Source: Nocardia sp. (GTDB lineage: Bacteria > Actinomycetota > Actinomycetes > Mycobacteriales > Mycobacteriaceae). From it: a stretch of 64,000 nucleotides of DNA. Location: assembly GCA_014360565.1 (NCBI GenBank), contig JACIXH010000003.1, positions 1 through 64,000 on the forward strand, written 5' to 3'. Below, piece after piece: positions 1 through 64,000 of this stretch (within the stretch, counting starts at the first letter, position 1; every line of letters starts with the position of its first letter). The notes under the pieces are model-generated. The model had not been told where the DNA came from. It saw only the letters and a program-made list of their open reading frames with translations, and searched no databases. The position numbers and the translations under genes were made by a program.

Positions 1-322
1 AGATCGATCCCCAGCACGGGTAGTCGACTGTTTTCGATGTCGGAACGGGCCAGCGTGGACCACTTTGTCTCGATTCAGTTGTCACTCGGCATCTTCTGCA
101 ACCACCTGTTTCCGGAGACGGCGAGTCTCACATCGCTGTCATTAGTCTCAGAGCGGGTGTCATCCGACAACCTCGATAATGGCTCGTGCATCCGCAATGA
201 CCAGCCGCGCTCGCAGACGCGCCTATCTGCCGGAGACAGACCTCCCGGTGGGTGGACGCTGACCCGTCCGACGCGTGCGAGAACTTCTACTGTGCGCAGC
301 ATCACAGCGGATGGGAGTTCTC
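1..322. other. Upstream region without a convincing gene
   Basis: I see no protein-like reading frame here. The short open frames on both strands lack domain-like sequence and a ribosome binding site. The stretch probably contains the end of an upstream intergenic region and the promoter and leader of the flavoprotein gene at 323. The only structured element noticed is the CRP-like dyad at 291-306. Confidence 0.5.
291..306. promoter_or_regulatory. CRP-like dyad upstream of flavoprotein gene
   Basis: The 16-mer TGTGCGCAGCATCACA fits the CRP-family consensus TGTGA-N6-TCACA with one mismatch (C for A in the left half). It lies 16 bases before the ATG at 323, so binding here would more likely block than activate. 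The same variant half-site, TGTGC-N6-TCACA, recurs before nuoA at 36155. Single-mismatch sites also occur by chance, so this is tentative. Confidence 0.3.
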
Positions 323-1807
323 ATGAACACACATAATTCGGTGTCGCCGGTCGATGCGGGCGACGTGGACCAGGTCGATTACGAGACCGATGTTCTGATC
401 GTCGGATACGGGTGTGCGGGTGCGGCCGCGGCGCTCGAGGCGTCGGCCGCCGGTGCCGAGGTGATCGTTCTGGAGAAGCTGAGTGGCGGCGGTGGGTCCT
501 CCGCGCTGTCGGGTGGCGAGATGTACCTCGGCGGCGGCACCGAGATCCAGCGGGCATGCGGGTTCGAGGACACCGCACACGATATGGAGGCCTTTTTGCT
601 GGCCGCCCTCGGACCGGATGCCGATCAGGAGAAGGTCGGCCTCTACAGCAGGCAGAGCGCTCACCACTACCAGTGGCTGGTAGACCACGGCGTTCCGTTC
701 AAGCCCTCGCTGTGGGACTCCCCCACCTGGGTCCCGCCCACCGACGACGGTCTGATGTGGATGGGCGAAAACGCTTGGCCTTTCGCCGATCTCGCACAGC
801 CGTCGCCACGTGGACACCGGGTCACCTCCGACGGTTTCGGCGGAAAGGTGCTGATGCAGAAGCTGGCCGAGGCCGTTGCCGCCACCAGTGTCGCGGTGCA
901 CACCGACACCAACGCGGTCCGCCTCGTCATCGAAGCCGGGCGCGTGGTCGGTGTTGTCGCCAAGCAGTACGGCCGGCACTACACCTACCGCGCTCGGCGT
1001 GGCGTCGTCCTGACCACGGGCGGATTCGCCGACAACGCCGCGATGGTGGCCCAGCACGCACCGCAACTGGTCGGGCTCGGCGTCAACAGCGACGGCGGTG
1101 ACGACGGGCGCGGCATCGTGATGGCGCAGGCCGCGGGCGCCGCGGTGCGGCACATGTCCGCCGCGCAGGTCGGCATCTCGTTGATCCCGGGAATGATGGT
1201 GCGCGGCATGATCGTCGACGCCCTCGGCAGACGCTTCATCAACGAGGACGTCTACCCCGGGCTCGTCGGCCAGGCCGCCTTGTTCAAACACGGCCTGAAG
1301 GTATGGGTGATCCTGGACGAACAGGCCTACGAGGAAGTGCCCGAGAACGAACGGTGGGGCGTACAACCGCATTTCGTGGCCGAGACCCTCGACGACCTCG
1401 AACAGCAGATCGGCATGCCCCCCGGCGCGCTGCAGACGACGGTCACCGAATACAACCGCCACGCGGCGGAAGGACAGGACCCCTATTTCCACAAGGCGGC
1501 GCAGTGGTTGCGCCCGTTGCGCTCCCCCTTCGCGGCGATCGATGTCCAGCGCGGCATCGCCCCGCCCGAATACGGCGAAGCGGGCCGCGGCGGAGCCGAG
1601 GTCTTCACCATCGGCGGACTGCACACCACCGTCGACGGTCACGTCCTCGACCTGGACGGCGAGCCGATCGCCGGTCTGTTCGCCGCGGGCAGAGCGGCCT
1701 TGGGCCTGCACTCGTGGGGCTACATCAGCGGCACGTCGCTCGGTGACGGCACCTTCTTCGGCCGCCGAGCCGGCGTCGCCGCGGCCGCGGACACCGCTGC
1801 GTCCTGA
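323..1807 (+). CDS. FAD-dependent oxidoreductase, KstD/fumarate reductase flavoprotein family
   Basis: Predicted 494-residue flavoprotein. An N-terminal dinucleotide fold reads DVLIVGYGCAG (GxGxxG at residues 28-33), with the ribose-binding acidic residue at the end of strand 2 (VLEK, Glu51). A GGFADN segment is central, and the C-terminal FAD loop ends in GTSLGDGTFFGRRAG. This layout is typical of fumarate reductase/succinate dehydrogenase-like and 3-ketosteroid delta-1-dehydrogenase flavoproteins, which add or remove hydrogens across a C-C bond next to a carbonyl. The C-terminal motif differs from classic KstD, so the substrate is open. I chose ATG 323 because GGGAG lies 5 bases upstream; ATG 311 and ATG 275 lack this. 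The next gene is a broken acyl-CoA ligase, which fits a catabolic setting. Confidence 0.8.
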   Translation: MNTHNSVSPVDAGDVDQVDYETDVLIVGYGCAGAAAALEASAAGAEVIVLEKLSGGGGSSALSGGEMYLGGGTEIQRACGFEDTAHDMEAFLLAALGPDADQEKVGLYSRQSAHHYQWLVDHGVPFKPSLWDSPTWVPPTDDGLMWMGENAWPFADLAQPSPRGHRVTSDGFGGKVLMQKLAEAVAATSVAVHTDTNAVRLVIEAGRVVGVVAKQYGRHYTYRARRGVVLTTGGFADNAAMVAQHAPQLVGLGVNSDGGDDGRGIVMAQAAGAAVRHMSAAQVGISLIPGMMVRGMIVDALGRRFINEDVYPGLVGQAALFKHGLKVWVILDEQAYEEVPENERWGVQPHFVAETLDDLEQQIGMPPGALQTTVTEYNRHAAEGQDPYFHKAAQWLRPLRSPFAAIDVQRGIAPPEYGEAGRGGAEVFTIGGLHTTVDGHVLDLDGEPIAGLFAAGRAALGLHSWGYISGTSLGDGTFFGRRAGVAAAADTAAS

Positions 1808-1838
1808 GCCGACCACGAACCGTCCCCCAAGGAGTCTC

Positions 1839-2168
1839 ATGGCGATCATCGATCCGAACCGTGATGGCCGCTGTCGAGGTGGCCGATCCGGCGGGCTTCG
1901 ATGTCGAGGCTTCACGGAATTTCTCTGTGCTCAGCCCGATCTCGGTAGCAAGGGTATGCCCCGGCTGTTGCGGGTCTCGGCGGACCTGCCGGTGACCGGG
2001 TCGAACAAGGTGCTCAAACGCGCGCTGCGGGAACAGGCTTGGCGGACCGACGAACCGGTTTTTCGGTGGGTGGGGTGCGGTCGTGCGCAGTACCGTCGGA
2101 TGACCGAGGCGGATCGGCGGGAATGGGAGTCGGAGTTCGCGGCGCACGGCAGAGCGCGTTTGCTGTGA
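1839..2168 (+). pseudogene. Acyl-CoA ligase (FadD-like) remnant, internally deleted and frameshifted
   Basis: A good start exists (AAGGAG at 1829-1834, ATG 1839, MAIIDPNR), but what follows is only the C-terminal end of an acyl-CoA synthetase. From about 1914 the frame reads FTEFLCAQPDLGSKG, then LPVTGSNKVLKRALR, the A10-like catalytic-lysine region of fatty-acyl-CoA ligases, and ends in AAHGRARLL. Just upstream the matching sequence continues in another frame (VMAAVEVADPAGFDVEA from 1861), so one base is missing near 1912. The simplest history is a deletion joining the start of the gene to its 3' end, plus a frameshift. The AMP-binding core is absent, so no ligase activity is expected. Confidence 0.75.
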
Positions 2169-2188
2169 TCAGCGGTGTCCGGGTTCGA

Positions 2189-2863
2189 TCAGGTCAGTAG
2201 GCGGAGCAAACCGCCTGCCAGGTAGACGACCTGGTCGTCGAAGAAGCGGACCAGGTCGTCGGCGCTGGGGACCGCGCCGCGGCGGTGGTTCCATTCCTCT
2301 GCTCTGCTCAGTGCTTGGAGGAAGACCATGAGCGCGATCGCCCATCGCTGCTCGAGCAGGGTCTGGTCGGTGTCGGGAAAAGCGCGACGGACCTGGTGCA
2401 GCAGGAGCGGGCGTAGGTCCTGTTCGGCGGCGGCCAGGGCCGGGTGGTTGTGGGCCGACATCTGGGCGACGATATTGATCCAGCGCATGCCGCGAGTGCG
2501 ATGGCGTGACAGCAGTTCCCGGTACGGGTCGGTGACGGCGGCGACGAGCTCGTCGACTGTCGGGGCGTGCTCGCGATCGGCGAGTGCTCGCGTGTTGGCG
2601 CGAATACGGTCGCGCACACCGGCTCCGAGGTCGAGGAGTACAGCGGCAAGCAGGTCGTCTTTGGTGCCGAAGTGGTAGTTGACGGAGGCAGGCCCGAGCC
2701 CCGCGGCGGCGTTGACCGCACGCACCGAGACGGCGCCGACGCCCTGGGTCGCGAAGAGCCGTTCGGCGGTTTTCACCAAACGGGTACGGGTGGCGTCTCC
2801 TTGGCGGTTGGCGGCAGGGGTGGCGGGGTTCGTGTCGATCGCGCCTGTCACAGCGTCTGCCAC
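2189..2863 (-). CDS. TetR family transcriptional regulator
   Basis: 224-residue TetR-type repressor. After a disordered N-terminus, the DNA-binding domain reads RTRLVKTAERLFATQG, then VSVRAVNAAAGLGPASVNYHF, the helix-turn-helix with the YHF motif. The rest is a helical ligand-binding domain of unknown specificity. The apparent start is GTG at 2863, inside the end of the 106-residue gene upstream (16-base overlap), so the two are probably one transcript. The promoter region at 3169-3399 carries two copies of the dyad TGGATCA-N2-TGATCCA, the likely operators. They lie between this operon and the divergent luciferase-like gene, which is the natural regulatory target. The inducer is unknown. Confidence 0.85.
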   Translation of the reverse strand: MADAVTGAIDTNPATPAANRQGDATRTRLVKTAERLFATQGVGAVSVRAVNAAAGLGPASVNYHFGTKDDLLAAVLLDLGAGVRDRIRANTRALADREHAPTVDELVAAVTDPYRELLSRHRTRGMRWINIVAQMSAHNHPALAAAEQDLRPLLLHQVRRAFPDTDQTLLEQRWAIALMVFLQALSRAEEWNHRRGAVPSADDLVRFFDDQVVYLAGGLLRLLT

Positions 2864-3168
2864 CGGCAGTGCGCGCGCACGTTCAGGCCGGACTCGTCGA
2901 ACCAGTGCTGGGCCAGGGCGTAGTCGAGCATGGTGGTGAATCGTTCCCGCCAGGTCAGGTCGGCGCCGAAGTGCTCGCCGAGTTCGTCTTCGAGGCGTTG
3001 GGTGCGCAGCCAGACGTGGGTGCCGTCGAACTCTCCCCAGCCGATGAGTACATCCTGGAGCCGAACTGTCTGCGGCGTCGCGCGGATGAGTACCGACAGT
3101 GAGTCGAAGTCGGTGGATTCGGCGAGCGTGACCGGGGGTTCCCTTCGCGGATCGATGTCGAGAAACAT
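2848..3168 (-). CDS. Conserved-looking small protein of unknown function
   Basis: 106 residues, acidic, no membrane segment or signal peptide. I do not recognise the family. The start is well supported: AGGAG sits 6-7 bases before ATG 3168. The sequence is rich in Trp and charged residues (GWGEFDGTHVWLRTQRLEDELGEH is its central part) and looks like a compact soluble fold. It is first in a two-gene unit with the TetR regulator, overlapping it by 16 bases, and is transcribed away from the luciferase-like gene. It may be a small partner of the oxidoreductases or of the regulator, but nothing in the sequence shows this. Confidence 0.65.
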   Translation of the reverse strand: MFLDIDPRREPPVTLAESTDFDSLSVLIRATPQTVRLQDVLIGWGEFDGTHVWLRTQRLEDELGEHFGADLTWRERFTTMLDYALAQHWFDESGLNVRAHCRWQTL

Positions 3169-3210
3169 GCTCGCACTCCTAGGGAATCAGCGGCTGTGCC
3201 CGCCGGAAGA

Positions 3211-3228
3211 TTGGATCAGCTGATCCAA
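3211..3228. promoter_or_regulatory. Palindromic operator, copy 1 (TGGATCA-N2-TGATCCA)
   Basis: TTGGATCAGCTGATCCAA is a perfect 18-base palindrome, 43 bases upstream of the start of the 106-residue gene. It shares the core TGGATCA-N2-TGATCCA with the second site at 3320. It is the likely binding site of the TetR protein encoded at 2189-2863. Confidence 0.75.
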
Positions 3229-3319
3229 TGATCGGGCCATGACACGGGCAATGTCAACCGTGCGAGTGGCTGTTCATGCGGCGAATTGCCGTATCTCCCG
3301 CTGAACGGGATGAGCAGTT

Positions 3320-3337
3320 CTGGATCACTTGATCCAG
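3320..3337. promoter_or_regulatory. Palindromic operator, copy 2 (TGGATCA-N2-TGATCCA)
   Basis: CTGGATCACTTGATCCAG has perfect 8-base arms around CT and lies 63 bases upstream of the luciferase-like start at 3400. With copy 1, about 109 bases away centre to centre, it brackets the divergent promoter. This is a usual layout for a TetR protein controlling itself and its neighbour. Confidence 0.75.
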
Positions 3338-3399
3338 GTCGAAGCTGGGGGCAACGCCGTGAGCCCGCTCACAGCACCGTTTCGACGAGGAGACGCACC

Positions 3400-4584
3400 A
3401 TGTGGAGCCCCAGTTCGATCAGATTCGGCGCCTTTCTGGCCCCTTATCACCCGCTCGACGCCGACCCAGCACTGCAGCTGCGTCGCGACATCGACCTGAT
3501 GGAGCATCTCGACCATCTCGGTTTCGACGAGGCGTGGATGGGTGAACACCATTCGACCGGCGCCGAGATCGTGCCCGCCCCTGACCTGTTCATCGCCGCC
3601 GCGGCCGAACGCACCCACCGCATCCGATTCGGCACCGGTGTGGTGTCGCTGCCCTACCACCATCCACTGGTCACCGTCGACCGCATCACCCAACTCGACC
3701 TGCAGACCCGCGGCCGGGTCATCTTCGGGACCGGACCGGGCAAGATTCCCCTCGACGCCCACATGATGGGCATCAACCCTTCCGACCAGCGGCGCAGGCA
3801 AGGCGAAGCCCTGGAGGCGATTCTGCGCCTGCTGCGCGGCGAGGTCGTCGACATGCAGACCGACTGGTTCACGCTGCGCGATGCCCGGGCTCAGCTGCCC
3901 ACCTACGATCCGGCAGGCATCGAGATGGCCACCGCGTCCACCATCTCACCGAACGGATCGGTACTGGCGGGCACGCACGGACTGTCGCTGCTGTCGCTGG
4001 CGGCCGGTTCACCGACGGGTTTCGCAGCGCTGGACCGCAATTGGGGCGTCTACGACAAGACCTGCACCGAGCACGGCCATGTCGCCGATCGCGCGAACTG
4101 GCGTCTGGTCACGCCCATCTTCCTGGCCGAAACGCGTGCCGAGGCCGAGCGGGCGGTGTCGCGACGAATCGGGTCGATGGCGGCCTATGTCAACCGCCAG
4201 ACCGGGCAACAGCCGGACTGGGCGCAGAGTTCGCACGGCATCGTCGAGCAGTGGCGCAACGACACACTGGGGGAATTCGGGCAGGCCGTCATCGGCACTC
4301 CGGATGAGGCGATCGCGCAGATCCAGCGGTTGATCGACAAGACCGGAGGTTTCGGCACGCTGCTGATCCTGCATGTGGACATGGCCGATTGGGAGGACAC
4401 CAAGCGCAGCTACGAACTGTTCGCCTCCGAGGTCGTGCCGCATTTCAAGAATCGCAATGCCGGACGTGAGGCCAGCCTCCAGTTCGCCGAGGACCACCGC
4501 GAGTTGCTGATCGGGCAGCTGGTCACCGCGATCACCAAGGCCAACACCGACTACTACGGCATCGATGCCGTGACGGGAGCATGA
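3400..4584 (+). CDS. LLM class (bacterial luciferase-like) flavin-dependent oxidoreductase
   Basis: 394-residue member of the bacterial luciferase/alkanal monooxygenase fold. It starts IRFGAFLAPYHPLDADP, then DEAWMGEHH (typical of luciferase-like alpha subunits), then the conserved barrel segments FGTGVVSLPYHHP and GRVIFGTGPG. Length and motifs fit FMN-dependent monooxygenases that use FMNH2 from a separate reductase. The substrate cannot be told from sequence. ATG 3400 is preferred over upstream frames because GAGGAG ends 7 bases before it. The stop overlaps the next gene's ATG by 4 bases, so it is coupled to the alcohol dehydrogenase. Probably repressed by the divergent TetR protein through the two TGGATCA dyads. 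Confidence 0.85.
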   Translation: MWSPSSIRFGAFLAPYHPLDADPALQLRRDIDLMEHLDHLGFDEAWMGEHHSTGAEIVPAPDLFIAAAAERTHRIRFGTGVVSLPYHHPLVTVDRITQLDLQTRGRVIFGTGPGKIPLDAHMMGINPSDQRRRQGEALEAILRLLRGEVVDMQTDWFTLRDARAQLPTYDPAGIEMATASTISPNGSVLAGTHGLSLLSLAAGSPTGFAALDRNWGVYDKTCTEHGHVADRANWRLVTPIFLAETRAEAERAVSRRIGSMAAYVNRQTGQQPDWAQSSHGIVEQWRNDTLGEFGQAVIGTPDEAIAQIQRLIDKTGGFGTLLILHVDMADWEDTKRSYELFASEVVPHFKNRNAGREASLQFAEDHRELLIGQLVTAITKANTDYYGIDAVTGA

Positions 4585-5663
4585 GCATGCGCGCTGTGCG
4601 ATTCCTCGATGGCGAGTTCACCGTCGGCGAGGTACCGGAACTGCCCGCGGCCGGGCCCGGCCAGGTTCGGATCGCGGTGGCCGCCTGCGGCATCTGCGGC
4701 AGTGACCTGTCGGTGTCCAAGGATGCCTGCCGGTTCGTCGAAGTCGCCGAAGCGGGTGGTTACCCGCTGGCCGCCTTCGACACCGAACGGCCGGTGGTGC
4801 TCGGGCACGAGTACGCCGGAGTGGTCACCGAAGTCGGTGCCGGGGTCACCGATTTCGTGGTGGGCGACCGGGTGGCGGGTATCGGCCTGGCCACCGAGGC
4901 CGACACCGGCATCCCGACGATCATCGGCTACTCCAACACCTATCACGGGGCGTTCGGCGAGGCGATCGTCGTCGATGCCTTATGGGTGCGCAAAGTCCCC
5001 GACGGCCTACGGCTGGACCATGCCACCCTTGCCGAGCCGCTGCACGTGGGTGAGATGCATGTCCAGCAGTCGGGGCTCACTGCCGCGGACTCGGCGCTCG
5101 TGATCGGTTGCGGCACCATCGGTTTGGGTGCCATCGTCGCGGCAAAGGCGCGCGGTGCGAAGACGGTGATCGCCTCCGAGCCCTCGCCCCGGCGGCGGGA
5201 GCTGGCCGCGCTGATGGGTGCCGACATCGTCGTCGATCCGACGGTGCGCAATCCGATCGAGGTGTGGAACGCACTGGTCGCCGACGGGAACTCCGTCGTC
5301 GGTGCGGCGGCGGACGGGATCCTCATCGCCTACGAGTGCAGTGGGCGCGCCGGTATTCTGAACGAGCTCACCCATCAGATGCCGTTCAATTCGCGCATCC
5401 AGGTGCTCGCCGCCGGATTCGCGGCCGAGACCATCACCCCGGTCGTGCCCCAATTCCGGCGCATCGCCGTCAATTTCGGTCACGGGCCCTACCAGGACGC
5501 CTATGACATCACGCTGCGCCGATTGGCGTCCGGGTCGATCGACGCGGAGGCGATCATCACCGGGCGTGTGGACCTCGACGGTGTCGCTGACGCGTTCGCG
5601 GCTCTGCGCGCCCCACAGGAACACGTGAAGATCATCGTCCGGCCCGGCCCAGCGGCGCAGTGA
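4581..5663 (+). CDS. Zinc-binding alcohol dehydrogenase family protein
   Basis: 360-residue medium-chain dehydrogenase. Catalytic zinc ligands are visible in CGICGSD (Cys about residue 37) and in LGHEYAGVV (His/Glu pair), with a further Glu in AEPLHVGEMH. The nucleotide-binding motif is VIGCGTIGLGAIVAAKARGA. The four closely spaced cysteines of a structural zinc lobe are absent, so this is a variant like some sugar-alcohol or butanediol-type enzymes. The start ATG overlaps the luciferase-like stop (ATGA), and a second ATG lies two codons in. The gene ends just before a strong hairpin terminator at 5681. It presumably oxidises or reduces an alcohol/ketone in the same pathway as the monooxygenase. 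Confidence 0.85.
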   Translation: MSMRAVRFLDGEFTVGEVPELPAAGPGQVRIAVAACGICGSDLSVSKDACRFVEVAEAGGYPLAAFDTERPVVLGHEYAGVVTEVGAGVTDFVVGDRVAGIGLATEADTGIPTIIGYSNTYHGAFGEAIVVDALWVRKVPDGLRLDHATLAEPLHVGEMHVQQSGLTAADSALVIGCGTIGLGAIVAAKARGAKTVIASEPSPRRRELAALMGADIVVDPTVRNPIEVWNALVADGNSVVGAAADGILIAYECSGRAGILNELTHQMPFNSRIQVLAAGFAAETITPVVPQFRRIAVNFGHGPYQDAYDITLRRLASGSIDAEAIITGRVDLDGVADAFAALRAPQEHVKIIVRPGPAAQ

Positions 5664-5680
5664 CGCTGGGCCGCACCTGC

Positions 5681-5715
5681 CGTCCGTGGCTCCCGTGCAC
5701 CGGGAGCCACGGACG
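5681..5715. terminator. Bidirectional hairpin terminator
   Basis: Perfect 15-base stem (CGTCCGTGGCTCCCG and its complement) around a 5-base TGCAC loop. It lies between the convergent ends of the alcohol dehydrogenase (5663) and the SDR gene (5722). No U-tract follows on either strand, as is common for high-GC actinobacteria. Confidence 0.85.
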
Positions 5716-5721
5716 CGGCGA

Positions 5722-6725
<1,004 letters not shown>

Positions 6726-6733
6726 GTCCACTC

Positions 6734-7225
6734 CTACTGGGTGATTCGGGCGTCATCGAGCGGGCGGGTGATCGCCCATGTCTGGTGGAATGCGCACGAG
6801 GCGATCTTCCAGGTGCCCTCTTCCACGCGGTATTCGTCGGCGTACTCGCCGGTCGCGACGGTTTCGGTCTGCTCGATCAGGTTGACCTGGCGAAAGCGCA
6901 GCGTCCACCGGCCACTCGCCGTGCCGTCCTCGCGCACGGTGATGTCGGGGTGTACGCCGTGATGCATGTCGAGGATCGCGTTCTTGCCGTCCACCTGTTG
7001 CAGCGCGATCGAGGAGAAGACCGCGGCCATACCGTCGGCGTCGGTCGCGCCGAGACTGCCGTAGTCCAGCGCCGAGCCGACCGCGACGAAGCAGTCGCGG
7101 AAGCCGACCGGGTCTTTGGCGTCGCAAGCGCGGAAGTAGCGGTGTTTGAGCGCGGTGATCGACTCGATCGCGGCCGACCGGGCGAGCTGTCTTGCCAGGT
7201 CGTCGGGTTGTGCTGTTGCGGGCAT
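6734..7225 (-). CDS. NTF2-like (SnoaL-like) fold protein
   Basis: 163-residue protein of the cone-shaped NTF2-like fold. It shows the typical entry helix AIESITALKHRYFRACDAKDPVGFRDCFV, a histidine pair in MHHGVHPDI, then strands ending with WKIASCAFHQTWAI. Relatives include scytalone dehydratase-, ketosteroid isomerase- and SnoaL-like enzymes as well as non-enzymatic binders. Its pairing with an SDR suggests a dehydratase/isomerase role in a catabolic pathway (inference). ATG 7225 is preceded by AAGGGAG 5 bases away. It is first in the operon running left. A TGTGC-N5-GCACA palindrome about 215 bases upstream suggests control by the PucR-type regulator next door. Confidence 0.8.
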   Translation of the reverse strand: MPATAQPDDLARQLARSAAIESITALKHRYFRACDAKDPVGFRDCFVAVGSALDYGSLGATDADGMAAVFSSIALQQVDGKNAILDMHHGVHPDITVREDGTASGRWTLRFRQVNLIEQTETVATGEYADEYRVEEGTWKIASCAFHQTWAITRPLDDARITQ

Positions 7226-7439
7226 GGAGCTCCCTTGGTCGAGTCGGCAGAACGGTCGGCGAGAACACCGCGACGTCGATGCGGCACTGGTCTCGCAGCC
7301 GACACCGTACGACCGTGACTGTGTCGTTCTTCGCCTGTGCTCCCGCTCATCGGGAACGCCGATCCGGCTGCGTGACACGGCATACGGCGATTGCGGACCG
7401 GCACCCCGTCATCGGGAGGGGTCGCCGTTCACCACCAGC

Positions 7440-7454
7440 TGTGCGAATCGCACA
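7440..7454. promoter_or_regulatory. Palindrome TGTGCGA-A-TCGCACA, candidate PucR-type operator
   Basis: Perfect 15-base palindrome about 215 bases upstream of the NTF2-like/SDR operon and 13 bases beyond the stop of the PucR-type gene. Its TGTGC-N5-GCACA form is repeated at 8733-8747 in the PucR/NRPS divergent promoter. A shared dyad flanking the regulator gene on both sides suggests one regulator controls both units. Confidence 0.6.
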
Positions 7455-7466
7455 AACCGCCCGGAC

Positions 7467-8693
7467 TCAGATTGTCCGAGTCAGGACGTGACGGTTCCAG
7501 CGGCAGACGCCCAGCGCGAAGCGCAGTCGGAAGGTGTCGGTGTCGACGGCGATGCCGTAACGGCCGGTGACCTGCTGGATGCGGTACTGGACGGTGTTGC
7601 GGTGGACGTCGAGGACGCGGGCGGTGCGCGAGAAGCTGGCGCCTTCGGCGAGAAAGACGTCGAGGGTGTTGCGCAGGAGCTCGGCCTTGGCGCCGTCGCT
7701 TGCCAGCGGGCCGAGAACCCGGTGGACGAGCCCGGCGAGTTCGACGGGATCGTCGGACAGCAGCGCGAACGGTGCGACCGTGTCGTAGTCGAGGACGGTG
7801 GGTGCGGTCTCCCCCGCCGAGATGGCCAGCGCTTTGGCGCGGGCCGCGCTGCGGGCCGTGCGCCGGAACCCGGGCAGTCCGTCGGCGACCGGGCCCAGGG
7901 CGACCCGCACCGGCAAGCCGGCGGCCGTGAGCTGGGCGGTGAGTTCCTCGGGCGGGCACGGTTGCTGGTCGGGGAACCACAGGCACATGGCCCGGTCCCC
8001 CGACGCCGCCACCAGCTCGGTGCCGCCGGTTCGCATCGCCGTGGACAGCAGCTGGCGGGCCTGCTCGAGCGCGCGCACAGCGTCGGTGCCGGTGACCGTC
8101 GTCCATACTTCGGCCGCGTGGTGGCGCCGGTCGAGCCGGTAGTCGAGCACCTCTTCGGCCGCCGCGACGTCGACGTCGTCGCTGTCGAGCAGCCGCGCGA
8201 TCCACTGCTGGCGCGCCGCTTGGCGGCTGCTGAGCCAGCGGTCCCGCTCCGCCTCGTAGATCCGTCCCATCGACGAGTTGAGCCGGTCCAGGTAGGCCCC
8301 GGCGAAGGTGAGCAGCTCGGCGATCCTGGCGGGCTGGTCGGGGCCGGGAACGGCCAGGGTGAGTCCGATCGCCGCGTCGAGGACCCGGTACTGCCCCAGC
8401 CCGTAGGCGCGCAGCAGGATCGTCAGCGGCACACCGCGCCTGGCCAGCCGTTGCGCGTAGGCGGCCGCGCCTGCGGGCGGGCTCACGGTGGCGGGGTCGA
8501 TGTTGTTGGCCAGCACGTACTGCACGGCGGCGATGTTTTCGGCGATGCTGGCCGCTCGCATCTCGGCCAGGTCGGCGGCGACGTCGTTGAGCGGAATCAT
8601 CTGCTCGGTGACCCGGATGAGGTCTTCGGTGATGGCGTCGACGTGCGGGGCGAGGGCTTGCCCCACCCAGACCAGGGATCCGTATGCCGCCAC
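7467..8693 (-). CDS. PucR/CdaR-type helix-turn-helix transcriptional regulator
   Basis: 408-residue regulator. The N-terminal half is helical and typical of actinobacterial PucR-like proteins (RMGRIYEAERDRWL-type core), and the middle is a GGDEF-like remnant region. The C-terminal HTH_30 domain is clear: LRNTLDVFLAEGASFSRTARVLDVHRNTVQYRI. It starts at GTG 8693, divergent from the NRPS. The family usually responds to a small metabolite and controls an adjacent pathway. Two TGTGC-N5-GCACA palindromes flank the gene, one in the NRPS-side promoter and one toward the NTF2-like operon, so autoregulation and control of both neighbours are likely (inference). Confidence 0.85.
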   Translation of the reverse strand: MAAYGSLVWVGQALAPHVDAITEDLIRVTEQMIPLNDVAADLAEMRAASIAENIAAVQYVLANNIDPATVSPPAGAAAYAQRLARRGVPLTILLRAYGLGQYRVLDAAIGLTLAVPGPDQPARIAELLTFAGAYLDRLNSSMGRIYEAERDRWLSSRQAARQQWIARLLDSDDVDVAAAEEVLDYRLDRRHHAAEVWTTVTGTDAVRALEQARQLLSTAMRTGGTELVAASGDRAMCLWFPDQQPCPPEELTAQLTAAGLPVRVALGPVADGLPGFRRTARSAARAKALAISAGETAPTVLDYDTVAPFALLSDDPVELAGLVHRVLGPLASDGAKAELLRNTLDVFLAEGASFSRTARVLDVHRNTVQYRIQQVTGRYGIAVDTDTFRLRFALGVCRWNRHVLTRTI

Positions 8694-8731
8694 TGCTGCG
8701 TCCGTCCGTTGAACAAAAACCGTCGACGGTA

Positions 8732-8748
8732 TTGTGCCAGCAGCACAA
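8732..8748. promoter_or_regulatory. Palindrome TTGTGC-N5-GCACAA in PucR/NRPS divergent promoter
   Basis: TTGTGC and GCACAA are exact complements separated by CAGCA. The site lies 39 bases upstream of the PucR-type start and about 210 bases before the NRPS start. It matches the dyad at 7440-7454 in arm sequence and spacing, so it is the likely binding site of the adjacent regulator. Confidence 0.6.
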
Positions 8749-8956
8749 ATTTCGGATCGATTCGGTCGTGACGCCGGTAAACAGACCGATCATGTCGTCG
8801 TGACAGCGTGACATGTGGTGTCATGGTCGCCGAACGCCCCGATATCGACTCCTTCTTGCTTGTTCGACACTGGTCCGCCCCGGTAGGCCGAATCCGACAG
8901 GGTTCGTGGGTCATCGCAGAGCTGTGGGCCGGACAGACGAAGGACGTCGTACTCGA

Positions 8957-11900
8957 ATGCGTGAAGCGCGCACCTCGCCCCGTGAAGCTCGTCGCTCGTC
9001 GCGCGGTCGAGGCAATCGCAAGTCGAGTACTCCCCTGTTCACCCAGCTGCTGACGGCGGCGGTCGACACGGCGGCCGATACCGTCGCCGTGTCCTGGTCC
9101 CCCGTCGACGGCGTGTGTCGCACGCTCACCTACACCCAGCTCGACGAGTACTCCTCTCGGCTGGCCAGGGAACTGCTCGCGCGCGGCATCGGTCCCGGCG
9201 ATGTCGTCGCGCTCGGCTTCACCCGTTCGATCGAATCGGTGGCGGCGGTGTGGGCCGTGGCGAAGACCGGCGCCGCCTACGTCCCGGTCGATCCGGCGTT
9301 GCCCGCCGAGCGGATCGCCTACCTGCTCGAGGATTCGGGCACGATCCTCGGACTCACCCGCACCGCACATCAAGACACCCTCGGCGGGTCCGTCGAGTGG
9401 CTCGATATCGACGCCGTACCCGTCCAGGAGCGCATCAGCGCCCGCCCCACCCACCCGATCTCCTACCTGGACCGTGTCCGGCCGCTGACCGACCAGCATC
9501 CGGCCTATGTCATCTACACCTCGGGCTCGACGGGTCGGCCCAAAGGTGTCGTCGTCACCCACACCGGTCTGGGAGCCCTGGTCGCGGCGGCCGGGCAGCG
9601 CTATTCGGTCGGCGCGGGCGACCGGGTCCTGCACGTGTGCTCGCCGAACTTCGACGTGTCCGTGCTCGAGCTGCTGCTGGCGTTCAATTCCGGGGCCACG
9701 CTGGTGATCGCGCCGCCGACGGCTTTCGGTGGCGACGAGCTCGCCGCGTTGCTGCGCCGCGAGCGGGTGACCCACCTGCTGATCACCCCGGCCGCGCTGG
9801 AATCGGTCGACGCGCACGACCTGGACGCGTTGCGGGTCGTGGTCGTGGCGGGCGACGCCTTCGGCCCAGCCCTCGTCGACCGATGGGCTGTGAACCGCGC
9901 GTTCTTCAACGGCTACGGCCCGACCGAGGCCACTGTCCTGGCTACCGGTACCTGCGCGATGGTGCCCGGTGAGCCCGTCACTATCGGCTCGGCGTTCGCC
10001 GGAGTCGGTGCGGCAGTGCTGGATTCGCGGTTACGCCCGGTCCCAGCCGGTGTAACGAGTGAGCTGTATCTGTCCGGTCCCGCGCTGGCCCAGGGTTATC
10101 AGGGCAGGCCCGCGCTCACCGCGGAACGTTTCGTCGCCGCGCCTTTCGCCGGCACCGGAGCCCGGATGTATCGGACCGGCGATCTGGTCCGCCGCACGCC
10201 CGACGGTGATTTCGAGTGCCTCGGGCGCTCCGATTTCCAGGTGAAGATCCGCGGTTTCCGCGTCGAGCTGGGCGAGATCGACGCCGCCCTGACCGCCCAC
10301 CCCGCCATCGAGTACGCGGTCACGCTCGGCGCGAAAGCCGAGTCGGGCGCGACGGTGCTGGTGTCCTATGTCCTGGCCCGGCCGGGCTTGTCGATCGATA
10401 CCGAGGAACTCGCCCAGTTCGTCGGCGCCACTCTTCCCGGTCACATGGTGCCGACCGTCGTGATGAGCATCGACGCGATTCCCCTGACCCCCAACGGCAA
10501 GCTCGATCGCGCCGCGCTGCCGAAACCGGTTTTCGGGGCCGCGGGTTCGCGAGCGCCCGAGGGGCCGGTCGAGACCGCGATCGCCGCACTGTTCGCCCAG
10601 ATCCTTGGGCTGGAGCAGATCGGCGCCGAGGATTCGTTCTTCGCCGCGGGCGGCGACAGCATCCTGTCCATCCAGCTCGTCTCGCGGGCACGCAATGCCG
10701 GCATCTCGTTCACCCCGCAGGCCGTCTTCGAGCACCGCACCGTTGCCGGTTTGGCGCGGGTGGCGGTGCTGGGCGCCGAGTCCACGCCCACCTTGCCCGA
10801 ACTTCCCGGCGGCGGCGTCGGTGCGATGCCGTTGACGCCGGTACTGGCGGCCTGGCTGGCCGGTGGACGCGTGTTCGACCGGTTCACCCAGCAGATGGTG
10901 CTCGCGCTGCCTGCCGGCATCGATCGAGATGCCCTGGTGAAAACCCTCACCGCGGTGATCGATCACCACGACATGCTGCGCGCAGGCCTGCGACAGGTCG
11001 ACGGACGGTGGGAGCTGCACGCGTTGGCGCCGGGCGGGGTGGACGTGCACGAGTTGCTCACCCGTGTCGATGTGCCTGCGGGCGCCGACCTCGGCGAAAT
11101 CGCCGAGGTCGCGATGGAATCGGTGCTCGCCGCGCTGGATCCGCGGGCGTACCGGATGATCGGCTTCGCGTGGCTCGTGCGCGAGGACGGTCCGGACGGG
11201 CTGGTCGTCGCGGCCAATCATGCGGCGATCGACGGCGTTTCGTGGCGAATCCTGTTGTCGGACCTGGTCGCCGCGTGGGCGCAGCTCGATCGAGATGTCG
11301 TCGTGTTGGCTCCGGTCGGCACGTCGTTTCGCCGATGGGCCTACGGTCTGACCGACGCGGCGGCGAGCAGGCGCGCGGAACTGACGCATTGGCGACACAC
11401 ACTGTCGGTGCCCGACCCGCTGCTCGGCGATCGCGGGCTAGGGCCCACCGATACCGCGTCCACGGTGCGAACCATCAGTGTCGAGGTGCCCGCCGACATC
11501 TCCGCGGCGGTCCTGACCGACCTGCCGACCAGGTACCGCGCGGGCGCCGAGGACGGTTTGCTCGCCGCCCTGGCCATGGCTGTGCGCCGGTGGCGGGGTC
11601 GTCGTGGTGTCGACGCTGCCGCGACGCGGGTGCGCTTGGAGGGCCACGGCCGCGAACAGTCCGTGCTCGACGGCGCCGATCTGACCCGCACGGTCGGCTG
11701 GTTCACCAGCATGTATCCGGTCGCGCTCGACCTGAGCGAGGTCGGCAACGACGCCGCCTGGCACAATGGCAGCGCCACGGCCGCCGCGGTCAAGGCGATC
11801 AAGGAACAGCTGCGCGCGGTGCCGCACAAGGGCATCGGTTTCGGCATGCTCCGCCACCTGGACCCGGAATCGGCGGCCGAGCTCGCCGGCCCGCTGGGCC

Positions 11901-14900
11901 AGGTCGGCTTCAACTATCTGGGCCGCGTCTCCGCAGGCGATGTCGCGCTCAGCCGCACCGACCACAGCTGGCTGCCCACCGCGGACTGGGGTGAGCCCGT
12001 CGCCGAGCAGGACCCGGACTTGCCCGCGGCCGCCGTCATCGACATCAACGCCCTGGCCACCAGCACCGACGCCGGTCTGCGACTGCGTGCGTCGTTCTCC
12101 TACGCCGCCGGAATCCTCGACGAGCACTCGGTACAGGAGCTGGCCGACGGCTGGACCGCAGCCCTGTCCGTCCTCGCCGACCACCTGCACGACCCGGCCG
12201 CGGGCGGTCTGTCCCCCGCCGATGTCGCACTGGTCCGGGTGAGCCAGGCAGAGCTCGACACCTGGCATCGCGAACGTCCACGCCTGACCGATGTGGTGCC
12301 GTTGGCGCCGTTGCAGCTCGGTTTGCTGTTCCTCGCCCAGGTCTCGCCGACCGATCCCTATCTGGTCCAGCTGGCCGTGGAACTGGCAGGTGAGGTCGAC
12401 AGCGACCGCCTGCGACGGGCGGCCCAGGCAGTCCTCGACCGACACGCGATTCTGCGCACCTGCTTCGGCTCGTCGGCGGCGGGCACACCGGTCGGCTTCG
12501 TGACCGAGGGTGTCTCGGTGCCGTGGCACATCGTCGAAACCGACAGCAGCGACGCCGACGAGTTCCTGGCCGCCGAAGCGGGGATCGCCTTCACACTCTC
12601 GGCGGCGCCGCTGCTGCGTTTCACGCTGTATCGCCGCGCCGAGGGTATGCACCTGGTCTTGACCGCACACCATCTGCTGGTCGACGGCTGGTCGATGCCG
12701 CTGCTCATGCGCGAACTGCTGCTGTGCTACGCCACCGACGGCGCCCCCGCAGCCCTTCCCCGTGTGCGCCCCTACCGCGACTATCTCGCCTGGCTCGCAG
12801 ATCAAGACCCGCGCGTTGCCTTGGTTCGGTGGCGCGAGGCGCTGTCCGGGACCACGCCGACCCTGCTGGCCGCCGCGGTCGGCCCGCCGGCGGTGAGCAC
12901 CTCGTCGCACGGGATGTGCACTGTCGAGCTGTCACCCGCCGAGGCCGAGCAACTGGCGACCTGCGCGGCTGCCGAGGACGTCACGGTCAACACGGTGTTC
13001 CAGGCAGCGTGGGCAGTGGTGCTGGCCGGCGCGATCGGCGGCAGCGATGTGGTGTTCGGTGCGGTGGTCTCGGGCCGCCCGCCGCTGCTGGACGGCGTCG
13101 ACAACATGGTCGGACTCTTCGCCAACACGATCCCCGTCCGCGTCCGCTACAACGATGCCGAACCACTGCGAAACATCCTGTCGCGGGTGCAGTCCGAACA
13201 GATCGCGCTGCTGGACGGCCACCACCTCGGCCTCGTCGAGATCCAGCGCGCAGCGGGCACCGGCGAGTTGTTCGACACGCTCATGGCCTACGAGTCCTAC
13301 CCGGTCGACACCGAGGGAATGCGGCGCGCGCACGGCGCGATCGACGGCCTCGAGATCGTCGACGTCCGAGCGGCCAACGCGACGCACTACCCGGTGGCGG
13401 TCGGCATCGAGGTCGGTGACGGAATCCGCATCGGCGTGCAGTACCGCCTCGACCTGATCGACAGCGCCATCGCCGCAGCGCTCGCGGACCGCCTGCGCGC
13501 CATCCTCGACGCCTTCGTCAGAACCCCGCAGCACACCCCCGCGCAGCTGCTGAAAACCCTGGACGAACGCAACGACCCGATCGCGGAAACGACCTACCGC
13601 CGGAGTGTCCTCGCGGACCTGCCCCGAGACCTGAACCTGCCGGCCGACCGCGCCCGCCCTACCACTGCGGTAGTGGCCGACGCTCGGGTCTGCTTCGAAA
13701 TCCCCGCCGATCTGCATCAGCGCATGCGTCACTTCGCCGAGTCCCGCGACACGACGGTGTTCAGCCTCGTGCACACGGCCTTCGCAATGCTGCTCGCCCG
13801 GCTGTCCAACACCGGCGACATCGCGATCGACACTCCCTGCCCGCAGGCCACGCAGACCCACCTGGTCTTACGCCTGCCGGTGCGCGGTGCCACCACGGTC
13901 GATGAACTGCTGGCCGAGGCGAGCACGGTGGCCCGCCGGGCATTCGCGCGAACCGGGTGGTCCAGCACCGACATCACCTCCGCACCGGACCCCCTCGGAC
14001 GAACCGCGAGGCCCGCAGCGGATGGGCAGCGATCGCCGGACCACGATGCAGGGCAACCGCCGCGCCGGAATCCGCCCGCGCGCGAGGAACAACCGCTCGT
14101 GCGTTTCAGGTTGCGCTACAGCGAGCACGACATCCCGGAATCGACGCCCGCCTCCTGCGCGGTGGCGCCGTGCGATCTCGTCCTGTCACTGCGTGCGCCG
14201 ATCACGTCGTCCCGCAGCGACGACCACGCACCACGACAGCAAGCCCACCGCCCTGTCAGGCAGCCCACGGCCGGAGCGGACAGCCGGATCACGCCGAGGC
14301 CGGCGTCCGCAGTCGCTGTCGGCGATCTCCCGACCCTCGACACCGCCGATCCTGTCGCTGCCGAATTCGCCTACGCCAGTGCCCTGTTCGACAAGGACAC
14401 CGTCGAGGTGTTCGCGCAACGCCTAGTTCGCCTGCTGACCGAAGCCATCGCGCACCCCGGTACCCCCGTCGGTGACCTCGCCCTGCTCAGCACCGCCGAA
14501 CTGGCGACGCTGCTCACGCGCGAGGACGCGCCTGCCACCTCCGCTGCCGTGTTGCCCGACCTGCTGGCACGCGGCAGCGCGCTCGGTCACGACCGAATCG
14601 CTGTCCGGCACGCAGGCATCTCGATCACCTACGGCGAGTTGACCGAACGCACCGCCCGCTGGGCCCGCGAACTGATCGACCGCGGCGTCGGCCCCGAAAT
14701 CGTAGTCGCCGTTGCTCTTCCGCGTTCGGCCGACATGATCGCCGCCGCACTCGCCGTCGCCGCGGCGGGCGGGGTGTATGTGCCGATGGACCCGGGCAAT
14801 CCGATCCAGCGTCTCCACCACCTGGTCGCGGACTCGGGTGCACAGCTCGGTATCTGCGCGCGGGTCGAGGATCTGCCCGACTCCCTGAACCGGTTGACCC

Positions 14901-17900
14901 TCGAGCACCTCGACCGATCCAGCGCCACACACTCCACGTCCCCGATCAGCGATGCGGACCGCCTCGCGCCCGTGCGAGTCGATCACCCCGCCTACATCAT
15001 CTACACCTCCGGCTCCACCGGCCTGCCCAAGGGCGTCACCGTGACCCACGCCGGCCTGTCCCCGTTGGTCGCCGAAGCCGTGCGCCGCTACCGCCTCGGG
15101 CCCGAGCACCGCTTCCTGCACATCTGCGCGCCCTGGTTCGACCCTTCGGTCCTGGAGTGGCTGTGCGCCTTCACGACCGGAGCGACGCTGGTCGTCGCAC
15201 CGTCCGACATCGCCGGTGGCGTCGAACTCACGGATCTGCTGGCCGCCGAGTCCGTCACCCACGCCATCATCACCCCCGCGGTCCTGGGCACCCTGGACCC
15301 CACCGAGCTGGGCGCACTGGAATCGTTGTCTGTCGGCGGTGACGTGAGCACCGAGCAGCTGCTCGCCAGGTGGCAGCCCGGTCGCCGTTACCTCAACGGT
15401 TACGGCCCCACCGAGACCACGATCATCTCCACCTATGCCGAACTCGCTGCCGGAGAAGCCATCTCGATCGGGCGCCCGGTGCAGGGCACCCACGCGATGA
15501 TCCTGGACGCCCGGTTGAACCCGGTACCGCCGGGTGTCACCGGCGAGCTCTATCTCAGCGGTCGCGCGCTGGCCCGCGGCTACCGTAACCAGCCGGGCAC
15601 GACCTCGGCACGCTTCGTCCCGGATCCGTGGGGTGCGCCCGGCACCCGCATGTACCGCACGGGCGATCTCGTGCGCCGCCGCGCCACCGGCGACCTCGAT
15701 TACCGCGCTCGCGCGGACACCCAGCTGAAAGTGCGTGGTTTCCGGATCGAGCCCGGCGAAATCGATGCGGTACTCGTGAGCCACCCCGATGTCGCGTTCG
15801 CGGTGACCGTGGGGCGCCGGAACCGATCGGGCGCGACAATCCTGGTGTCCTATGTCCTTGCAACACAGGGGCATTCGGCCGATCCGCAGGCGCTCGTCGA
15901 GTACGCCACCGACCGGTTGGCCGCGCATGCGGTGCCCTCGGCGATCGTGGTCCTCGACCAGCTGCCGCTGACCTCCAACGGTAAACTCGACCGCGACGCG
16001 CTGCCCGAACCGGTCGCCGTGACAACACCGGCCGCCGTGCCGACCGGGACGACGCAAACTCTGCTGGCCGAGCTGTTCGCCCGCGTGCTCGGTGTCGCGG
16101 AGGTCGGGGCCCACGATTCGTTCTTCGCCCTCGGCGGCGACAGCATCCTGTCGATCCAGCTGGTGTCGGTGGCCCGTGCCGCGGGCATCGTCTTCAGCAC
16201 CCGCGACGTGTTCGAACACCGCACCGTGGCGAAGCTGTCCGCCATCGCCGCACTCGACAGCACGGACGCGATCGTCTTGGCGGAACTGCCCGGCGGCGGC
16301 ATCGGCGAGGTCGCTCTGACCCCGGTACTGGCCGACTTCCTGACCACCGGCCCCAGCGACCGTTTCGCCCAAACCATGGTCCTGGCACTGCCCGAGGACA
16401 TCGACCGTCCAGGTCTGGTCGCGGCCATCGCGGCCATCGTGGGCCACCACGACATGCTGCGCTCGCGCCTGCGACGAGAAGGCGACGATTGGCGGTTCGA
16501 AGTCCTGGCGCCCCACGCCATCGATGTGGATGCGCTGATCACCGAGATCGCCGTGCCCGGTGAGGTCGGTGCAACGAGCTCACCGGATGACCTCACCGGA
16601 ATCGGCAGCGCCGCCATGGATTCGGCACTGTCGGCGCTGGACCCCGCCGCCGCCCGCATGATCGCGTTCACCTGGATCCGCAGGCACGGCGCTCACGATG
16701 TCCTCGCGGTCGCCGCCCACCACTACGTCATCGACGGCGTCTCCTGGCGAATTCTGCTGCCCGACCTCGTTATCGCCTGGTCGCAGCGGCAGGCGGGCGC
16801 CCCGATCGTGCTGCCGCCGGTGGCGACCTCGTTCCGCCGGTGGGCACACGGCCTCACGATCCTCGACCGCACCGCCGAAATCGATCACTGGCACCAGGTC
16901 CTGTCCACCCCCGACCCCTTGCTGGGCGATCGCGCCGTCGACAGTGGCCTCGACACCGAGGCGACGATGCGGTCGATCACGGTCCAGATCCCGGCCGAGA
17001 TCACCGATCCCCTGCTCACAACATTGCCCGCGCAGTACCGTGCGGGCGCCGACCACCCCCTGCTCGCCGCGCTGGCCTTGGCCGTGCGCGTCTGGCGTGC
17101 CCGCCGCGGCATCGACTCGCCCACCCTGCGGCTGCGGCTCGAGGGCCACGGACGCCAGGAAGACGCCGTCCCCGGTGCCGATCTGACCCGCACCGTCGGC
17201 TGGTTCACCACTGTCTACCCGGTCGCCCTCGACCTGTCCGCCATCACACCCGCGATCTTCGACGACGCGGCGCTCGCGGCGACCATGCGCACCATCAAGG
17301 AACAACTGCTGGCCGTGCCCGACAACGGCATCGGTTTCGGACTGTTGCGCCGCGACCCGCGTACCCGAAACCTGTTGTCCGGCAACCTCGGACAGATCGG
17401 CTTCAACTATCTGGGCCGTGCCACCACCGCCGCGCAACCCACCGGCGACACCGCGTGGCTGCCCACCGCCGATCTCGGCGACATCGACGTCGACTACGAC
17501 CCCACCCTGCCCGCGCACACCGTTCTCGACATCAACGCCATCGCCGTCACCACCGATTCCGGTCCGTGCCTGCAAGCGAACTTCCGCTACGCCACCGCCA
17601 TCCTGACCGAGTCCGATGTCGCCGAACTGGCCGAGGACTGGACGAACTGGCTCACCGCGCTGGCCGAGCACACCCGCCACCCGTGCGCCGGCGGGCTGAC
17701 CCCCTCCGACGTGGCGCTGGTGCAGGTCTCGCAAACCGACCTGAACACCTGGCGAGACACCCATCCGGGTCTGTCGGATGTGCTGCCGCTCTCGCCGTTG
17801 CAGCAGTCGTTGCTCGCACTGGGCGAGATGCTCGACGAGTCGGTCCACGCCTACGTCATCCAGCTCATGGCCGAACTGAGCGGTCAACTCGACACCGACC

Positions 17901-20900
17901 GGCTGCGCCAGGCGGCCGCGACCGTGCTGGCCCGCCACGCCAACCTGCGTTCGGCCTTCGTCACCACACCCGACGGCACCGCGGTCCAGCTCGTCGCCGA
18001 CGCCGTCGAAGCACCGGTACGGATCGTCGAAACCACCGACGCCGCACTGCCCGCGCTGCTGGCCGGCGACCAGCGAGCAGGCTTCGACCCCACCAGCGCG
18101 CCGCTGCTGCGCTTCACCGTGTACACCACCGGCACCGCACGCAGCCACCTCGTGCTGACCGGCCATCACATCCTGCTCGACGGCTGGTCGATGCCACTGC
18201 TGATGAAGGAACTGCTGGTCCTCTACGCCACCCACGGCGACGCGAGCCCGCTGGCGCCGGTGCGCCCCTACCGCGACTACCTCGAGTGGTTGACCCGCCA
18301 GGACCGCACCGCCGCCGAACGCGCGTGGTCGCAGGTCCTGGCCGGGGTACAGACGAGCCCGCTGGCCCCCGAACTGACCTGGCCGCCCGCGACCGGCACC
18401 GGTTACGGCCTGTGCGAGTTCGAACTCGACGCCGCGCGCACCGCGGTGCTGACCGCCTTCGCCGCGGCCACCGAGGTCACCGCGAACACTGTCTTCCAGA
18501 CGGCGTGGGGACTGGTCGTCGCCGCGAGCACCGCCCGCGACGATGTCGTGTTCGGCGCCACCGTGTCCGGGCGACCACCCCAGCTCGACGGCGTCGGCGA
18601 CATGATCGGGCTGTTCGTGGACGCGGTCCCGGTCCGCGTGCGCATCCGCCCCGCCGACACCATCGGTGAGCTGATCCGCGCCGTTCAGGCCGAGCAGGCC
18701 CGTCTGCTCGATCATCACCACCTCGGCCTCGGCGCGATTCAGCGCGTCGCGGGCCAGGGCGAGCTGTTCGACACCATGCTCGCTTTCGAGTCCTACCCCG
18801 TCGACGTCGAAGGTCTGCAGCGCGCGGGCGGCGCGCTCGACGGTCTGAGCATCGACGACCTGCACGGCGCCGACCACACCCACTACCCGATCACGGTCCT
18901 GATCTTCCTCGGCGCCCGCACCCGGGTACAGATCAAGTACCGGCGTGACCTCGTCGCCGACCCCGTCGCGCAGGCGATCACCGACCGGCTCCGCACCGCG
19001 ATCGACACGGTGATCGCGACGCCGAACACTTCCGCGACGACGATCGCCGAACAACTGGCCACCGACCCGACCGACCCGATCACTCGATCCCGGTTCTGGC
19101 GCCGAACCCTGGCCGACCTGCCCGCCCCCGCGATTCTGCCCACCGACCACCCCCGCGTCGAGCGCACGCCCGCACTCCACGATCGAGCCGGCGCACAGCG
19201 ACGTCCGGCCGACCACGGCGATCCACAGCACAGCACCCGCGTAGTGCTGCCCGCGCCGGTACACCACGATCTTCGCCGACTCGCCGAACTCGCGAACGTG
19301 AGCCGTCGATCGCTGCTCCGCACAGCCTTGGCCGTCCTTCTCGCCCGGCTCACCGACTCCCACGACATCGTGATCAGAACCTGCGATCCCGATCTGTTGC
19401 TCCGCACCGCGATCGACCCCGCGGCGCCGTTCTCGGATCTGCTCGCACAGGCCGATGATGCCGGGCGCCAGGCGCTGGCCCATGCGGGAATCCCGTTCAC
19501 GGACCTCCCCGGTCTGCTGGGTGTCGAGCCCCGGTCCCTGGCACAGGTGTGTCTGCGGTTCCGGTCCGCTGACGCCGCGACGGGCGAATTCGCCGTTCCG
19601 TCAGCGATGTTGGACGCCTCGCGGCCCGACGGTGTCCGCACCCCGGCGGCGAACGGGCACCGTCACCTGCCCACAGATGACCTCGAGACAGCCGGTGAGC
19701 TCACCGTGGCGGTACTCGAGGACGAGTCGAGCACGACGATCGAGCTGTCCTTCCCCCGAACCGTTGTCGATGACCACGAAGCCGCCACCTTCGTCCGGCG
19801 TCTGGTCCGGCTGCTCACCGCGATCGCCGCCGCACCGCGGACACCGGTCGGCGATCTTCCCCTGTTCGATCACGCCGAGTACGTCTTGCTGACCCACCTC
19901 GGCGACGGCACGAACCCCACCACCACGGCCACCCTGCCCGAGCTCCTCGTCCGCGGCACCGGCTACGGCCAGCACCGGATCGCGGTGCGCGACAACGCGC
20001 ACAGCTACACCTACGGCACGCTGGACGCGGAATCCTCACGGCTGGCCCGAGTGCTCGTCGCCGAGGGAATCGGCCCGGAAACCGTCGTCGCCTCGGCCAT
20101 CCCGCGCTCCTATGCGTCGATCCTGGCCTTCTGGGCCGTCGCCAAAGCAGGCGGGGTGTACCTGCCGGTCGACCCGAACTACCCCGCCGACCGGGTGCGC
20201 CACATGCTCGACGATTCCGCCGCGACCATCGGGCTCACCGTCGCCGCGGCGAACGGACTGCCCGAATCCGTGCGCTGGCTGATCCTCGATGAGCCGACCG
20301 TCCGGGCACGCATCGCCGCCTGTTCGTCGACCCCGGTGCGCGACCGCGACCGGCGAGCGCCGCTGCGCCGCGACAACCTCGCCTACCTGATCTACACCTC
20401 CGGCTCCACGGGTGTGCCCAAGGGTGTTTCGGTCACCAATGCGGGCCTGGGCGCCCTCGTCGCCCACTCCGCCGCGCTGATGCGCCTGCGCCACGATCAC
20501 CGGATGCTGCACGTCTGCTCGCCCAGCTTCGACCAGTCGATCGAGGAGCTCAGCACCGCGTTCCACCACGGTGCGACACTGGTCATCGCACCACCGGAGA
20601 CCCTCGGCGGCGCCGACCTCGACGACCTGCTGCGCACCGAACAGGTCACGCACACGATCATCACTCCCGCCCTGCTGAGCACCCTGGATCCGGCAGCGGT
20701 GCCCGAGCTGCAGTGTGTCTCGGCCGGCGGCGAAGCCACCACCGCCGAACTGCTGGCCACCTGGCAGCCCGGGCGCAGCTTCCTCAACGGGTACGGTCCC
20801 ACCGAGACCACCATCGGCGCGACCTATTCGGCGTTGCGTGCCGGTGACCGGGTCACGATCGGCCGGCCCGTACCGGGCATGCGCGCCGTCGTCCTCGACG

Positions 20901-23900
20901 CCCGGCTGCACCCGGTGCCGGTGGGCGTCACCGGTGAGCTCTACCTGGCCGGTCCCGCGCTCGCTCGCGGCTACCGCGGGCGCAGCGCCGCCACGGCGGA
21001 TCGTTTCGTGGCCTGCCCCTGGGCCGGACCCGGCGCACGGATGTATCGCACCGGCGACCTCGTCCGCTGGGTGCACGCGGACACCTACGAGCTGGAGTAC
21101 CTGGGCCGCACCGACTTCCAGATCAAGGTCCGCGGCTTCCGGATCGAACCCGGCGAGATCGACGCCGTCCTCGCGCGCCACCCGCAGGTGAGTTCGGCAC
21201 TCACCGTCGGCGCCGAGAACCCCGCCGGTGACACGGTGCTCGTCACGTATGTGACCGGCCGCGATATCGATCCCGGCGCCATCGCACGGTGGTCGTCGTC
21301 GATGCTGCCCGCACACATGGTCCCGGCGGCCGTCGTGGTCCTGGACCGGATCCCGCTGTCCGCCGCCGGCAAGATCGACCGAAGTGCCCTTCCCGCACCA
21401 AAATTCGCGACCCGTACCTACCGCGAACCCGGGACCGCCATGGAACGAACAGTCGCCGAGGTTTTCGCCGAGGTACTCGGTGCCGACCGTGTCGGCGCCG
21501 ACGACAACTTCTTCGACCTGGGCGGCAACTCGCTGCTCGCCACCCGCCTGACCGCCCGGCTCGGCGCCGCGCTCGACATCCGCGTACCCGTGCGCGTGCT
21601 GTTCGCCGCGCCGACAGTCGCCGAATGCGCCCACGAACTCGCCGGATCGACCCGTGCGGCAGCTCGCCCCGCCTTAGGCCCCTGCCCGCGCCCGGAACGC
21701 ATTCCCCTCTCACCCGCGCAGCAGCGCATGTGGTTCCTCAACCGCTTCGACACCGGCACCGCCGCCTACAACATCCCAGTGGTGCTCCGCCTGACCGGCG
21801 CGCTCGACACCACCGCGATGCGACAGGCGTTCACCGATCTCGTCGCGCGCCACGAGATCCTGCGCACGGTCTACCCGGCGGTCGAGCACGCACCGGCACA
21901 GATCGTCCTGCCGATCGACCATCCGGACGTCCCACTGCTCGCGGTCACCACGATCATCGATGGCCAGGACCCAACTGCCGATGCCCGAACCGGCGCCGGC
22001 CCAGGGGGCGGTGCGCACGAGCGTGCTCGCGTCAGCGACACCATGACAACCGCAGTGACAGAACTGGTCTCGACGGTCTTCGATGTCACCGCCGAGGTCC
22101 CGCTGCGCGCCACCCTGTTCGAACTGGGCCCCGACGACTACGTCCTGGCCATGGCGGTCCACCACATCGCCGGCGACGGCTTCTCCGGCGGGCCCCTCAC
22201 CCGCGACCTCGTCACCGCCTACACCGCCCGCGCACACGGACAACACCCCGCCTGGGCGCCCTTGCCCGTCCAGTACGCCGACTACGCGATCTGGCAGCAA
22301 ACCCTGCTCGGCGACGAATCCGACCCCACCTCGATGTCGGCCACCCAGCTCGGGTACTGGCAACAGGTACTCGTGGACCTGCCCGACCAGCTCGAACTAC
22401 CCCGCGACCGACCCCGTCCCGCCATCCAGTCCTATGCCGGCGGCCGGGTGCCCTTCACCGTCGACACCGCCACCCACGCGGCCCTCGCCGAACTCGCACG
22501 CACCCACGGCGCGACCCTGTTCATGGCCGTGCACACCGCCTTGGCGGTGGTCCTCGCCGAATTGTCGGGCACCACCGACATCGCCGTCGGTACCCCGGTG
22601 GCGGGCCGCGGCGACGCCGTCCTCGACGACCTCATCGGCATGTTCGTCAACACGCTGGTCTTCCGTACCCGAGTCGACCCGGGCATGAGTTTCGCCGAAC
22701 AGCTGACCCGCCAACGCGATACCGACCTGGCCGCATTCGCCCACGCCGACATCCCGTTCGAACGGCTCGTGGAAGTGCTCAACCCGGCCCGCTCCACCGC
22801 GCGTCACCCGCTGTTCCAGGTCGGCCTGTCGTTCCAGAACCTGGCCGAGGTGCGCATGGACCTGACCGGCATGACGGTGTCCTCGATCGAGCTCGACCGT
22901 GCGCTGTCCCAGTTCGACCTGCACCTGATCCTGGCCGACCGCTACACCGCCGACGGTTCCCCCGCCGGCATCACCGGCTACTGCACCTACGCCACCGACC
23001 TGTTCGACGCCGCCACCGTAGCGGGATTCCTGGCTCGGCTCACCCGTCTGATCGCCGCGGTGGTCGCCGACCCCGGCGCGCCACTGCACACCATCGACCT
23101 GCTCGCCCCCGCCGAACGAACCCAGATCCTCGCAACCTGGAATCGGACTGCGCGACACACCGATCCGAACACCACCCTCGTGTCCCTGCTCGACTCCACC
23201 GTGGCCCGTGCCCCCGATGCCGTAGCCCTCATCGCCGACGACATCGGTGTGACCTACGCCGAGCTCGACGCCCGGGTCAACCGCCTGGCCCGCTACCTCA
23301 TCACCGAAGGCGTCGGCCCCGAAACCCGGGTGGCACTGGCGATGCGGCGATCGATCGACCTGGTGGTCGCGATGTACGCGGTCAGCACCGCGGGCGGCGC
23401 GTACGTCCCGGTCGATCCCGATCAACCGCGAGCACGCACCGAATACATCCTGACGACAGCGGACCCCCTGCTCGTCCTCGCCGATGCCGGCACCTGGCTC
23501 GATGCGGCCGAGCACACGAGCACGACGAGCCCCACCGGCGCCAGTCCACAGGGCGCCGAACACAGGAGAGCACCCCGCTCGACCGAGGACCGCTACGACA
23601 GCACCACACCGATCGACGCCCCGGTCCGGTGTCTCGACCACCTGGACCTGTCGGCGCACAGCCCCGCACCGATCACCGACCGCGACCGCCGCGCGCCGTT
23701 GCGCCCAGCCGATACCGCCTACGTGATCTTCACGTCGGGATCGACCGGTCGCCCGAAGGGGGTGGCTGTTTCACACGCGGCGATCGTCAACCAGTTGCGC
23801 TGGAAGGCCGCCGAATTCGGTCTCACCGCGCAGGACGTCGTCCTTTTGAAGACTGCCGCGACCTTCGACCTGTCGGTCTGGGAGTTCTGGTCGGCGCCAC

Positions 23901-25801
23901 TGTGCGGCGGACGGCTGGTGCTCGCCGCACCCGACGGCCACCGGGACCCGGCCTATCTCGCCGAGCTGATGCGACGCCGGGAAGTGACGACCCTCTACGT
24001 CGTGCCGTCGATGCTCGACACCTTGCTCACCGAAGGACTCCCGCCCTCGCTTCGCCGTGTCCTGGCCATCGGTGAGACCCTCCCGGTCGGCCTGGCCCGC
24101 CGATGCGCCACCGCGGCCCCCCACGCCACCCTGTTCAACGTCTACGGTCCCACCGAGGCCGCCGTCTCGATCACCAGCCACCGGGTGAGCGCCGCCGACA
24201 CGATCACCGTCCCGATCGGCACACCGGTCTGGAACAGCCAGGTCTACGTCCTGGACGCACACCTTCGCCCGGTTGCCGCAGGCGTCGCGGGTGAGCTCTA
24301 TCTGGCCGGCGCGCAGTTGGCCACGGGTTACCTCGCCCGCCCCGACCTCACCGCCGAACGCTTCCTGGCCAACCCGTTCGACCCCGGCAGCCGGATGTAT
24401 CGCACCGGCGACCTCGCCGTCTGGAACGCCGACGGCGAACTCGACTACCGGGGCCGCACCGACTTCCAGCTCAAGATCCGTGGTCACCGCATCGAACTCC
24501 AGGAGATCGATGCCGTCCTGGCCACCCATCCCGACGTCGGCTTCGCTGTCACCGTCGGCCGCGAGAACCACACCGGGGCAACGGTATTGGTGTCCTACGT
24601 CGTCGCAGGACCGGGTCGGAAGGTGACCGTCGGCGCCCTCGCGCAGTGGGCGTCTCGGTCTCTGCCCGGCCATATGGTGCCCACCACGATCATGATCCTC
24701 GACGAAGTCCCGCTGACCCACGTCGGCAAACTCGACCGCAGCGCCCTGCCGGCCCCCGAGTTGGCCACCCGCACCTACCGTGGCCCCGCCACCGCGATCG
24801 AACACACGGTCTGCGAGATCTTCGCCGATGTCCTGCGTCTGGACCGCGTCGGCATGGACGACCATTTCTTCGAACTCGGCGGCACCTCCCTCAGCGCCAC
24901 CCGCCTGTCCACCCAGCTCAGCGCCGCGACGGCCACAACCGTCCCCGTCACCTGGATCTTCACCACACCCACCCCGGCGGGCATCGTCGCGGCGTTGCGC
25001 GCCGACATCGCCGACACCGACGCCGCCTTCGACATCTTGCTGCCCTTGCGCGCCGAGGGCACCGGCGAGCCGCTGTTCTGCATCCATCCGATCAGCGGCA
25101 TCGCCTGGTCCTTCAGCGGCCTGGCCGCCCATCTGGACCGACCGCTCTACGGTCTGCAGTCACCGGCATTGAGTTCAGCGCAGCCCCTTCCTGATTCGAT
25201 CGAGAAATGGGCCCTGCTGTACCTGGAGCAGATCCGCGCGGTGCAAGCGCAAGGCCCGTACCACCTGCTCGGCTGGTCGCTGGGCGGCGTGATCGCCCAC
25301 GCCATCGCGGTGCGACTGCAGGAAGACGGTGAGAAAGTCGCGGTGCTGGCGATGCTCGACAGCACCCTGTCGTCGGCATCGGCATCGGCATCGGCATCGG
25401 CCACTGCCTCCACCGCCGACCTGCTCGGTGGATTCGCCGGCATCGGCGATCACGACGAACCGCTCGACGCCCGGCGACTCGCCCGGACACTGTGCGAACT
25501 CTCCGCACCCCAGACCTCGATCGACCCCTCCCGCATCGACCGCATCGTCGACGCGGCCATCACCTCGGCCGCCCTCGACGCCGCCTATCACCCCCGCCGC
25601 TTCGACGGCACCATCACCTATTTCACCGCCGCCGACGACGACCCGACCGGCACGACAGGTGCGTCATCCTGGTCGGAGGCGGCAACCGCCGTCGACAACC
25701 ACGCCGTGAACGCCACCCATTGGCGAATGACCGAAGACCGCGCCCTCGCCGTCATCGCCGACACGTTGGGAAGGGAGCTGGGTTCCTTCACCGACAGGTG
25801 A
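8957..25801 (+). CDS. Four-module non-ribosomal peptide synthetase with terminal thioesterase
   Basis: About 5,614 residues. Domains by approximate nucleotide range: A1 9030-10545, T1 (GGDS 10649), E1 10800-12225; C2 12270-13575, half-C 13580-14515, A2 14535-16020, T2, E2 16275-17690; C3 17730-19080, half-C 19080-19900, A3 19920-21405, T3; C4 21690-23130, A4 23175-24750, T4; TE 25040-25790. All A domains keep TSGSTG, YGPTE, YRTGD and the A10 Lys. C domains show HHLLVDG, HHILLDG and HHIAGDG; the TE has GWSLGG. T1 and T2 carry GGDS, usual before epimerases; T3 and T4 carry GGNS/GGTS. Predicted product: a TE-released tetrapeptide with D residues at 1 and 2; amino acids cannot be assigned. ATG 8957 begins MREARTSPREARR; an open frame extends to ATG 8813. 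No MbtH-like, tailoring or export gene adjoins. Confidence 0.93.
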   Translation: MREARTSPREARRSSRGRGNRKSSTPLFTQLLTAAVDTAADTVAVSWSPVDGVCRTLTYTQLDEYSSRLARELLARGIGPGDVVALGFTRSIESVAAVWAVAKTGAAYVPVDPALPAERIAYLLEDSGTILGLTRTAHQDTLGGSVEWLDIDAVPVQERISARPTHPISYLDRVRPLTDQHPAYVIYTSGSTGRPKGVVVTHTGLGALVAAAGQRYSVGAGDRVLHVCSPNFDVSVLELLLAFNSGATLVIAPPTAFGGDELAALLRRERVTHLLITPAALESVDAHDLDALRVVVVAGDAFGPALVDRWAVNRAFFNGYGPTEATVLATGTCAMVPGEPVTIGSAFAGVGAAVLDSRLRPVPAGVTSELYLSGPALAQGYQGRPALTAERFVAAPFAGTGARMYRTGDLVRRTPDGDFECLGRSDFQVKIRGFRVELGEIDAALTAHPAIEYAVTLGAKAESGATVLVSYVLARPGLSIDTEELAQFVGATLPGHMVPTVVMSIDAIPLTPNGKLDRAALPKPVFGAAGSRAPEGPVETAIAALFAQILGLEQIGAEDSFFAAGGDSILSIQLVSRARNAGISFTPQAVFEHRTVAGLARVAVLGAESTPTLPELPGGGVGAMPLTPVLAAWLAGGRVFDRFTQQMVLALPAGIDRDALVKTLTAVIDHHDMLRAGLRQVDGRWELHALAPGGVDVHELLTRVDVPAGADLGEIAEVAMESVLAALDPRAYRMIGFAWLVREDGPDGLVVAANHAAIDGVSWRILLSDLVAAWAQLDRDVVVLAPVGTSFRRWAYGLTDAAASRRAELTHWRHTLSVPDPLLGDRGLGPTDTASTVRTISVEVPADISAAVLTDLPTRYRAGAEDGLLAALAMAVRRWRGRRGVDAAATRVRLEGHGREQSVLDGADLTRTVGWFTSMYPVALDLSEVGNDAAWHNGSATAAAVKAIKEQLRAVPHKGIGFGMLRHLDPESAAELAGPLGQVGFNYLGRVSAGDVALSRTDHSWLPTADWGEPVAEQDPDLPAAAVIDINALATSTDAGLRLRASFSYAAGILDEHSVQELADGWTAALSVLADHLHDPAAGGLSPADVALVRVSQAELDTWHRERPRLTDVVPLAPLQLGLLFLAQVSPTDPYLVQLAVELAGEVDSDRLRRAAQAVLDRHAILRTCFGSSAAGTPVGFVTEGVSVPWHIVETDSSDADEFLAAEAGIAFTLSAAPLLRFTLYRRAEGMHLVLTAHHLLVDGWSMPLLMRELLLCYATDGAPAALPRVRPYRDYLAWLADQDPRVALVRWREALSGTTPTLLAAAVGPPAVSTSSHGMCTVELSPAEAEQLATCAAAEDVTVNTVFQAAWAVVLAGAIGGSDVVFGAVVSGRPPLLDGVDNMVGLFANTIPVRVRYNDAEPLRNILSRVQSEQIALLDGHHLGLVEIQRAAGTGELFDTLMAYESYPVDTEGMRRAHGAIDGLEIVDVRAANATHYPVAVGIEVGDGIRIGVQYRLDLIDSAIAAALADRLRAILDAFVRTPQHTPAQLLKTLDERNDPIAETTYRRSVLADLPRDLNLPADRARPTTAVVADARVCFEIPADLHQRMRHFAESRDTTVFSLVHTAFAMLLARLSNTGDIAIDTPCPQATQTHLVLRLPVRGATTVDELLAEASTVARRAFARTGWSSTDITSAPDPLGRTARPAADGQRSPDHDAGQPPRRNPPAREEQPLVRFRLRYSEHDIPESTPASCAVAPCDLVLSLRAPITSSRSDDHAPRQQAHRPVRQPTAGADSRITPRPASAVAVGDLPTLDTADPVAAEFAYASALFDKDTVEVFAQRLVRLLTEAIAHPGTPVGDLALLSTAELATLLTREDAPATSAAVLPDLLARGSALGHDRIAVRHAGISITYGELTERTARWARELIDRGVGPEIVVAVALPRSADMIAAALAVAAAGGVYVPMDPGNPIQRLHHLVADSGAQLGICARVEDLPDSLNRLTLEHLDRSSATHSTSPISDADRLAPVRVDHPAYIIYTSGSTGLPKGVTVTHAGLSPLVAEAVRRYRLGPEHRFLHICAPWFDPSVLEWLCAFTTGATLVVAPSDIAGGVELTDLLAAESVTHAIITPAVLGTLDPTELGALESLSVGGDVSTEQLLARWQPGRRYLNGYGPTETTIISTYAELAAGEAISIGRPVQGTHAMILDARLNPVPPGVTGELYLSGRALARGYRNQPGTTSARFVPDPWGAPGTRMYRTGDLVRRRATGDLDYRARADTQLKVRGFRIEPGEIDAVLVSHPDVAFAVTVGRRNRSGATILVSYVLATQGHSADPQALVEYATDRLAAHAVPSAIVVLDQLPLTSNGKLDRDALPEPVAVTTPAAVPTGTTQTLLAELFARVLGVAEVGAHDSFFALGGDSILSIQLVSVARAAGIVFSTRDVFEHRTVAKLSAIAALDSTDAIVLAELPGGGIGEVALTPVLADFLTTGPSDRFAQTMVLALPEDIDRPGLVAAIAAIVGHHDMLRSRLRREGDDWRFEVLAPHAIDVDALITEIAVPGEVGATSSPDDLTGIGSAAMDSALSALDPAAARMIAFTWIRRHGAHDVLAVAAHHYVIDGVSWRILLPDLVIAWSQRQAGAPIVLPPVATSFRRWAHGLTILDRTAEIDHWHQVLSTPDPLLGDRAVDSGLDTEATMRSITVQIPAEITDPLLTTLPAQYRAGADHPLLAALALAVRVWRARRGIDSPTLRLRLEGHGRQEDAVPGADLTRTVGWFTTVYPVALDLSAITPAIFDDAALAATMRTIKEQLLAVPDNGIGFGLLRRDPRTRNLLSGNLGQIGFNYLGRATTAAQPTGDTAWLPTADLGDIDVDYDPTLPAHTVLDINAIAVTTDSGPCLQANFRYATAILTESDVAELAEDWTNWLTALAEHTRHPCAGGLTPSDVALVQVSQTDLNTWRDTHPGLSDVLPLSPLQQSLLALGEMLDESVHAYVIQLMAELSGQLDTDRLRQAAATVLARHANLRSAFVTTPDGTAVQLVADAVEAPVRIVETTDAALPALLAGDQRAGFDPTSAPLLRFTVYTTGTARSHLVLTGHHILLDGWSMPLLMKELLVLYATHGDASPLAPVRPYRDYLEWLTRQDRTAAERAWSQVLAGVQTSPLAPELTWPPATGTGYGLCEFELDAARTAVLTAFAAATEVTANTVFQTAWGLVVAASTARDDVVFGATVSGRPPQLDGVGDMIGLFVDAVPVRVRIRPADTIGELIRAVQAEQARLLDHHHLGLGAIQRVAGQGELFDTMLAFESYPVDVEGLQRAGGALDGLSIDDLHGADHTHYPITVLIFLGARTRVQIKYRRDLVADPVAQAITDRLRTAIDTVIATPNTSATTIAEQLATDPTDPITRSRFWRRTLADLPAPAILPTDHPRVERTPALHDRAGAQRRPADHGDPQHSTRVVLPAPVHHDLRRLAELANVSRRSLLRTALAVLLARLTDSHDIVIRTCDPDLLLRTAIDPAAPFSDLLAQADDAGRQALAHAGIPFTDLPGLLGVEPRSLAQVCLRFRSADAATGEFAVPSAMLDASRPDGVRTPAANGHRHLPTDDLETAGELTVAVLEDESSTTIELSFPRTVVDDHEAATFVRRLVRLLTAIAAAPRTPVGDLPLFDHAEYVLLTHLGDGTNPTTTATLPELLVRGTGYGQHRIAVRDNAHSYTYGTLDAESSRLARVLVAEGIGPETVVASAIPRSYASILAFWAVAKAGGVYLPVDPNYPADRVRHMLDDSAATIGLTVAAANGLPESVRWLILDEPTVRARIAACSSTPVRDRDRRAPLRRDNLAYLIYTSGSTGVPKGVSVTNAGLGALVAHSAALMRLRHDHRMLHVCSPSFDQSIEELSTAFHHGATLVIAPPETLGGADLDDLLRTEQVTHTIITPALLSTLDPAAVPELQCVSAGGEATTAELLATWQPGRSFLNGYGPTETTIGATYSALRAGDRVTIGRPVPGMRAVVLDARLHPVPVGVTGELYLAGPALARGYRGRSAATADRFVACPWAGPGARMYRTGDLVRWVHADTYELEYLGRTDFQIKVRGFRIEPGEIDAVLARHPQVSSALTVGAENPAGDTVLVTYVTGRDIDPGAIARWSSSMLPAHMVPAAVVVLDRIPLSAAGKIDRSALPAPKFATRTYREPGTAMERTVAEVFAEVLGADRVGADDNFFDLGGNSLLATRLTARLGAALDIRVPVRVLFAAPTVAECAHELAGSTRAAARPALGPCPRPERIPLSPAQQRMWFLNRFDTGTAAYNIPVVLRLTGALDTTAMRQAFTDLVARHEILRTVYPAVEHAPAQIVLPIDHPDVPLLAVTTIIDGQDPTADARTGAGPGGGAHERARVSDTMTTAVTELVSTVFDVTAEVPLRATLFELGPDDYVLAMAVHHIAGDGFSGGPLTRDLVTAYTARAHGQHPAWAPLPVQYADYAIWQQTLLGDESDPTSMSATQLGYWQQVLVDLPDQLELPRDRPRPAIQSYAGGRVPFTVDTATHAALAELARTHGATLFMAVHTALAVVLAELSGTTDIAVGTPVAGRGDAVLDDLIGMFVNTLVFRTRVDPGMSFAEQLTRQRDTDLAAFAHADIPFERLVEVLNPARSTARHPLFQVGLSFQNLAEVRMDLTGMTVSSIELDRALSQFDLHLILADRYTADGSPAGITGYCTYATDLFDAATVAGFLARLTRLIAAVVADPGAPLHTIDLLAPAERTQILATWNRTARHTDPNTTLVSLLDSTVARAPDAVALIADDIGVTYAELDARVNRLARYLITEGVGPETRVALAMRRSIDLVVAMYAVSTAGGAYVPVDPDQPRARTEYILTTADPLLVLADAGTWLDAAEHTSTTSPTGASPQGAEHRRAPRSTEDRYDSTTPIDAPVRCLDHLDLSAHSPAPITDRDRRAPLRPADTAYVIFTSGSTGRPKGVAVSHAAIVNQLRWKAAEFGLTAQDVVLLKTAATFDLSVWEFWSAPLCGGRLVLAAPDGHRDPAYLAELMRRREVTTLYVVPSMLDTLLTEGLPPSLRRVLAIGETLPVGLARRCATAAPHATLFNVYGPTEAAVSITSHRVSAADTITVPIGTPVWNSQVYVLDAHLRPVAAGVAGELYLAGAQLATGYLARPDLTAERFLANPFDPGSRMYRTGDLAVWNADGELDYRGRTDFQLKIRGHRIELQEIDAVLATHPDVGFAVTVGRENHTGATVLVSYVVAGPGRKVTVGALAQWASRSLPGHMVPTTIMILDEVPLTHVGKLDRSALPAPELATRTYRGPATAIEHTVCEIFADVLRLDRVGMDDHFFELGGTSLSATRLSTQLSAATATTVPVTWIFTTPTPAGIVAALRADIADTDAAFDILLPLRAEGTGEPLFCIHPISGIAWSFSGLAAHLDRPLYGLQSPALSSAQPLPDSIEKWALLYLEQIRAVQAQGPYHLLGWSLGGVIAHAIAVRLQEDGEKVAVLAMLDSTLSSASASASASATASTADLLGGFAGIGDHDEPLDARRLARTLCELSAPQTSIDPSRIDRIVDAAITSAALDAAYHPRRFDGTITYFTAADDDPTGTTGASSWSEAATAVDNHAVNATHWRMTEDRALAVIADTLGRELGSFTDR
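13580..14515 (+). other. Isolated C-terminal half condensation domain between C2 and A2
   Basis: After complete C2 and before A2 there are about 310 extra residues. They begin YRRSVLADLPRDLNLPADR and continue with DTTVFSLVHTAFAMLLARLSNTGDIAI and a C-terminal VFAQRLVRLLTEAIAHPG. These match the second lobe of an ordinary C domain (compare C4: YWQQVLVDLPDQLELPRDR and GATLFMAVHTALAVVLAEL). The first lobe with HHxxxDG is absent, and two Pro/Arg/Asp-rich loops are inserted. It cannot condense on its own and is probably structural or degenerate. Confidence 0.7.
19080..19900 (+). other. Isolated C-terminal half condensation domain between C3 and A3
   Basis: The second instance of the half domain, at the same position in module 3. 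It begins FWRRTLADLPAPAILPTDH, continues RRSLLRTALAVLLARLTDSHDIVI, and ends FVRRLVRLLTAIAAAPRTPVGDL before A3. It lacks the HHxxxDG lobe. It is clearly diverged from the module 2 copy, so its retention does not look like a recent duplication artefact. Confidence 0.7.
25373..25402 (+). repeat. Hexanucleotide tandem repeat (TCGGCA) in the thioesterase domain
   Basis: Four exact TCGGCA units followed by TCGGCC encode an alternating Ser-Ala run after AMLDSTLSS in the thioesterase, about 30 residues beyond the catalytic serine's strand. It would add a flexible loop near the lid. Unit changes keep the frame, so its length may vary between strains. Confidence 0.85.
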
Positions 25802-25826
25802 CGACCCCGCACACACCGTGCTGCGG

Positions 25827-26318
25827 TCAGATCTGGTGCGACCAGGCCACGAAGAACAACGCTCCGACCGCCGCGAGGATCACCGCGGCCGGTATCGCCC
25901 ACCACGATCGGTCACCACCGAGCACGGTCCTGGTCACGCGTAGCTGCAACCGTCCGAACAGGGCGATCAGGCCGATGAACGCCGGTGCGATCAGCACACC
26001 GAGCGCCGCGTGCACCGCCCATGCGCCCGCCAAGGTCGGCCCGCCCCACGCGTTCTCGTAACCGTCGGCCCCGACCAGCGGATACGCCAGACCGCGCACC
26101 AGAACCAGCACGCTCAGCATCGCGAGAAACCAGCCGAGCAGCCCGGCGCCGCCGGACAGCACCGAGTGCAACAGGCAGCGCGCCGGCGAAATGTTATGGG
26201 CGCCAACGGGTTCGCGGAGCAGTCGGCGCGCCACCCGCAGCCGGGTCCGCACTCGGGTGAACGCCAGCGGCAATGCCAGCAATTCATAGGCCGCCGACCG
26301 CGCTGCCGCGCCGATCAC
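25827..26318 (-). CDS. Small integral membrane protein, unknown function
   Basis: 163 residues. Hydrophobic segments are GAGLLGWFLAMLSVLVLVRG, a central pair in AWAVHAALGVLIAPAFIGLIALFG, and a C-terminal WWAIPAAVILAAVGALFFVAW, so about four membrane spans with a basic N-terminus. GTG 26318 is chosen because it overlaps the Nudix stop (GTGA), the usual coupling arrangement; longer in-frame starts would run inside the Nudix gene. The gene converges on the NRPS end, 25 bases apart, without a visible hairpin. I do not recognise the family. A transport link to the NRPS product is possible but unsupported. Confidence 0.65.
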   Translation of the reverse strand: MIGAAARSAAYELLALPLAFTRVRTRLRVARRLLREPVGAHNISPARCLLHSVLSGGAGLLGWFLAMLSVLVLVRGLAYPLVGADGYENAWGGPTLAGAWAVHAALGVLIAPAFIGLIALFGRLQLRVTRTVLGGDRSWWAIPAAVILAAVGALFFVAWSHQI

Positions 26319-26740
26319 CGCAGGGACCCGGCCGCCGCGAGGTCGTCGAACAACAACTGGTCGACCGGCGGCACCAGATCGCGATCGCCGAACCCGAACC
26401 ACGTCAACGCCTCGATCTCACTGCTGGCCGTGAGCACCCCGCGATAATCGGCGGTGTAGCAGGCCATCCGGACCACCGTGTCGTGCCCGTCGGCGATCAC
26501 GGCCTCGTAGGTGCCGACGTGCACGGCGCTCTCGGGCGCGAGTTCGACGGTCAGTTCCTCGGCGACCTCGCGGACCAGGGTCTGCAAGTCGGTCTCGGCG
26601 CCCTCGCGCTTGCCGCCGGGAATGAAGAACACGTCCTTGCCGCGCGGACGCGCACACAGGATGCGACCGTTCTCGATCAGCACCCAGGCCACCGTGTCGA
26701 CGAGTTGCTGCTGCGCAGGTTCCACCACGGCCCGCAGCAT
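26315..26740 (-). CDS. Nudix hydrolase
   Basis: 141-residue Nudix-fold protein. The Nudix box is complete: G-x5-E-x7-REVAEELTV within the segment GGKREGAETDLQTLVREVAEE, which provides the metal-binding glutamates for hydrolysis of nucleoside diphosphate-X compounds. The N-terminus reads VDTVAWVLIENGRILCARPRGKD, typical of MutT-like members. The substrate is unknown; sanitising or nucleotide-sugar roles are both possible. ATG 26740 lacks a clear ribosome binding site; a GTG four codons in is an alternative. It overlaps the membrane protein gene downstream by 4 bases. Confidence 0.85.
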   Translation of the reverse strand: MLRAVVEPAQQQLVDTVAWVLIENGRILCARPRGKDVFFIPGGKREGAETDLQTLVREVAEELTVELAPESAVHVGTYEAVIADGHDTVVRMACYTADYRGVLTASSEIEALTWFGFGDRDLVPPVDQLLFDDLAAAGSLR

Positions 26741-26793
26741 AACGCCGCGCGCACACGCGGGGTCGCGCAGCGTGCTCACGGCGCGACCGGCGG

Positions 26794-27273
26794 TCAGTGG
26801 CCGGGCAGTACGCACACGGTGTCGAGCCCCAGGACGCGGTTGAGCCGCCCGAACGCCAGCCACGAGCCGATGCTCATGCTCAGCTCGACGACCTCGGCCT
26901 GGGTGTACTCGGCGAACATCCTGGCCCAGAATTCGTCGTCGAGGCCGTGGTGGTCGGTGGCGTAGCGCTCGGCGTACTCGGCGGCCAACCTGGTGCGCTC
27001 GTCGAAGAGGTCGGTGGTGCGCCAGGCCGTGACGGCGTCGGCGAATTCCGCTTCGACCTTCTGCCCGTCGCGTTCGGTGCGCCAGTCCTGACAGAACAGG
27101 CACCCGTTGATCTGGGCGATCCGCAGGCGGGCAGCTTCGAATTCGCGCAGGCCGAGGGTGGAGTGTTCGTAGACCGACAGCGAGAACGCCGCCGCGGCGA
27201 CCCCGATGCCGGGCACCATCTCGCCCCACACGTAACCGATGGGATCTTTGCCCTCGGGAATGTCGATGATCAT
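26794..27273 (-). CDS. Carboxymuconolactone decarboxylase/AhpD-like protein
   Basis: 159-residue helical protein of the CMD/AhpD family. The redox pair appears in RIAQINGCLFCQDWR (CxxC), flanked by the helix EFEAARLRIAQ and the later segment EVVELSMSIGSWLAFGRLNRVLG, as usual for alkylhydroperoxidase-like members. Such proteins act in peroxide reduction or ring-cleavage pathways. The start overlaps the stop of the upstream reductase gene (ATGA at 27270-27273), so both are co-translated. An ECF41 sigma factor, whose partner genes often encode this family, lies 3 kb away but not adjacent. Confidence 0.85.
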   Translation of the reverse strand: MIIDIPEGKDPIGYVWGEMVPGIGVAAAAFSLSVYEHSTLGLREFEAARLRIAQINGCLFCQDWRTERDGQKVEAEFADAVTAWRTTDLFDERTRLAAEYAERYATDHHGLDDEFWARMFAEYTQAEVVELSMSIGSWLAFGRLNRVLGLDTVCVLPGH

Positions 27274-28349
27274 CGTGATGTCCTTCCGAGTTTGCCGACC
27301 GCGGCTCGCAGCGGCACATCGAGTGCGTCGTAGAGGCCGGGCTCGGCCTCGACCAGCCAGTCGATGGCATTGACCAATCTGCCCACCGCCGTGGCATTTC
27401 CGCCCGCCGCGCGATTGCCGCCTTCATCGGTCGCCTCGACGCTGACCTCGATGCGTGGCGAGCCCTCGATGATCACCCGATGGGCGCCGTCACCATCGGG
27501 CGGCGTCGGCCAGTCCGGTGCGCAGCTGGGATGAATCCGGGTGACGTGCTCGATCACGATGCGGGCCTGTCCGTCGACAATGCCTTGCACCTCGAATCGC
27601 ACGGCCCCCTGTGTGCCCGCGTCGAAGGTCCCCATCTTCGCGGTCTGCACCGTGGCGTCGAGGGCGCGCCGGTCCACCGTTTCGGCGATCTCGTCGAGTT
27701 CGACGCCCAACGCTCTGGCCATCAACCGAATCTGGCCGCCCCACACCATCGTCGGCACGCTCGCCATCAGCATCGGCGGCTGGTAGTCCATCGGCTGGCC
27801 CATGCCGACGAGATAGCGCACCGAGTCGGGCTGGTCGTAGGTGGAATAGTCGAAGATCTCCTGGCAGCGCACCACGTCGACGGTGCCGGCGAGCCCGCTG
27901 ATCAACAGTGGCAGCACATCGTTGCCCCAGCCGGGATCCACGCCGGAGACGAACAGCGAACCACCGCCCGCGGCAATGGCTTCCAGTACCGGATCGCGCA
28001 GCTCCGCCGGTGCGCTGCGCGGGTCGTAGAGGGCATAGAGCGCGGGGGTCACGACGACCGCCCCGGCGCGGATCGCCCGCACGATGTCGGCGAGTGCGTC
28101 GTCGGGGCGGATGTCACCGGAGGCCGCGTACACCACCGCCCGCGGGCCGGTCGCGAGTAGCGCGTCGATGTCGTCGACGGCCGCCACTCCCAATTCGGTG
28201 TCGAGGCCTGCGAGCGTGCCCGCGTCTCGGCCAACTTTGTCGGGGTTGTGCACGAGCACCCCGGTGAGAACCAGCGCCGGATGGGCAGCCACGGCACGGA
28301 TGGCCGCGCGGCCGACATTTCCGGTGCCCCAGACGATCGTGGGGATCAT
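27270..28349 (-). CDS. NAD(P)-binding dihydrodipicolinate reductase-like protein
   Basis: 359 residues. A Rossmann fold opens the protein (PTIVWGTGNVGRAAIRAV, GxGxxG at residues about 8-13), followed by HNPDKVGRDAGTLAG, like dihydrodipicolinate reductase N-termini and the related 2,4-diaminopentanoate dehydrogenase-type proteins common in mycobacteria and nocardiae. The C-terminal domain is less conserved. The reaction is probably an NAD(P)-linked reduction of an imine or ketone, but the substrate is unknown. ATG 28349 has GGTGG 5 bases upstream; the longer open frame has no such signal. First gene of a two-gene unit with the AhpD-like gene. Confidence 0.75.
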   Translation of the reverse strand: MIPTIVWGTGNVGRAAIRAVAAHPALVLTGVLVHNPDKVGRDAGTLAGLDTELGVAAVDDIDALLATGPRAVVYAASGDIRPDDALADIVRAIRAGAVVVTPALYALYDPRSAPAELRDPVLEAIAAGGGSLFVSGVDPGWGNDVLPLLISGLAGTVDVVRCQEIFDYSTYDQPDSVRYLVGMGQPMDYQPPMLMASVPTMVWGGQIRLMARALGVELDEIAETVDRRALDATVQTAKMGTFDAGTQGAVRFEVQGIVDGQARIVIEHVTRIHPSCAPDWPTPPDGDGAHRVIIEGSPRIEVSVEATDEGGNRAAGGNATAVGRLVNAIDWLVEAEPGLYDALDVPLRAAVGKLGRTSR

Positions 28350-28398
28350 CGAGCCACCGTAGCAAGCGCTTGGTTCGGCGTCCGGATATCGGGAAATA

Positions 28399-29511
28399 TC
28401 AGCCCGCGCGGATGCCGAGCTCGCCCACGCCACTCGCTCGGCCCAACCGGTTCACCGCCGCGGACAGTTCGCGCTCCGGGAGCCGACGCGCATCGAACAT
28501 CGACACGACGACCTCGTCGCCGACCTGCTCCCAGGTGCCCGCGATCCGGCCGTCGACCAGCACCAGCGCCGAGATCCAGCCCGCCGTCCTGCTCACCTTC
28601 GACCGGTGCTCGGTGGGCAGTAGCGCGGTGTCGCCGGTGCCGGGTCCCAGCACGTACTGGTCGAACGGGCCGAGCAGATGGACGCCGCCGACGGGGGTCG
28701 CGGCGGCGAGATCGTCGGCGAACTCGCTCGGAATCCAGCCCCTCCGGCCGTCGACATCGACCTCGGTCAGCGCGTCACCCAGTGCCGCGAACCACCCGCG
28801 CACGACGGTTTTGCGCAGGCTGTTGCGGCTGAGCCAGGCGTCGAAAACCTCCGGTGTCGCGGGACCGTAGGCACCCAGGTAGGCGTTGATCAGCATCGGT
28901 GCGGCGATATCCGGTTCGGGTATGCCCTGCCATCCGGGCGTCAGACCGGCCGGTGCGCTGAAGGTGACCTTGTTGCCGCGCGCGGGCCCGTGACACAGTG
29001 CGCCCTGCCACGCCAGCGGTTTGAGCACCGCGCCCCACCCGGATCGCAACTGCTCGCCGAGGTGAGCGAACCCGGGTTCGGCCAGCACCGCCTCGACCAA
29101 TTCATCGCGCGTGAGGACCTGGTCGGCCAGGATCGACGACACCACCTCCACGAGGTCGGCCACCTGCTCCGGGGTCGCGCCGAAAGCCTTCTGCCACGAC
29201 GGCTTCTGCCAGGTGCGCGCCGATCCGATCAGCGACAGCGCGGCCGCGGCCTGCTCGGGAGCCATCGCGTGCAGGGTGCCACGCATCGCCCAGGTCTTCA
29301 TCAGCGTGCCCGCGCCCAGCGCCGCGCTCACACCGGCCGGGCGGAATTCGGAGCTGCGCACCCCGACCGCCAGCTCCGCCGCCGACGCCACCTGTGCCTG
29401 CACCCCGGCCAGCCGGGTCGCGATGTCTTCGACCGAACCCCCGGTCGGCGCCGCGACGAACTGGCGACTCAGCCGCCACGCGAACACCTGATCCCACCCG
29501 ACACGCAGCAT
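28399..29511 (-). CDS. AlkZ/YcaQ-like winged-helix DNA glycosylase family protein
   Basis: 370-residue member of the winged-helix family typified by AlkZ of Streptomyces and YcaQ of E. coli, which unhook DNA interstrand crosslinks and remove bulky alkyl purines. The catalytic Q-x-Q signature is visible in LAGVQAQVAS (residues about 36-41), followed by MRGTLHAMAPE and the C-terminal LLGPFDQYVLG and WISALVLVDGRIAGTW. The start ATG 29511 is preceded by AAGGGA. Housekeeping repair and self-resistance versions exist. It lies 2.6 kb past the NRPS with unrelated genes between, so a self-protection role is only a possibility. Confidence 0.85.
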   Translation of the reverse strand: MLRVGWDQVFAWRLSRQFVAAPTGGSVEDIATRLAGVQAQVASAAELAVGVRSSEFRPAGVSAALGAGTLMKTWAMRGTLHAMAPEQAAAALSLIGSARTWQKPSWQKAFGATPEQVADLVEVVSSILADQVLTRDELVEAVLAEPGFAHLGEQLRSGWGAVLKPLAWQGALCHGPARGNKVTFSAPAGLTPGWQGIPEPDIAAPMLINAYLGAYGPATPEVFDAWLSRNSLRKTVVRGWFAALGDALTEVDVDGRRGWIPSEFADDLAAATPVGGVHLLGPFDQYVLGPGTGDTALLPTEHRSKVSRTAGWISALVLVDGRIAGTWEQVGDEVVVSMFDARRLPERELSAAVNRLGRASGVGELGIRAG

Positions 29512-29577
29512 GCCGCTGTCCCTTCGCTGATCCGCTGAACGCCCCCCATCAGATCAGACCACTCCGACACGCTGCGG

Positions 29578-29973
29578 CTAACCGGTCTCGGTCCGGCGGG
29601 TGGCGACTCGGCGCAACGCTGCCCGCAGTCCGGCGAATTCATCGGCACTGATCCGATCGACGAAGTGGTGCAGAACCAGATCGGACCGCCCGCCGACCCC
29701 GAGCGCTTCGTGCATCAGCCGGGCGCCGTGTTCCTCGCGGGTCACCGTCGGCCAGTACCGATACGCGCGCCCCGCGCGCTCCCTGTCCAGCCACGCTTTT
29801 CGATGCAGGTTGTCCATGGTCGACATCACGGTGGTGTAGGCGATATCGCGTTCGGAGACGAGTTCGTCGAACAGCTCACGCACCGTCGTCGCATCGACAT
29901 CGCGCTCCCACAGCCGATCCATCAGCACCGCCTCGAGATCGCCGAAACCACCCACTGCCGACCGACTCCTCAT
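29578..29973 (-). CDS. BlaI/MecI/CopY family winged-helix repressor
   Basis: 131 residues with the BlaI pattern: FGDLEAVLMDRLWERDVDATTVRELFDEL, then IAYTTVMSTMDNLHRKAWLDRERAGRAYRYWPTVTREEH. The recognition helix is TTVMSTMDNLHRKA. Such repressors are normally cleaved by a membrane metallopeptidase (BlaR-like, M56) encoded next door. No such gene is present here, so the signal partner is elsewhere or absent. ATG 29973 is chosen because family members begin just before the GDLE motif. Divergent from the sigma factor gene across 175 bases. Confidence 0.8.
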   Translation of the reverse strand: MRSRSAVGGFGDLEAVLMDRLWERDVDATTVRELFDELVSERDIAYTTVMSTMDNLHRKAWLDRERAGRAYRYWPTVTREEHGARLMHEALGVGGRSDLVLHHFVDRISADEFAGLRAALRRVATRRTETG

Positions 29974-30148
29974 CCTTGCCCGAATCGGCTTCACAGTACC
30001 GGCCACCACCTCGGCGACAGCGCCGCGCACGTCCACAGCCTCAGCGTCGAGTCCGCATCACCCGCGCGACATCGTCGGGGGTCGGCGGGTTGCGCCGGTT
30101 CGCCGGCTTCGGCGATCATCGGCGCATGCGGCACGCGCGGACGATCCG

Positions 30149-31036
30149 ATGACCGATGCCGGCGCGTTCGCCACCTTCCGGCCCTTGCTGTTCACGATCG
30201 CCTACGAGATCCTCGGCTGCGCCGCCGATGCCGAGGATGTGTTGCAGGACAGCTACCTTCGCTGGCGCGAGGCGACCGAGGTGACACATCCGCGCGCGTA
30301 CCTGGTGCAGATCGTCACCCGTCAGGCGATCAACCACCTGCGCACGGTCCGGCGCCGCCGCGAGGACTACGTCGGCACCTGGCTGCCCGAACCGATCCGC
30401 ACGGCGCCCGGTGCCGAGCACGACGTCGTGCTGGCCGAGTCGGTCTCGATGGCGGTGTTGCTGGTGCTGGAAACCCTCGGCCCCACCGAACGCGCGGTGT
30501 TCGTGCTGTCGGAAGTGTTCGGACACTCGCACGCGGAGATCGCGGACATGGTCGACAAGTCCGAAACCGCGGTGCGCCAGATCGCGCATCGGGCCCGCAC
30601 GCACGTCGCGGCGCGACGCCGACGTTTCCAACCCGACTCCGACACCAGTCGCGCGGTGATCGCCCGTTTCCTGCTGGCAGCCGACACCGGCGAGCTCGGC
30701 GCTCTGATGGAAGTACTCGCTCCCGACGTCGTCCAGATCTCCGACGGCGGCGGCCGCGTCACCGCCGCGCGCCGCCCGATCATCGGCGCCGAACCCGTCG
30801 CGCGGTTCCTGATCAAACTGGCGCAGAACTCGATGGCGGGCGCGACTGTCGAGTTCGGCAGCTTCAACGCACTACCCGCGGTCGTCGTCCGATCCAGCAC
30901 CGGCGATCTGGACACGGTGCTGGTGGTCGAGATGACCGAAAACCTCGTTACCGGCCTCTACGCGGTCCGCAACCCCGACAAACTACGGTCCATCGATGTG
31001 CTTCACATCCTCGACATCGCCGCCGACCTACCCTGA
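30149..31036 (+). CDS. ECF41-type sigma factor (SigJ-like) with SnoaL-like C-terminal domain
   Basis: 295 residues. Region 2 reads FRPLLFTIAYEILGCAADAEDVLQDSYLRW; region 4 reads LGPTERAVFVLSEVFGHSHAEIADMV. The linker and C-terminal extension carry three ECF41 hallmarks: TWLPEPI, SDGGG and RNPDKL. In this group an NTF2/SnoaL-like domain replaces an anti-sigma factor and tunes activity internally. The likely target is the downstream flavodoxin, which has a promoter-like TGTCACG-N16-TGTC before it, close to the published ECF41 consensus TGTCACA-N16-CGTC. The start at ATG 30149 has only a weak ribosome binding site. Confidence 0.88.
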   Translation: MTDAGAFATFRPLLFTIAYEILGCAADAEDVLQDSYLRWREATEVTHPRAYLVQIVTRQAINHLRTVRRRREDYVGTWLPEPIRTAPGAEHDVVLAESVSMAVLLVLETLGPTERAVFVLSEVFGHSHAEIADMVDKSETAVRQIAHRARTHVAARRRRFQPDSDTSRAVIARFLLAADTGELGALMEVLAPDVVQISDGGGRVTAARRPIIGAEPVARFLIKLAQNSMAGATVEFGSFNALPAVVVRSSTGDLDTVLVVEMTENLVTGLYAVRNPDKLRSIDVLHILDIAADLP

Positions 31037-31069
31037 CCACACGCTATGACCGAGGTCACAGCCGGGCGG

Positions 31070-31096
31070 TGTCACGTGTGGGCCGCGAGCGGTGTC
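31070..31096 (+). promoter_or_regulatory. Candidate ECF41 promoter before flavodoxin
   Basis: TGTCACG (31070-31076), 16 bases, then TGTC (31093-31096). This differs by one base in each element from the consensus known for ECF41 sigma factors (TGTCACA-N16-CGTC). It lies 44 bases before the flavodoxin ATG and directly after the sigma factor gene. Confidence 0.5.
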
Positions 31097-31139
31097 TTCG
31101 AGAGTGTCCAGCACTTCAGCGGAACGAAAGGGCCATCCC

Positions 31140-31613
31140 ATGAAGGTCATCCTCGTATGCAAGTCGGTGTCGCACGGCAACACCCAGCGCGTCGCCGAGA
31201 CCATGAACGAGGTACTCGGCGGCCGGGTCCTCGCCCCCGCCGACATCGACCCGGCCGAACTCGCCGACTGCGATCTCGTCGGCTTCGGCTCGGGCATCTA
31301 CACCATGGACTTCCACCCGCAACTGCGCGACTTCATCGCCGCACTGCCAACCGGGCACCGCGGCAAGGCGTTCATATTCCGCACCAGCGGATTCCCGGAG
31401 CCCCCCTTTCGCCGCTATGTCACCACCCTGACCCGCAGCATCGAACAGAAAGGCTTCGAGGTGATCGATGCCTTCGACTGCCGCGGCTTGGACACCGTGC
31501 TGCCGCTGCGCCTGGTCGGCGGCATCCGCAAAGGCCACCCCGACGCCGCCGACCTCACCGCCGCTCGTGTGTTCGCCGAAAAACTGCGGGCCGCCACTAC
31601 CGCCGCGCCCTGA
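31140..31613 (+). CDS. Flavodoxin family protein
   Basis: 157 residues. The FMN phosphate loop appears at the N-terminus (VCKSVSHGNTQRVAETM), the usual T/S-x-T-G-N-T position, followed by DCDLVGFGSGIYTMDFHP, whose aromatic residue would stack on the flavin. It fits flavodoxin-like electron carriers or menaquinone-dependent protoporphyrinogen oxidase-like proteins. ATG 31140 is chosen over the earlier in-frame start because AAAGGG precedes it and the N-terminal strand begins there. It follows the ECF41 gene in the same direction and is the likely target of that sigma factor. Confidence 0.8.
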   Translation: MKVILVCKSVSHGNTQRVAETMNEVLGGRVLAPADIDPAELADCDLVGFGSGIYTMDFHPQLRDFIAALPTGHRGKAFIFRTSGFPEPPFRRYVTTLTRSIEQKGFEVIDAFDCRGLDTVLPLRLVGGIRKGHPDAADLTAARVFAEKLRAATTAAP

Positions 31614-31639
31614 CCGCCCGAACTCGTCGGACCCTGATG

Positions 31640-31653
31640 CGAACATATGTTCG
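31640..31653. promoter_or_regulatory. LexA-type SOS box overlapping the dinB start
   Basis: CGAACATATGTTCG is a perfect palindrome and matches the actinobacterial LexA core CGAAC-N4-GTTCG. It contains the ATG at 31647 of dinB in its centre. Repressor bound here would directly cover the transcription and translation start. Confidence 0.75.
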
Positions 31654-32882
31654 TGTCCGATTCCGATGCTCCGCGCCGTCCGCGTATCCAGTCCCGCGCC
31701 GAGGCATCGATCCTGCACGCCGATCTCGACTCGTTCTACGCCTCGGTCGAACAGCGTGATCAGCCGTGGCTGCGCGGCAAACCGGTCATCGTGGGCGGCG
31801 GGGTGGTGCTGGCGGCCAGTTACGAGGCCAAGGCATTCGGGATCCGCACCCCGATGAACGCCGGGCAGGCGCTGCGCCTGTGCCCCCACGCGATCGTCGT
31901 GCCGCCGCGAATGTCGGCCTACGCGCAGGCGAGCAAGGCGGTGTTCGCGGTCTTCCACGACACCACCCCGATCGTGGAGGGGATCTCGATCGACGAGGCA
32001 TTCCTGGACGTGAGCGGGTTACGCCGGATCAGCGGCGAGCCGATCGAGGTTGGCCACCGGTTGCGCGCGCAGGTGGCCGATCGCGTGGGGCTGCCGATCT
32101 CGGTGGGCATCGCACGCAACAAATTTCTCGCCAAGGTCGCCTCCGCGGTCGCCAAACCCGACGGGCTGCGTCTGGTCGAACCCGGCAAAGAACTCGATTT
32201 CCTCCATCCTCTACCGGTGGAGCGACTCTGGGGCGTCGGCAAGGTCACCTCGGCGACCTTGCACGCCGACGGCATCACCCGCATCGGCCAACTCGCCGAA
32301 CTCGGCGAACCCCACCTGCGCGCGATCCTCGGGCCCGCCGCGGCCCGGCACCTGTTCGCCCTGTCCTGGGCTCGCGACCCACGCCGCGTGGAAACGGGCA
32401 AACGCAGAAGCTCGATCGGCGCTCAACGCGCCCTCGGCCGCAGGCCCCGCGACCCCGAGGAGATCGCCGCCTACCTCGACGGCCTCACCGACCGGCTCGG
32501 GCGCCGCCTGCGCGCCGCCGACCGCGTGTGCCGAACAGTGGTGCTGCGCCTACGGTTCGACGATTTCACCCGGGCCACTCGCTCGCACACCCTCGTCGAA
32601 GCCACCGATGCCTCCGCCGCCATCCGCCATGCCGCCCGCCTGCTGCTCGACACCGCCCAACCGCTGATCACCGAGCGCGGCATCACCCTGATCGGGCTGT
32701 CGCTGACCAACCTCGACGACGCCGACACCATGCAACTGACCCTGCCCCTGGAACCGCGCGCCGAGAACACCCTCGATGCCACCCTCGACGATCTACGCCG
32801 CCGCTTCGGCTCCTCCGCGGTCACCCGCGCCGCACTGCTGCGCAGCGGCGAGGGGATCTCGGTGCCGCTACTGCCCGACTGA
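31647..32882 (+). CDS. dinB: DNA polymerase IV (Y-family, translesion)
   Basis: 411-residue Y-family polymerase. The first metal-binding acid is in ILHADLDSFYASVEQRD, the second pair in GISIDEAFLDVSG (SIDE motif), followed by VGIARNKFLAKVASAVAKPDG and the helix-hairpin-helix LWGVGKVTSATLHADG. Near the C-terminus QLTLPL is a good beta-clamp binding motif. It performs error-prone bypass of lesions. The only starts before the polymerase fold are ATG 31647 and GTG 31653, both without a Shine-Dalgarno sequence and both inside the LexA-type box, so a leaderless SOS-induced message is likely. Confidence 0.93.
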   Translation: MFVSDSDAPRRPRIQSRAEASILHADLDSFYASVEQRDQPWLRGKPVIVGGGVVLAASYEAKAFGIRTPMNAGQALRLCPHAIVVPPRMSAYAQASKAVFAVFHDTTPIVEGISIDEAFLDVSGLRRISGEPIEVGHRLRAQVADRVGLPISVGIARNKFLAKVASAVAKPDGLRLVEPGKELDFLHPLPVERLWGVGKVTSATLHADGITRIGQLAELGEPHLRAILGPAAARHLFALSWARDPRRVETGKRRSSIGAQRALGRRPRDPEEIAAYLDGLTDRLGRRLRAADRVCRTVVLRLRFDDFTRATRSHTLVEATDASAAIRHAARLLLDTAQPLITERGITLIGLSLTNLDDADTMQLTLPLEPRAENTLDATLDDLRRRFGSSAVTRAALLRSGEGISVPLLPD

Positions 32883-32900
32883 CCCCGAATTCGCAGGAAA

Positions 32901-32914
32901 GCCGCAGGTGCGGC
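32901..32914 (+). terminator. Weak hairpin after dinB
   Basis: GCCGC-AGGT-GCGGC followed by ATTCTT: a 5-base GC stem, 18 bases beyond the dinB stop. It could end the dinB transcript, but the stem is short. Confidence 0.35.
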
Positions 32915-32982
32915 ATTCTTACTGCCCGGGGGCTTGCGCGACAGCGGTCCTGCGACCACCGACTCCGAAGAGGACAACCGCG

Positions 32983-33330
32983 ATGCCCTATGCCGTCATC
33001 GGCTTCCTGACCTTGGCCCTGTGGGTGTATTGCCTGGTCGACATCGTCACCAGCCCCGACGCCGGCATCCGGCACCTGCCCAAGATGGGCTGGATCATCG
33101 TCGTGGTCCTGATCCCCACGATCGGCGCGTTGCTGTGGTTGTTCGCGGGCAGACCCGTCGGTGAAGCGCGCCCGGCCTCGACTACCCGCTTCGGCGAATA
33201 CGACCGCCCCGGCCGCCAGGTCGCGTCGAATCCCGACGACGACGAGGCCTTCCTGCGCGGCCTGCGTGAGCGCGCCGAGCAGCAGCGACGCGAGGCCCGC
33301 AGACAGCAGGAACAACGCGACCAGGACTGA
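32983..33330 (+). CDS. Small membrane protein with PLDc_N-like domain
   Basis: 115 residues. Two membrane helices (AVIGFLTLALWVYCLVDIV and MGWIIVVVLIPTIGALLWLF) separated by a short loop TSPDAGIRHLPK, followed by a cytoplasmic charged tail ending in a run of Glu/Gln/Arg. The pattern matches the phospholipase D N-terminal-like membrane module (PLDc_N, PF13396), which in actinobacteria often stands alone without a phospholipase. The start ATG 32983 follows AGAGGA. Converges with the fructose bisphosphatase gene 3 bases away. Function unknown. Confidence 0.75.
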   Translation: MPYAVIGFLTLALWVYCLVDIVTSPDAGIRHLPKMGWIIVVVLIPTIGALLWLFAGRPVGEARPASTTRFGEYDRPGRQVASNPDDDEAFLRGLRERAEQQRREARRQQEQRDQD

Positions 33331-33333
33331 CCA

Positions 33334-34413
33334 CTACGTGCGCTGATCGTGTTTGGCGGGCCGGAACAGTGACCGGGTACCGAACAGCGAACTGTCGAAC
33401 CGCTTGTCCGCGTCCGGTTCCCGGTGATAGCGCTCGATGCGCAGCACCTCGTTGCGGGATCCGAAGATGAACGGCACCCGCTGATGCACCTCGACCGGGG
33501 TCAACTCCATCATCGGTTCGTGTCCGGTACTCGCCGCCCCGCCTGCCTGCTCGACGATGAACGCGATCGGATTCGCCCCGTACAGCAGCGAAACACGTCC
33601 CGGCCGCGTGGGATTGCGCGTATCGCGCGGGTACAGATACACCCCGCCCCTGGTCAGGATGTGGAAGGTATCGGCCACCAGTGACGCCACCCACCGCATG
33701 TTGAAGTCGCGGCCACGCGGGCCCTCCACCCCCTCCAAACACTCGAGGACATACCGGCGTACCGGACGCTCCCAGAACCGTTCGTTGGCGGCGTTGATCG
33801 CGAAACCCGAGGTGTCCTCGGGAATGCGCATCTGCGGATGCGTCAGCACGAACGCCCCGATCTCGCGATCGAGGGTGAATCCGTCGACCCCACTGCCGGT
33901 GGTGAGCACCAACATCGTCGCGGGCCCGTACAGGGTGAACCCCGCACACACCTGCTGTGCACCCGGTTGCAGAAAGTCGGCGTCGACCGGATCCGCCGCT
34001 CCGTCGACAACCTCCTGCGGCGCCCGCAGAATGCTGAAAATGGAACCGACAGGCAGATTCACGTCGATATTGCTCGACCCGTCCAGCGCGTCATAGGCCA
34101 GCAGATACTTCCCCCGGCGCTGCGTCGCCGGCAGCACGGTCGCATGCTGTTCGGACAGCAAGCCCGACAGATGCCCCGACCATTGCGTCTGGCCCACCAT
34201 GATCTCGTCGGTCAGCACATCGAGCCGCCCGCTCACCGACGCCTCGTCCGCAACCCCCGATCCGACAATCGCGCCCCGGGTCACCTGGTTGGCGATGATC
34301 TTCGCCGCCGTGGCCACCACATTCACCAGCGCGGAGAATTCCCCCGACGAACCGGGATGCCGATGTTCTTCCTCGATCGTGTAGCGGGTGAGCGTCTTCA
34401 ACCCATTCGGCAT
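33334..34413 (-). CDS. fbp: Class I fructose-1,6-bisphosphatase
   Basis: 359 residues. The metal-binding motif YDALDGSSNIDVN, the preceding LSEQ segment, and the substrate region SLLYGANPIAFIVEQAGG with nearby GRVS are the signatures of class I enzymes. These hydrolyse fructose 1,6-bisphosphate to fructose 6-phosphate in gluconeogenesis or CO2 fixation. Most actinobacteria rely on the unrelated class II GlpX, so a class I enzyme is notable. ATG 34413 is preceded by AGGGA 5-6 bases away; the longer open frame upstream reads into the divergent promoter and is rejected. Nothing in the neighbourhood points to carbon fixation. Confidence 0.9.
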   Translation of the reverse strand: MPNGLKTLTRYTIEEEHRHPGSSGEFSALVNVVATAAKIIANQVTRGAIVGSGVADEASVSGRLDVLTDEIMVGQTQWSGHLSGLLSEQHATVLPATQRRGKYLLAYDALDGSSNIDVNLPVGSIFSILRAPQEVVDGAADPVDADFLQPGAQQVCAGFTLYGPATMLVLTTGSGVDGFTLDREIGAFVLTHPQMRIPEDTSGFAINAANERFWERPVRRYVLECLEGVEGPRGRDFNMRWVASLVADTFHILTRGGVYLYPRDTRNPTRPGRVSLLYGANPIAFIVEQAGGAASTGHEPMMELTPVEVHQRVPFIFGSRNEVLRIERYHREPDADKRFDSSLFGTRSLFRPAKHDQRT

Positions 34414-34535
34414 TCGATCCCATCCCTGTCGAACCCGGTGCGTCCCTTGCACTTTCCAGAATGGCTCACGCTCCGCCCACAAGCAATGCGCACTTTTCCG
34501 GTCACCGAGGCCTACGTATCGATCGAAGTTCACAC

Positions 34536-34567
34536 TTGACCTTGCCCCTGGGGGCAGCATCTACATT
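34536..34567 (+). promoter_or_regulatory. MerR-type promoter with 20-base spacer and internal dyad
   Basis: -35 TTGACC (34536-34541) and -10 TACATT (34562-34567) are 20 bases apart. The spacer contains the dyad TGCCCC-TG-GGGGCA (34543-34556). Over-long spacers with a central dyad are the hallmark of promoters activated by MerR proteins through DNA untwisting. The ATG at 34574 lies 6 bases after the -10, so the message is probably leaderless. Confidence 0.75.
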
Positions 34568-34573
34568 CGATCC

Positions 34574-35428
34574 ATGCGGATCGGAGAACTCGCCCGGCTG
34601 GCCCAACTCAGCCCCAAGGCCATCAGGCGGTACGAGGAGTTGGGGCTGGTCGCGCCGAACAGACACCCCAACGGTTTCCGCGAGTACGACGACCACACGG
34701 TTCGACTCGTGCGCGAGATCCGAACCCTCAATCGCCTGGGAATCCCGGTGGAGGAGACACGTCCGTTCCTCGACTGCCTGGCGACGGGCAGCGAACACGT
34801 CGACGACTGCCCGGCCTCACTGGCCGAATACCAGCGCACCATCGACGCGTTGACCACCGAAATCGACGCGCTCACCGCCCGCAGAGACGCCCTCGCCGAT
34901 CGCCTCCGTGACGCCGCCCACCGCCGTAGCTCCACCCGGACGCTCCCGCTGCCCAGCGCGCCAGCCGCACTACTCGAACCAGTCGACGACGGTGCGGCCG
35001 CGCGTCTGTCCGCAGCCGGCGCGAGTACTCCCGTCGATCCCCGAAACCCCCATCGGGACACCCGAGCTGAAGGAATCATGATGGTCCAGAGCCCCGCGAT
35101 CGCTCACACAACCGCGGTCACCGACGAATCGTTCGACCGCGACGTGCTCGCCCGAGCGGGACTTGTCCTGGTGGACTTCTGGGCCACATGGTGCCCTTCG
35201 TGCAAGATGCTCGCCCCCGTGCTGGCAGAAGTCGCCCGCGAACGCGCGAACACCCTGACCGTGTGCACCCTCAACACCGACGAAAACCCGCTCACCACCC
35301 GCGACTACCAGATCATGGCGGCGCCCACGCTGCTGCTGTTCCGCGATGGTGAGCTCATCCGGACCCTGGTCGGTGTGCGCTCGAAGGCACGGCTTCTCGC
35401 CGAGTTGGACGCGGCGCTGCAGGGTTGA
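34574..35428 (+). CDS. MerR-family regulator fused to a thioredoxin domain
   Basis: 284 residues. Residues 1-70 are a MerR winged helix (MRIGELARLAQLSPKAIRRYEELGLV, then NGFREYDDHTVRLVREI). A dimerisation coiled coil at about 95-118 (TTEIDALTARRDALADRL) follows two cysteines in LDCLATGSEHVDDC. After a linker, residues about 169-284 form thioredoxin: VLVDFWATWCPSCKMLAPVLAE with active site WCPSC (usual WCGPC), and the cis-Pro loop MAAPTLLLF. No stop separates the parts. An in-frame ATG at 35081 with GAAGGA 6 bases upstream could also yield free thioredoxin (115 residues). The MerR-type promoter upstream implies autoregulation, and a redox signal is the natural guess. Confidence 0.85.
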   Translation: MRIGELARLAQLSPKAIRRYEELGLVAPNRHPNGFREYDDHTVRLVREIRTLNRLGIPVEETRPFLDCLATGSEHVDDCPASLAEYQRTIDALTTEIDALTARRDALADRLRDAAHRRSSTRTLPLPSAPAALLEPVDDGAAARLSAAGASTPVDPRNPHRDTRAEGIMMVQSPAIAHTTAVTDESFDRDVLARAGLVLVDFWATWCPSCKMLAPVLAEVARERANTLTVCTLNTDENPLTTRDYQIMAAPTLLLFRDGELIRTLVGVRSKARLLAELDAALQG

Positions 35429-35553
35429 TCGCGGTCGGCAATGCCGTCCAGTCCCCGCACGGAGTGGGCTGCGGAGGTCCTTGCGCCGCAGGCCAACTGC
35501 CGGATCCGGCGAACCTGCCACGGTGGCGCCACACACGGACGTACGATCCGAGC

Positions 35554-35955
35554 GTGGCCGAATCGAATGGTTCCACCCCGCTGCGTGTGCTGGTGTACAG
35601 CAACGATGCCGATACCCGTCAACAGGTGATCCTGGCGCTGGGGCGGAGGCCGCGCGCCGATCTACCGGAGCTCGACTTCTTCGAGGTCGCCACCGCGCCG
35701 GTGGTCATTCAGCAGATGGATGCCGGTGGGATCGATCTGGCCATCCTCGACGGTGAATCCGCCCCGACCGGCGGGCTCGGCATCGCCAAGCAACTCAAGG
35801 ACGAGATCGCGCAGTGCCCGCCGGTGGTGGTGCTCACCGGTCGGCCCGACGACGCCTGGCTGGCCAACTGGTCGCGGGCCGAGGCAGCTGTCTCGCACCC
35901 GATCGATGCCATGCAGCTCACCAACGCGGTAGCCGGGATCCTGCTCGCCCGCTGA
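35554..35955 (+). CDS. Receiver-like (CheY-fold) protein upstream of nuo
   Basis: 133 residues, a stand-alone receiver-like domain: LRVLVYSNDADTRQQV, then DLAILDGESAPTGGLGIAKQL with the candidate phospho-acceptor Asp, VVVLTGRPDDAW, and SHPIDAMQL where the conserved Lys-Pro of true receivers is His-Pro. Loss of the Lys suggests weak or altered phospho-switching. A similar small response-regulator-like gene lies before nuoA in mycobacteria (Rv3143 in M. tuberculosis), so this is a conserved neighbour. It starts at GTG 35554 without an obvious Shine-Dalgarno sequence. The link to complex I is unknown. Confidence 0.75.
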   Translation: MAESNGSTPLRVLVYSNDADTRQQVILALGRRPRADLPELDFFEVATAPVVIQQMDAGGIDLAILDGESAPTGGLGIAKQLKDEIAQCPPVVVLTGRPDDAWLANWSRAEAAVSHPIDAMQLTNAVAGILLAR

Positions 35956-36329
35956 TTCGCAGCATCCGGGCACCGTCCCGAACCCTCGGATAGTCCGCCT
36001 TCGTACCTTTCTGCCCATAGCCACTGGTGACGCCAGTGGTTCGCGGCCGCATGCCCGCAGCCGATTACCCCCGTATCGCTCATGAATCGCGGTACCGATA
36101 TCGATCAAACCCCACCCCGGAAACGTGCGGCGGAGTCTCGAAACGGCGGTAGTCTGTGCTCTAGCTCACACGAGCACGGGCTCTTGTATAACGCTCCGCC
36201 ATCGCTGCACAGCCTTGCGCGAGCCCCGGTTCGGCGGACAACGTTCCTCGGCCCCGTCTCGCCGAAAGCTGCCGTCCGCGGCCGGGCCACACGGCTCGGC
36301 CTGCTCCAGCGAGGAGGGGAAGTGCAGTC
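35956..36329. other. Promoter and leader region of the nuo operon
   Basis: 374 bases without a credible gene. It contains a CRP-like site (36155-36170), an extended -10 TGTATAAC with hexamer TATAAC (36187-36192), and a strong AGGAGGGG ribosome binding site just before the GTG of nuoA. The transcript would have a leader of about 130 bases whose role is not visible. No riboswitch class is recognised. Confidence 0.6.
36155..36170. promoter_or_regulatory. CRP-like site upstream of nuo operon
   Basis: TGTGCTCTAGCTCACA matches TGTGA-N6-TCACA with one mismatch. Its centre is about 36-41 bases before the start predicted from the -10 at 36187, where it would overlap the poor -35 region. This is the usual position of a class II activator site. 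A CRP/Cmr-type regulator is the natural candidate. Confidence 0.55.
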
Positions 36330-36710
36330 GTGAATATCGAGGTGCCCGCACTCGTACTCGGCGCCATCGCCGCGGCGTTCGCGGTGTTCTCCGTCATCAT
36401 GGCGTCGCTGATCGGCCCGAAACGCTACAACAGGGCCAAACTCGAACCCTATGAATGCGGCATCGAGCCGACCCCGCACGCCGTCGCGGGCGGCCCGGGA
36501 AATACAGGGGGACAGCGCTTCCCGGTGAAGTACTACCTCACCGCGATGCTGTTCATCATCTTCGACATCGAGATCGTGTTCCTCTACCCCTGGGCCGTGC
36601 ATTTCGACACGCTCGGGCTCTTCGGTCTCGCCGCGATGGCCCTGTTCATCGTCAACGTGTCCGTCGCCTACGCCTACGAGTGGCGTCGCGGCGGCCTCAG
36701 CTGGGAATGA
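36330..36710 (+). CDS. nuoA: NADH-quinone oxidoreductase subunit A
   Basis: 126-residue membrane subunit of complex I with three membrane helices. The conserved loop [12 protein letters not shown] and the acidic segment [15 protein letters not shown] are diagnostic. It sits next to NuoH, J and K at the joint between quinone site and proton pumps. It starts at GTG 36330 with AGGAGGGGAAG upstream, the strongest ribosome binding site of the operon. First gene of nuoA-N. Confidence 0.97.
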
Positions 36711-36720
36711 GTGGCAAATA

Positions 36721-37275
36721 ATGGGTCTCGAAGAGAAACTGCCCAGCGGGTTCCTGCTGAGCACGGTCGAGGATTTCGCCGGCTACCTGCGTAAGGGCTC
36801 CGTCTGGCCTGCCACCTTCGGGCTGGCGTGCTGCGCGATCGAGATGATGGCCACCGGCGCCGGACGATTCGACATCGCCCGCTTCGGCATGGAGGCGTTT
36901 CGCGCCTCCCCACGTCAGGCCGACCTGATGATCGTGGCGGGACGGGTGAGCCAGAAGATGGCGCCGGTGCTGCGCCAGGTCTACGACCAGATGACCGAAC
37001 CGAAATGGGTGCTGGCCATGGGGGTCTGCGCGTCCTCGGGCGGCATGTTCAACAACTACGCCATCGTGCAGGGCGTCGATCACATCGTCCCGGTCGACAT
37101 CTACCTGCCCGGCTGCCCGCCGCGCCCGGAGATGCTGCTCAACGCGATCTTGGCGCTGCACGCCAAGATCGCCGAGATGCCGATGGGCGTCAACCGCGAG
37201 GAAGCTATCCGCGCCGCCGAGAAAGCCGCGCTGGCGAGCACGCCGACCATCCGGATGGAGGGCCTGCTGCGATGA
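36721..37275 (+). CDS. nuoB: NADH-quinone oxidoreductase subunit B
   Basis: 184 residues. Carries the N2 [4Fe-4S] cluster next to the quinone site: the tandem cysteines in [11 protein letters not shown], a Cys in [12 protein letters not shown] and the last in [10 protein letters not shown]. Length and motifs are normal. The stop overlaps the nuoC start (ATGA), giving translational coupling. Confidence 0.97.
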
Positions 37276-38024
37276 CCTTCGACTCCCCCGACCACGCCGA
37301 CAACCACGCGGGACAAGAAGTTCCGGAGGAATCGCAGGCACAGTCGCCCCAGAAACCGCCCGAAGACGAGGTGATCGGCACCCGACGCGGCATGTTCGGC
37401 GTCAGCGGCACCGGCGACACCTCCGGCTACGGCGGGCTGGTCACCCCGGTCACCCTGCCCGCGGGCACCCAGCCTCCCTACGGCGGCTGGTTCGATGCTT
37501 TCGTCGGCGCCCTGCGCGCCGCCCTCCTCGGCCGGGTCATCGCCTTCGACACCGTGATCGAGAAGATCATCGTCTTCCGCGACGAACTCACCCTGCACGT
37601 CGAGCGCGAACACCTCCTCGCCGTCGCGAGCACGCTGCGCGACGACAGCGCACTGCGATTCGAGCTGTGCCTGGGCGTGAGCGGGGTGCACTACCCCGAC
37701 GACACAGACCGCGAACTGCACGCCGTCTATCACCTGCAGTCGATCACCCACGGTCGGCGCGTGCGGCTGGAAGTGTCCGCGCCCGACGCCGATCCGCACA
37801 TTCCGTCCCTGTTCTCGGTCTATCCGACCAACGACTGGCACGAACGCGAAACCTACGACTTCTTCGGCATCGTCTTCGACGGCCATCCCTCCCTGACCCG
37901 CATCACCATGCCCGACGACTGGCGCGGGCATCCGCAGCGCAAGGACTACCCGCTCGGCGGGATCCCGGTGGAGTACAAGGGCGCGCGCATACCGCCGCCC
38001 GACGAGCGGAGGATCTACAGCTGA
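37272..38024 (+). CDS. nuoC: NADH-quinone oxidoreductase subunit C
   Basis: 250 residues. After a poorly conserved acidic N-terminal extension (about 60 residues ending RRGMFGV) comes the 30-kDa subunit core, with [23 protein letters not shown] and the C-terminal [16 protein letters not shown]. It is part of the peripheral arm and not fused to NuoD here. The start lies inside the nuoB stop (4-base overlap); its own stop overlaps nuoD by one base. Confidence 0.95.
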
Positions 38025-39337
38025 TGACCGACACCGACTTCCGTCGCGACGAACCGTCGATAGTGACTGTCGCAGGCCAGGACTGGGACCAGGTCAGCGA
38101 GGTGATCGACGGCGGCGCCGAAGAACGCATCGTGGTGAACATGGGCCCACAGCATCCGTCCACGCACGGGGTGTTGCGCCTGATCCTCGAGATCGAAGGC
38201 GAAACCGTCACCGAGGCCCGCTGCGGCATCGGGTACCTCCACACCGGCATCGAGAAGAATCTGGAATTCCGTAACTGGACCCAGGGCGTCACCTTCGTCA
38301 CCCGGATGGACTACCTGTCCCCGTTCTTCAACGAAACCGCCTACTGCCTGGGCGTGGAGAAACTGCTCGGCATCACCGAGCAGATCCCCGAACGCGCCAC
38401 CGTCGTTCGAGTGCTGTTGATGGAACTCAACCGGATCTCCTCGCATCTGGTGGCGCTGGCGACCGGCGGCATGGAACTGGGCGCGCTCACCCCGATGCTG
38501 TTCGGCTTCCGCGAACGTGAACTCATCCTCGACGTCTTCGAGAACATCACCGGCCTGCGGATGAATCACGCCTACATCCGTCCCGGCGGCCTGGCCCAGG
38601 ACCTTCCCGCCGACGGCGTCACCAAGGTCCGCGAGCTGCTCGACCTGCTGCCCGGCCGGCTCCGCGACATGGAGCACCTGCTCAGCGCGAATCCGATCTG
38701 GAAGAAGCGCACCCAGGACATCGGCTACCTCGATCTCACCGGCTGTATGGCCCTCGGCATCACCGGCCCCGTGCTGCGCGCCACCGGTCTGCCGCACGAT
38801 CTGCGCAAATCCGACCCGTACTGCGGCTACGAGAACTACGAATTCGACATTCCGACCACCACCGGCTGTGACTGCTACGGCCGCTACATCATCCGCGTCG
38901 CCGAGATGACCGAGTCGATCAAGATCGTCGAGCAGTGCCTGGACAAGCTGCGGCCGGGTCCGGTGATGATCGACGACAAGAAGATCGCCTGGCCCGCCGA
39001 CCTGGAACTGGGCCCCGACGGTCTCGGCAACTCGGCAAAGCACATCGGCAAGATCATGGGCAATTCCATGGAGTCGCTGATCCACCACTTCAAACTCGTC
39101 ACCGAGGGCATCAGAGTGCCTGCGGGACAGGTCTATTCGGCGGTGGAGTCTCCGCGCGGCGAGCTGGGTGTGCACATGGTCAGCGACGGTGGCAGCCAGC
39201 CCTACCGGGTGCACTACCGCGACCCCTCGTTCACCAACCTGCAAGCGGTGGCCGCGATGTGCGAGGGCGGCATGCTCGCCGATGTCATCGCCTCGGTCGC
39301 CAGCATCGACCCCGTCATGGGCGGAGTGGACCGATGA
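38024..39337 (+). CDS. nuoD: NADH-quinone oxidoreductase subunit D
   Basis: 437 residues, the 49-kDa subunit that forms the quinone pocket with NuoB. Signature [15 protein letters not shown] at about residue 39, then [13 protein letters not shown] and [14 protein letters not shown] near the end. The start ATG shares one base with the nuoC stop. The C-terminus MGGVDR lies in the first copy of a 20-base repeat that recurs 53 bases on at the nuoE start. The stop overlaps an 18-codon mini-ORF. Confidence 0.97.
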
Positions 39338-39390
39338 GAAATGACCACCATCCGGGCACTGACCTCCCTTTGGGCGGAGTAGACCGATGA
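39318..39390 (+). repeat. Direct repeat pair spanning the nuoD-nuoE junction
   Basis: TGGGCGGAGTGGACCGATGA (39318-39337) recurs as TGGGCGGAGTAGACCGATGA (39371-39390), 19 of 20 bases identical and 53 bases apart. The first copy holds the nuoD stop, the second the nuoE start. It looks like a tandem duplication of the nuoD 3' end, which created the mini-ORF between them. Confidence 0.85.
39334..39390 (+). CDS. 18-codon mini-ORF coupling nuoD to nuoE
   Basis: The frame reads [18 protein letters not shown] and then TGA. Its ATG overlaps the nuoD stop (ATGA) and its stop overlaps the nuoE ATG (ATGA), so a ribosome could pass from nuoD through it to nuoE without release, as at the other junctions of the operon. 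Its end GGVDR copies the NuoD C-terminus. The peptide itself is probably functionless; its value would be in coupling. It is too short to assert as a protein gene. Confidence 0.45.
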
Positions 39391-40100
39391 ATGAAACCCC
39401 CACCAGCACACCGATTCTGCTGAGTCTGAGCACTCGCCCCGAACCGTATCCGCCGCACGTGCGCGAGCGCCTCGAACTGGACGCGAAACAGATCATCACC
39501 CGCTACCCGCACCCACGCTCGGCACTGCTGCCCCTGCTGCACCTGGTGCAAGCCGAGGAAGGCTACGTCACCGGAACCGGCATAGATTTCTGCACCGATC
39601 ACCTGAACCTCACCGGCGCCGAGGTGACCGCGGTCGCCACCTTCTACTCGATGTATCGCCGCAGCCCCACCGGCGACTACCACGTCGGCGTGTGCACCAA
39701 CACCCTGTGCGCCGTCCTCGGCGGTGACGCCATATTCGAAACGCTGCGCCGGCATCTGAACGTCGAGCACGGCGCGACCACCCCCGACGGCGCCATCACC
39801 CTCGAACACATCGAATGCAACGCTGCCTGCGATTACGCGCCGGTCATGATGGTGAACTGGGAATTCTTCGACAACCAGACACCCGAATCGGCCGTCGCGA
39901 TCACCGACGCCCTGCAAGCAGGCCACCAGGTCCGCCCGACCCGCGGCGCACCACTGTGCACCTTCCGCGAGACCGCGCGCATCCTCGCCGGATTCCCCGA
40001 CGAGCGCCCCGGAGCCCTCGAAGGCGCACCGGGCGCGCCCACCCTGGCCGGGCTCGAAACGGCCGCGACAGAGGATGACTCGGCAGGGGGTTCGCGATGA
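39387..40100 (+). CDS. nuoE: NADH-quinone oxidoreductase subunit E
   Basis: 237 residues, the 24-kDa subunit with the [2Fe-2S] cluster N1a. Cysteine ligands are in VGVCTNTLC and [17 protein letters not shown]. The thioredoxin-like fold is preceded by the helical segment [22 protein letters not shown]. The C-terminal tail ([16 protein letters not shown]) is typical of the actinobacterial version. The start follows the mini-ORF; the stop overlaps nuoF by 4 bases. Confidence 0.96.
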
Positions 40101-41419
40101 CCTCCCTCACCCCGGTCCTGAGCGAGCACTGGGCCACCCCGCAGTCTTGGACCCTCGACAGCTACCGCGCCACCGGCGGCTACGAAGGACTCCGGGCGGC
40201 CTTGCGTGCAACCCCCGACGAGGTGATCCACACCGTCAAGGATGCCGGTCTGCGCGGCCGTGGCGGCGCGGGCTTCCCCACCGGCATGAAATGGTCGTTC
40301 ATACCGCAGGGGCCCGGCCCCGACGGCACCACCAAACCGCACTACCTCGTCGTCAACGCCGACGAATCCGAACCCGGTACCTGCAAAGACATCCCGTTGA
40401 TGCTGGCCACCCCGCACACCCTCATCGAAGGCATCGTGATCGCCGCGTACGCGATCCGGGCCGCGACCGCGTTCATCTACGTCCGCGGCGAAGTGGTGCC
40501 GGTACTGCGCCGGCTGCAGGCCGCCGTCGCCGAGGCCTATGCCGCGGGCCTGCTCGGCCACGACATCCTCGGCTCGGGTTTCGACCTCGACCTGATCGTG
40601 CACGCGGGGGCGGGCGCCTACATCTGCGGCGAGGAAACCGCCCTGCTCGATTCTCTGGAAGGCCGAAGAGGCCAGCCCCGGCTGCGCCCGCCGTTCCCCG
40701 CCGTCGCGGGTCTCTACGCGTGCCCCACTGTCGTGAACAACGTCGAATCCATTGCCAGCGTGCCCTCGATCCTGCGCAACGGCACGGAATGGTTCCGTTC
40801 GATGGGCAGCGAGAAGTCACCCGGCTTCACTTTGTATTCCCTGTCGGGACACGTCGCCCGCCCCGGCCAGTACGAGGCGCCGCTGGGCATCACCTTGCGC
40901 GAACTGCTCGACTACGCGGGCGGTGTCCGGGCCGGACACACCCTCAAGTTCTGGACACCGGGCGGCTCGTCCACCCCGATGTTCACCGACGAGCACCTCG
41001 ACGTCGCCCTCGACTACGAAGGCGTCGCCGCCGCCGGATCCATGTTGGGCACCAAGGCGTTGCAGATCTTCGACGACACCACCTGTGTGGTGCGCGCCGT
41101 ACTGCGCTGGACCGAGTTCTACGCCCACGAATCCTGCGGCAAATGCACACCGTGCCGCGAAGGCACCTACTGGCTCGTGCAATTGCTGCGCCGACTCGAA
41201 GACGGCCAGGGCACCGAAGCCGACCTGGACAAACTCGCCGACATCGCCGACAACATCAACGGCAAATCGTTCTGCGCGCTCGGCGACGGCGCGGCCAGCC
41301 CGATCTTCTCCTCGCTGAAGTACTTCCGCGACGAATACCTCGCGCATCAGCGACTGGGCGGCTGCCCGTTCGACCCGGCCGCCTCGACCGTGTGGGCACC
41401 AGCGAAAGAGGACCGATGA
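40097..41419 (+). CDS. nuoF: NADH-quinone oxidoreductase subunit F
   Basis: 440 residues, the NADH-oxidising subunit. The FMN/NADH motif [15 protein letters not shown] is at about residues 50-64, [19 protein letters not shown] follows, and the [4Fe-4S] N3 ligands appear in [15 protein letters not shown] and later in [11 protein letters not shown]. All catalytic features are intact. It starts within the nuoE stop and ends within the nuoG start (ATGA). Confidence 0.97.
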
Positions 41420-43929
41420 ATCCAGCACCGCGCAGCGATTCCGTGCAGACGGGCGGTCGGGTAGCCGACCCGCCCGCCGGCGCGCCAGGCGACCGCAACG
41501 CAGCGGTGCCCACCGACATGGTGAGCGTCACCATCGACGACACCACCGTGCAGGTGCCCGCCGGAACCCTGGTGATCCGTGCCGCCGAACTGATCGGTGT
41601 CGAGATCCCGCGCTTCTGCGACCACCCGCTGCTCGACCCGGTCGGCGCGTGCAGGCAGTGCATCGTCGAAGTGGAAGGGCAGCGCAAGCCGGTCGCCTCC
41701 TGCACGATCCCGGTCAGCGACGGCATGATCGTGCGCACTCAGCTCAGCTCGCCGGTCGCCGAAAAGGCGCAGCGGGGGGTGATGGAGTTGCTGCTCATCA
41801 ACCACCCGCTCGATTGCCCGGTCTGCGACAAGGGCGGCGAATGTCCGCTGCAGAACCAGGCGATGTCCACCGGCAGCGCCGAGTCGCGCTTCGAAGGCGA
41901 GAAACGCACCTACCCGAAGCCGATTCCGCTGTCGACCGCGGTGCTGCTGGACCGGGAGCGGTGCGTGCTGTGCGCACGCTGCACCCGGTTCTCCCAGCAG
42001 ATCGCCGGCGACCCGTTCATCGAACTGATGGATCGCGGTGCGCTGCAACAAGTCGGGATCGCCCAGGCCGAGCCCCTGGACTCCTACTTTTCCGGCAATA
42101 CCGTGCAGATCTGCCCGGTCGGCGCACTCACCGGTACCTCCTACCGCTTCCGTGCCCGCCCGTTCGACCTGGTCTCCACCCCGAGCGTGTGCGAGCACTG
42201 CGCCTCGGGGTGCGCACAACGCACCGACCACCGCCGTGGAAAAGTATTGCGCCGCTTGGCCGGTGACGATCCGCAGGTCAACGAGGAATGGAACTGTGAC
42301 AAGGGCCGCTGGGCTTTCGCCTACGCCACCGAACGCGACCGCCTCACCACACCGATGGTGCGTGGCTGGGACGGCGTCCTCGCCCCGGCGTCGTGGCCCG
42401 AGGCCTTCACTGCCGCCGCGACGGGGCTGAGCGCCGCGATCGGCAACGCCGGGGTACTCGTCGGCGGCCGGGTCACCGAGGAGGAGGCCTACGCCTACAG
42501 CAAGTTCGCTCGAATGGTGCTGGCCACCAACGACATCGACTTCCGCAGCCGCGTGCACTCCGACGAGGAACAACGATTCCTCGCCGCCCGCATCGCCGGG
42601 CGCGGCGTTCAGGTCGACTACGCCGCGCTCGACAGAGCCCCGGTCGTGCTGCTGATCGGGTTCGAGCCGGAAGAGGAATCGCCGATCGTCTACCTGCGGC
42701 TGCGCAAGGCCGCACGGACACGCGGGCAGCGGGTGGTCTCGCTCGCGCCGTTCGCCTCCCGCGGCCTCGAACGCATGTCGGGCGCGCTCATCCAGACCCC
42801 GCCCTGTGGCGAAGCCGAGGTCATCGACGCCATCCTGGCCGAAACCTCGCCCGATGCCACCGAACTCATGTCGCTGCTGAACACACCCGGCGCCGTCGTG
42901 ATGGCAGGCGAGCGCCTCGCGGGCAGTCCCGGCGCACTGTCGGCGGTGAGCCGGCTGGTCGACGCGACCGGTGCGGCGCTGGCATGGGTGCCGCGCCGCG
43001 CGGGCGAACGTGGCGCGCTGGAGGCGGGCGCCCTGCCCGGCCTGCTGCCCGGCGGTCGGCCCGTGGTGGATCCCGCTGCGCGCCAACAGGTTCGACATCG
43101 ATGGCAGTCCGGCGAACTACCGGTCACGCTGGGTCGCGATGCGAGTGCGATCCTGTCGAACGCCGCGCAGTTCGGCGCGCTCGTCATCGGCGGCGTCGAC
43201 CCCGCTGATCTGCCGGACCCGGCGGCAGCCCTGGCCGCCATCGACGCTGCCCGGTTCGTCGTCAGTCTCGAAATGCGCCACAGCGCCGTCACCGAACGGG
43301 CCGACGTCGTCTTCCCGGTGGCGACGGCGATGGAGAAGTCCGGCACCTTCCGCACGTGGGAAGGCCGACCGCGCCCCTTCGCCGCAGCCGCGCTCGACAC
43401 CACCCGCCGCGTCGCAGCCCCGCTGTCGGACCTGCGAGTACTGCACTCGCTGGCCGCGCAGATGGACGTCCCGATCGGCCTGCCCGACGCCGCCGCCGCA
43501 CGTACCGAACTCGACGCGCTCGGTACCTGGAACGGCGACCCGATCCCGGCACCGGAGCTGACCAGCCAGACCCGCCCCGTGCCCGGCCCCGGAACGGCGG
43601 TACTCGCCGGTTGGCGGATGCTTCTCGACGCCGGACGCCTGCAGGACGGTGAACCCAACCTCGCCGGTGTCGCGCGGCCACCGGTCGCACGCCTGTCTGC
43701 GGCGACCGCCGCCGAGATCGAGGCCGACGACGCCGATCACATCATCGTCTACACCGACCACGGCCAGATCTCGGTGCCGTTGATGATCACGGACCTGCCC
43801 GACCGGGTGGTGTGGCTGCCGCTGCACTCGCCCGGCTCGACGGTCGCCGCCGAACTCGGTGTGACACCCGGCGCCGTGGTGCGCCTGCGTCGCGCCGACG
43901 ACAGGATGAAGGAACACCGTCATGAGTGA
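41416..43929 (+). CDS. nuoG: NADH-quinone oxidoreductase subunit G
   Basis: 837 residues. The N-terminal ferredoxin domain has [16 protein letters not shown] for the N1b [2Fe-2S] cluster. The N5 ligands are in [19 protein letters not shown]4 in [11 protein letters not shown], and the off-pathway N7 cluster appears intact (CEHCASGC and a Cys in [10 protein letters not shown]). The rest is the molybdopterin-oxidoreductase-like body. It begins with a disordered 35-residue leader before [12 protein letters not shown]. It overlaps nuoF by 4 bases and the nuoHI start by 8. Confidence 0.96.
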
Positions 43930-45712
43930 TCGAGTGCTACTCCTCGCGGCCGAAGCCGGACCTGTCTTCGGCACCGACCCGCTGTGGTTGGTGGTGGTCA
44001 AGGCACTGGGCGTGTTCATCTACCTGATGCTGGTGCCGCTGATCGCGGTGTACGCCGAACGCAAGGTCGTCGCGTGGATGCAGATGCGTATCGGCCCCAA
44101 CCGGATCGGGCCCGGCGGCATGCTCCAGTCGATCGCCGACGGCGTGAAGATGGCGCTCAAGGAAGACATCATCCCCGCGATCGTCGACAAGCCGATCTTC
44201 GTCCTCGCCCCGATCATCTCGGTGATCCCGGCGTTCATGGCCTTCGCGGTGATTCCGATGGGCCCGGAGGTGTCGATCTTCGGCACGCGAACCGCGTTGC
44301 AGCTCACCGATATGCCCGTGGCGGTGCTCTACATCCTCGCCATCACCTCGATCGGCGTGTACGGCATCGTGCTCGCGGGCTGGTCGTCGGGTTCGACCTA
44401 TCCGCTGTTGGGCGGCCTGCGCTCGACCGCGCAGGTCATCTCCTACGAGATCGCGATGGCACTGACCTTCGCCACGGTGTTCCTGCTGTCGGGGACCATG
44501 GCGACCTCCGAGATCGTCAGTGCGCAGGAGGGCACCTGGTATGTCTTCCTGTTGCTGCCCTCGTTCCTGATCTACTGCGTGGCGATGGTCGGCGAAACCA
44601 ACCGTGCCCCCTTCGACTTGCCCGAGGCCGAGGGTGAACTGGTCGGCGGCTTCCACACCGAGTACTCGTCGCTGAAGTTCGCGATGTTCATGCTCGCCGA
44701 GTACGTGAACATGGCAACGGTGTCGGCGCTGGCGACCACCTTGTTCCTGGGCGGCTGGCGGGCCCCGTTCCCGATCAGCCTGTGGGAGGGCGCCAACTCC
44801 GGCTGGTGGCCGCTGCTGTGGTTCACCCTCAAGATGTGGACGTTCCTGTTCGTGTTCGTCTGGCTGCGTGGCACCCTGCCCCGCCTGCGCTACGACCAGT
44901 TCATGAACCTCGGCTGGAAACTGCTCATCCCCACCTCGCTGGTGTGGGTGATGATCGTGGCCGCCGCCCGCGTGCTCGACCTCGAAGGTATCCCCGGACA
45001 GAATTTCGTCCTGGTCGGTGTCGGCGTGGTGATCACCGCGGCGATGATCGCGATGTTCCTGCGCGCCGGTCGCAGCAAGGGACTACCGCCGTTGCCGCCG
45101 CAGGAGCCCGCGAGCTCGTCGGTGTTCCTCGGCTTCCCGGTCCCGCCGATGCCGCCGCGGCCCGCGAACGACCAGCCGCAGATCGGGTTGTTCGATCCGC
45201 TCGCCGGTTTCGCCGTCACCGCGGCCACCATGTTCAAAAAGCCCAACACCGAGTCCTATCCCGAGGAGAAGGTGCCGACCGCACCGCGCTACCACGGGCG
45301 TCACCAGCTCAACCGCTACGACGACGGACTCGAGAAATGCATCGGCTGCGAACTGTGCGCGTGGGCGTGCCCGGCCGACGCGATCTTCGTCGAAGGCGCC
45401 GACAACACCGAGGACGAACGTTTCTCCCCCGGTGAACGGTACGGCCGCGTCTACCAGATCAACTACCTGCGCTGCATCGGCTGCGGCCTGTGCATCGAAG
45501 CCTGCCCGACGCGCGCGCTGACCATGACCAACGAATACGAACTCACCGACGACAACCGCGCCGACCTCATCTACGAGAAGGACCAGCTCCTGGCCCCGAT
45601 GCAGCCGGGCATGACACCCGCCCCGCACCCCATGGCGCCGGGTACCGACGCGGCCGACTACTACCTGGGTCGAGTCGGTCCCACACCGTCCGAGCAGGAG
45701 GTTCTGCGATGA
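43922..45712 (+). CDS. nuoH: NuoH-NuoI fusion: complex I membrane subunit H joined to ferredoxin subunit I
   Basis: 596 residues. Residues 1 to about 400 are NuoH, with [45 protein letters not shown] and eight or so membrane spans. After [11 protein letters not shown], where mycobacterial NuoH nears its end, the frame continues without a stop through about 15 residues into Nuo[38 protein letters not shown] and two 4Fe-4S motifs, [12 protein letters not shown] and [12 protein letters not shown] (clusters N6a/N6b). These two subunits are normally separate genes. An internal ATG at 45149 exists but has no ribosome binding site. The junction places NuoI next to NuoH on the cytoplasmic side, as in the complex. 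Confidence 0.92.
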
Positions 45713-46530
45713 GCACCATGCAGATGCTGGCCGCCGACATCGCCGACACCTCCACCGGCGAAGCCGTGCTGTTCTGGGTACTGGCGCCGATCACGGTGCT
45801 CGGCGCGCTGGGCATGGTGACCGCGGCCAAGGCCGTGCACTCGGCAATGTGCCTGGCCGCCACCATGATCTCGCTCGCGGTGTTCTACATCGCCCAGGGT
45901 GCGCTGTTCCTCGGCGTCGTGCAGATCGTCGTGTACACGGGCGCGGTGATGATGCTGTTCCTGTTCGTGCTGATGCTCGTGGGCGTCGACTCGGCGGAAT
46001 CGCTGCGCGAGACCCTGCGCGGGCAGCGCATCGCCGCCGCGATCGTCGGAGTCGGCTTCGGGATGCTGTTCATCGGTGGCATCGGCACCGCCCTGCGCGA
46101 AAGCGGAACAAACTTTCCCGGACGCGGTTTCGGTGACCGCGATGTGATCGCCGAACTCGCCGAATTGATCTTCCTGCGCTATGTGTGGGCGTTCGAACTC
46201 ACCGGCGCGCTGCTGATCACCGCCACCATCGGTGCGATGGTGCTCGCCCACCGCGAACACTTCACCCCCAAACGCGGACAGCGGGAAATGTCACGCGACC
46301 GCTTCCACACCGCGGGCGAACGAGCCACACCGCTGCCGACACCCGGGGTCTACGCCCGGCACAACGCCGTCGACAGCCCCGCCCAACTCCCCGACGGCTC
46401 CTTCGCCGAACTCTCGGTGAGCACGATCCTGCGTCACCGCCGCACCCGCGCCCACACCGAAGCCGCCGCGGCCTCGGTCGGCACGGTCCGCGACGACAAC
46501 CCGACGGCAGACGAGGAAGGCAAGCGGTGA
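45709..46530 (+). CDS. nuoJ: NADH-quinone oxidoreductase subunit J
   Basis: 273 residues. Five membrane helices are visible, including the conserved [23 protein letters not shown], which in other complexes contains the pi-bulge helix that couples quinone reduction to pumping. The C-terminal 80 residues are a polar actinobacterial tail. ATG 45709 overlaps the nuoHI stop; the longer open frame upstream lies inside nuoHI and is rejected. It ends in the GTGA overlap with nuoK. Confidence 0.95.
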
Positions 46531-46826
46531 ACCCCCAGAACTACCTGTTCCTGTCTGCGCTGCTGTTCACCATCGGCGCCGCGGGAGTGCTGTTGCGCCG
46601 CAACGCGATCGTGGTGTTCATGTGCGTGGAGCTGATGCTCAACGCGGTGAACCTGGCCTTCGTCACCTTCGCGCGGTTGCACGACAACCTCGACGGTCAG
46701 GTGATCGCGTTCTTCACCATGGTGGTCGCTGCGGCCGAGGTCGTCGTCGGCCTGGCCATCATCATGACGATCTTCCGTGCCCGCCGGTCGACCTCGGTCG
46801 ACGACGCCAACCTGCTGAAGTTCTGA
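46527..46826 (+). CDS. nuoK: NADH-quinone oxidoreductase subunit K
   Basis: 99 residues with three membrane helices. The conserved glutamates in [17 protein letters not shown] and [15 protein letters not shown] are the proton-channel residues of this subunit. It starts at GTG 46527 overlapping the nuoJ stop (GTGA). nuoL follows after one base. Confidence 0.96.
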
Positions 46827-46827
46827 C

Positions 46828-48714
46828 ATGGGTACCGTAACGCTGTGGCTGCTGCCCGCCCTCCCGCTCGCAGGCGCGATCGTCTTGCTCCTGTTCGGCC
46901 GGCGCACCGACCGCTGGGGGCCATATGTGGCCACGGCGGCCGCGCTGGCCTCGTTCGTCGTCGCCCTCGTCGCCTTCTTCGGAATGCTCGGCCGCGCCGA
47001 CGCCGACCGCGCCGTGCACAAGGAACTGTTCAACTGGGTCCCCGTCGGTGAGCTGCAAGTCGGTTTCAGCCTGCAACTGGACCAGCTCTCGATCTGCTTC
47101 GCGCTGCTCATCACCGGGGTCGGGTCGCTGATCCACCTCTACTCGATCGGCTACATGAGCCACGATCCGGGCAAGCGCCGGTTCTTCGGCTATCTCAACC
47201 TGTTCCTGGCCGCCATGCTCGTGCTGGTCCTCGCCGACAACTTCCTCGTGCTCTACCTCGGCTGGGAAGGCGTGGGCCTGGCGTCGTATCTGCTGATCGG
47301 CTTCTGGCACGAAAAGCCCTCGGCCGCAACAGCGGCCAAGAAGGCCTTCGTGGTGAACCGGGTCGGCGACATGGGCTTGGCGATCGCGATGATGGTCATG
47401 TTCGCGACATTCGGTTCCTTCGACTTCCGTACCGTGTTCGCGGCGAGCCCCGGCGCGAGCGAGGGCACACTCACCGCGATCGGATTGCTGCTGTTGCTGG
47501 CCGCCTGCGGCAAATCCGCGCAGGTGCCGCTGCAGTCGTGGCTCGGCGACGCGATGGAAGGCCCCACCCCGGTCTCGGCGCTCATCCACGCCGCCACCAT
47601 GGTCACCGCCGGTGTGTACCTGATCGCGCGCTCCAATCCGATCTACGACCTCGCACCGAACGCACGCACGGCGGTGATCGCCGTCGGTGCGGTGACGTTG
47701 CTGTTCGGCGCGATCATCGGCTGCGCCAAGGACGACATCAAGAAGGCCCTCGCAGCCTCGACGATGAGCCAGATCGGCTACATGATCCTGGCCGTCGGCC
47801 TCGGCCCGGCCGGCTACGCCTTCGCGATTATGCACCTGCTCACCCACGGGTTCTTCAAAGCGGGACTGTTCCTCGGCGCCGGTTCGGTGATGCACGCGAT
47901 GAACGACGAGACCGACATGCGCCGCTACGGCGGTTTGCGCACGCTGATGCCGATCACGTTCATCACCTTCGGCCTCGGCTACCTCGCCATCATCGGCGTG
48001 CCACCGTTTTCCGGCTTCTTCTCCAAGGACAAGATCATCGAGGCGGCCTTCGACCACGGTGGATCAACCGGGATCCTGCTCGGTGTCGTCACCCTGCTCG
48101 GCGCCGCTCTCACCGCGTTCTACATGACCAGAGTCATGCTGATGACGTTCTTCGGCGAGCGCCGCTGGAAGCCCGAAACGCACCCGCACGAGTCGCCCGC
48201 GGTGATGACCGGGCCGATGATCCTGCTCGCCTTCGGATCGGTGTTCGCGGGCGGACTGTTCGTCTGGGGGTCTTCGCTGGTGAACTGGCTCGAACCTGTC
48301 GTCGGCTCGCATCACGGTGAACCCGTCGTGCCCGCGGGCGTGGTCACCGGCCTGGCACTGACCGCGGTCGCGATCGGTGTCGCCGTGGCCTACCGCAAGT
48401 ACGCCGAGAACCCGATCCCCGAGGTCACACCGGAGCGGGTCAGCGTGCTGACCGGCGCGGCACGCCAGGACCTCTACGGCGACAAGATCAACGAAGCCGT
48501 GTTCGAACGCCCGGGCCGCCATCTCACGAGGGCGCTGGTGTTCCTCGACGCCAAGGGCGTCGACGGGGTCGTCAACGGGACGGCCGCCTCGATCGGCGGA
48601 CTGTCGGCGCGCGTGCGCAAGGTGCAGACCGGTTTCGTGCGTTCCTACGCTCTGTCCATGTTCACCGGCGCGGCCCTGGTGGCCGCTGCCCTGCTGGCGG
48701 TGAGGTTCTGGTGA
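46828..48714 (+). CDS. nuoL: NADH-quinone oxidoreductase subunit L
   Basis: 628 residues, the distal antiporter-like pump subunit. Key segments are [23 protein letters not shown], the Lys/His helices in [27 protein letters not shown], and [13 protein letters not shown], followed by the long lateral-helix region at the C-terminus. Normal length. The stop overlaps the GTG of nuoM by 4 bases. Confidence 0.96.
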
Positions 48715-50333
48715 ACTCGTTTCCCTGGCTGACGACACTGTGGCTCGCCCCGGCGATCGGGGCGGGTGTGGTGCTGCTCGTGCCCGCAGCGCGCCGCAAT
48801 GTGGCGCGCAGTGTGGCGTTCGCGGTATCGATCGGCGTACTCGCGATGGCCGTCGTCCTCACGATGCGATTCCAGCCCGGCGGGGCGCAGTACCAGTTCG
48901 TCGAATCCCACGAATGGATCCCGGCGTTCGGTGTCGGCTACACCCTCGGTGTGGACGGCATCGCGACGGCGCTGGTCCTGTTGACAGCGGTGCTGGTGCC
49001 GCTGTTGATCCTGGCGGGCTGGAACGACGACACCGCCACCGGTGAGGGCCGCCGCACCACCCACATCTACATGGCGTTGATGCTGCTGGTCGAGTCGATG
49101 GTGCTCATCTCCTTCCTCGCCCTCGACATCCTGCTGTTCTACGTGTTCTTCGAAGCGATGCTGATTCCGATGTACTTCCTCATCGGCGGTTTCGGCTCCC
49201 GCACCACCGACGCCGCGATCCGCGCCCAACGTTCGCGCGCGGCGGTGAAGTTCCTGCTCTACAACCTGTTCGGTGGGTTGATCATGCTCGCCGCGGTGAT
49301 CGGGCTGTACGTACTCACCGCCCAGGCGGGTCTCGGTGACGGGTCCGCGGGCACGTTCGATCTGCGCGTCGTGGTCGCCGCGGCCAACAACGGTGAACTC
49401 GGGGGCAGCACAGCGGTTCTCAATGCCCTGTTCCTCGGTTTCATGTTCGCCTTCGCCGTCAAAGCACCGCTGTGGCCGTTGCATACCTGGTTGCCCGACG
49501 CGGCGGTCTCGGCCACCCCGTCCAGCGCGGTACTGATGATGGCAGTGGTCGACAAGGTCGGCACCTTCGGCATGCTGCGCTACTGTCTGCTGCTGTTCCC
49601 GCTGGCCTCGGACACGTTCGCGCCCTTGATCATCACACTGGCCGTGATCGGCATCCTCTACGGCGCGCTGCTCGCGATCGGTCAAACCGACATGATGCGC
49701 CTGATCGCCTACACCTCGATCTCGCACTTCGGGTTCATCATCCTCGGTATCTTCGCCATGACCAGCCAGTCCCAGTCCGGGGCGACGCTCTACATGATCA
49801 ACCACGGATTGTCTACGGCCGCACTGTTTCTCATCGCCGGGTTCCTCGTCTCCCGGCGCGGTACCAGGATGATCGCCGAGTACGGCGGCGTGCAGAAGGT
49901 CGCGCCAGTGCTGGCGGGAACGTTCCTCATCGCAGGCCTGGCCACCCTGTCGCTGCCCGGTCTGGCACCGTTCGTCAGCGAATTCCTGGTCCTGGTCGGC
50001 ACTTTCCCGAAGTACGGTGTGGCGGCGGTGATCGCGACCGGTGCGCTGGTACTGGCCGCGATCTACGTGCTGTGGCTGTACCAGCGGCTGATGACAGGCC
50101 CCCTGAAACAGGGCAACGAGCATCTGCGTGACCTGGTGCCGCGCGAGCTGGCCGTGGTGGTGCCGCTGCTGGTGGCGTTGCTGGTGCTCGGGTTCTATCC
50201 GAAACCGATACTCGACCTGGTCGATCCCGCAGTGGGACACACCCTGTCGACGATCGGTAAGCACGATCCCGCCCCGACGGTCCCCGCCCCCGAAGCGGGC
50301 GCGGCCACCCCGCCCGCAGGCGGCCACAAATGA
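48711..50333 (+). CDS. nuoM: NADH-quinone oxidoreductase subunit M
   Basis: 540 residues, antiporter-like pump. Diagnostic stretches are [21 protein letters not shown] with the conserved Glu, and [26 protein letters not shown]. The start GTG is inside the nuoL stop; the stop is inside the nuoN ATG. A short Pro/Ala-rich C-terminal tail is present. No anomaly seen. Confidence 0.96.
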
Positions 50334-51952
50334 GGACGGACTCCGTGACCATCTCCGAGCTCGCGGCCATCGCGCCCGCACCGAGCATCGAATACCACCT
50401 GCTCGCCCCCATGCTGATCGTGTTCGCGGTCGGTGTGGTGGGAGTGCTCGTCGAAGCGTTCCTGCCACGGTCCTACCGGTACCTCACCCAGGTGGTACTC
50501 GGAACCGCCGGTGTGATCGGCGCCTTGGTCGCCGTCGTCTTACTGGCCGGATCCGAAGGCACAGCGGTGATGGGCGCGGTAGCCATCGACGGGGTCACCC
50601 TGTTCCTGCAGGGCACGATCCTGCTGGTCGCGCTGCTGGGCCTGCTGCTGATCGCCGAACGCGGCGCGGTGCCTCGGGCGCGCAGCGGGCCGGGCACCTG
50701 GACTCGCGCGGCCGCCGCACTGGATCGTGGGGTCGACGCGTTCACTCCGCAGGCGTCCGCGGTGCCGGGCAGCGCCCACGAGCTCGCCGCGGTGCGCTCG
50801 GGTGTCTCGACCACCGAGGTGTTCCCGCTGACGATGATCGCGGTCGGTGGTCTGCTGCTGTTCCCCGCGTCGAACGATCTGCTGACGATGTTCGTCGCGC
50901 TCGAAGTGCTGTCGCTGCCGCTGTATCTGCTGTGCGGGCTCGCCCGGCGCCGGCGCTTGCTGTCGCAGGAAACGGCGATGAAGTACTTCCTGCTCGGTGC
51001 GTTCTCCTCGGCGTTCTTCCTCTACGGCATCGCCCTGCTCTACGGGCAGACCGGCACGGTGTCACTGCCGAAAATCGGTGCGGCCCTGGACGAACAGTCC
51101 GAGAACGCCACCCTGGGCCTGCTCGGCATCGGGATGCTCGCTGTCGGTCTGCTGTTCAAGATCGGTGCCGTCCCGTTCCAAGCCTGGGTGCCCGACGTCT
51201 ATCAGGGTGCGCCGACCCCGATTACGGCCTTCATGGCCGCCGCGACCAAGATCGCCGCGGTCGGTGCGACCATGCGGGTGCTGATGGTCGGCGTCGACGC
51301 CCTGAGCGCGGATTGGCGCCCGGTGCTCGCCGCGGTCGCGGTGGCGACGATGGTCGTCGGCGCGGTCATGGCGATCACCCAGACCGACGTCAAGCGCATG
51401 CTCGCCTACTCCTCGATCGCGCACGCCGGTTTCCTGCTCGTCGGTATGGTCGCCGCCGACACCGCCGGTGTCGCGGCCGTGCTGTTCTACCTGCTGACCT
51501 ACGGTCTGGGCACCGTCGGCGCGTTCGCGGTGGTCAGTCTGGTCCGTGACTCCTCCGGCGACGAGGCGACCGCGCTGTCGCAGTGGGCCGGACTCGGCCG
51601 CCGATCCCCCTGGCTCGCTTCGGCATTCGCCCTGCTCCTGCTGTCGTTCGCCGGCCTCCCCCTCACCAGCGGGTTCGTCGGCAAGTTCGCCGTGTTCGCG
51701 GCGGCCTCCGGCACCGGCTACGCCACGCTGGTCATCATCGGTGTCCTGTGCAGCGCCATCGCGGCCTTCTTCTACGTCCGCGTCATCGTCCTGATGTTCT
51801 TCACCGATCCCCCCGCCGATCCCCCGATCGTGACCGCCCCCTTCGCGACCACCCTGGTCGTAGCCTTCAGCGCGGGCGCCACCCTGCTGCTCGGGCTTTT
51901 CCCCCAGCCGATCCTCGACCTCGCCGACCGCTCCTCGGTCTTCCTGCGCTGA
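50330..51952 (+). CDS. nuoN: NADH-quinone oxidoreductase subunit N
   Basis: 540 residues, third antiporter-like subunit. FVALEVLSLPLYLLCGL and GAVPFQAWVPDVYQGAPTPITAFMAAATK are characteristic. As in mycobacteria, a polar insertion (RARSGPGTWTRAAAALDRGV and following) lies after the second or third helix. ATG 50330 overlaps the nuoM stop; GTG 50345 is an alternative. The TGA shares a base with the ATG of the methyltransferase that follows. Confidence 0.95.
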   Translation: MRTDSVTISELAAIAPAPSIEYHLLAPMLIVFAVGVVGVLVEAFLPRSYRYLTQVVLGTAGVIGALVAVVLLAGSEGTAVMGAVAIDGVTLFLQGTILLVALLGLLLIAERGAVPRARSGPGTWTRAAAALDRGVDAFTPQASAVPGSAHELAAVRSGVSTTEVFPLTMIAVGGLLLFPASNDLLTMFVALEVLSLPLYLLCGLARRRRLLSQETAMKYFLLGAFSSAFFLYGIALLYGQTGTVSLPKIGAALDEQSENATLGLLGIGMLAVGLLFKIGAVPFQAWVPDVYQGAPTPITAFMAAATKIAAVGATMRVLMVGVDALSADWRPVLAAVAVATMVVGAVMAITQTDVKRMLAYSSIAHAGFLLVGMVAADTAGVAAVLFYLLTYGLGTVGAFAVVSLVRDSSGDEATALSQWAGLGRRSPWLASAFALLLLSFAGLPLTSGFVGKFAVFAAASGTGYATLVIIGVLCSAIAAFFYVRVIVLMFFTDPPADPPIVTAPFATTLVVAFSAGATLLLGLFPQPILDLADRSSVFLR

Positions 51953-52590
51953 TGTCGTCGACACCGCAGCCCGGCCCGCGCCCGCCCACCAGCCACGAAC
52001 GCCGCACGGGCCGACCCTGGAACGCCTCCTACCTCGACGGTCCCGCGCCCTGGGACATCGGCGCCCCACAGCCGGCCGTCGTGCGGCTGGCCGAGACGGC
52101 AGGGTTTCGCGGACCGGTCCTCGACGTCGGCTGCGGCACCGGCGACAACGCCCTGTTCATCGCCGCCCGCGGGCTGCCGGTGCTCGGCGTCGATGTGGCC
52201 GAAGCGGCACTGGGCGCCGCCAGGCAGGCAGCCGACGACCGTGAGATCGACGCCGACTTCGCCATGGCCGACGCGCTGCACCTACAGCGCCTGTACCGCC
52301 GCTTCGAGACAGTTCTCGACTGCGGCCTGTTCCACACCTTCGACGAGTCCGAACGCATCGAATACGTCGCGAGTCTGGCCTCGATCACCGACTCGGGCGG
52401 GACCCTGTACGTGCTGTGCTTCAGCGACACCGGGCCCGACACCGGACCACACCCGGTCACCGAACAAGCCCTCACCGCCCCCTTCGCCGACAACCCCGAC
52501 TGGCACCTCTGCACCGTCACCCCGGAAAACCTCCGAACGCGATTCGCCGACACAGCCTCTGCCTGGCTCGCCACCATCGAACGCCGATAG
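51952..52590 (+). CDS. Class I SAM-dependent methyltransferase coupled to nuoN
   Basis: 212 residues. The SAM-binding motif is VLDVGCGTGDNALFIAARG at about residue 58, followed by the acidic VLGVDVAE and the motif IV region FETVLDCGLFHTFDE. WDIGAPQPAVVRLAE near the N-terminus is seen in thiopurine methyltransferase-like and related small-molecule methyltransferases. The ATG overlaps the nuoN stop by one base (TGATG), so it is translated from the nuo message. The substrate is unknown; a role in quinone metabolism or detoxification is only a guess from position. Confidence 0.8.
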   Translation: MSSTPQPGPRPPTSHERRTGRPWNASYLDGPAPWDIGAPQPAVVRLAETAGFRGPVLDVGCGTGDNALFIAARGLPVLGVDVAEAALGAARQAADDREIDADFAMADALHLQRLYRRFETVLDCGLFHTFDESERIEYVASLASITDSGGTLYVLCFSDTGPDTGPHPVTEQALTAPFADNPDWHLCTVTPENLRTRFADTASAWLATIERR

Positions 52591-52652
52591 CCCCGGCGCG
52601 ACTGCCGTCGAAGTCCGGGCAGCAGACAGTGGCGGACGATAAAATCGCGGCC

Positions 52653-53501
52653 GTGGCTGACATGCTCCCATCCCCGCAACTTCTCGTGAACGACCTGGTC
52701 ATGGTCGAATCCGGACGTTGGCACGACGGCCGACTGTGGTTCGCGCACTGGGGCAGTGGCGACGTGGTCGCCGTCGACCTCGACGGACACACCGAGGTAG
52801 TGGCACCGGGCCGAGACACGATGGGCTGGTCGATCGATTGGCTGCCCGATGGTCGGCTGCTGGTCTCGGGGAACGAGCTGACCCGAGTGGAACCGGACGG
52901 GTCCACGGTGCAGCACAGCGCTCAGGGCGGCAACGAGCTCGTCGTCGATCCCGCCGCACACGTCTATGTCAACGGCGCCGATTTCGACTTCGTGGGCGGC
53001 GGCGCACCCGAACCCGGCTGGATCCGTCTCATCGCCCCCGACGGATCCGCCCGCGACGTCGCCGGTGACATCGAGTTCCCCAACGGCATGGTGATCACCC
53101 CGGACGGCTCGACCCTGGTGATCGCGGAATCCTTCGCCGGACGGCTGTCCGCGTTCGACATCCAGGACGACGGCTCGTTGTCGGGCCGACGGACGTGGGC
53201 CGAGGGGCTGGGGCCGGACGGAATCTGTATCGACGCCGAGGGCGGCATCTGGTGTCAAACCGCCGATACGCCAGACCCGCACGATCCGGGCGGCCCTGCG
53301 TGGGCGGTGGTTCGGGTCCTCGATGGTGGCGAGATCACCCACCGGGTCGAGACCGATCTCCCGTGTTTCTCCTGCGCGCTCGGCGGGCCGGAGGGTCGGC
53401 ATCTGTTCCTGCTGTGCAACGAGTTCGAGGGGATCGACCAACTCGAAGCCGTGATGTCGCGCCGCAGCGCACGGATCTATGTCACCGAGGTGCCGGGGTG
53501 A
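52653..53501 (+). CDS. SMP-30/gluconolactonase-like beta-propeller protein
   Basis: 282 residues. Repeated beta-propeller strands with the family's markers: ESGRWHDGRLWFAHW, GWSIDWLPDGRLLVSG, FPNGMVITPDGSTLVIAES, and GPDGICIDAEGGIWCQTA with the metal-binding Asp/Asn set. These enzymes are metal-dependent lactonases or esterases. Three starts are possible (GTG 52629, GTG 52653, ATG 52662). GTG 52653 is preferred because a -10-like GATAAAAT lies 8 bases upstream and no Shine-Dalgarno is visible, suggesting a leaderless message. The stop overlaps the next gene (GTGA). Confidence 0.8.
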   Translation: MADMLPSPQLLVNDLVMVESGRWHDGRLWFAHWGSGDVVAVDLDGHTEVVAPGRDTMGWSIDWLPDGRLLVSGNELTRVEPDGSTVQHSAQGGNELVVDPAAHVYVNGADFDFVGGGAPEPGWIRLIAPDGSARDVAGDIEFPNGMVITPDGSTLVIAESFAGRLSAFDIQDDGSLSGRRTWAEGLGPDGICIDAEGGIWCQTADTPDPHDPGGPAWAVVRVLDGGEITHRVETDLPCFSCALGGPEGRHLFLLCNEFEGIDQLEAVMSRRSARIYVTEVPG

Positions 53502-53821
53502 AACCGGCCGATCGCCCATCAGGGTCCGACCGCATATCGGTCCCATCCCTGCTCCTCAGCACCCTGGTGCTCGGACTCGGTGTGGCCGTGGCGATTCCGA
53601 TGCTCGCGACCCTGGCCTTCGCTGCCATCGGTCACCCCGAATGCGCGACCATCCCACAAGACGTGGGCCCCTGCGGATATTGGGCCCGCGTGGCGGAATT
53701 CGGGCCCTTCATCATGCTGTGGGGAACGCTCGTCACCGCGGGCATGGCAGTAGCGGTGTGGCCGATGTTCTCCGCGGTACTCGGAATCTTCGCCGCGCGA
53801 CGCGCTCGCCGCGAGCAATGA
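53498..53821 (+). CDS. Small two-helix membrane protein, unknown function
   Basis: 107 residues. Two clear membrane helices (VPSLLLSTLVLGLGVAVAIPM and FGPFIMLWGTLVTAGMAVAVW) separated by an outside-type loop with two cysteines (CATIPQDVGPCGYW) that could form a disulfide. GTG 53498 overlaps the lactonase stop by 4 bases, so the two are co-translated. No family recognised. Confidence 0.65.
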   Translation: MKPADRPSGSDRISVPSLLLSTLVLGLGVAVAIPMLATLAFAAIGHPECATIPQDVGPCGYWARVAEFGPFIMLWGTLVTAGMAVAVWPMFSAVLGIFAARRARREQ

Positions 53822-53827
53822 ATCATC

Positions 53828-53842
53828 GTATGCCCGGCATAC
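53828..53842. terminator. Short dyad between convergent genes
   Basis: GTATGCC-C-GGCATAC lies between the ends of the membrane protein (53821) and the TetR gene (53854). The stem could be at most 5 bases with a workable loop, so it may be a weak bidirectional terminator or a protein site. Confidence 0.3.
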
Positions 53843-53853
53843 CCTCTGTGCAC

Positions 53854-54438
53854 TTACCGCTCGTCGGTGCTGTCGCGCAGCAGGCCGTCGGCTACCAGCG
53901 TTACCAGTGCGTCGGCGCGTGCTGCCGGGTCGGGCAGGGATTCGGTTGCCAGAGCTATGCCGTTGGCCAGGTGCAGGACGTCGTCGACGGCGACAGCCGC
54001 AGCGACCGAGCCTTCACGGTGAGCTCGGGCCAGAAGCTGCTGGGCGGCCTGGCGGATCATGGTGTGGGGCGAGAATTTCGGGTCGCTGTCATATCCCGTC
54101 AGCGCGGGCCCGAGCCCCCGTGCGGTGCTCGCGTGTGCCACGACAGCCCGTAGCCACGTCACCACGGCGGCGCCCGAATCGGGAGACGTGAGCAGGTCCT
54201 CTGCGCGCTCACACAACGCCTGAACCCGGTCGCGTAGCACTGCTTCCAGCAGTCCCGCCCGGCTCGGGAAGTGCCGGTGCAACGTGGCCGAGCCGACCCC
54301 AGCGCGACGGGCGATCTCTTCCAGGGATGCCTGGGCTCCCGACTCCGCGATCACCGCGCTCGCCGCGGTCACCAACCTGTCGCGGTTGCGTTGGGCATCG
54401 GCTCTCTGTCGACCCGACGATGGGGGGCTTTCAGTCAT
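53854..54438 (-). CDS. TetR family transcriptional regulator
   Basis: 194 residues. The helix-turn-helix is ASLEEIARRAGVGSATLHRHFPSRAGLLEAV. The C-terminal half resembles the SbtR-like ligand-binding domain (NGIALATESLPDPAARADALVTLVADGLL). ATG 54438 follows a weak ribosome binding site. Divergent from a luciferase-like gene across 100 bases that contain the dyad GGGGTG-CC-CACCCC, the probable operator. Confidence 0.85.
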   Translation of the reverse strand: MTESPPSSGRQRADAQRNRDRLVTAASAVIAESGAQASLEEIARRAGVGSATLHRHFPSRAGLLEAVLRDRVQALCERAEDLLTSPDSGAAVVTWLRAVVAHASTARGLGPALTGYDSDPKFSPHTMIRQAAQQLLARAHREGSVAAAVAVDDVLHLANGIALATESLPDPAARADALVTLVADGLLRDSTDER

Positions 54439-54497
54439 CTGTCCGGCGCCTTCTTGCTAAATGGGGTGGGTCCTCCGTATCGTACCGAAGGGCAAGT

Positions 54498-54511
54498 GGG
54501 GTGCCCACCCC
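54498..54511. promoter_or_regulatory. GGGGTG-CC-CACCCC palindrome, candidate TetR operator
   Basis: Perfect 6-base arms around CC, 27 bases before the luciferase-like ATG and 60 bases before the TetR start. A related half-site, TGGGGTGGG, occurs nearby at about 54462-54470. Likely binding site of the adjacent TetR protein. Confidence 0.5.
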
Positions 54512-54538
54512 GTTTCGGAGCGTTGAGGAGTCGAAGAG

Positions 54539-55462
54539 ATGCAGATCGGTTTGGCAGTCGGCGACGTACGTGGTCCAGCACCCTGGGACGTGGTCGTCGA
54601 CCAGGTACAGGTGGCCGCTGCTGCTGGATTCGCGACGGCGTGGTCGAGTCAGGCGCTGGGCTGGGATGCGTTGACCGCCATCGGGTTGGCCGCCGCCGCT
54701 GTCCCTGACATCGCCGTGGGCACGGCAGTTGTTCCCGTTCCGCAGCGGCACCCGATGGTGCTGGCCGCGCAGGCGCTGACCGTGCAGGCCGCGGTGGGTG
54801 CTCGACTGACGCTGGGAGTCGGCGTGGGCGTCGGTGCGATGGTGTCGGGAATGTTCGGGTTGCCCACCGACCGCCCCGTGCAACGCATGCGTGAATATCT
54901 CACCGTGCTGGGCCCGCTGCTACGCGGACACAGTGTCGATCTTCGCGGGGACACCCTCACCGCCGTCGGTGCGGTGACGCTGCCCGCCGGCGTCGCGGCC
55001 CCGGCTGTGCTCGTCGCAGCGATGGGGCCGCGGATGGTCCGGTTGGCGGGCGAACTCTCCGACGGCGCGGTGACCTGGATGACCGGACCGAAAACCCTCG
55101 GCGAGCACATCGTTCCCCTCATCACCAAGGCGGCATCCGCCGCCCAACGACCGGCCCCGCGCATCGTCGCCGGCCTGCCCGTCTGCGTCACCGACGCACC
55201 CGATGACGTCCGCGCCCGAATCGCCGAACAGTTCGCGCTCGCCGCGCAGGTGCCCGAATACCGTGCGACCCTCGACCGGGAAGGAGCTGCCGGGCCCCAG
55301 GACGTCGCCATCGTCGGCACCGAAACCCGAGTGACACAGGGGCTGACACGCCTCCGCGACGTCGGCGTCACCGAATTCATGGCCGCACCGTACGGAACAG
55401 CGGCCGAACCACGCCGCACCATCGAACTGCTCGCCGACCTGAACCGCCGAACCGGAAGGTGA
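54539..55462 (+). CDS. LLM class oxidoreductase, F420-dependent type
   Basis: 307 residues of the luciferase-like barrel. MQIGLAVGDVRGPAPWDVVVDQVQVAAAAGFATAW opens the protein, followed by DIAVGTAVVPVPQRHPMVLAAQALTVQ and LTLGVGVGVGAMV. Spacing is that of F420-dependent mycobacterial/nocardial members rather than of FMN-dependent luciferases; the cofactor is inferred. ATG 54539 is preceded by GAGGAG about 9 bases away. It follows its divergent TetR regulator. A truncated NTF2-like gene starts 4 bases past its stop. Confidence 0.8.
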   Translation: MQIGLAVGDVRGPAPWDVVVDQVQVAAAAGFATAWSSQALGWDALTAIGLAAAAVPDIAVGTAVVPVPQRHPMVLAAQALTVQAAVGARLTLGVGVGVGAMVSGMFGLPTDRPVQRMREYLTVLGPLLRGHSVDLRGDTLTAVGAVTLPAGVAAPAVLVAAMGPRMVRLAGELSDGAVTWMTGPKTLGEHIVPLITKAASAAQRPAPRIVAGLPVCVTDAPDDVRARIAEQFALAAQVPEYRATLDREGAAGPQDVAIVGTETRVTQGLTRLRDVGVTEFMAAPYGTAAEPRRTIELLADLNRRTGR

Positions 55463-55465
55463 CCG

Positions 55466-55600
55466 GTGCCCGGCATCACCGCCGAGGACCGGTGCGCGAT
55501 TCACGAGACCACCGCGCTACGGGGGCATCTGGCCGATGATCGAGAGTGGAATCGACTCGGTGAGATGTTCGCCGACGACGTGGTGCCCCAGTTGGGCCGA
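55466..55600 (+). pseudogene. Truncated NTF2-like (SnoaL-like) gene
   Basis: From GTG 55466 the frame reads MPGITAEDRCAIHETTALRGHLADD then REWNRLGEMFADDVV, the first helices of an NTF2-like protein such as that at 6734-7225. After about residue 40 the sequence no longer resembles the family (PQLGRPVTRACG and onward). Only the start of the gene survives. It sits 4 bases after the luciferase-like stop, so it was once co-translated with it. Confidence 0.65.
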
Positions 55601-56068
55601 CCGGTTACCCGTGCTTGCGGGCGCGCGACATGTGTTCTGCATTACGTTGGGTGCCAGCATGATTCATCGATGGAGCGGCGTAGTGGGCTGCTCCGGCTCG
55701 GCGCCGGCGGTTCGTGGTCGTGGCGGTCGCCGCCGTTGCGGGGATGGGTATCGAGAAGGTCCGGTTCGCCCAGGCTGACTCTCTGTTGGATGCGTTTCAT
55801 CCATTCCGGGGCCCACCAGCAGTCGTCACCGAGCAGTTTCATCACTTTTCGCAAGTTCCCGAGATCAACGAACTCTTAGGAAGAAATCAGCGTCCGGCCC
55901 AGCCTGAAATTGTGGGTCGAGCACGGCCGTTTCGCCCCGGGCCCAGCCCGTCGGCGTGCGGAGGGCTTGATTCCACAGCCGATGTGGCCGACCTCGCGAA
56001 TCAGCTCACGGGGCCGTGCCGCAAATGGGACCCGACCGAGCATGCGATCACGGACGACGCTGCTCTGC
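55601..56068. other. Decayed intergenic stretch with gene remnants
   Basis: 468 bases without an intact gene. It holds the lost 3' part of the NTF2-like gene, a minus-strand scrap of an MMPL transporter (55725-55854), and otherwise nothing protein-like. Palindromes or mobile-element ends were not found. It looks like a deletion or rearrangement scar. Confidence 0.5.
55725..55854 (-). pseudogene. C-terminal scrap of an MMPL-family transporter
   Basis: About 43 residues beginning MRKVMKLLGDDCWWAPEWMKR and ending VSLGEPDLLDTHPR. The pattern KLLGD-x-x-WWAP-x-W is the cytoplasmic end of MMPL/RND-like exporters of actinobacteria, just after the last membrane helix. No membrane helices remain upstream, so the gene is lost apart from this tail. 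Confidence 0.55.
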
Positions 56069-56677
56069 TCATGGCCGCTTCTGCGCGCCGATGCTTCCGA
56101 CGATCAGGTCGGTCAGGGCCGAGATCGCTTCCTGTGCGGATGTCGCGCCGAGATTCAGTTCCGCGGCCAGCGTTTGTGCCGCTCCCAGTACGCCGACACA
56201 GCGCAGGCGAAGGGCTGCGGTGGTGAGTGTGGAGAAGGGCAGCAGCGTCGCGGCCATCCAGTCGCGGTAGCCGGCGAGCATGTCGTGCTGGATTGCCTGG
56301 ACGTCGGGATTGCCTTTCAGCGCAGCCGAGATCGCGTCGAACTCGGGCATTTCGGTGGAGCAGGCAAAGTAGGCGGCGCTCATCACGCGGGCGATCTCGT
56401 CGACGGTGGGGGTGGCATCGCGGACGGCCTGTTCCGTGGAGCGGCGGTGGCGTTCGTCGAGTTGCCGGTACAGCGCGAGCAGTAGTTCGGGGCGGGTTCC
56501 GAAGTGGTCGTACACGATCGGTCTGCTGACCCCGGCGGCCTCGGCGAGGGTGGCGAGGGTGAGGCCGTCGGTGCCGTGCTCGCCTACGAGCGCCAGGGCG
56601 GTGTCGAGCAATTGCTCGCGTCTGGCCGGCTTGGCGAGCCTGCCCGATCGTGCGGTCGTCGTCCGGCCTTGCGTCAT
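56069..56677 (-). CDS. TetR family transcriptional regulator
   Basis: 202 residues. The DNA-binding domain reads REQLLDTALALVGEHGTDGLTLATLAEAAGVSRPIVYDHFGTR, a textbook TetR helix-turn-helix with IVYDHF. The ligand domain is unremarkable. The start ATG 56677 faces the divergent NAD(P)-binding gene. A perfect palindrome, GTTACA-TAT-TGTAAC, lies in the 63-base intergenic region and is its likely operator. Confidence 0.87.
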   Translation of the reverse strand: MTQGRTTTARSGRLAKPARREQLLDTALALVGEHGTDGLTLATLAEAAGVSRPIVYDHFGTRPELLLALYRQLDERHRRSTEQAVRDATPTVDEIARVMSAAYFACSTEMPEFDAISAALKGNPDVQAIQHDMLAGYRDWMAATLLPFSTLTTAALRLRCVGVLGAAQTLAAELNLGATSAQEAISALTDLIVGSIGAQKRP

Positions 56678-56703
56678 GGCTCCAGCTTAGCTACAAAGAG
56701 TAA

Positions 56704-56718
56704 GTTACATATTGTAAC
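56704..56718. promoter_or_regulatory. GTTACA-TAT-TGTAAC palindrome, TetR operator
   Basis: Perfect 6-base arms around TAT, 26 bases upstream of the TetR start and 22 bases before the divergent gene. AT-rich in an otherwise GC-rich sequence, so it stands out. It probably overlaps both promoters. Confidence 0.7.
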
Positions 56719-56740
56719 GTCTGCTGGAACGGAGTTCATC

Positions 56741-57727
56741 ATGGAGCAATCGGTACTGATCCTGGGCGGGTCGGGGCAGGCAGGGTCTGACACCGCAGCT
56801 CTGTTGCGCCGCTGGTACCCGGACCTGCCGTTGACCATCGCGGGCCGTGATCTCGACCGCGCGCGGCAGGTCGCCGGCGAGCTCGGCACGGCCACAGCGG
56901 TGAAGATCGACCTGTCGCGCCGCGACCTCGGCCTCCAAGAAACGGGGCATGCCGCGGTGATCGCGGCACTGTGGGACAACCGGCTCAACGGCCTGCACTA
57001 CGCGCAGGATCGCGCAGTGCCCTACCTCAGCATTTCCAGCGGCCTGCTCGACATCGGCCCGGAAGTCGTTGCCGGCGCGCACCAGTCGAACGCGGCTCCG
57101 GTGCTGATCGCCAGCCACCTGATGGCGGGGATCGTCGTTCTCGCCGCGCTACATTTCGCGGCCGAGTTCGCGGGAATCGACGCGGTCCGGGTCGGCGTCG
57201 CGCTCGATGACACCGACACCGGCGGACCCGCGGGGATCGCCGATCTGGAACGGTGGTTGTCGGTCACGTCGGCGGGTCTGATCCGCCGCGACGGCGTCTT
57301 CACCTGGCTCGCCGCGGCCGACGCATCATCGAACGTGCACACCGTCGACGGCACCGCCCTGCCCGGTCAGAGCATCCCTGTCCTCGACGTGCCCAGCCTG
57401 GCCATGGCGACGGGGTCACCGAATGTTCGGGTGGACTTCGCGGTAGGCGAAACGCCGAGCCGCCGTCGCGGCGAGCCCGCCTCCGTCGAGATCCGGATCG
57501 AGCTCGACGGCACCGACCAGGCAGCTCATCCGCTCCATCGAACGCACCACCTCGTTCACCCGGCCGGGCAACGGCCACTGACCGCTCTCGGCATCGCTCT
57601 GGGCATGGAACGGCTGCTCGGCCTCACCGGCACCCGCCCGGCACCGGGCATCCACACTCCGGAGTCGCTGATCGACCCGGCTCACGCGGTGCAACGGATG
57701 CGTGAGGCCGGTGCGGTGCTCGCCTAG
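56741..57727 (+). CDS. Saccharopine dehydrogenase-like NAD(P)-binding protein
   Basis: 328 residues. A Rossmann start (SVLILGGSGQAGSDTAALLRRWYPDLPLTIAGRDLDRA) is followed by DLSRRDLGL and a substrate domain, as in saccharopine dehydrogenase-like or trans-acting enoyl reductase-like proteins of mycobacteria and nocardiae. The GGSGQAG loop is intact, so cofactor binding is likely; substrate unknown. ATG 56741 follows GGAG by 6 bases. Under divergent control with the TetR gene at 56069. Confidence 0.75.
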   Translation: MEQSVLILGGSGQAGSDTAALLRRWYPDLPLTIAGRDLDRARQVAGELGTATAVKIDLSRRDLGLQETGHAAVIAALWDNRLNGLHYAQDRAVPYLSISSGLLDIGPEVVAGAHQSNAAPVLIASHLMAGIVVLAALHFAAEFAGIDAVRVGVALDDTDTGGPAGIADLERWLSVTSAGLIRRDGVFTWLAAADASSNVHTVDGTALPGQSIPVLDVPSLAMATGSPNVRVDFAVGETPSRRRGEPASVEIRIELDGTDQAAHPLHRTHHLVHPAGQRPLTALGIALGMERLLGLTGTRPAPGIHTPESLIDPAHAVQRMREAGAVLA

Positions 57728-58062
57728 CGGACATCCTCGATCCCGGGAGCGTCGCGCAGAACGCGATTACCTTCTGTCACAGGTCGAGTCGACGGACCAG
57801 GAGACCGCCGGTCACGCTCTGACCGGACTGATCCGACTCGGCGTCGACCCTGCGGTGGTTGTCGACCGCCTGCCGGGCACTTCGCAACGAATCAGGAACA
57901 ACATTGTCCGGGCGCTCGGACGCGGTGCCGAGGCCTCCACTGTTGAGCAGCGGGATGGTCGGGCGCGGTTGAACGAAGTTGCGCGAGGTCGCCCTTGACT
58001 CTGCAGTCCTCTGGCCGCTACCGCGTGCGGCGGACCAGTCGTGTATCGAACAGCGCTGCCGC
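57728..58062. other. Region without a confident gene
   Basis: 335 bases between the reductase and DoxX-like genes. A plus-strand frame reads TAGHALTGLIRLGVDPAVVVDRLPG and could be a fragment of a helical-repeat protein, but there is no start signal and no recognisable family. No hairpin terminator is obvious. Confidence 0.4.
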
Positions 58063-58419
58063 TCACACCACGTACGAAAGCGCCGCCGCCACCGACAGGG
58101 CCAGCATTCCGAGGCAGTTGATCCAGAACTCGTATCCGAGGAACCGGGCCCGGTAATGGGCGTAGGCGGCGCACACGAAGTACGCGATCACGCCGACCGC
58201 GGTGGCGAATCCGACGCCGGGATAATTCAGTCCGACAAGGAGACCGGCTGTGGCCGCCAGCTTGATGGCGATCAGCGTCCACCACCAGTCGCGTGGAAAC
58301 CCGACGCCGTCGAGGCATTGCTGAATGAACATCGGCGGACGCACGGACATGAGCGCGTCGGCGAACAGCGAGAGCGCGAGTAGTGCTGGTAGCCACCATA
58401 GTTCGGGAGCGTGGATCAT
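58063..58419 (-). CDS. DoxX-like membrane protein
   Basis: 118 residues with four membrane helices: LWWLPALLALSLFADALMS, WWWTLIAIKLAATAGLLVGL, VGFATAVGVIAYFVCAAYAHYRA and FWINCLGMLALSVAAALSYVV. The IKLAATAGLLVGL and AYAHYRAR features fit the DoxX-like family of small quinone- or thiol-related membrane proteins, whose function is poorly defined. It is the second gene of a unit with the TetR gene upstream (ATGA overlap), suggesting it is the repressor's main target. Confidence 0.8.
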   Translation of the reverse strand: MIHAPELWWLPALLALSLFADALMSVRPPMFIQQCLDGVGFPRDWWWTLIAIKLAATAGLLVGLNYPGVGFATAVGVIAYFVCAAYAHYRARFLGYEFWINCLGMLALSVAAALSYVV

Positions 58420-59018
58420 TGGCTGCCTCTCGGGTGCGTGATGACGAATTCGATGGTCTGGCGTAGTTGGTCGGCTGCCTCGGGCATCGCGATGGCACCG
58501 CTGGCCGCGGTCATCAACAAGCCGAGGTAGGCGAGATAGATGGTCCGAGCGCCGCGACCGACCTGGCTGCGAGGTAGCGCTGATCGGGCGAGCACTGCTT
58601 CGAGTTCGCCCAGCAGGGCCAGCGCGAGGTCTCGAAAGATCACCGACTCATGGTTTCCGCGGACGAGGATCGCCAAATACTCGCGTGAGAGCTCGGAATC
58701 GACCGCGAAATGTCCGACAAACGGCGCGAAGAGCTTCAGCACGTCCTCGGTGGTCGCGGTCGTCTTTGCGGGCGCGAGTTCGGTTTGCCTACTGTTGTGC
58801 ACCGCGGTGATCCAGTTGTCGTAGAGCGAGACGAGCAGCGCGTCCTTTTCGCCGGCCGCCATGACGGTCCCGGTGCTCACGTTCGCTTCGGCGGCGATCT
58901 GCCGAATCGTGGTTGCCTTGAAACCCTGGGCGCGGAAGAGCCGTTCGGCTGCCGCCAAGACCTTCTGTCGCGTCGCTGCCTGTTGCTCCGCTCGCGACTG
59001 AACATGTTCATTGAACAT
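58416..59018 (-). CDS. TetR family transcriptional regulator (DoxX operon)
   Basis: 200 residues. The HTH reads AAERLFRAQGFKATTIRQIAAEANVSTGTVMAAGEKDALLV; the usual aromatic YxHF after the recognition helix is replaced by MAAGEK, an unusual variant. ATG 59018 lies inside a tandem palindrome (58998-59024), so binding of the repressor would cover its own start codon. Divergent from a second TetR gene at 59112; the shared intergenic region has two different operators. Confidence 0.85.
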   Translation of the reverse strand: MFNEHVQSRAEQQAATRQKVLAAAERLFRAQGFKATTIRQIAAEANVSTGTVMAAGEKDALLVSLYDNWITAVHNSRQTELAPAKTTATTEDVLKLFAPFVGHFAVDSELSREYLAILVRGNHESVIFRDLALALLGELEAVLARSALPRSQVGRGARTIYLAYLGLLMTAASGAIAMPEAADQLRQTIEFVITHPRGSQ

Positions 59019-59024
59019 GTTCAG
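58998..59024. promoter_or_regulatory. Two TGAACATGTTCA palindromes over a TetR start codon
   Basis: Two copies of the self-complementary 12-mer TGAACATGTTCA stand one base apart and are flanked by C and G, so the whole 27-base block is itself a perfect palindrome. The start ATG of the TetR gene at 59018 is inside it. Likely a double operator for autorepression. Confidence 0.7.
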
Positions 59025-59088
59025 TAAGCTATCCCATAAATGCTCTTGGACGCAAACGGTGGGTGCTGTGCCGACGCGTCTGATACGG

Positions 59089-59109
59089 TACGAAACGTGT
59101 CGTTTCGTA
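59089..59109. promoter_or_regulatory. Palindrome TACGAAACG / CGTTTCGTA, TetR operator
   Basis: Perfect 9-base arms TACGAAACG and CGTTTCGTA around TGT, ending 2 bases before the GTG at 59112. Probably bound by the TetR protein encoded there and distinct from the TGAACATGTTCA sites 65 bases away. Confidence 0.75.
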
Positions 59110-59111
59110 AT

Positions 59112-59753
59112 GTGGGTGCTGCGGCCCCGACTACAGAAGTGCGTGCCGGACGGCCTCGCGATCGAATGCGTGAAGTCGAGATTCTCGAGTGCGTGTTGGA
59201 GCTGCTGGGTGAGGTGGGTTATGACGCGTTGACCTTCGAGGCGGTCGCGCGCCGCGCCAAGGCATCGAAGGCGACGTTGTACCGACGCTGGGAGACCAAG
59301 CGCGACATGGTGGTCGCCGCGGTCAAGGCAGGCCCCGCGTCGGTCCATCGCGCCGGCGCGGTGGATACCGGCTCCTTGCGAGGCGATTTGATCGCCTTGT
59401 GCGAACGGCTCGACACCACTATGCGCTCGGCCGACGCGACAATGAGCCTGATGTTGCTCCACGCGGGACTGCAAGACCCCGATTTGTGCCGCCATATCGA
59501 AGAAGCAACCGGGCCGACCGGGGCCAAGCTGCCTGCGTCGGTGATGTCCGCGGCCATCGGCCGAGGCGAGCTACCGGTCGGCGCGCGACCGTTCCCCTAC
59601 GAGGAAATCGCCGGGTCCGTGCTGCTTCTGCGCAGGCTGAACGGACTCCCCGCCGGGTCCGAGTACCTGGGGCACCTGGTCGACACCATCCTGATTCCCG
59701 CTCTTCGGGCAAGCGCGAACCCCGAACCTCCGCTGCGGGCCATTTTCTCCTGA
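59112..59753 (+). CDS. TetR family transcriptional regulator (hydrolase operon)
   Basis: 213 residues from GTG 59112. The HTH is LTFEAVARRAKASKATLYRRWETKRDMVVAAV, with the YRRW variant common in actinobacterial regulators. An alternative GTG at 59097 lies inside the palindrome and would add five residues. The operator ends just upstream, so the message may be nearly leaderless. The alpha/beta hydrolase gene follows 38 bases downstream in the same direction and is the likely target. Confidence 0.83.
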   Translation: MGAAAPTTEVRAGRPRDRMREVEILECVLELLGEVGYDALTFEAVARRAKASKATLYRRWETKRDMVVAAVKAGPASVHRAGAVDTGSLRGDLIALCERLDTTMRSADATMSLMLLHAGLQDPDLCRHIEEATGPTGAKLPASVMSAAIGRGELPVGARPFPYEEIAGSVLLLRRLNGLPAGSEYLGHLVDTILIPALRASANPEPPLRAIFS

Positions 59754-59791
59754 CAGCGCATTTCTCCACCAACTCACGAAAGGGTCTGTCT

Positions 59792-60703
59792 GTGACAGTC
59801 ACAACGATCGACGGCTTCGACTACCAGCAGCTTTCCGGGGCCGGCGGCGTCCATCTGAATGTCGCCATCGGCGGTCACGGTCACCCCGTCGTCCTGTTGC
59901 ACGGCTTCCCGCAAACTCACCTCATGTGGCGGCATGTCGCCGGCGAACTCGCCGAGCAGTACACGGTCATCGTGCCCGACCTGCGCGGCTACGGCGCGAG
60001 CGACAAACCCGAAGAAACGACTCCGGATACCTACTCGAAGCGGACCATGGCGCACGACATCGTCAACATCGTGCGCGAAATCGGATACGAACAGTTCAGC
60101 CTGATCGGTCATGACCGAGGAGCACTCGTCGGGGTCCGGGCCGCGCTCGACCACCCCGAGAAGATCACCCACTTGGGGGTCCTGGATGTCCTGCCGACCA
60201 TGGACACCTGGGACGTGCTGCACGGCGTCGACGCGGCGGTCGCCTGGCACCTGTACCTGATGGCACAACCAAAGGGCTTGCCCGAGCGGATGATCGACGC
60301 AGTCGCCGAAGACTTCTTCAGCTCGTTCCTCGACGCCTGGGACCCCAGCCGAACCACATTCCCGCCAGACGTGCGCCGGCACTACATCGACAGTTCCACG
60401 CGCGCTGTGCCGTCCATCGTCGCCGACTACCGAGCCACGGCGGGCATCGACCTCGAGATGGATCGCGCCGACCGAAAGGCAGGCGCTCAGTTGGCGATGC
60501 CCGTGGCGGTGATCTCGCAGGATTGGGGGTCGCGGCTGGGGTTCGACGCGTCTGCCCTATGGCGGCAATGGGCTCCGGCCGCCACCTACCAGCCGATCGA
60601 TGCCGGCCACTTCATGGCAGAAGAAAAACCGGCAGACGTTACGGCCTTCATCCGGGAATTGGTACAACGCGCATCCGAGACCGCAGCCGCCGCAGCGCAG
60701 TAA
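59792..60703 (+). CDS. Alpha/beta hydrolase, haloacetate dehalogenase/epoxide hydrolase type
   Basis: 303 residues. The oxyanion motif HGFPQTHLMW is at about residue 36, the nucleophile elbow is GHDRGA with Asp as nucleophile, and the C-terminal His lies in IDAGHFMAEEKP. An Asp elbow is typical of fluoroacetate/haloacetate dehalogenases and epoxide hydrolases, not of serine esterases. DLRGYGASDKPE is also conserved in this group. It starts at GTG 59792 with GAAAGGG upstream. It follows the TetR gene and ends before a hairpin terminator. Confidence 0.85.
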   Translation: MTVTTIDGFDYQQLSGAGGVHLNVAIGGHGHPVVLLHGFPQTHLMWRHVAGELAEQYTVIVPDLRGYGASDKPEETTPDTYSKRTMAHDIVNIVREIGYEQFSLIGHDRGALVGVRAALDHPEKITHLGVLDVLPTMDTWDVLHGVDAAVAWHLYLMAQPKGLPERMIDAVAEDFFSSFLDAWDPSRTTFPPDVRRHYIDSSTRAVPSIVADYRATAGIDLEMDRADRKAGAQLAMPVAVISQDWGSRLGFDASALWRQWAPAATYQPIDAGHFMAEEKPADVTAFIRELVQRASETAAAAAQ

Positions 60704-60723
60704 CACCCCCGGTTATCGGCCGC

Positions 60724-60750
60724 GACGCCGCGATGCCGGATCGCGGTGTC
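60724..60750. terminator. Hairpin terminator between convergent hydrolase genes
   Basis: Arms GACGCCGCGAT and ATCGCGGTGTC around GCCGG: 11 pairs, one of them G-T, between stops at 60703 and 60832. No U-tract. Confidence 0.65.
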
Positions 60751-60831
60751 GGCCTGCCACCGTCCCAACGCCTCGGCCGACACCCTGGTGTATTTCGCGA
60801 GGTTGCGCACGCAGGCGTGCCCGGAATTCGC

Positions 60832-61659
60832 TCACGGCTCGTCGAGCACTTCTTGCAGGCGAGCGGCGAAGGCGGCGGGGTCGCTGACGAATCCGGTGTG
60901 GTCGCCGGGGAAAAGGTCCGGGTCGATGCCGAGGGCCGAGGTCAGTTCGCGTGAAGTGCGATCGCAGAACTGGCCGATGGACTCGGCACCGATTCCGACG
61001 ATCACCCGGGTCGGGATCGAACGCAACAGCGGCGGGTCGGGAACCCACGCGGTGGTCGGGCGCAGCTCGTGGGCGAACCAGAATCGTTCGCTGGCGACCT
61101 GTTGCGGGTCGCGGTCACCACCGAAGATCTGTTCGAGCATCGGTTCCGGTATGAGAATCTGGGCCTGGGCGAAGAACTTTCGCCAGGCGCCGATCACGTC
61201 GCCGGTGGCGTAGGTGGCGATGATGTCCTCGGTGAGCGCGCGCTGTGCGTCAGCGTCGGGAAGCATTTCGCGCAGGGGCGGTTCGTGGGCGACGACGGTG
61301 GTGACCAGATCGGGATTGGTCTGAGCGAGGGCCAGCGCGGAGACGGCGCCGCCACTGGATCCGAAGACCACGGCCGGGCCCGCGTCCACATGGGCGATCA
61401 ACCGGGCGAGGTCCTCGGCGCGGGCGAGCACCGTCGAATCCTGGTCGGGGTCGTTCAGGGGGCTGGCGCAATGGCCGCGCGGGTCGGTGGTGAGGACGGT
61501 GTTGGTGGTGGCGAGTTGTTCGGCGGCCGCGGCGAACGAGGCGGCGTTCATCGGGGCGCCGACGAGGACGAGCAGCGGCCCCGCCCCGCGGACCTCGTAA
61601 TACAGGCGGGCGTCGGGCACCACGAGGGTGCCGGAGGTGACGGCGGAACTGGCGGTCAT
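60832..61659 (-). CDS. Alpha/beta hydrolase, serine type
   Basis: 275 residues. Nucleophile elbow VFGSSGGAVSALALA with Ser, preceded by LTTDPRGHCASPLND, and the catalytic His in LFPGDHTGFVSDPAAFA. It resembles the many actinobacterial serine hydrolases of unknown substrate. ATG 61659 is preceded by GGAGAG; the longer frame upstream has none. It converges on the dehalogenase-type gene and is not obviously co-regulated with it. Confidence 0.82.
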   Translation of the reverse strand: MTASSAVTSGTLVVPDARLYYEVRGAGPLLVLVGAPMNAASFAAAAEQLATTNTVLTTDPRGHCASPLNDPDQDSTVLARAEDLARLIAHVDAGPAVVFGSSGGAVSALALAQTNPDLVTTVVAHEPPLREMLPDADAQRALTEDIIATYATGDVIGAWRKFFAQAQILIPEPMLEQIFGGDRDPQQVASERFWFAHELRPTTAWVPDPPLLRSIPTRVIVGIGAESIGQFCDRTSRELTSALGIDPDLFPGDHTGFVSDPAAFAARLQEVLDEP

Positions 61660-61790
61660 GAGGCTCTCCCGGATCTCGGCTACAGGTAGCACTCATAGAG
61701 ACGGTGCGCGCTGTGAGAACTCATCGCTGGCCACGAAAATTCTTTTCCTACAGACCTTTCCGCAGGTCACAGACCCAGAGGGCGATAAAA

Positions 61791-61982
61791 CTAGCGGCGG
61801 CGACGAAGCTCGTCCGCTCTGGCCCGCAGAGTGCCGGCGACCAGTTCACGCCCCTCGTGCGCTAGATCGACCACCTCACGAACACTCTTACGGCCGGCCT
61901 CGCCCAGAATTTCGGCGAGCGCGCTACCGGTGCGGCGCGCCGCGAAGGACAACTCGTCGAACAGTTCCTTCTGGTAGCTCAT
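61791..61982 (-). CDS. Small basic helical protein, unknown function
   Basis: 63 residues: MSYQKELFDELSFAARRTGS, then a helical stretch and a basic end ELRRRR. No membrane helix, no recognised family. The start follows GGTGG at a fair distance. A promoter-like TTGACA-N19-TACACT lies about 115 bases upstream on the same strand, which supports expression. An alternative is that this is the leftover of a longer gene. Confidence 0.5.
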   Translation of the reverse strand: MSYQKELFDELSFAARRTGSALAEILGEAGRKSVREVVDLAHEGRELVAGTLRARADELRRRR

Positions 61983-62096
61983 CGAACACCACCGGCGACA
62001 ACGCAATCGGTGACTGATTCTCGACCGTGACCGGGTTGATCCATCTCGTGGAACTCCATTCGCCGCGCAGACCGTCTCGAAGACCTGACCCCACTG

Positions 62097-62127
62097 AGTG
62101 TACAGTCGTGCACTGAACTGGTGTCAA
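62097..62127 (-). promoter_or_regulatory. Promoter-like TTGACA-N19-TACACT (minus strand)
   Basis: On the minus strand, a perfect -35 TTGACA (62122-62127) and TACACT (62097-62102) are 19 bases apart. The over-long spacer recalls MerR-dependent promoters. It points toward the small gene at 61982; no MerR gene is adjacent. Confidence 0.45.
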
Positions 62128-62169
62128 GCCCTTCGGATCCTCCGCCGCGAACGCGATCCTACCGACATC

Positions 62170-62198
62170 GGTGCCGCGCAGCCGTGCTGCGCGGCACC
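62170..62198 (-). terminator. Hairpin terminator after the binding-protein-like gene
   Basis: Perfect 13-base stem GGTGCCGCGCAGC with its complement around CGT, 15 bases past the stop of the minus-strand gene at 62213. No U-tract. Confidence 0.8.
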
Positions 62199-62212
62199 GC
62201 TGGGTGACGGAT

Positions 62213-63637
62213 TCAGTTGTAGGCGTTGGCAACTCCGTCGAGCAGGTGCTCGAGCGTGTCGTAGGCGGGCACGTCGACGACGTCGATCAGGTCGGCCGCC
62301 ACCGGCACCGAACGTTCGGCCGCGATCGAGGTGAACTGGGCGGTATCGCCGGTGCGGAAACCGTGATCGGCGGCCAGGCGGCGCAGTTCGGGATTGTCGG
62401 TGAGGAGTTTGCCGATCTTGTCGCCGGTGCCGGTCAGCGGGACGAGGGTGTGGCTCGACAGCACCGTCGGGGTCGGGTACGTCAGCACCATGTCGGGTTT
62501 GATCCGGCCCTCACCGGCGGCTTCGACGAACTGCGCCTCGTAGATACACACCAGCGGAGTCGGCCCCATGCCGTTGGTGAGGTACTGGTTGAACGGCCCC
62601 TCACTGCTGTTGTCGGTGTAGCCCTGCGCGAGGAACAGTTTCGTCAGGGCGGGCAGCACGTGCTCTTCGGCGGTGGCGCCGCGCACGATCGTGTGATCGT
62701 TGGCGACGTAACTGGCGATCGACAGGTACATGGCCGCGGAATTGGAGCTGCGCGGGTCGGTGGTGGAGACCAGGATGTTCTTGGCGACCGGGTAGGTGGT
62801 GTTGTCGGGCAGGTCGTCCCACTGCACGCCGGTCCCGGCCAGCTCCAGGTACTTGTTCATGTCGAACGTCGCCACCGGACCGGGCTTGATCACTCCGGCC
62901 GTGGTCAGCAGATCGGCGATCGGCCGGTAGGTGGCGATGGCGATCGGTGAGGAGAACGGCGTGTACTTGGTGGTGATGTTGTGCTGGCGCTGGATTCGTT
63001 CCGCGGCCGGGATGCTCGACGGGAACGCGAAATCGAACGCGCCGAGGTCCACAGTGGTCGCGATCTGGCGCGAACCGGCCGGTTCGACCTCCACTCGGAC
63101 GCCGTTGTCGGCCAGTACCTGCACCACGCGCTCGTCGGTGAAGAACGACATCTTCTCCGATCCGATGACCCCGCGCACCACGGTGGTCGGCGCCGCGACG
63201 GTGACCGCGGGAGCGTCGGCGCCGCCGGGCAGCAGCGTCACCCCGGCGACAATGCCGGCGACGACCCCGGCGGCGCCGATCGCCAACGGCACCACCGCAC
63301 GCCTGCTCACCGAGCGCTCGGTGAGCTGCTCGCCCGCTTCGGACTCGCGCGCGATGATTTCGGCGGCCCGCACGGCGGCGGTGGGGGCGGGAACCCGCAC
63401 CGTCGGATCGGGATCGGCGAGTTCGCTGCGCACGATCCGCTCGACCAGAATCGGCACGAACTCCCGGATGGGTTTGCCGGTGAAACGATGGTGCGCGGCG
63501 CCTACCGCCGACGTCACCTGGTCGACGGGGACGTTCTCGGACAGGTCTTCGACCAAACTCTCGGTCATTCGCCGCATGGCCAGCTCTTCACGCTGGACGG
63601 CATCGGCTGTTACACCGGGGACTACGCGCGACACCAC
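62213..63637 (-). CDS. Membrane-anchored protein: three-helix-bundle N-terminus plus extracellular solute-binding-like domain
   Basis: 474 residues. A cytoplasmic helical N-terminus (residues 1-110) contains VGAAHHRFTGKPIREFVPILVERIVRSEL, like the three-helix-bundle dimerisation domain found in nocardial proteins. One membrane helix follows (VVPLAIGAAGVVAGIVAGVTLL, about 114-135). The remaining 330 residues look like a type 2 periplasmic binding protein (GSEKMSFFTDERVVQVLADNG, FDFAFPSS, TYPVAKNILVSTTDP, LVCIYEAQFVE). This would be a surface sensor or binder tied to a cytoplasmic dimerisation module; no transporter is adjacent. GTG 63637 has AGGAG 4 bases upstream. Ends in a strong hairpin at 62170. 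Confidence 0.7.
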   Translation of the reverse strand: MVSRVVPGVTADAVQREELAMRRMTESLVEDLSENVPVDQVTSAVGAAHHRFTGKPIREFVPILVERIVRSELADPDPTVRVPAPTAAVRAAEIIARESEAGEQLTERSVSRRAVVPLAIGAAGVVAGIVAGVTLLPGGADAPAVTVAAPTTVVRGVIGSEKMSFFTDERVVQVLADNGVRVEVEPAGSRQIATTVDLGAFDFAFPSSIPAAERIQRQHNITTKYTPFSSPIAIATYRPIADLLTTAGVIKPGPVATFDMNKYLELAGTGVQWDDLPDNTTYPVAKNILVSTTDPRSSNSAAMYLSIASYVANDHTIVRGATAEEHVLPALTKLFLAQGYTDNSSEGPFNQYLTNGMGPTPLVCIYEAQFVEAAGEGRIKPDMVLTYPTPTVLSSHTLVPLTGTGDKIGKLLTDNPELRRLAADHGFRTGDTAQFTSIAAERSVPVAADLIDVVDVPAYDTLEHLLDGVANAYN

Positions 63638-63847
63638 TGTTCTCCTGGGCTCACAATCGGGCTGCGGGGAGCGGCGCGCCGAACACCCGTGCGCACGCCG
63701 CGGGCCACGCTACCGTCGCCCAGCACAGTTACCCCAGCTGTGAGCGCCGCTGCACGCAGAGTTCAGCGCTCGCTCGGCTGCCCGCAACGTCGCGTTGTCC
63801 ACGAGTTCGCGTAAACCTCGAATTACGCACTGACTGTGTGTGATTCG

Positions 63848-64000
63848 CTACTGCGCCTCGGTCGCCGCCCGCACGGTGGGCACCGCATCCTCGACGGTAG
63901 AGCGCTGAACCGCGTCCCGAGCCATCCGCCCGAGCCCACCGGTGAGCAGTTCCATGACACCGATCGCGACCAACCCGCTGCCGGCCGTCGTGGCCAGCCC
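63848..64000 (-). CDS. Partial gene running off the right edge
   Basis: The last 50 codons of a minus-strand gene, ending in TAG at 63848-63850. The visible end starts GLATTAGSGLVAIGVMELLT and finishes TVRAATEAQ: a hydrophobic stretch and a polar helix. Too little is present to name the family. It is in the same orientation as the binding-protein-like gene and could be its operon partner, 210 bases upstream. Confidence 0.5.
   Translation of the reverse strand, partial: GLATTAGSGLVAIGVMELLTGGLGRMARDAVQRSTVEDAVPTVRAATEAQ

Follow-up and report, generated by a model that had tools for sequence, protein, structure and literature searches.

A MabR-like regulator of the PucR family and a conserved NRPS partner are most likely linked by a pair of operators in the window, the whole 64,000-nucleotide stretch of Nocardia DNA analysed here. 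The two dyads which flank the regulator gene are real and conserved. As judged from sequence comparison, both are very probably operators of the regulator itself, through which it would control its own gene and activate the NRPS; the dyad in front of the gene is referred to as site 1 and the one behind it, a putative second and inherited operator, as site 2. The switch as such appears fairly ordinary. The features of the locus are collected in Table 1.

Table 1 Coordinates of the regulator, its putative operators and the neighbouring genes in the window
Feature	Coordinates	Strand	Description or basis
Site 1, putative operator dyad	8733..8749	(-)	minus strand TTTGTGC-TGCTG-GCACA
Site 2, putative operator dyad	7440..7456	(-)	minus strand TTTGTGC-GATTC-GCACA
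PucR/MabR-type regulator	7467..8693	(-)	408 aa; predicted non-heme-globin-like N-terminal part, GGDEF-like domain, HTH_30
Divergent regulator/NRPS intergenic region	8694..8956	.	more conserved blocks besides site 1 (14-orthologue alignment)
NRPS, four adenylation domains and terminal thioesterase	8957..25801	(+)	Pfam on five overlapping or adjoining pieces
NTF2/SnoaL-like gene	6734..7225	(-)	PF13577
Short-chain dehydrogenase (SDR)	5722..6486	(-)	PF13561

The stretches 7440-7454 (TGTGCGAATCGCACA) and 8733-8747 (TGTGCCAGCAGCACA) are the sole exact matches to TGTGC-N5-GCACA within the window, exactly where the sequence-only reading had placed the same 15-base dyad on each side of the regulator gene (7440 and 8733). 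Site 1 begins 56 bp before the GTG start of the regulator, in the divergent regulator/NRPS promoter region, and a gap of 10 bp separates the regulator stop codon from site 2. The bare motif occurs at 10 distinct places in the 6.39-Mb genome (10.1 expected from a first-order model; 4 places for a control pattern), and the Poisson probability of two such places within 1.7 kb is about 4e-6 for a pre-chosen stretch. Read on the regulator strand, TTTGTGC-N5-GCACA is a better motif than the bare 10-base form. It has exactly two matches in the genome, sites 1 and 2, with 0.40 expected and none for its control. The corresponding Poisson value for two long motifs within 1.7 kb, 5.5e-9, serves as a guide only, both the stretch and the extension having been picked after the sites were seen. 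The earlier proposal presupposed a motif that is not abundant genome-wide; this holds for the long form (two matches here and 0-5 per genome in 118 Nocardia genomes) and not for the bare form, which is at chance level.

Relatives of the regulator came from nine loci in genome contigs and from the 118 Nocardia genomes, 16 of which matched at 1e-60 or better; four of the latter matches duplicate records among the nine loci. The orthologue set (n = 14, at least 65% identity) includes the window and two N. neocaledoniensis strains and excludes L017 (53%), G042 (48%) and five homologues at 36-39%. Site 1 is kept upstream of the regulator gene in 14/14 orthologues, as the sequence-only reading anticipated, and always starts 56-59 bp before the regulator start. 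Over its 12 positions it is exact in 11 orthologues and has one mismatch in the other three, and the invariant columns of the alignment number 10/12 in the arms, 2/40 in the left flank and 9/38 in the right flank. Site 2 follows the regulator stop in all 13 loci that contain the 3′ end of the gene (L019 is cut off), 12 times exactly and once with one mismatch, at a distance of 10 bp in 11 loci, 19 bp in G094 and 52 bp in G037. Its spacer bases vary across the orthologues and its arms hardly do; the distance between the two sites ranges from 1293 to 1344 bp. The dyads are judged real because they are kept in the orthologues, which we consider the decisive evidence.

Beyond the orthologue set, the 53% relative (L017) is without an exact dyad and has one with a mismatch. 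No good spacer-5 dyad was found within 300 bp on either side of the G042 homologue; a perfect TTTGTGC-N6-GCACAAA is located about 0.8 kb before its start (L116 1501-1518; G042:C1:6851247), so the spacer is not strictly fixed, and this dyad may represent either an exception to the spacer rule discussed below or a divergent operator. The same genome has four long-motif places spread over 113 kb on both sides of the 48% homologue, none of them at that gene. A dyad with one mismatch was also noticed within the NRPS coding region in four loci. In the window, a half-site-like sequence, GGTTTTTGTTCAAC, is present on the minus strand at 8708-8721, near the regulator start, its TTTGT lying 32 bp from that of site 1. 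It is largely kept among the orthologues, reading TTTGTGCAAG in N. neocaledoniensis, and may be a third, single half-site.

The regulator has the domain composition reported for MabR of M. tuberculosis, the globin part being assigned by predicted fold. Pfam detected the C-terminal PucR HTH (HTH_30, PF13556) at 50.3 bits against a cut-off of 27 and the GGDEF-like domain (GGDEF_2, PF17853) at 46.4 bits against 24.5. Among solved structures, the sequence nearest to the regulator is that of the MabR C-terminal fragment, 9f80 (phmmer, E 1.5e-9), which is also the best Foldseek match (E 6.3e-7) of the predicted model (mean pLDDT 90); residues 156-397 match its fold with Z 11.5 and rmsd 9.8 over 230. 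Residues 6-151 of the predicted structure match the folds of 3pmc (Z 14.9, rmsd 2.5, 132 aligned) and of RsbR, 2bnl (Z 10.9, rmsd 3.3, 134 aligned). N-MabR, reported in the available text of PMC11617747 to have a non-heme globin sensor fold, was not among the best 50 fold matches of this N-terminal part. These data are good, if not final, evidence for a predicted N-terminal non-heme globin sensor, since helical folds readily give high Z. The best NCBIfam match is the Rv1453 family regulator (NF050824, residues 56-400), at 103 bits with a cut-off of 600, and the protein is therefore not a member of that equivalog.

MabR activates fas-II and recognizes TTTTGT(N)9ACAAAA, its binding being reportedly raised by acyl-CoAs longer than C18 (both from the available part of PMC5541348); an EMSA oligonucleotide from its footprinted region, as given in the accessible section of PMC11617747, contains TTTGT-N9-ACAAA. 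The core TTTGT-N9-ACA is present in both window sites, in 13/14 first sites of the orthologues (AG03 reads ACG in place of ACA) and in 13/13 second sites. Agreement with the full MabR consensus is partial, with 10/12 positions for site 1 and 8/12 for site 2 when compared by eye. The MabR orthologue in the genome of the window is L084 (phmmer 1.4e-90 and 3.9e-56 to Rv2242 fragments), which adjoins a fabD-like gene (PF00698) and has a perfect TTTTGT-N9-ACAAAA (12/12) 42 bp after its stop; this dyad was used as the internal control. The window regulator was rejected as MabR itself, the place beside fabD being held by L084 and the window gene adjoining the NRPS. In four Nocardia genomes (L049, L051, L056 and L204) the long dyad precedes a fabG1-like gene, behind which lies an inhA-like gene, both named from their N-terminal sequence with Pfam run on L049, and no PucR gene was found nearby. 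The position of these dyads fits a putative MabR-like control of the FAS-II reductase operon.

We infer that a dimer binds each dyad with one HTH per TTTGTGC half-site, the half-sites being offset by about one helical turn, as has been proposed for MabR. Since site 1 is located in the divergent promoter region, the regulator most likely controls its own gene from there and activates the NRPS. Activation would follow when the globin-like sensor part binds a small molecule, the counterpart for MabR being long-chain acyl-CoA. No sigma-70-type promoter was recognized by consensus at the locus; the regulator may have a -10 region that overlaps site 1, which would fit self-repression. The NRPS leader, outside site 1 (window 8790-8960), contains strongly conserved GTGACA/TGTCA repeats and a GAATCCGACAGGGTTCGTGGG stretch. 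Indels of 1-2 bases noticed by eye in these intergenic blocks suggest that their conservation is non-coding rather than coding, and the blocks are probably control elements of the NRPS.

The origin of site 2 is indicated by the five homologues of 36-39% identity (L031-L035). Each has a dyad 8-21 bp after the regulator stop, with 1-2 mismatches in ten to TTTGT-N9-ACAAA, which precedes a gene similar at its start to the phosphotriesterase-like gene of L058; nothing comparable was found within 300 bp upstream of these regulators. As L031-L035 and MabR share this 3′ layout, the 3′ site has the appearance of an inherited element, and site 1 that of an addition that goes with the divergent NRPS. Site 2 corresponds in its placement to the MabR operator, which lies between mabR and fabD, and to the phosphotriesterase-linked sites of the sister group. 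As an inherited second operator it may help a tetramer to bridge sites 1 and 2, and in some species it may act on whichever gene follows.

Bridging could even be the main task of site 2, which would then be an auxiliary operator: a tetramer held on both sites would loop out the regulator gene of about 1.3 kb and tune site 1. We hold this to be possible rather than probable. The presence of site 2 in 13/13 loci whatever the downstream gene, and still 52 bp after the stop in G037, agrees with such a role, as do the tetramers formed by MabR besides dimers (available text of PMC11617747) and the C. glutamicum GabR octamer, which needs two inverted repeats for strong binding according to the part of PMC7652997 at hand. 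The spread of 1293-1344 bp between the sites, however, leaves no fixed helical phase, the dimer is favoured as the DNA-bound form of MabR in the accessible section of PMC11617747, and the phosphotriesterase group shows only the 3′ site, so that two sites are not needed there.

The neighbourhood of the regulator bears on what site 2 controls. The NRPS, whose start at 8957 was chosen by us on the basis of codon-usage scoring and of the alignment of orthologues, is the divergent neighbour of the regulator in 14/14 orthologues; the 53% (L017) and 48% (G042) relatives do not adjoin it. Turnover on the other side is extensive. The NTF2-like gene stands beside the regulator in 3/13 loci (the window, L018 of N. 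alba and G113), and no orthologue of the window SDR was found in the other 12 loci, the SDRs near other orthologues being 30-41% identical. The first predicted gene beyond site 2 has the same direction as the regulator in 11/13 loci and is of many kinds, and in L015 and G037 it is convergent, with site 2 between the two genes; the convergent gene in L015 encodes a luciferase-like monooxygenase (Pfam-supported). Gene calls in these loci are from our codon-usage script, not from a standard gene finder, and are on the wrong strand in L055. That site 2 is kept despite changing and even convergent neighbours ties it to the regulator rather than to the NTF2-like and SDR genes. Between the latter two genes, the window contains a short predicted gene of 82 aa (6483-6731). 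G016 and G075 (L074, L075) contain another large NRPS-like gene some 1 kb downstream of the regulator and site 2; it shares about 47% identity with the first part of the window NRPS.

The sequence-only reading had taken the regulator, the NRPS and the NTF2-like/SDR operon for one small regulon. The comparison supports its first two members, which share site 1 and stay together in 14/14 orthologues, and speaks against the third (NTF2-like gene 3/13, SDR 1/13). The suggestion that the operon supplies or modifies a building block for the NRPS finds no support, as its genes are not conserved partners and the NRPS persists without them; the same neighbourhood comparison led us to reject them as conserved partners. 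It is accordingly unlikely that site 2 is primarily an operator of this operon. Such a role would agree with its position, in the same direction and some 215 bp ahead of the NTF2-like start, with the co-directional gene in 11/13 loci, and with the layout in MabR and in the phosphotriesterase group, where the site behind the regulator is indeed followed by the next gene. It is countered by downstream genes that vary by locus, by the retention of site 2 between convergent genes in L015 and G037, and by the NRPS remaining where the NTF2-like and SDR genes are absent. In the species of the window, in N. alba and in G113, site 2 could nevertheless act on the NTF2-like or SDR genes.

PucR-type regulators number 10 to 17 per genome in the two genomes in which they were counted. 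The long motif was matched in 77 rows, or 75 distinct places, across the 118 Nocardia genomes, versus 9 control rows (hand count). A PucR-type gene is found at 44 of the 75 places, and at 27/58 once the 17 orthologue-group places are set aside; for the other 31 it is absent from the 3-kb stretch examined. The figure of 44 consists of 16/30 and 16/33 loci with a protein match within 3 kb and of 12 orthologue-group places assigned by coordinate; seven loci covering part of these 12 were rescanned and all seven contain the regulator gene. An HTH-only adjacency scan gave 16 and 14 for the two locus sets. Of 30 picked genes, 26 went into the HTH profile; omitted were L094, L112 and L113, which fall below the family cut-off, and L111, which is over it and for which the script took the neighbouring gene. 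By our estimate, a random 3-kb stretch touches a PucR-type gene in about 1% of cases, given 17 genes that pass the cut-off in one genome of 7.0 Mb. The contexts of spacer-5 sites include an AMP-ligase/DUF3556 operon, a phosphotriesterase-like gene and a flavin monooxygenase (Pfam, one locus each).

Spacers of other length were treated in the same way. The spacer-6 pattern occurs in 20 loci, or 19 distinct places, one of which is near a PucR-type gene (the G042 homologue). The spacer-4 pattern is near a PucR-type gene in 11/30 loci, sampled as one locus per genome from 30 of the 54 genomes with a match. In total count the spacer-4 pattern roughly equals the spacer-5 pattern, and the spacer is thus singled out by adjacency to PucR genes rather than by abundance alone. 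In a tree of 53 sequences (midpoint root, some long branches, G042 homologue not included) the 16 spacer-5 regulators fall within one group of 24, which is open and has long branches (support 99/99), and the 11 spacer-4 regulators within one group of 12 (98/91); five members of the spacer-5 group have no convincing site. A fully symmetric 14-base pattern was found in 5/301 genomes of the family, with a PucR-type match at 4/6 loci by protein and at 1/6 by HTH profile.

At ten spacer-4 loci with TTTGTGC-N4-GCACA (L139, L145, L146, L147, L151, L152, L153, L156, L157 and L160) a separate PucR clade is divergent from an aldehyde-dehydrogenase-like gene (Pfam on L139 only), and a further spacer-4 locus, L141, has another partner gene. 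In four genomes (L066-L069) a second PucR paralogue is divergent from an operon of AMP-ligase, DUF3556 and Rossmann-oxidoreductase genes (Pfam, L066), with the same dyad between them. Among homologues of this second paralogue outside the genus (four read of five), no dyad with fewer than 2 mismatches in ten was found.

We tentatively suggest, at somewhat less than even confidence, that actinobacterial PucR-type regulators share one DNA code, a TTTGT(GC) half-site with a spacer largely set by clade. The clade-set spacer is the newest part of this suggestion, partly tested and with one known exception. If it is true, PucR-type regulons become readable from sequence, and the NRPS regulator is a case with two operators, the inherited one staying behind the gene while the downstream genes turn over.

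In a reading by cross-talk, sites 1 and 2 would be bound mainly by another PucR paralogue within a shared regulon. Other PucR-type genes of the genus do carry the same half-site and spacer. We nevertheless regard this as improbable: the genome of the window has the long motif only at the window regulator, and a search of this genome, which is 85% complete, gave no close homologue of the second paralogue at 1e-60.

Site 2 is still less likely to be an RNA hairpin, that is a terminator or stability element and not a protein site, for which its place 10 bp after the stop in 11/13 loci and its variable loop bases might speak. Its arms are identical to those of site 1 and vary very little, without compensating changes, and in G037 it lies 52 bp after the stop. 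No terminator-like site (GC-rich stem followed by a T run) was found in 7200-9000 and the fold is no better than that of shuffles (z -0.55), on which grounds the hairpin was rejected. That the dyads are chance inverted repeats, as the chance-level frequency of the bare TGTGC-N5-GCACA across the genome might suggest, is practically negligible and was dismissed because they are kept at set positions in 14 and 13 orthologues and because the sites are clustered.

The reading of both dyads as operators of the MabR-like regulator provides a candidate operator, together with a likely activator, for an NRPS that is conserved within a group of Nocardia species, and knowledge of this regulator could help to turn on that pathway. 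The reading also carries the MabR operator beyond a single lipid operon to a number of PucR-type regulators, and it corrects the notion that the neighbouring NTF2-like and SDR enzymes feed the NRPS.

Few regulators of the PucR family had been studied as of 2020 (available text of PMC7652997). Among the matches listed, no paper dealt with a PucR-type regulator paired with an NRPS, and a literature search with the motif letters gave nothing relevant among the matches listed. Srm22/SrmR of Streptomyces ambofaciens is likewise a PucR-type regulator of a natural-product megasynthase (a polyketide synthase gene), without an established binding site according to the portion of PMC7652997 at hand; it is likened here by description. 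GabR of C. glutamicum, as described in the same portion, resembles the window regulator in being divergent from its target, with inverted repeats in the shared intergenic region. It differs in having no GGDEF-like domain and in forming an octamer, and its two 21-bp repeats lie close together in one promoter, unlike the window sites. The closest parallel is MabR of M. tuberculosis (Rv2242), which has the globin-like, GGDEF-like and HTH_30 parts in common with the window regulator. The window dyads, TTTGT-(GC-N5-GC)-ACA, have the outer half-site and the nine-base distance of the MabR operator, and an operator directly behind the regulator gene is common to both systems, as seen for the Nocardia MabR orthologue. 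The inner GC...GC, in contrast, is nearly fixed in the dyads of the window regulator, which also has an extra putative operator before its own gene and an NRPS, not fas-II, as its partner.
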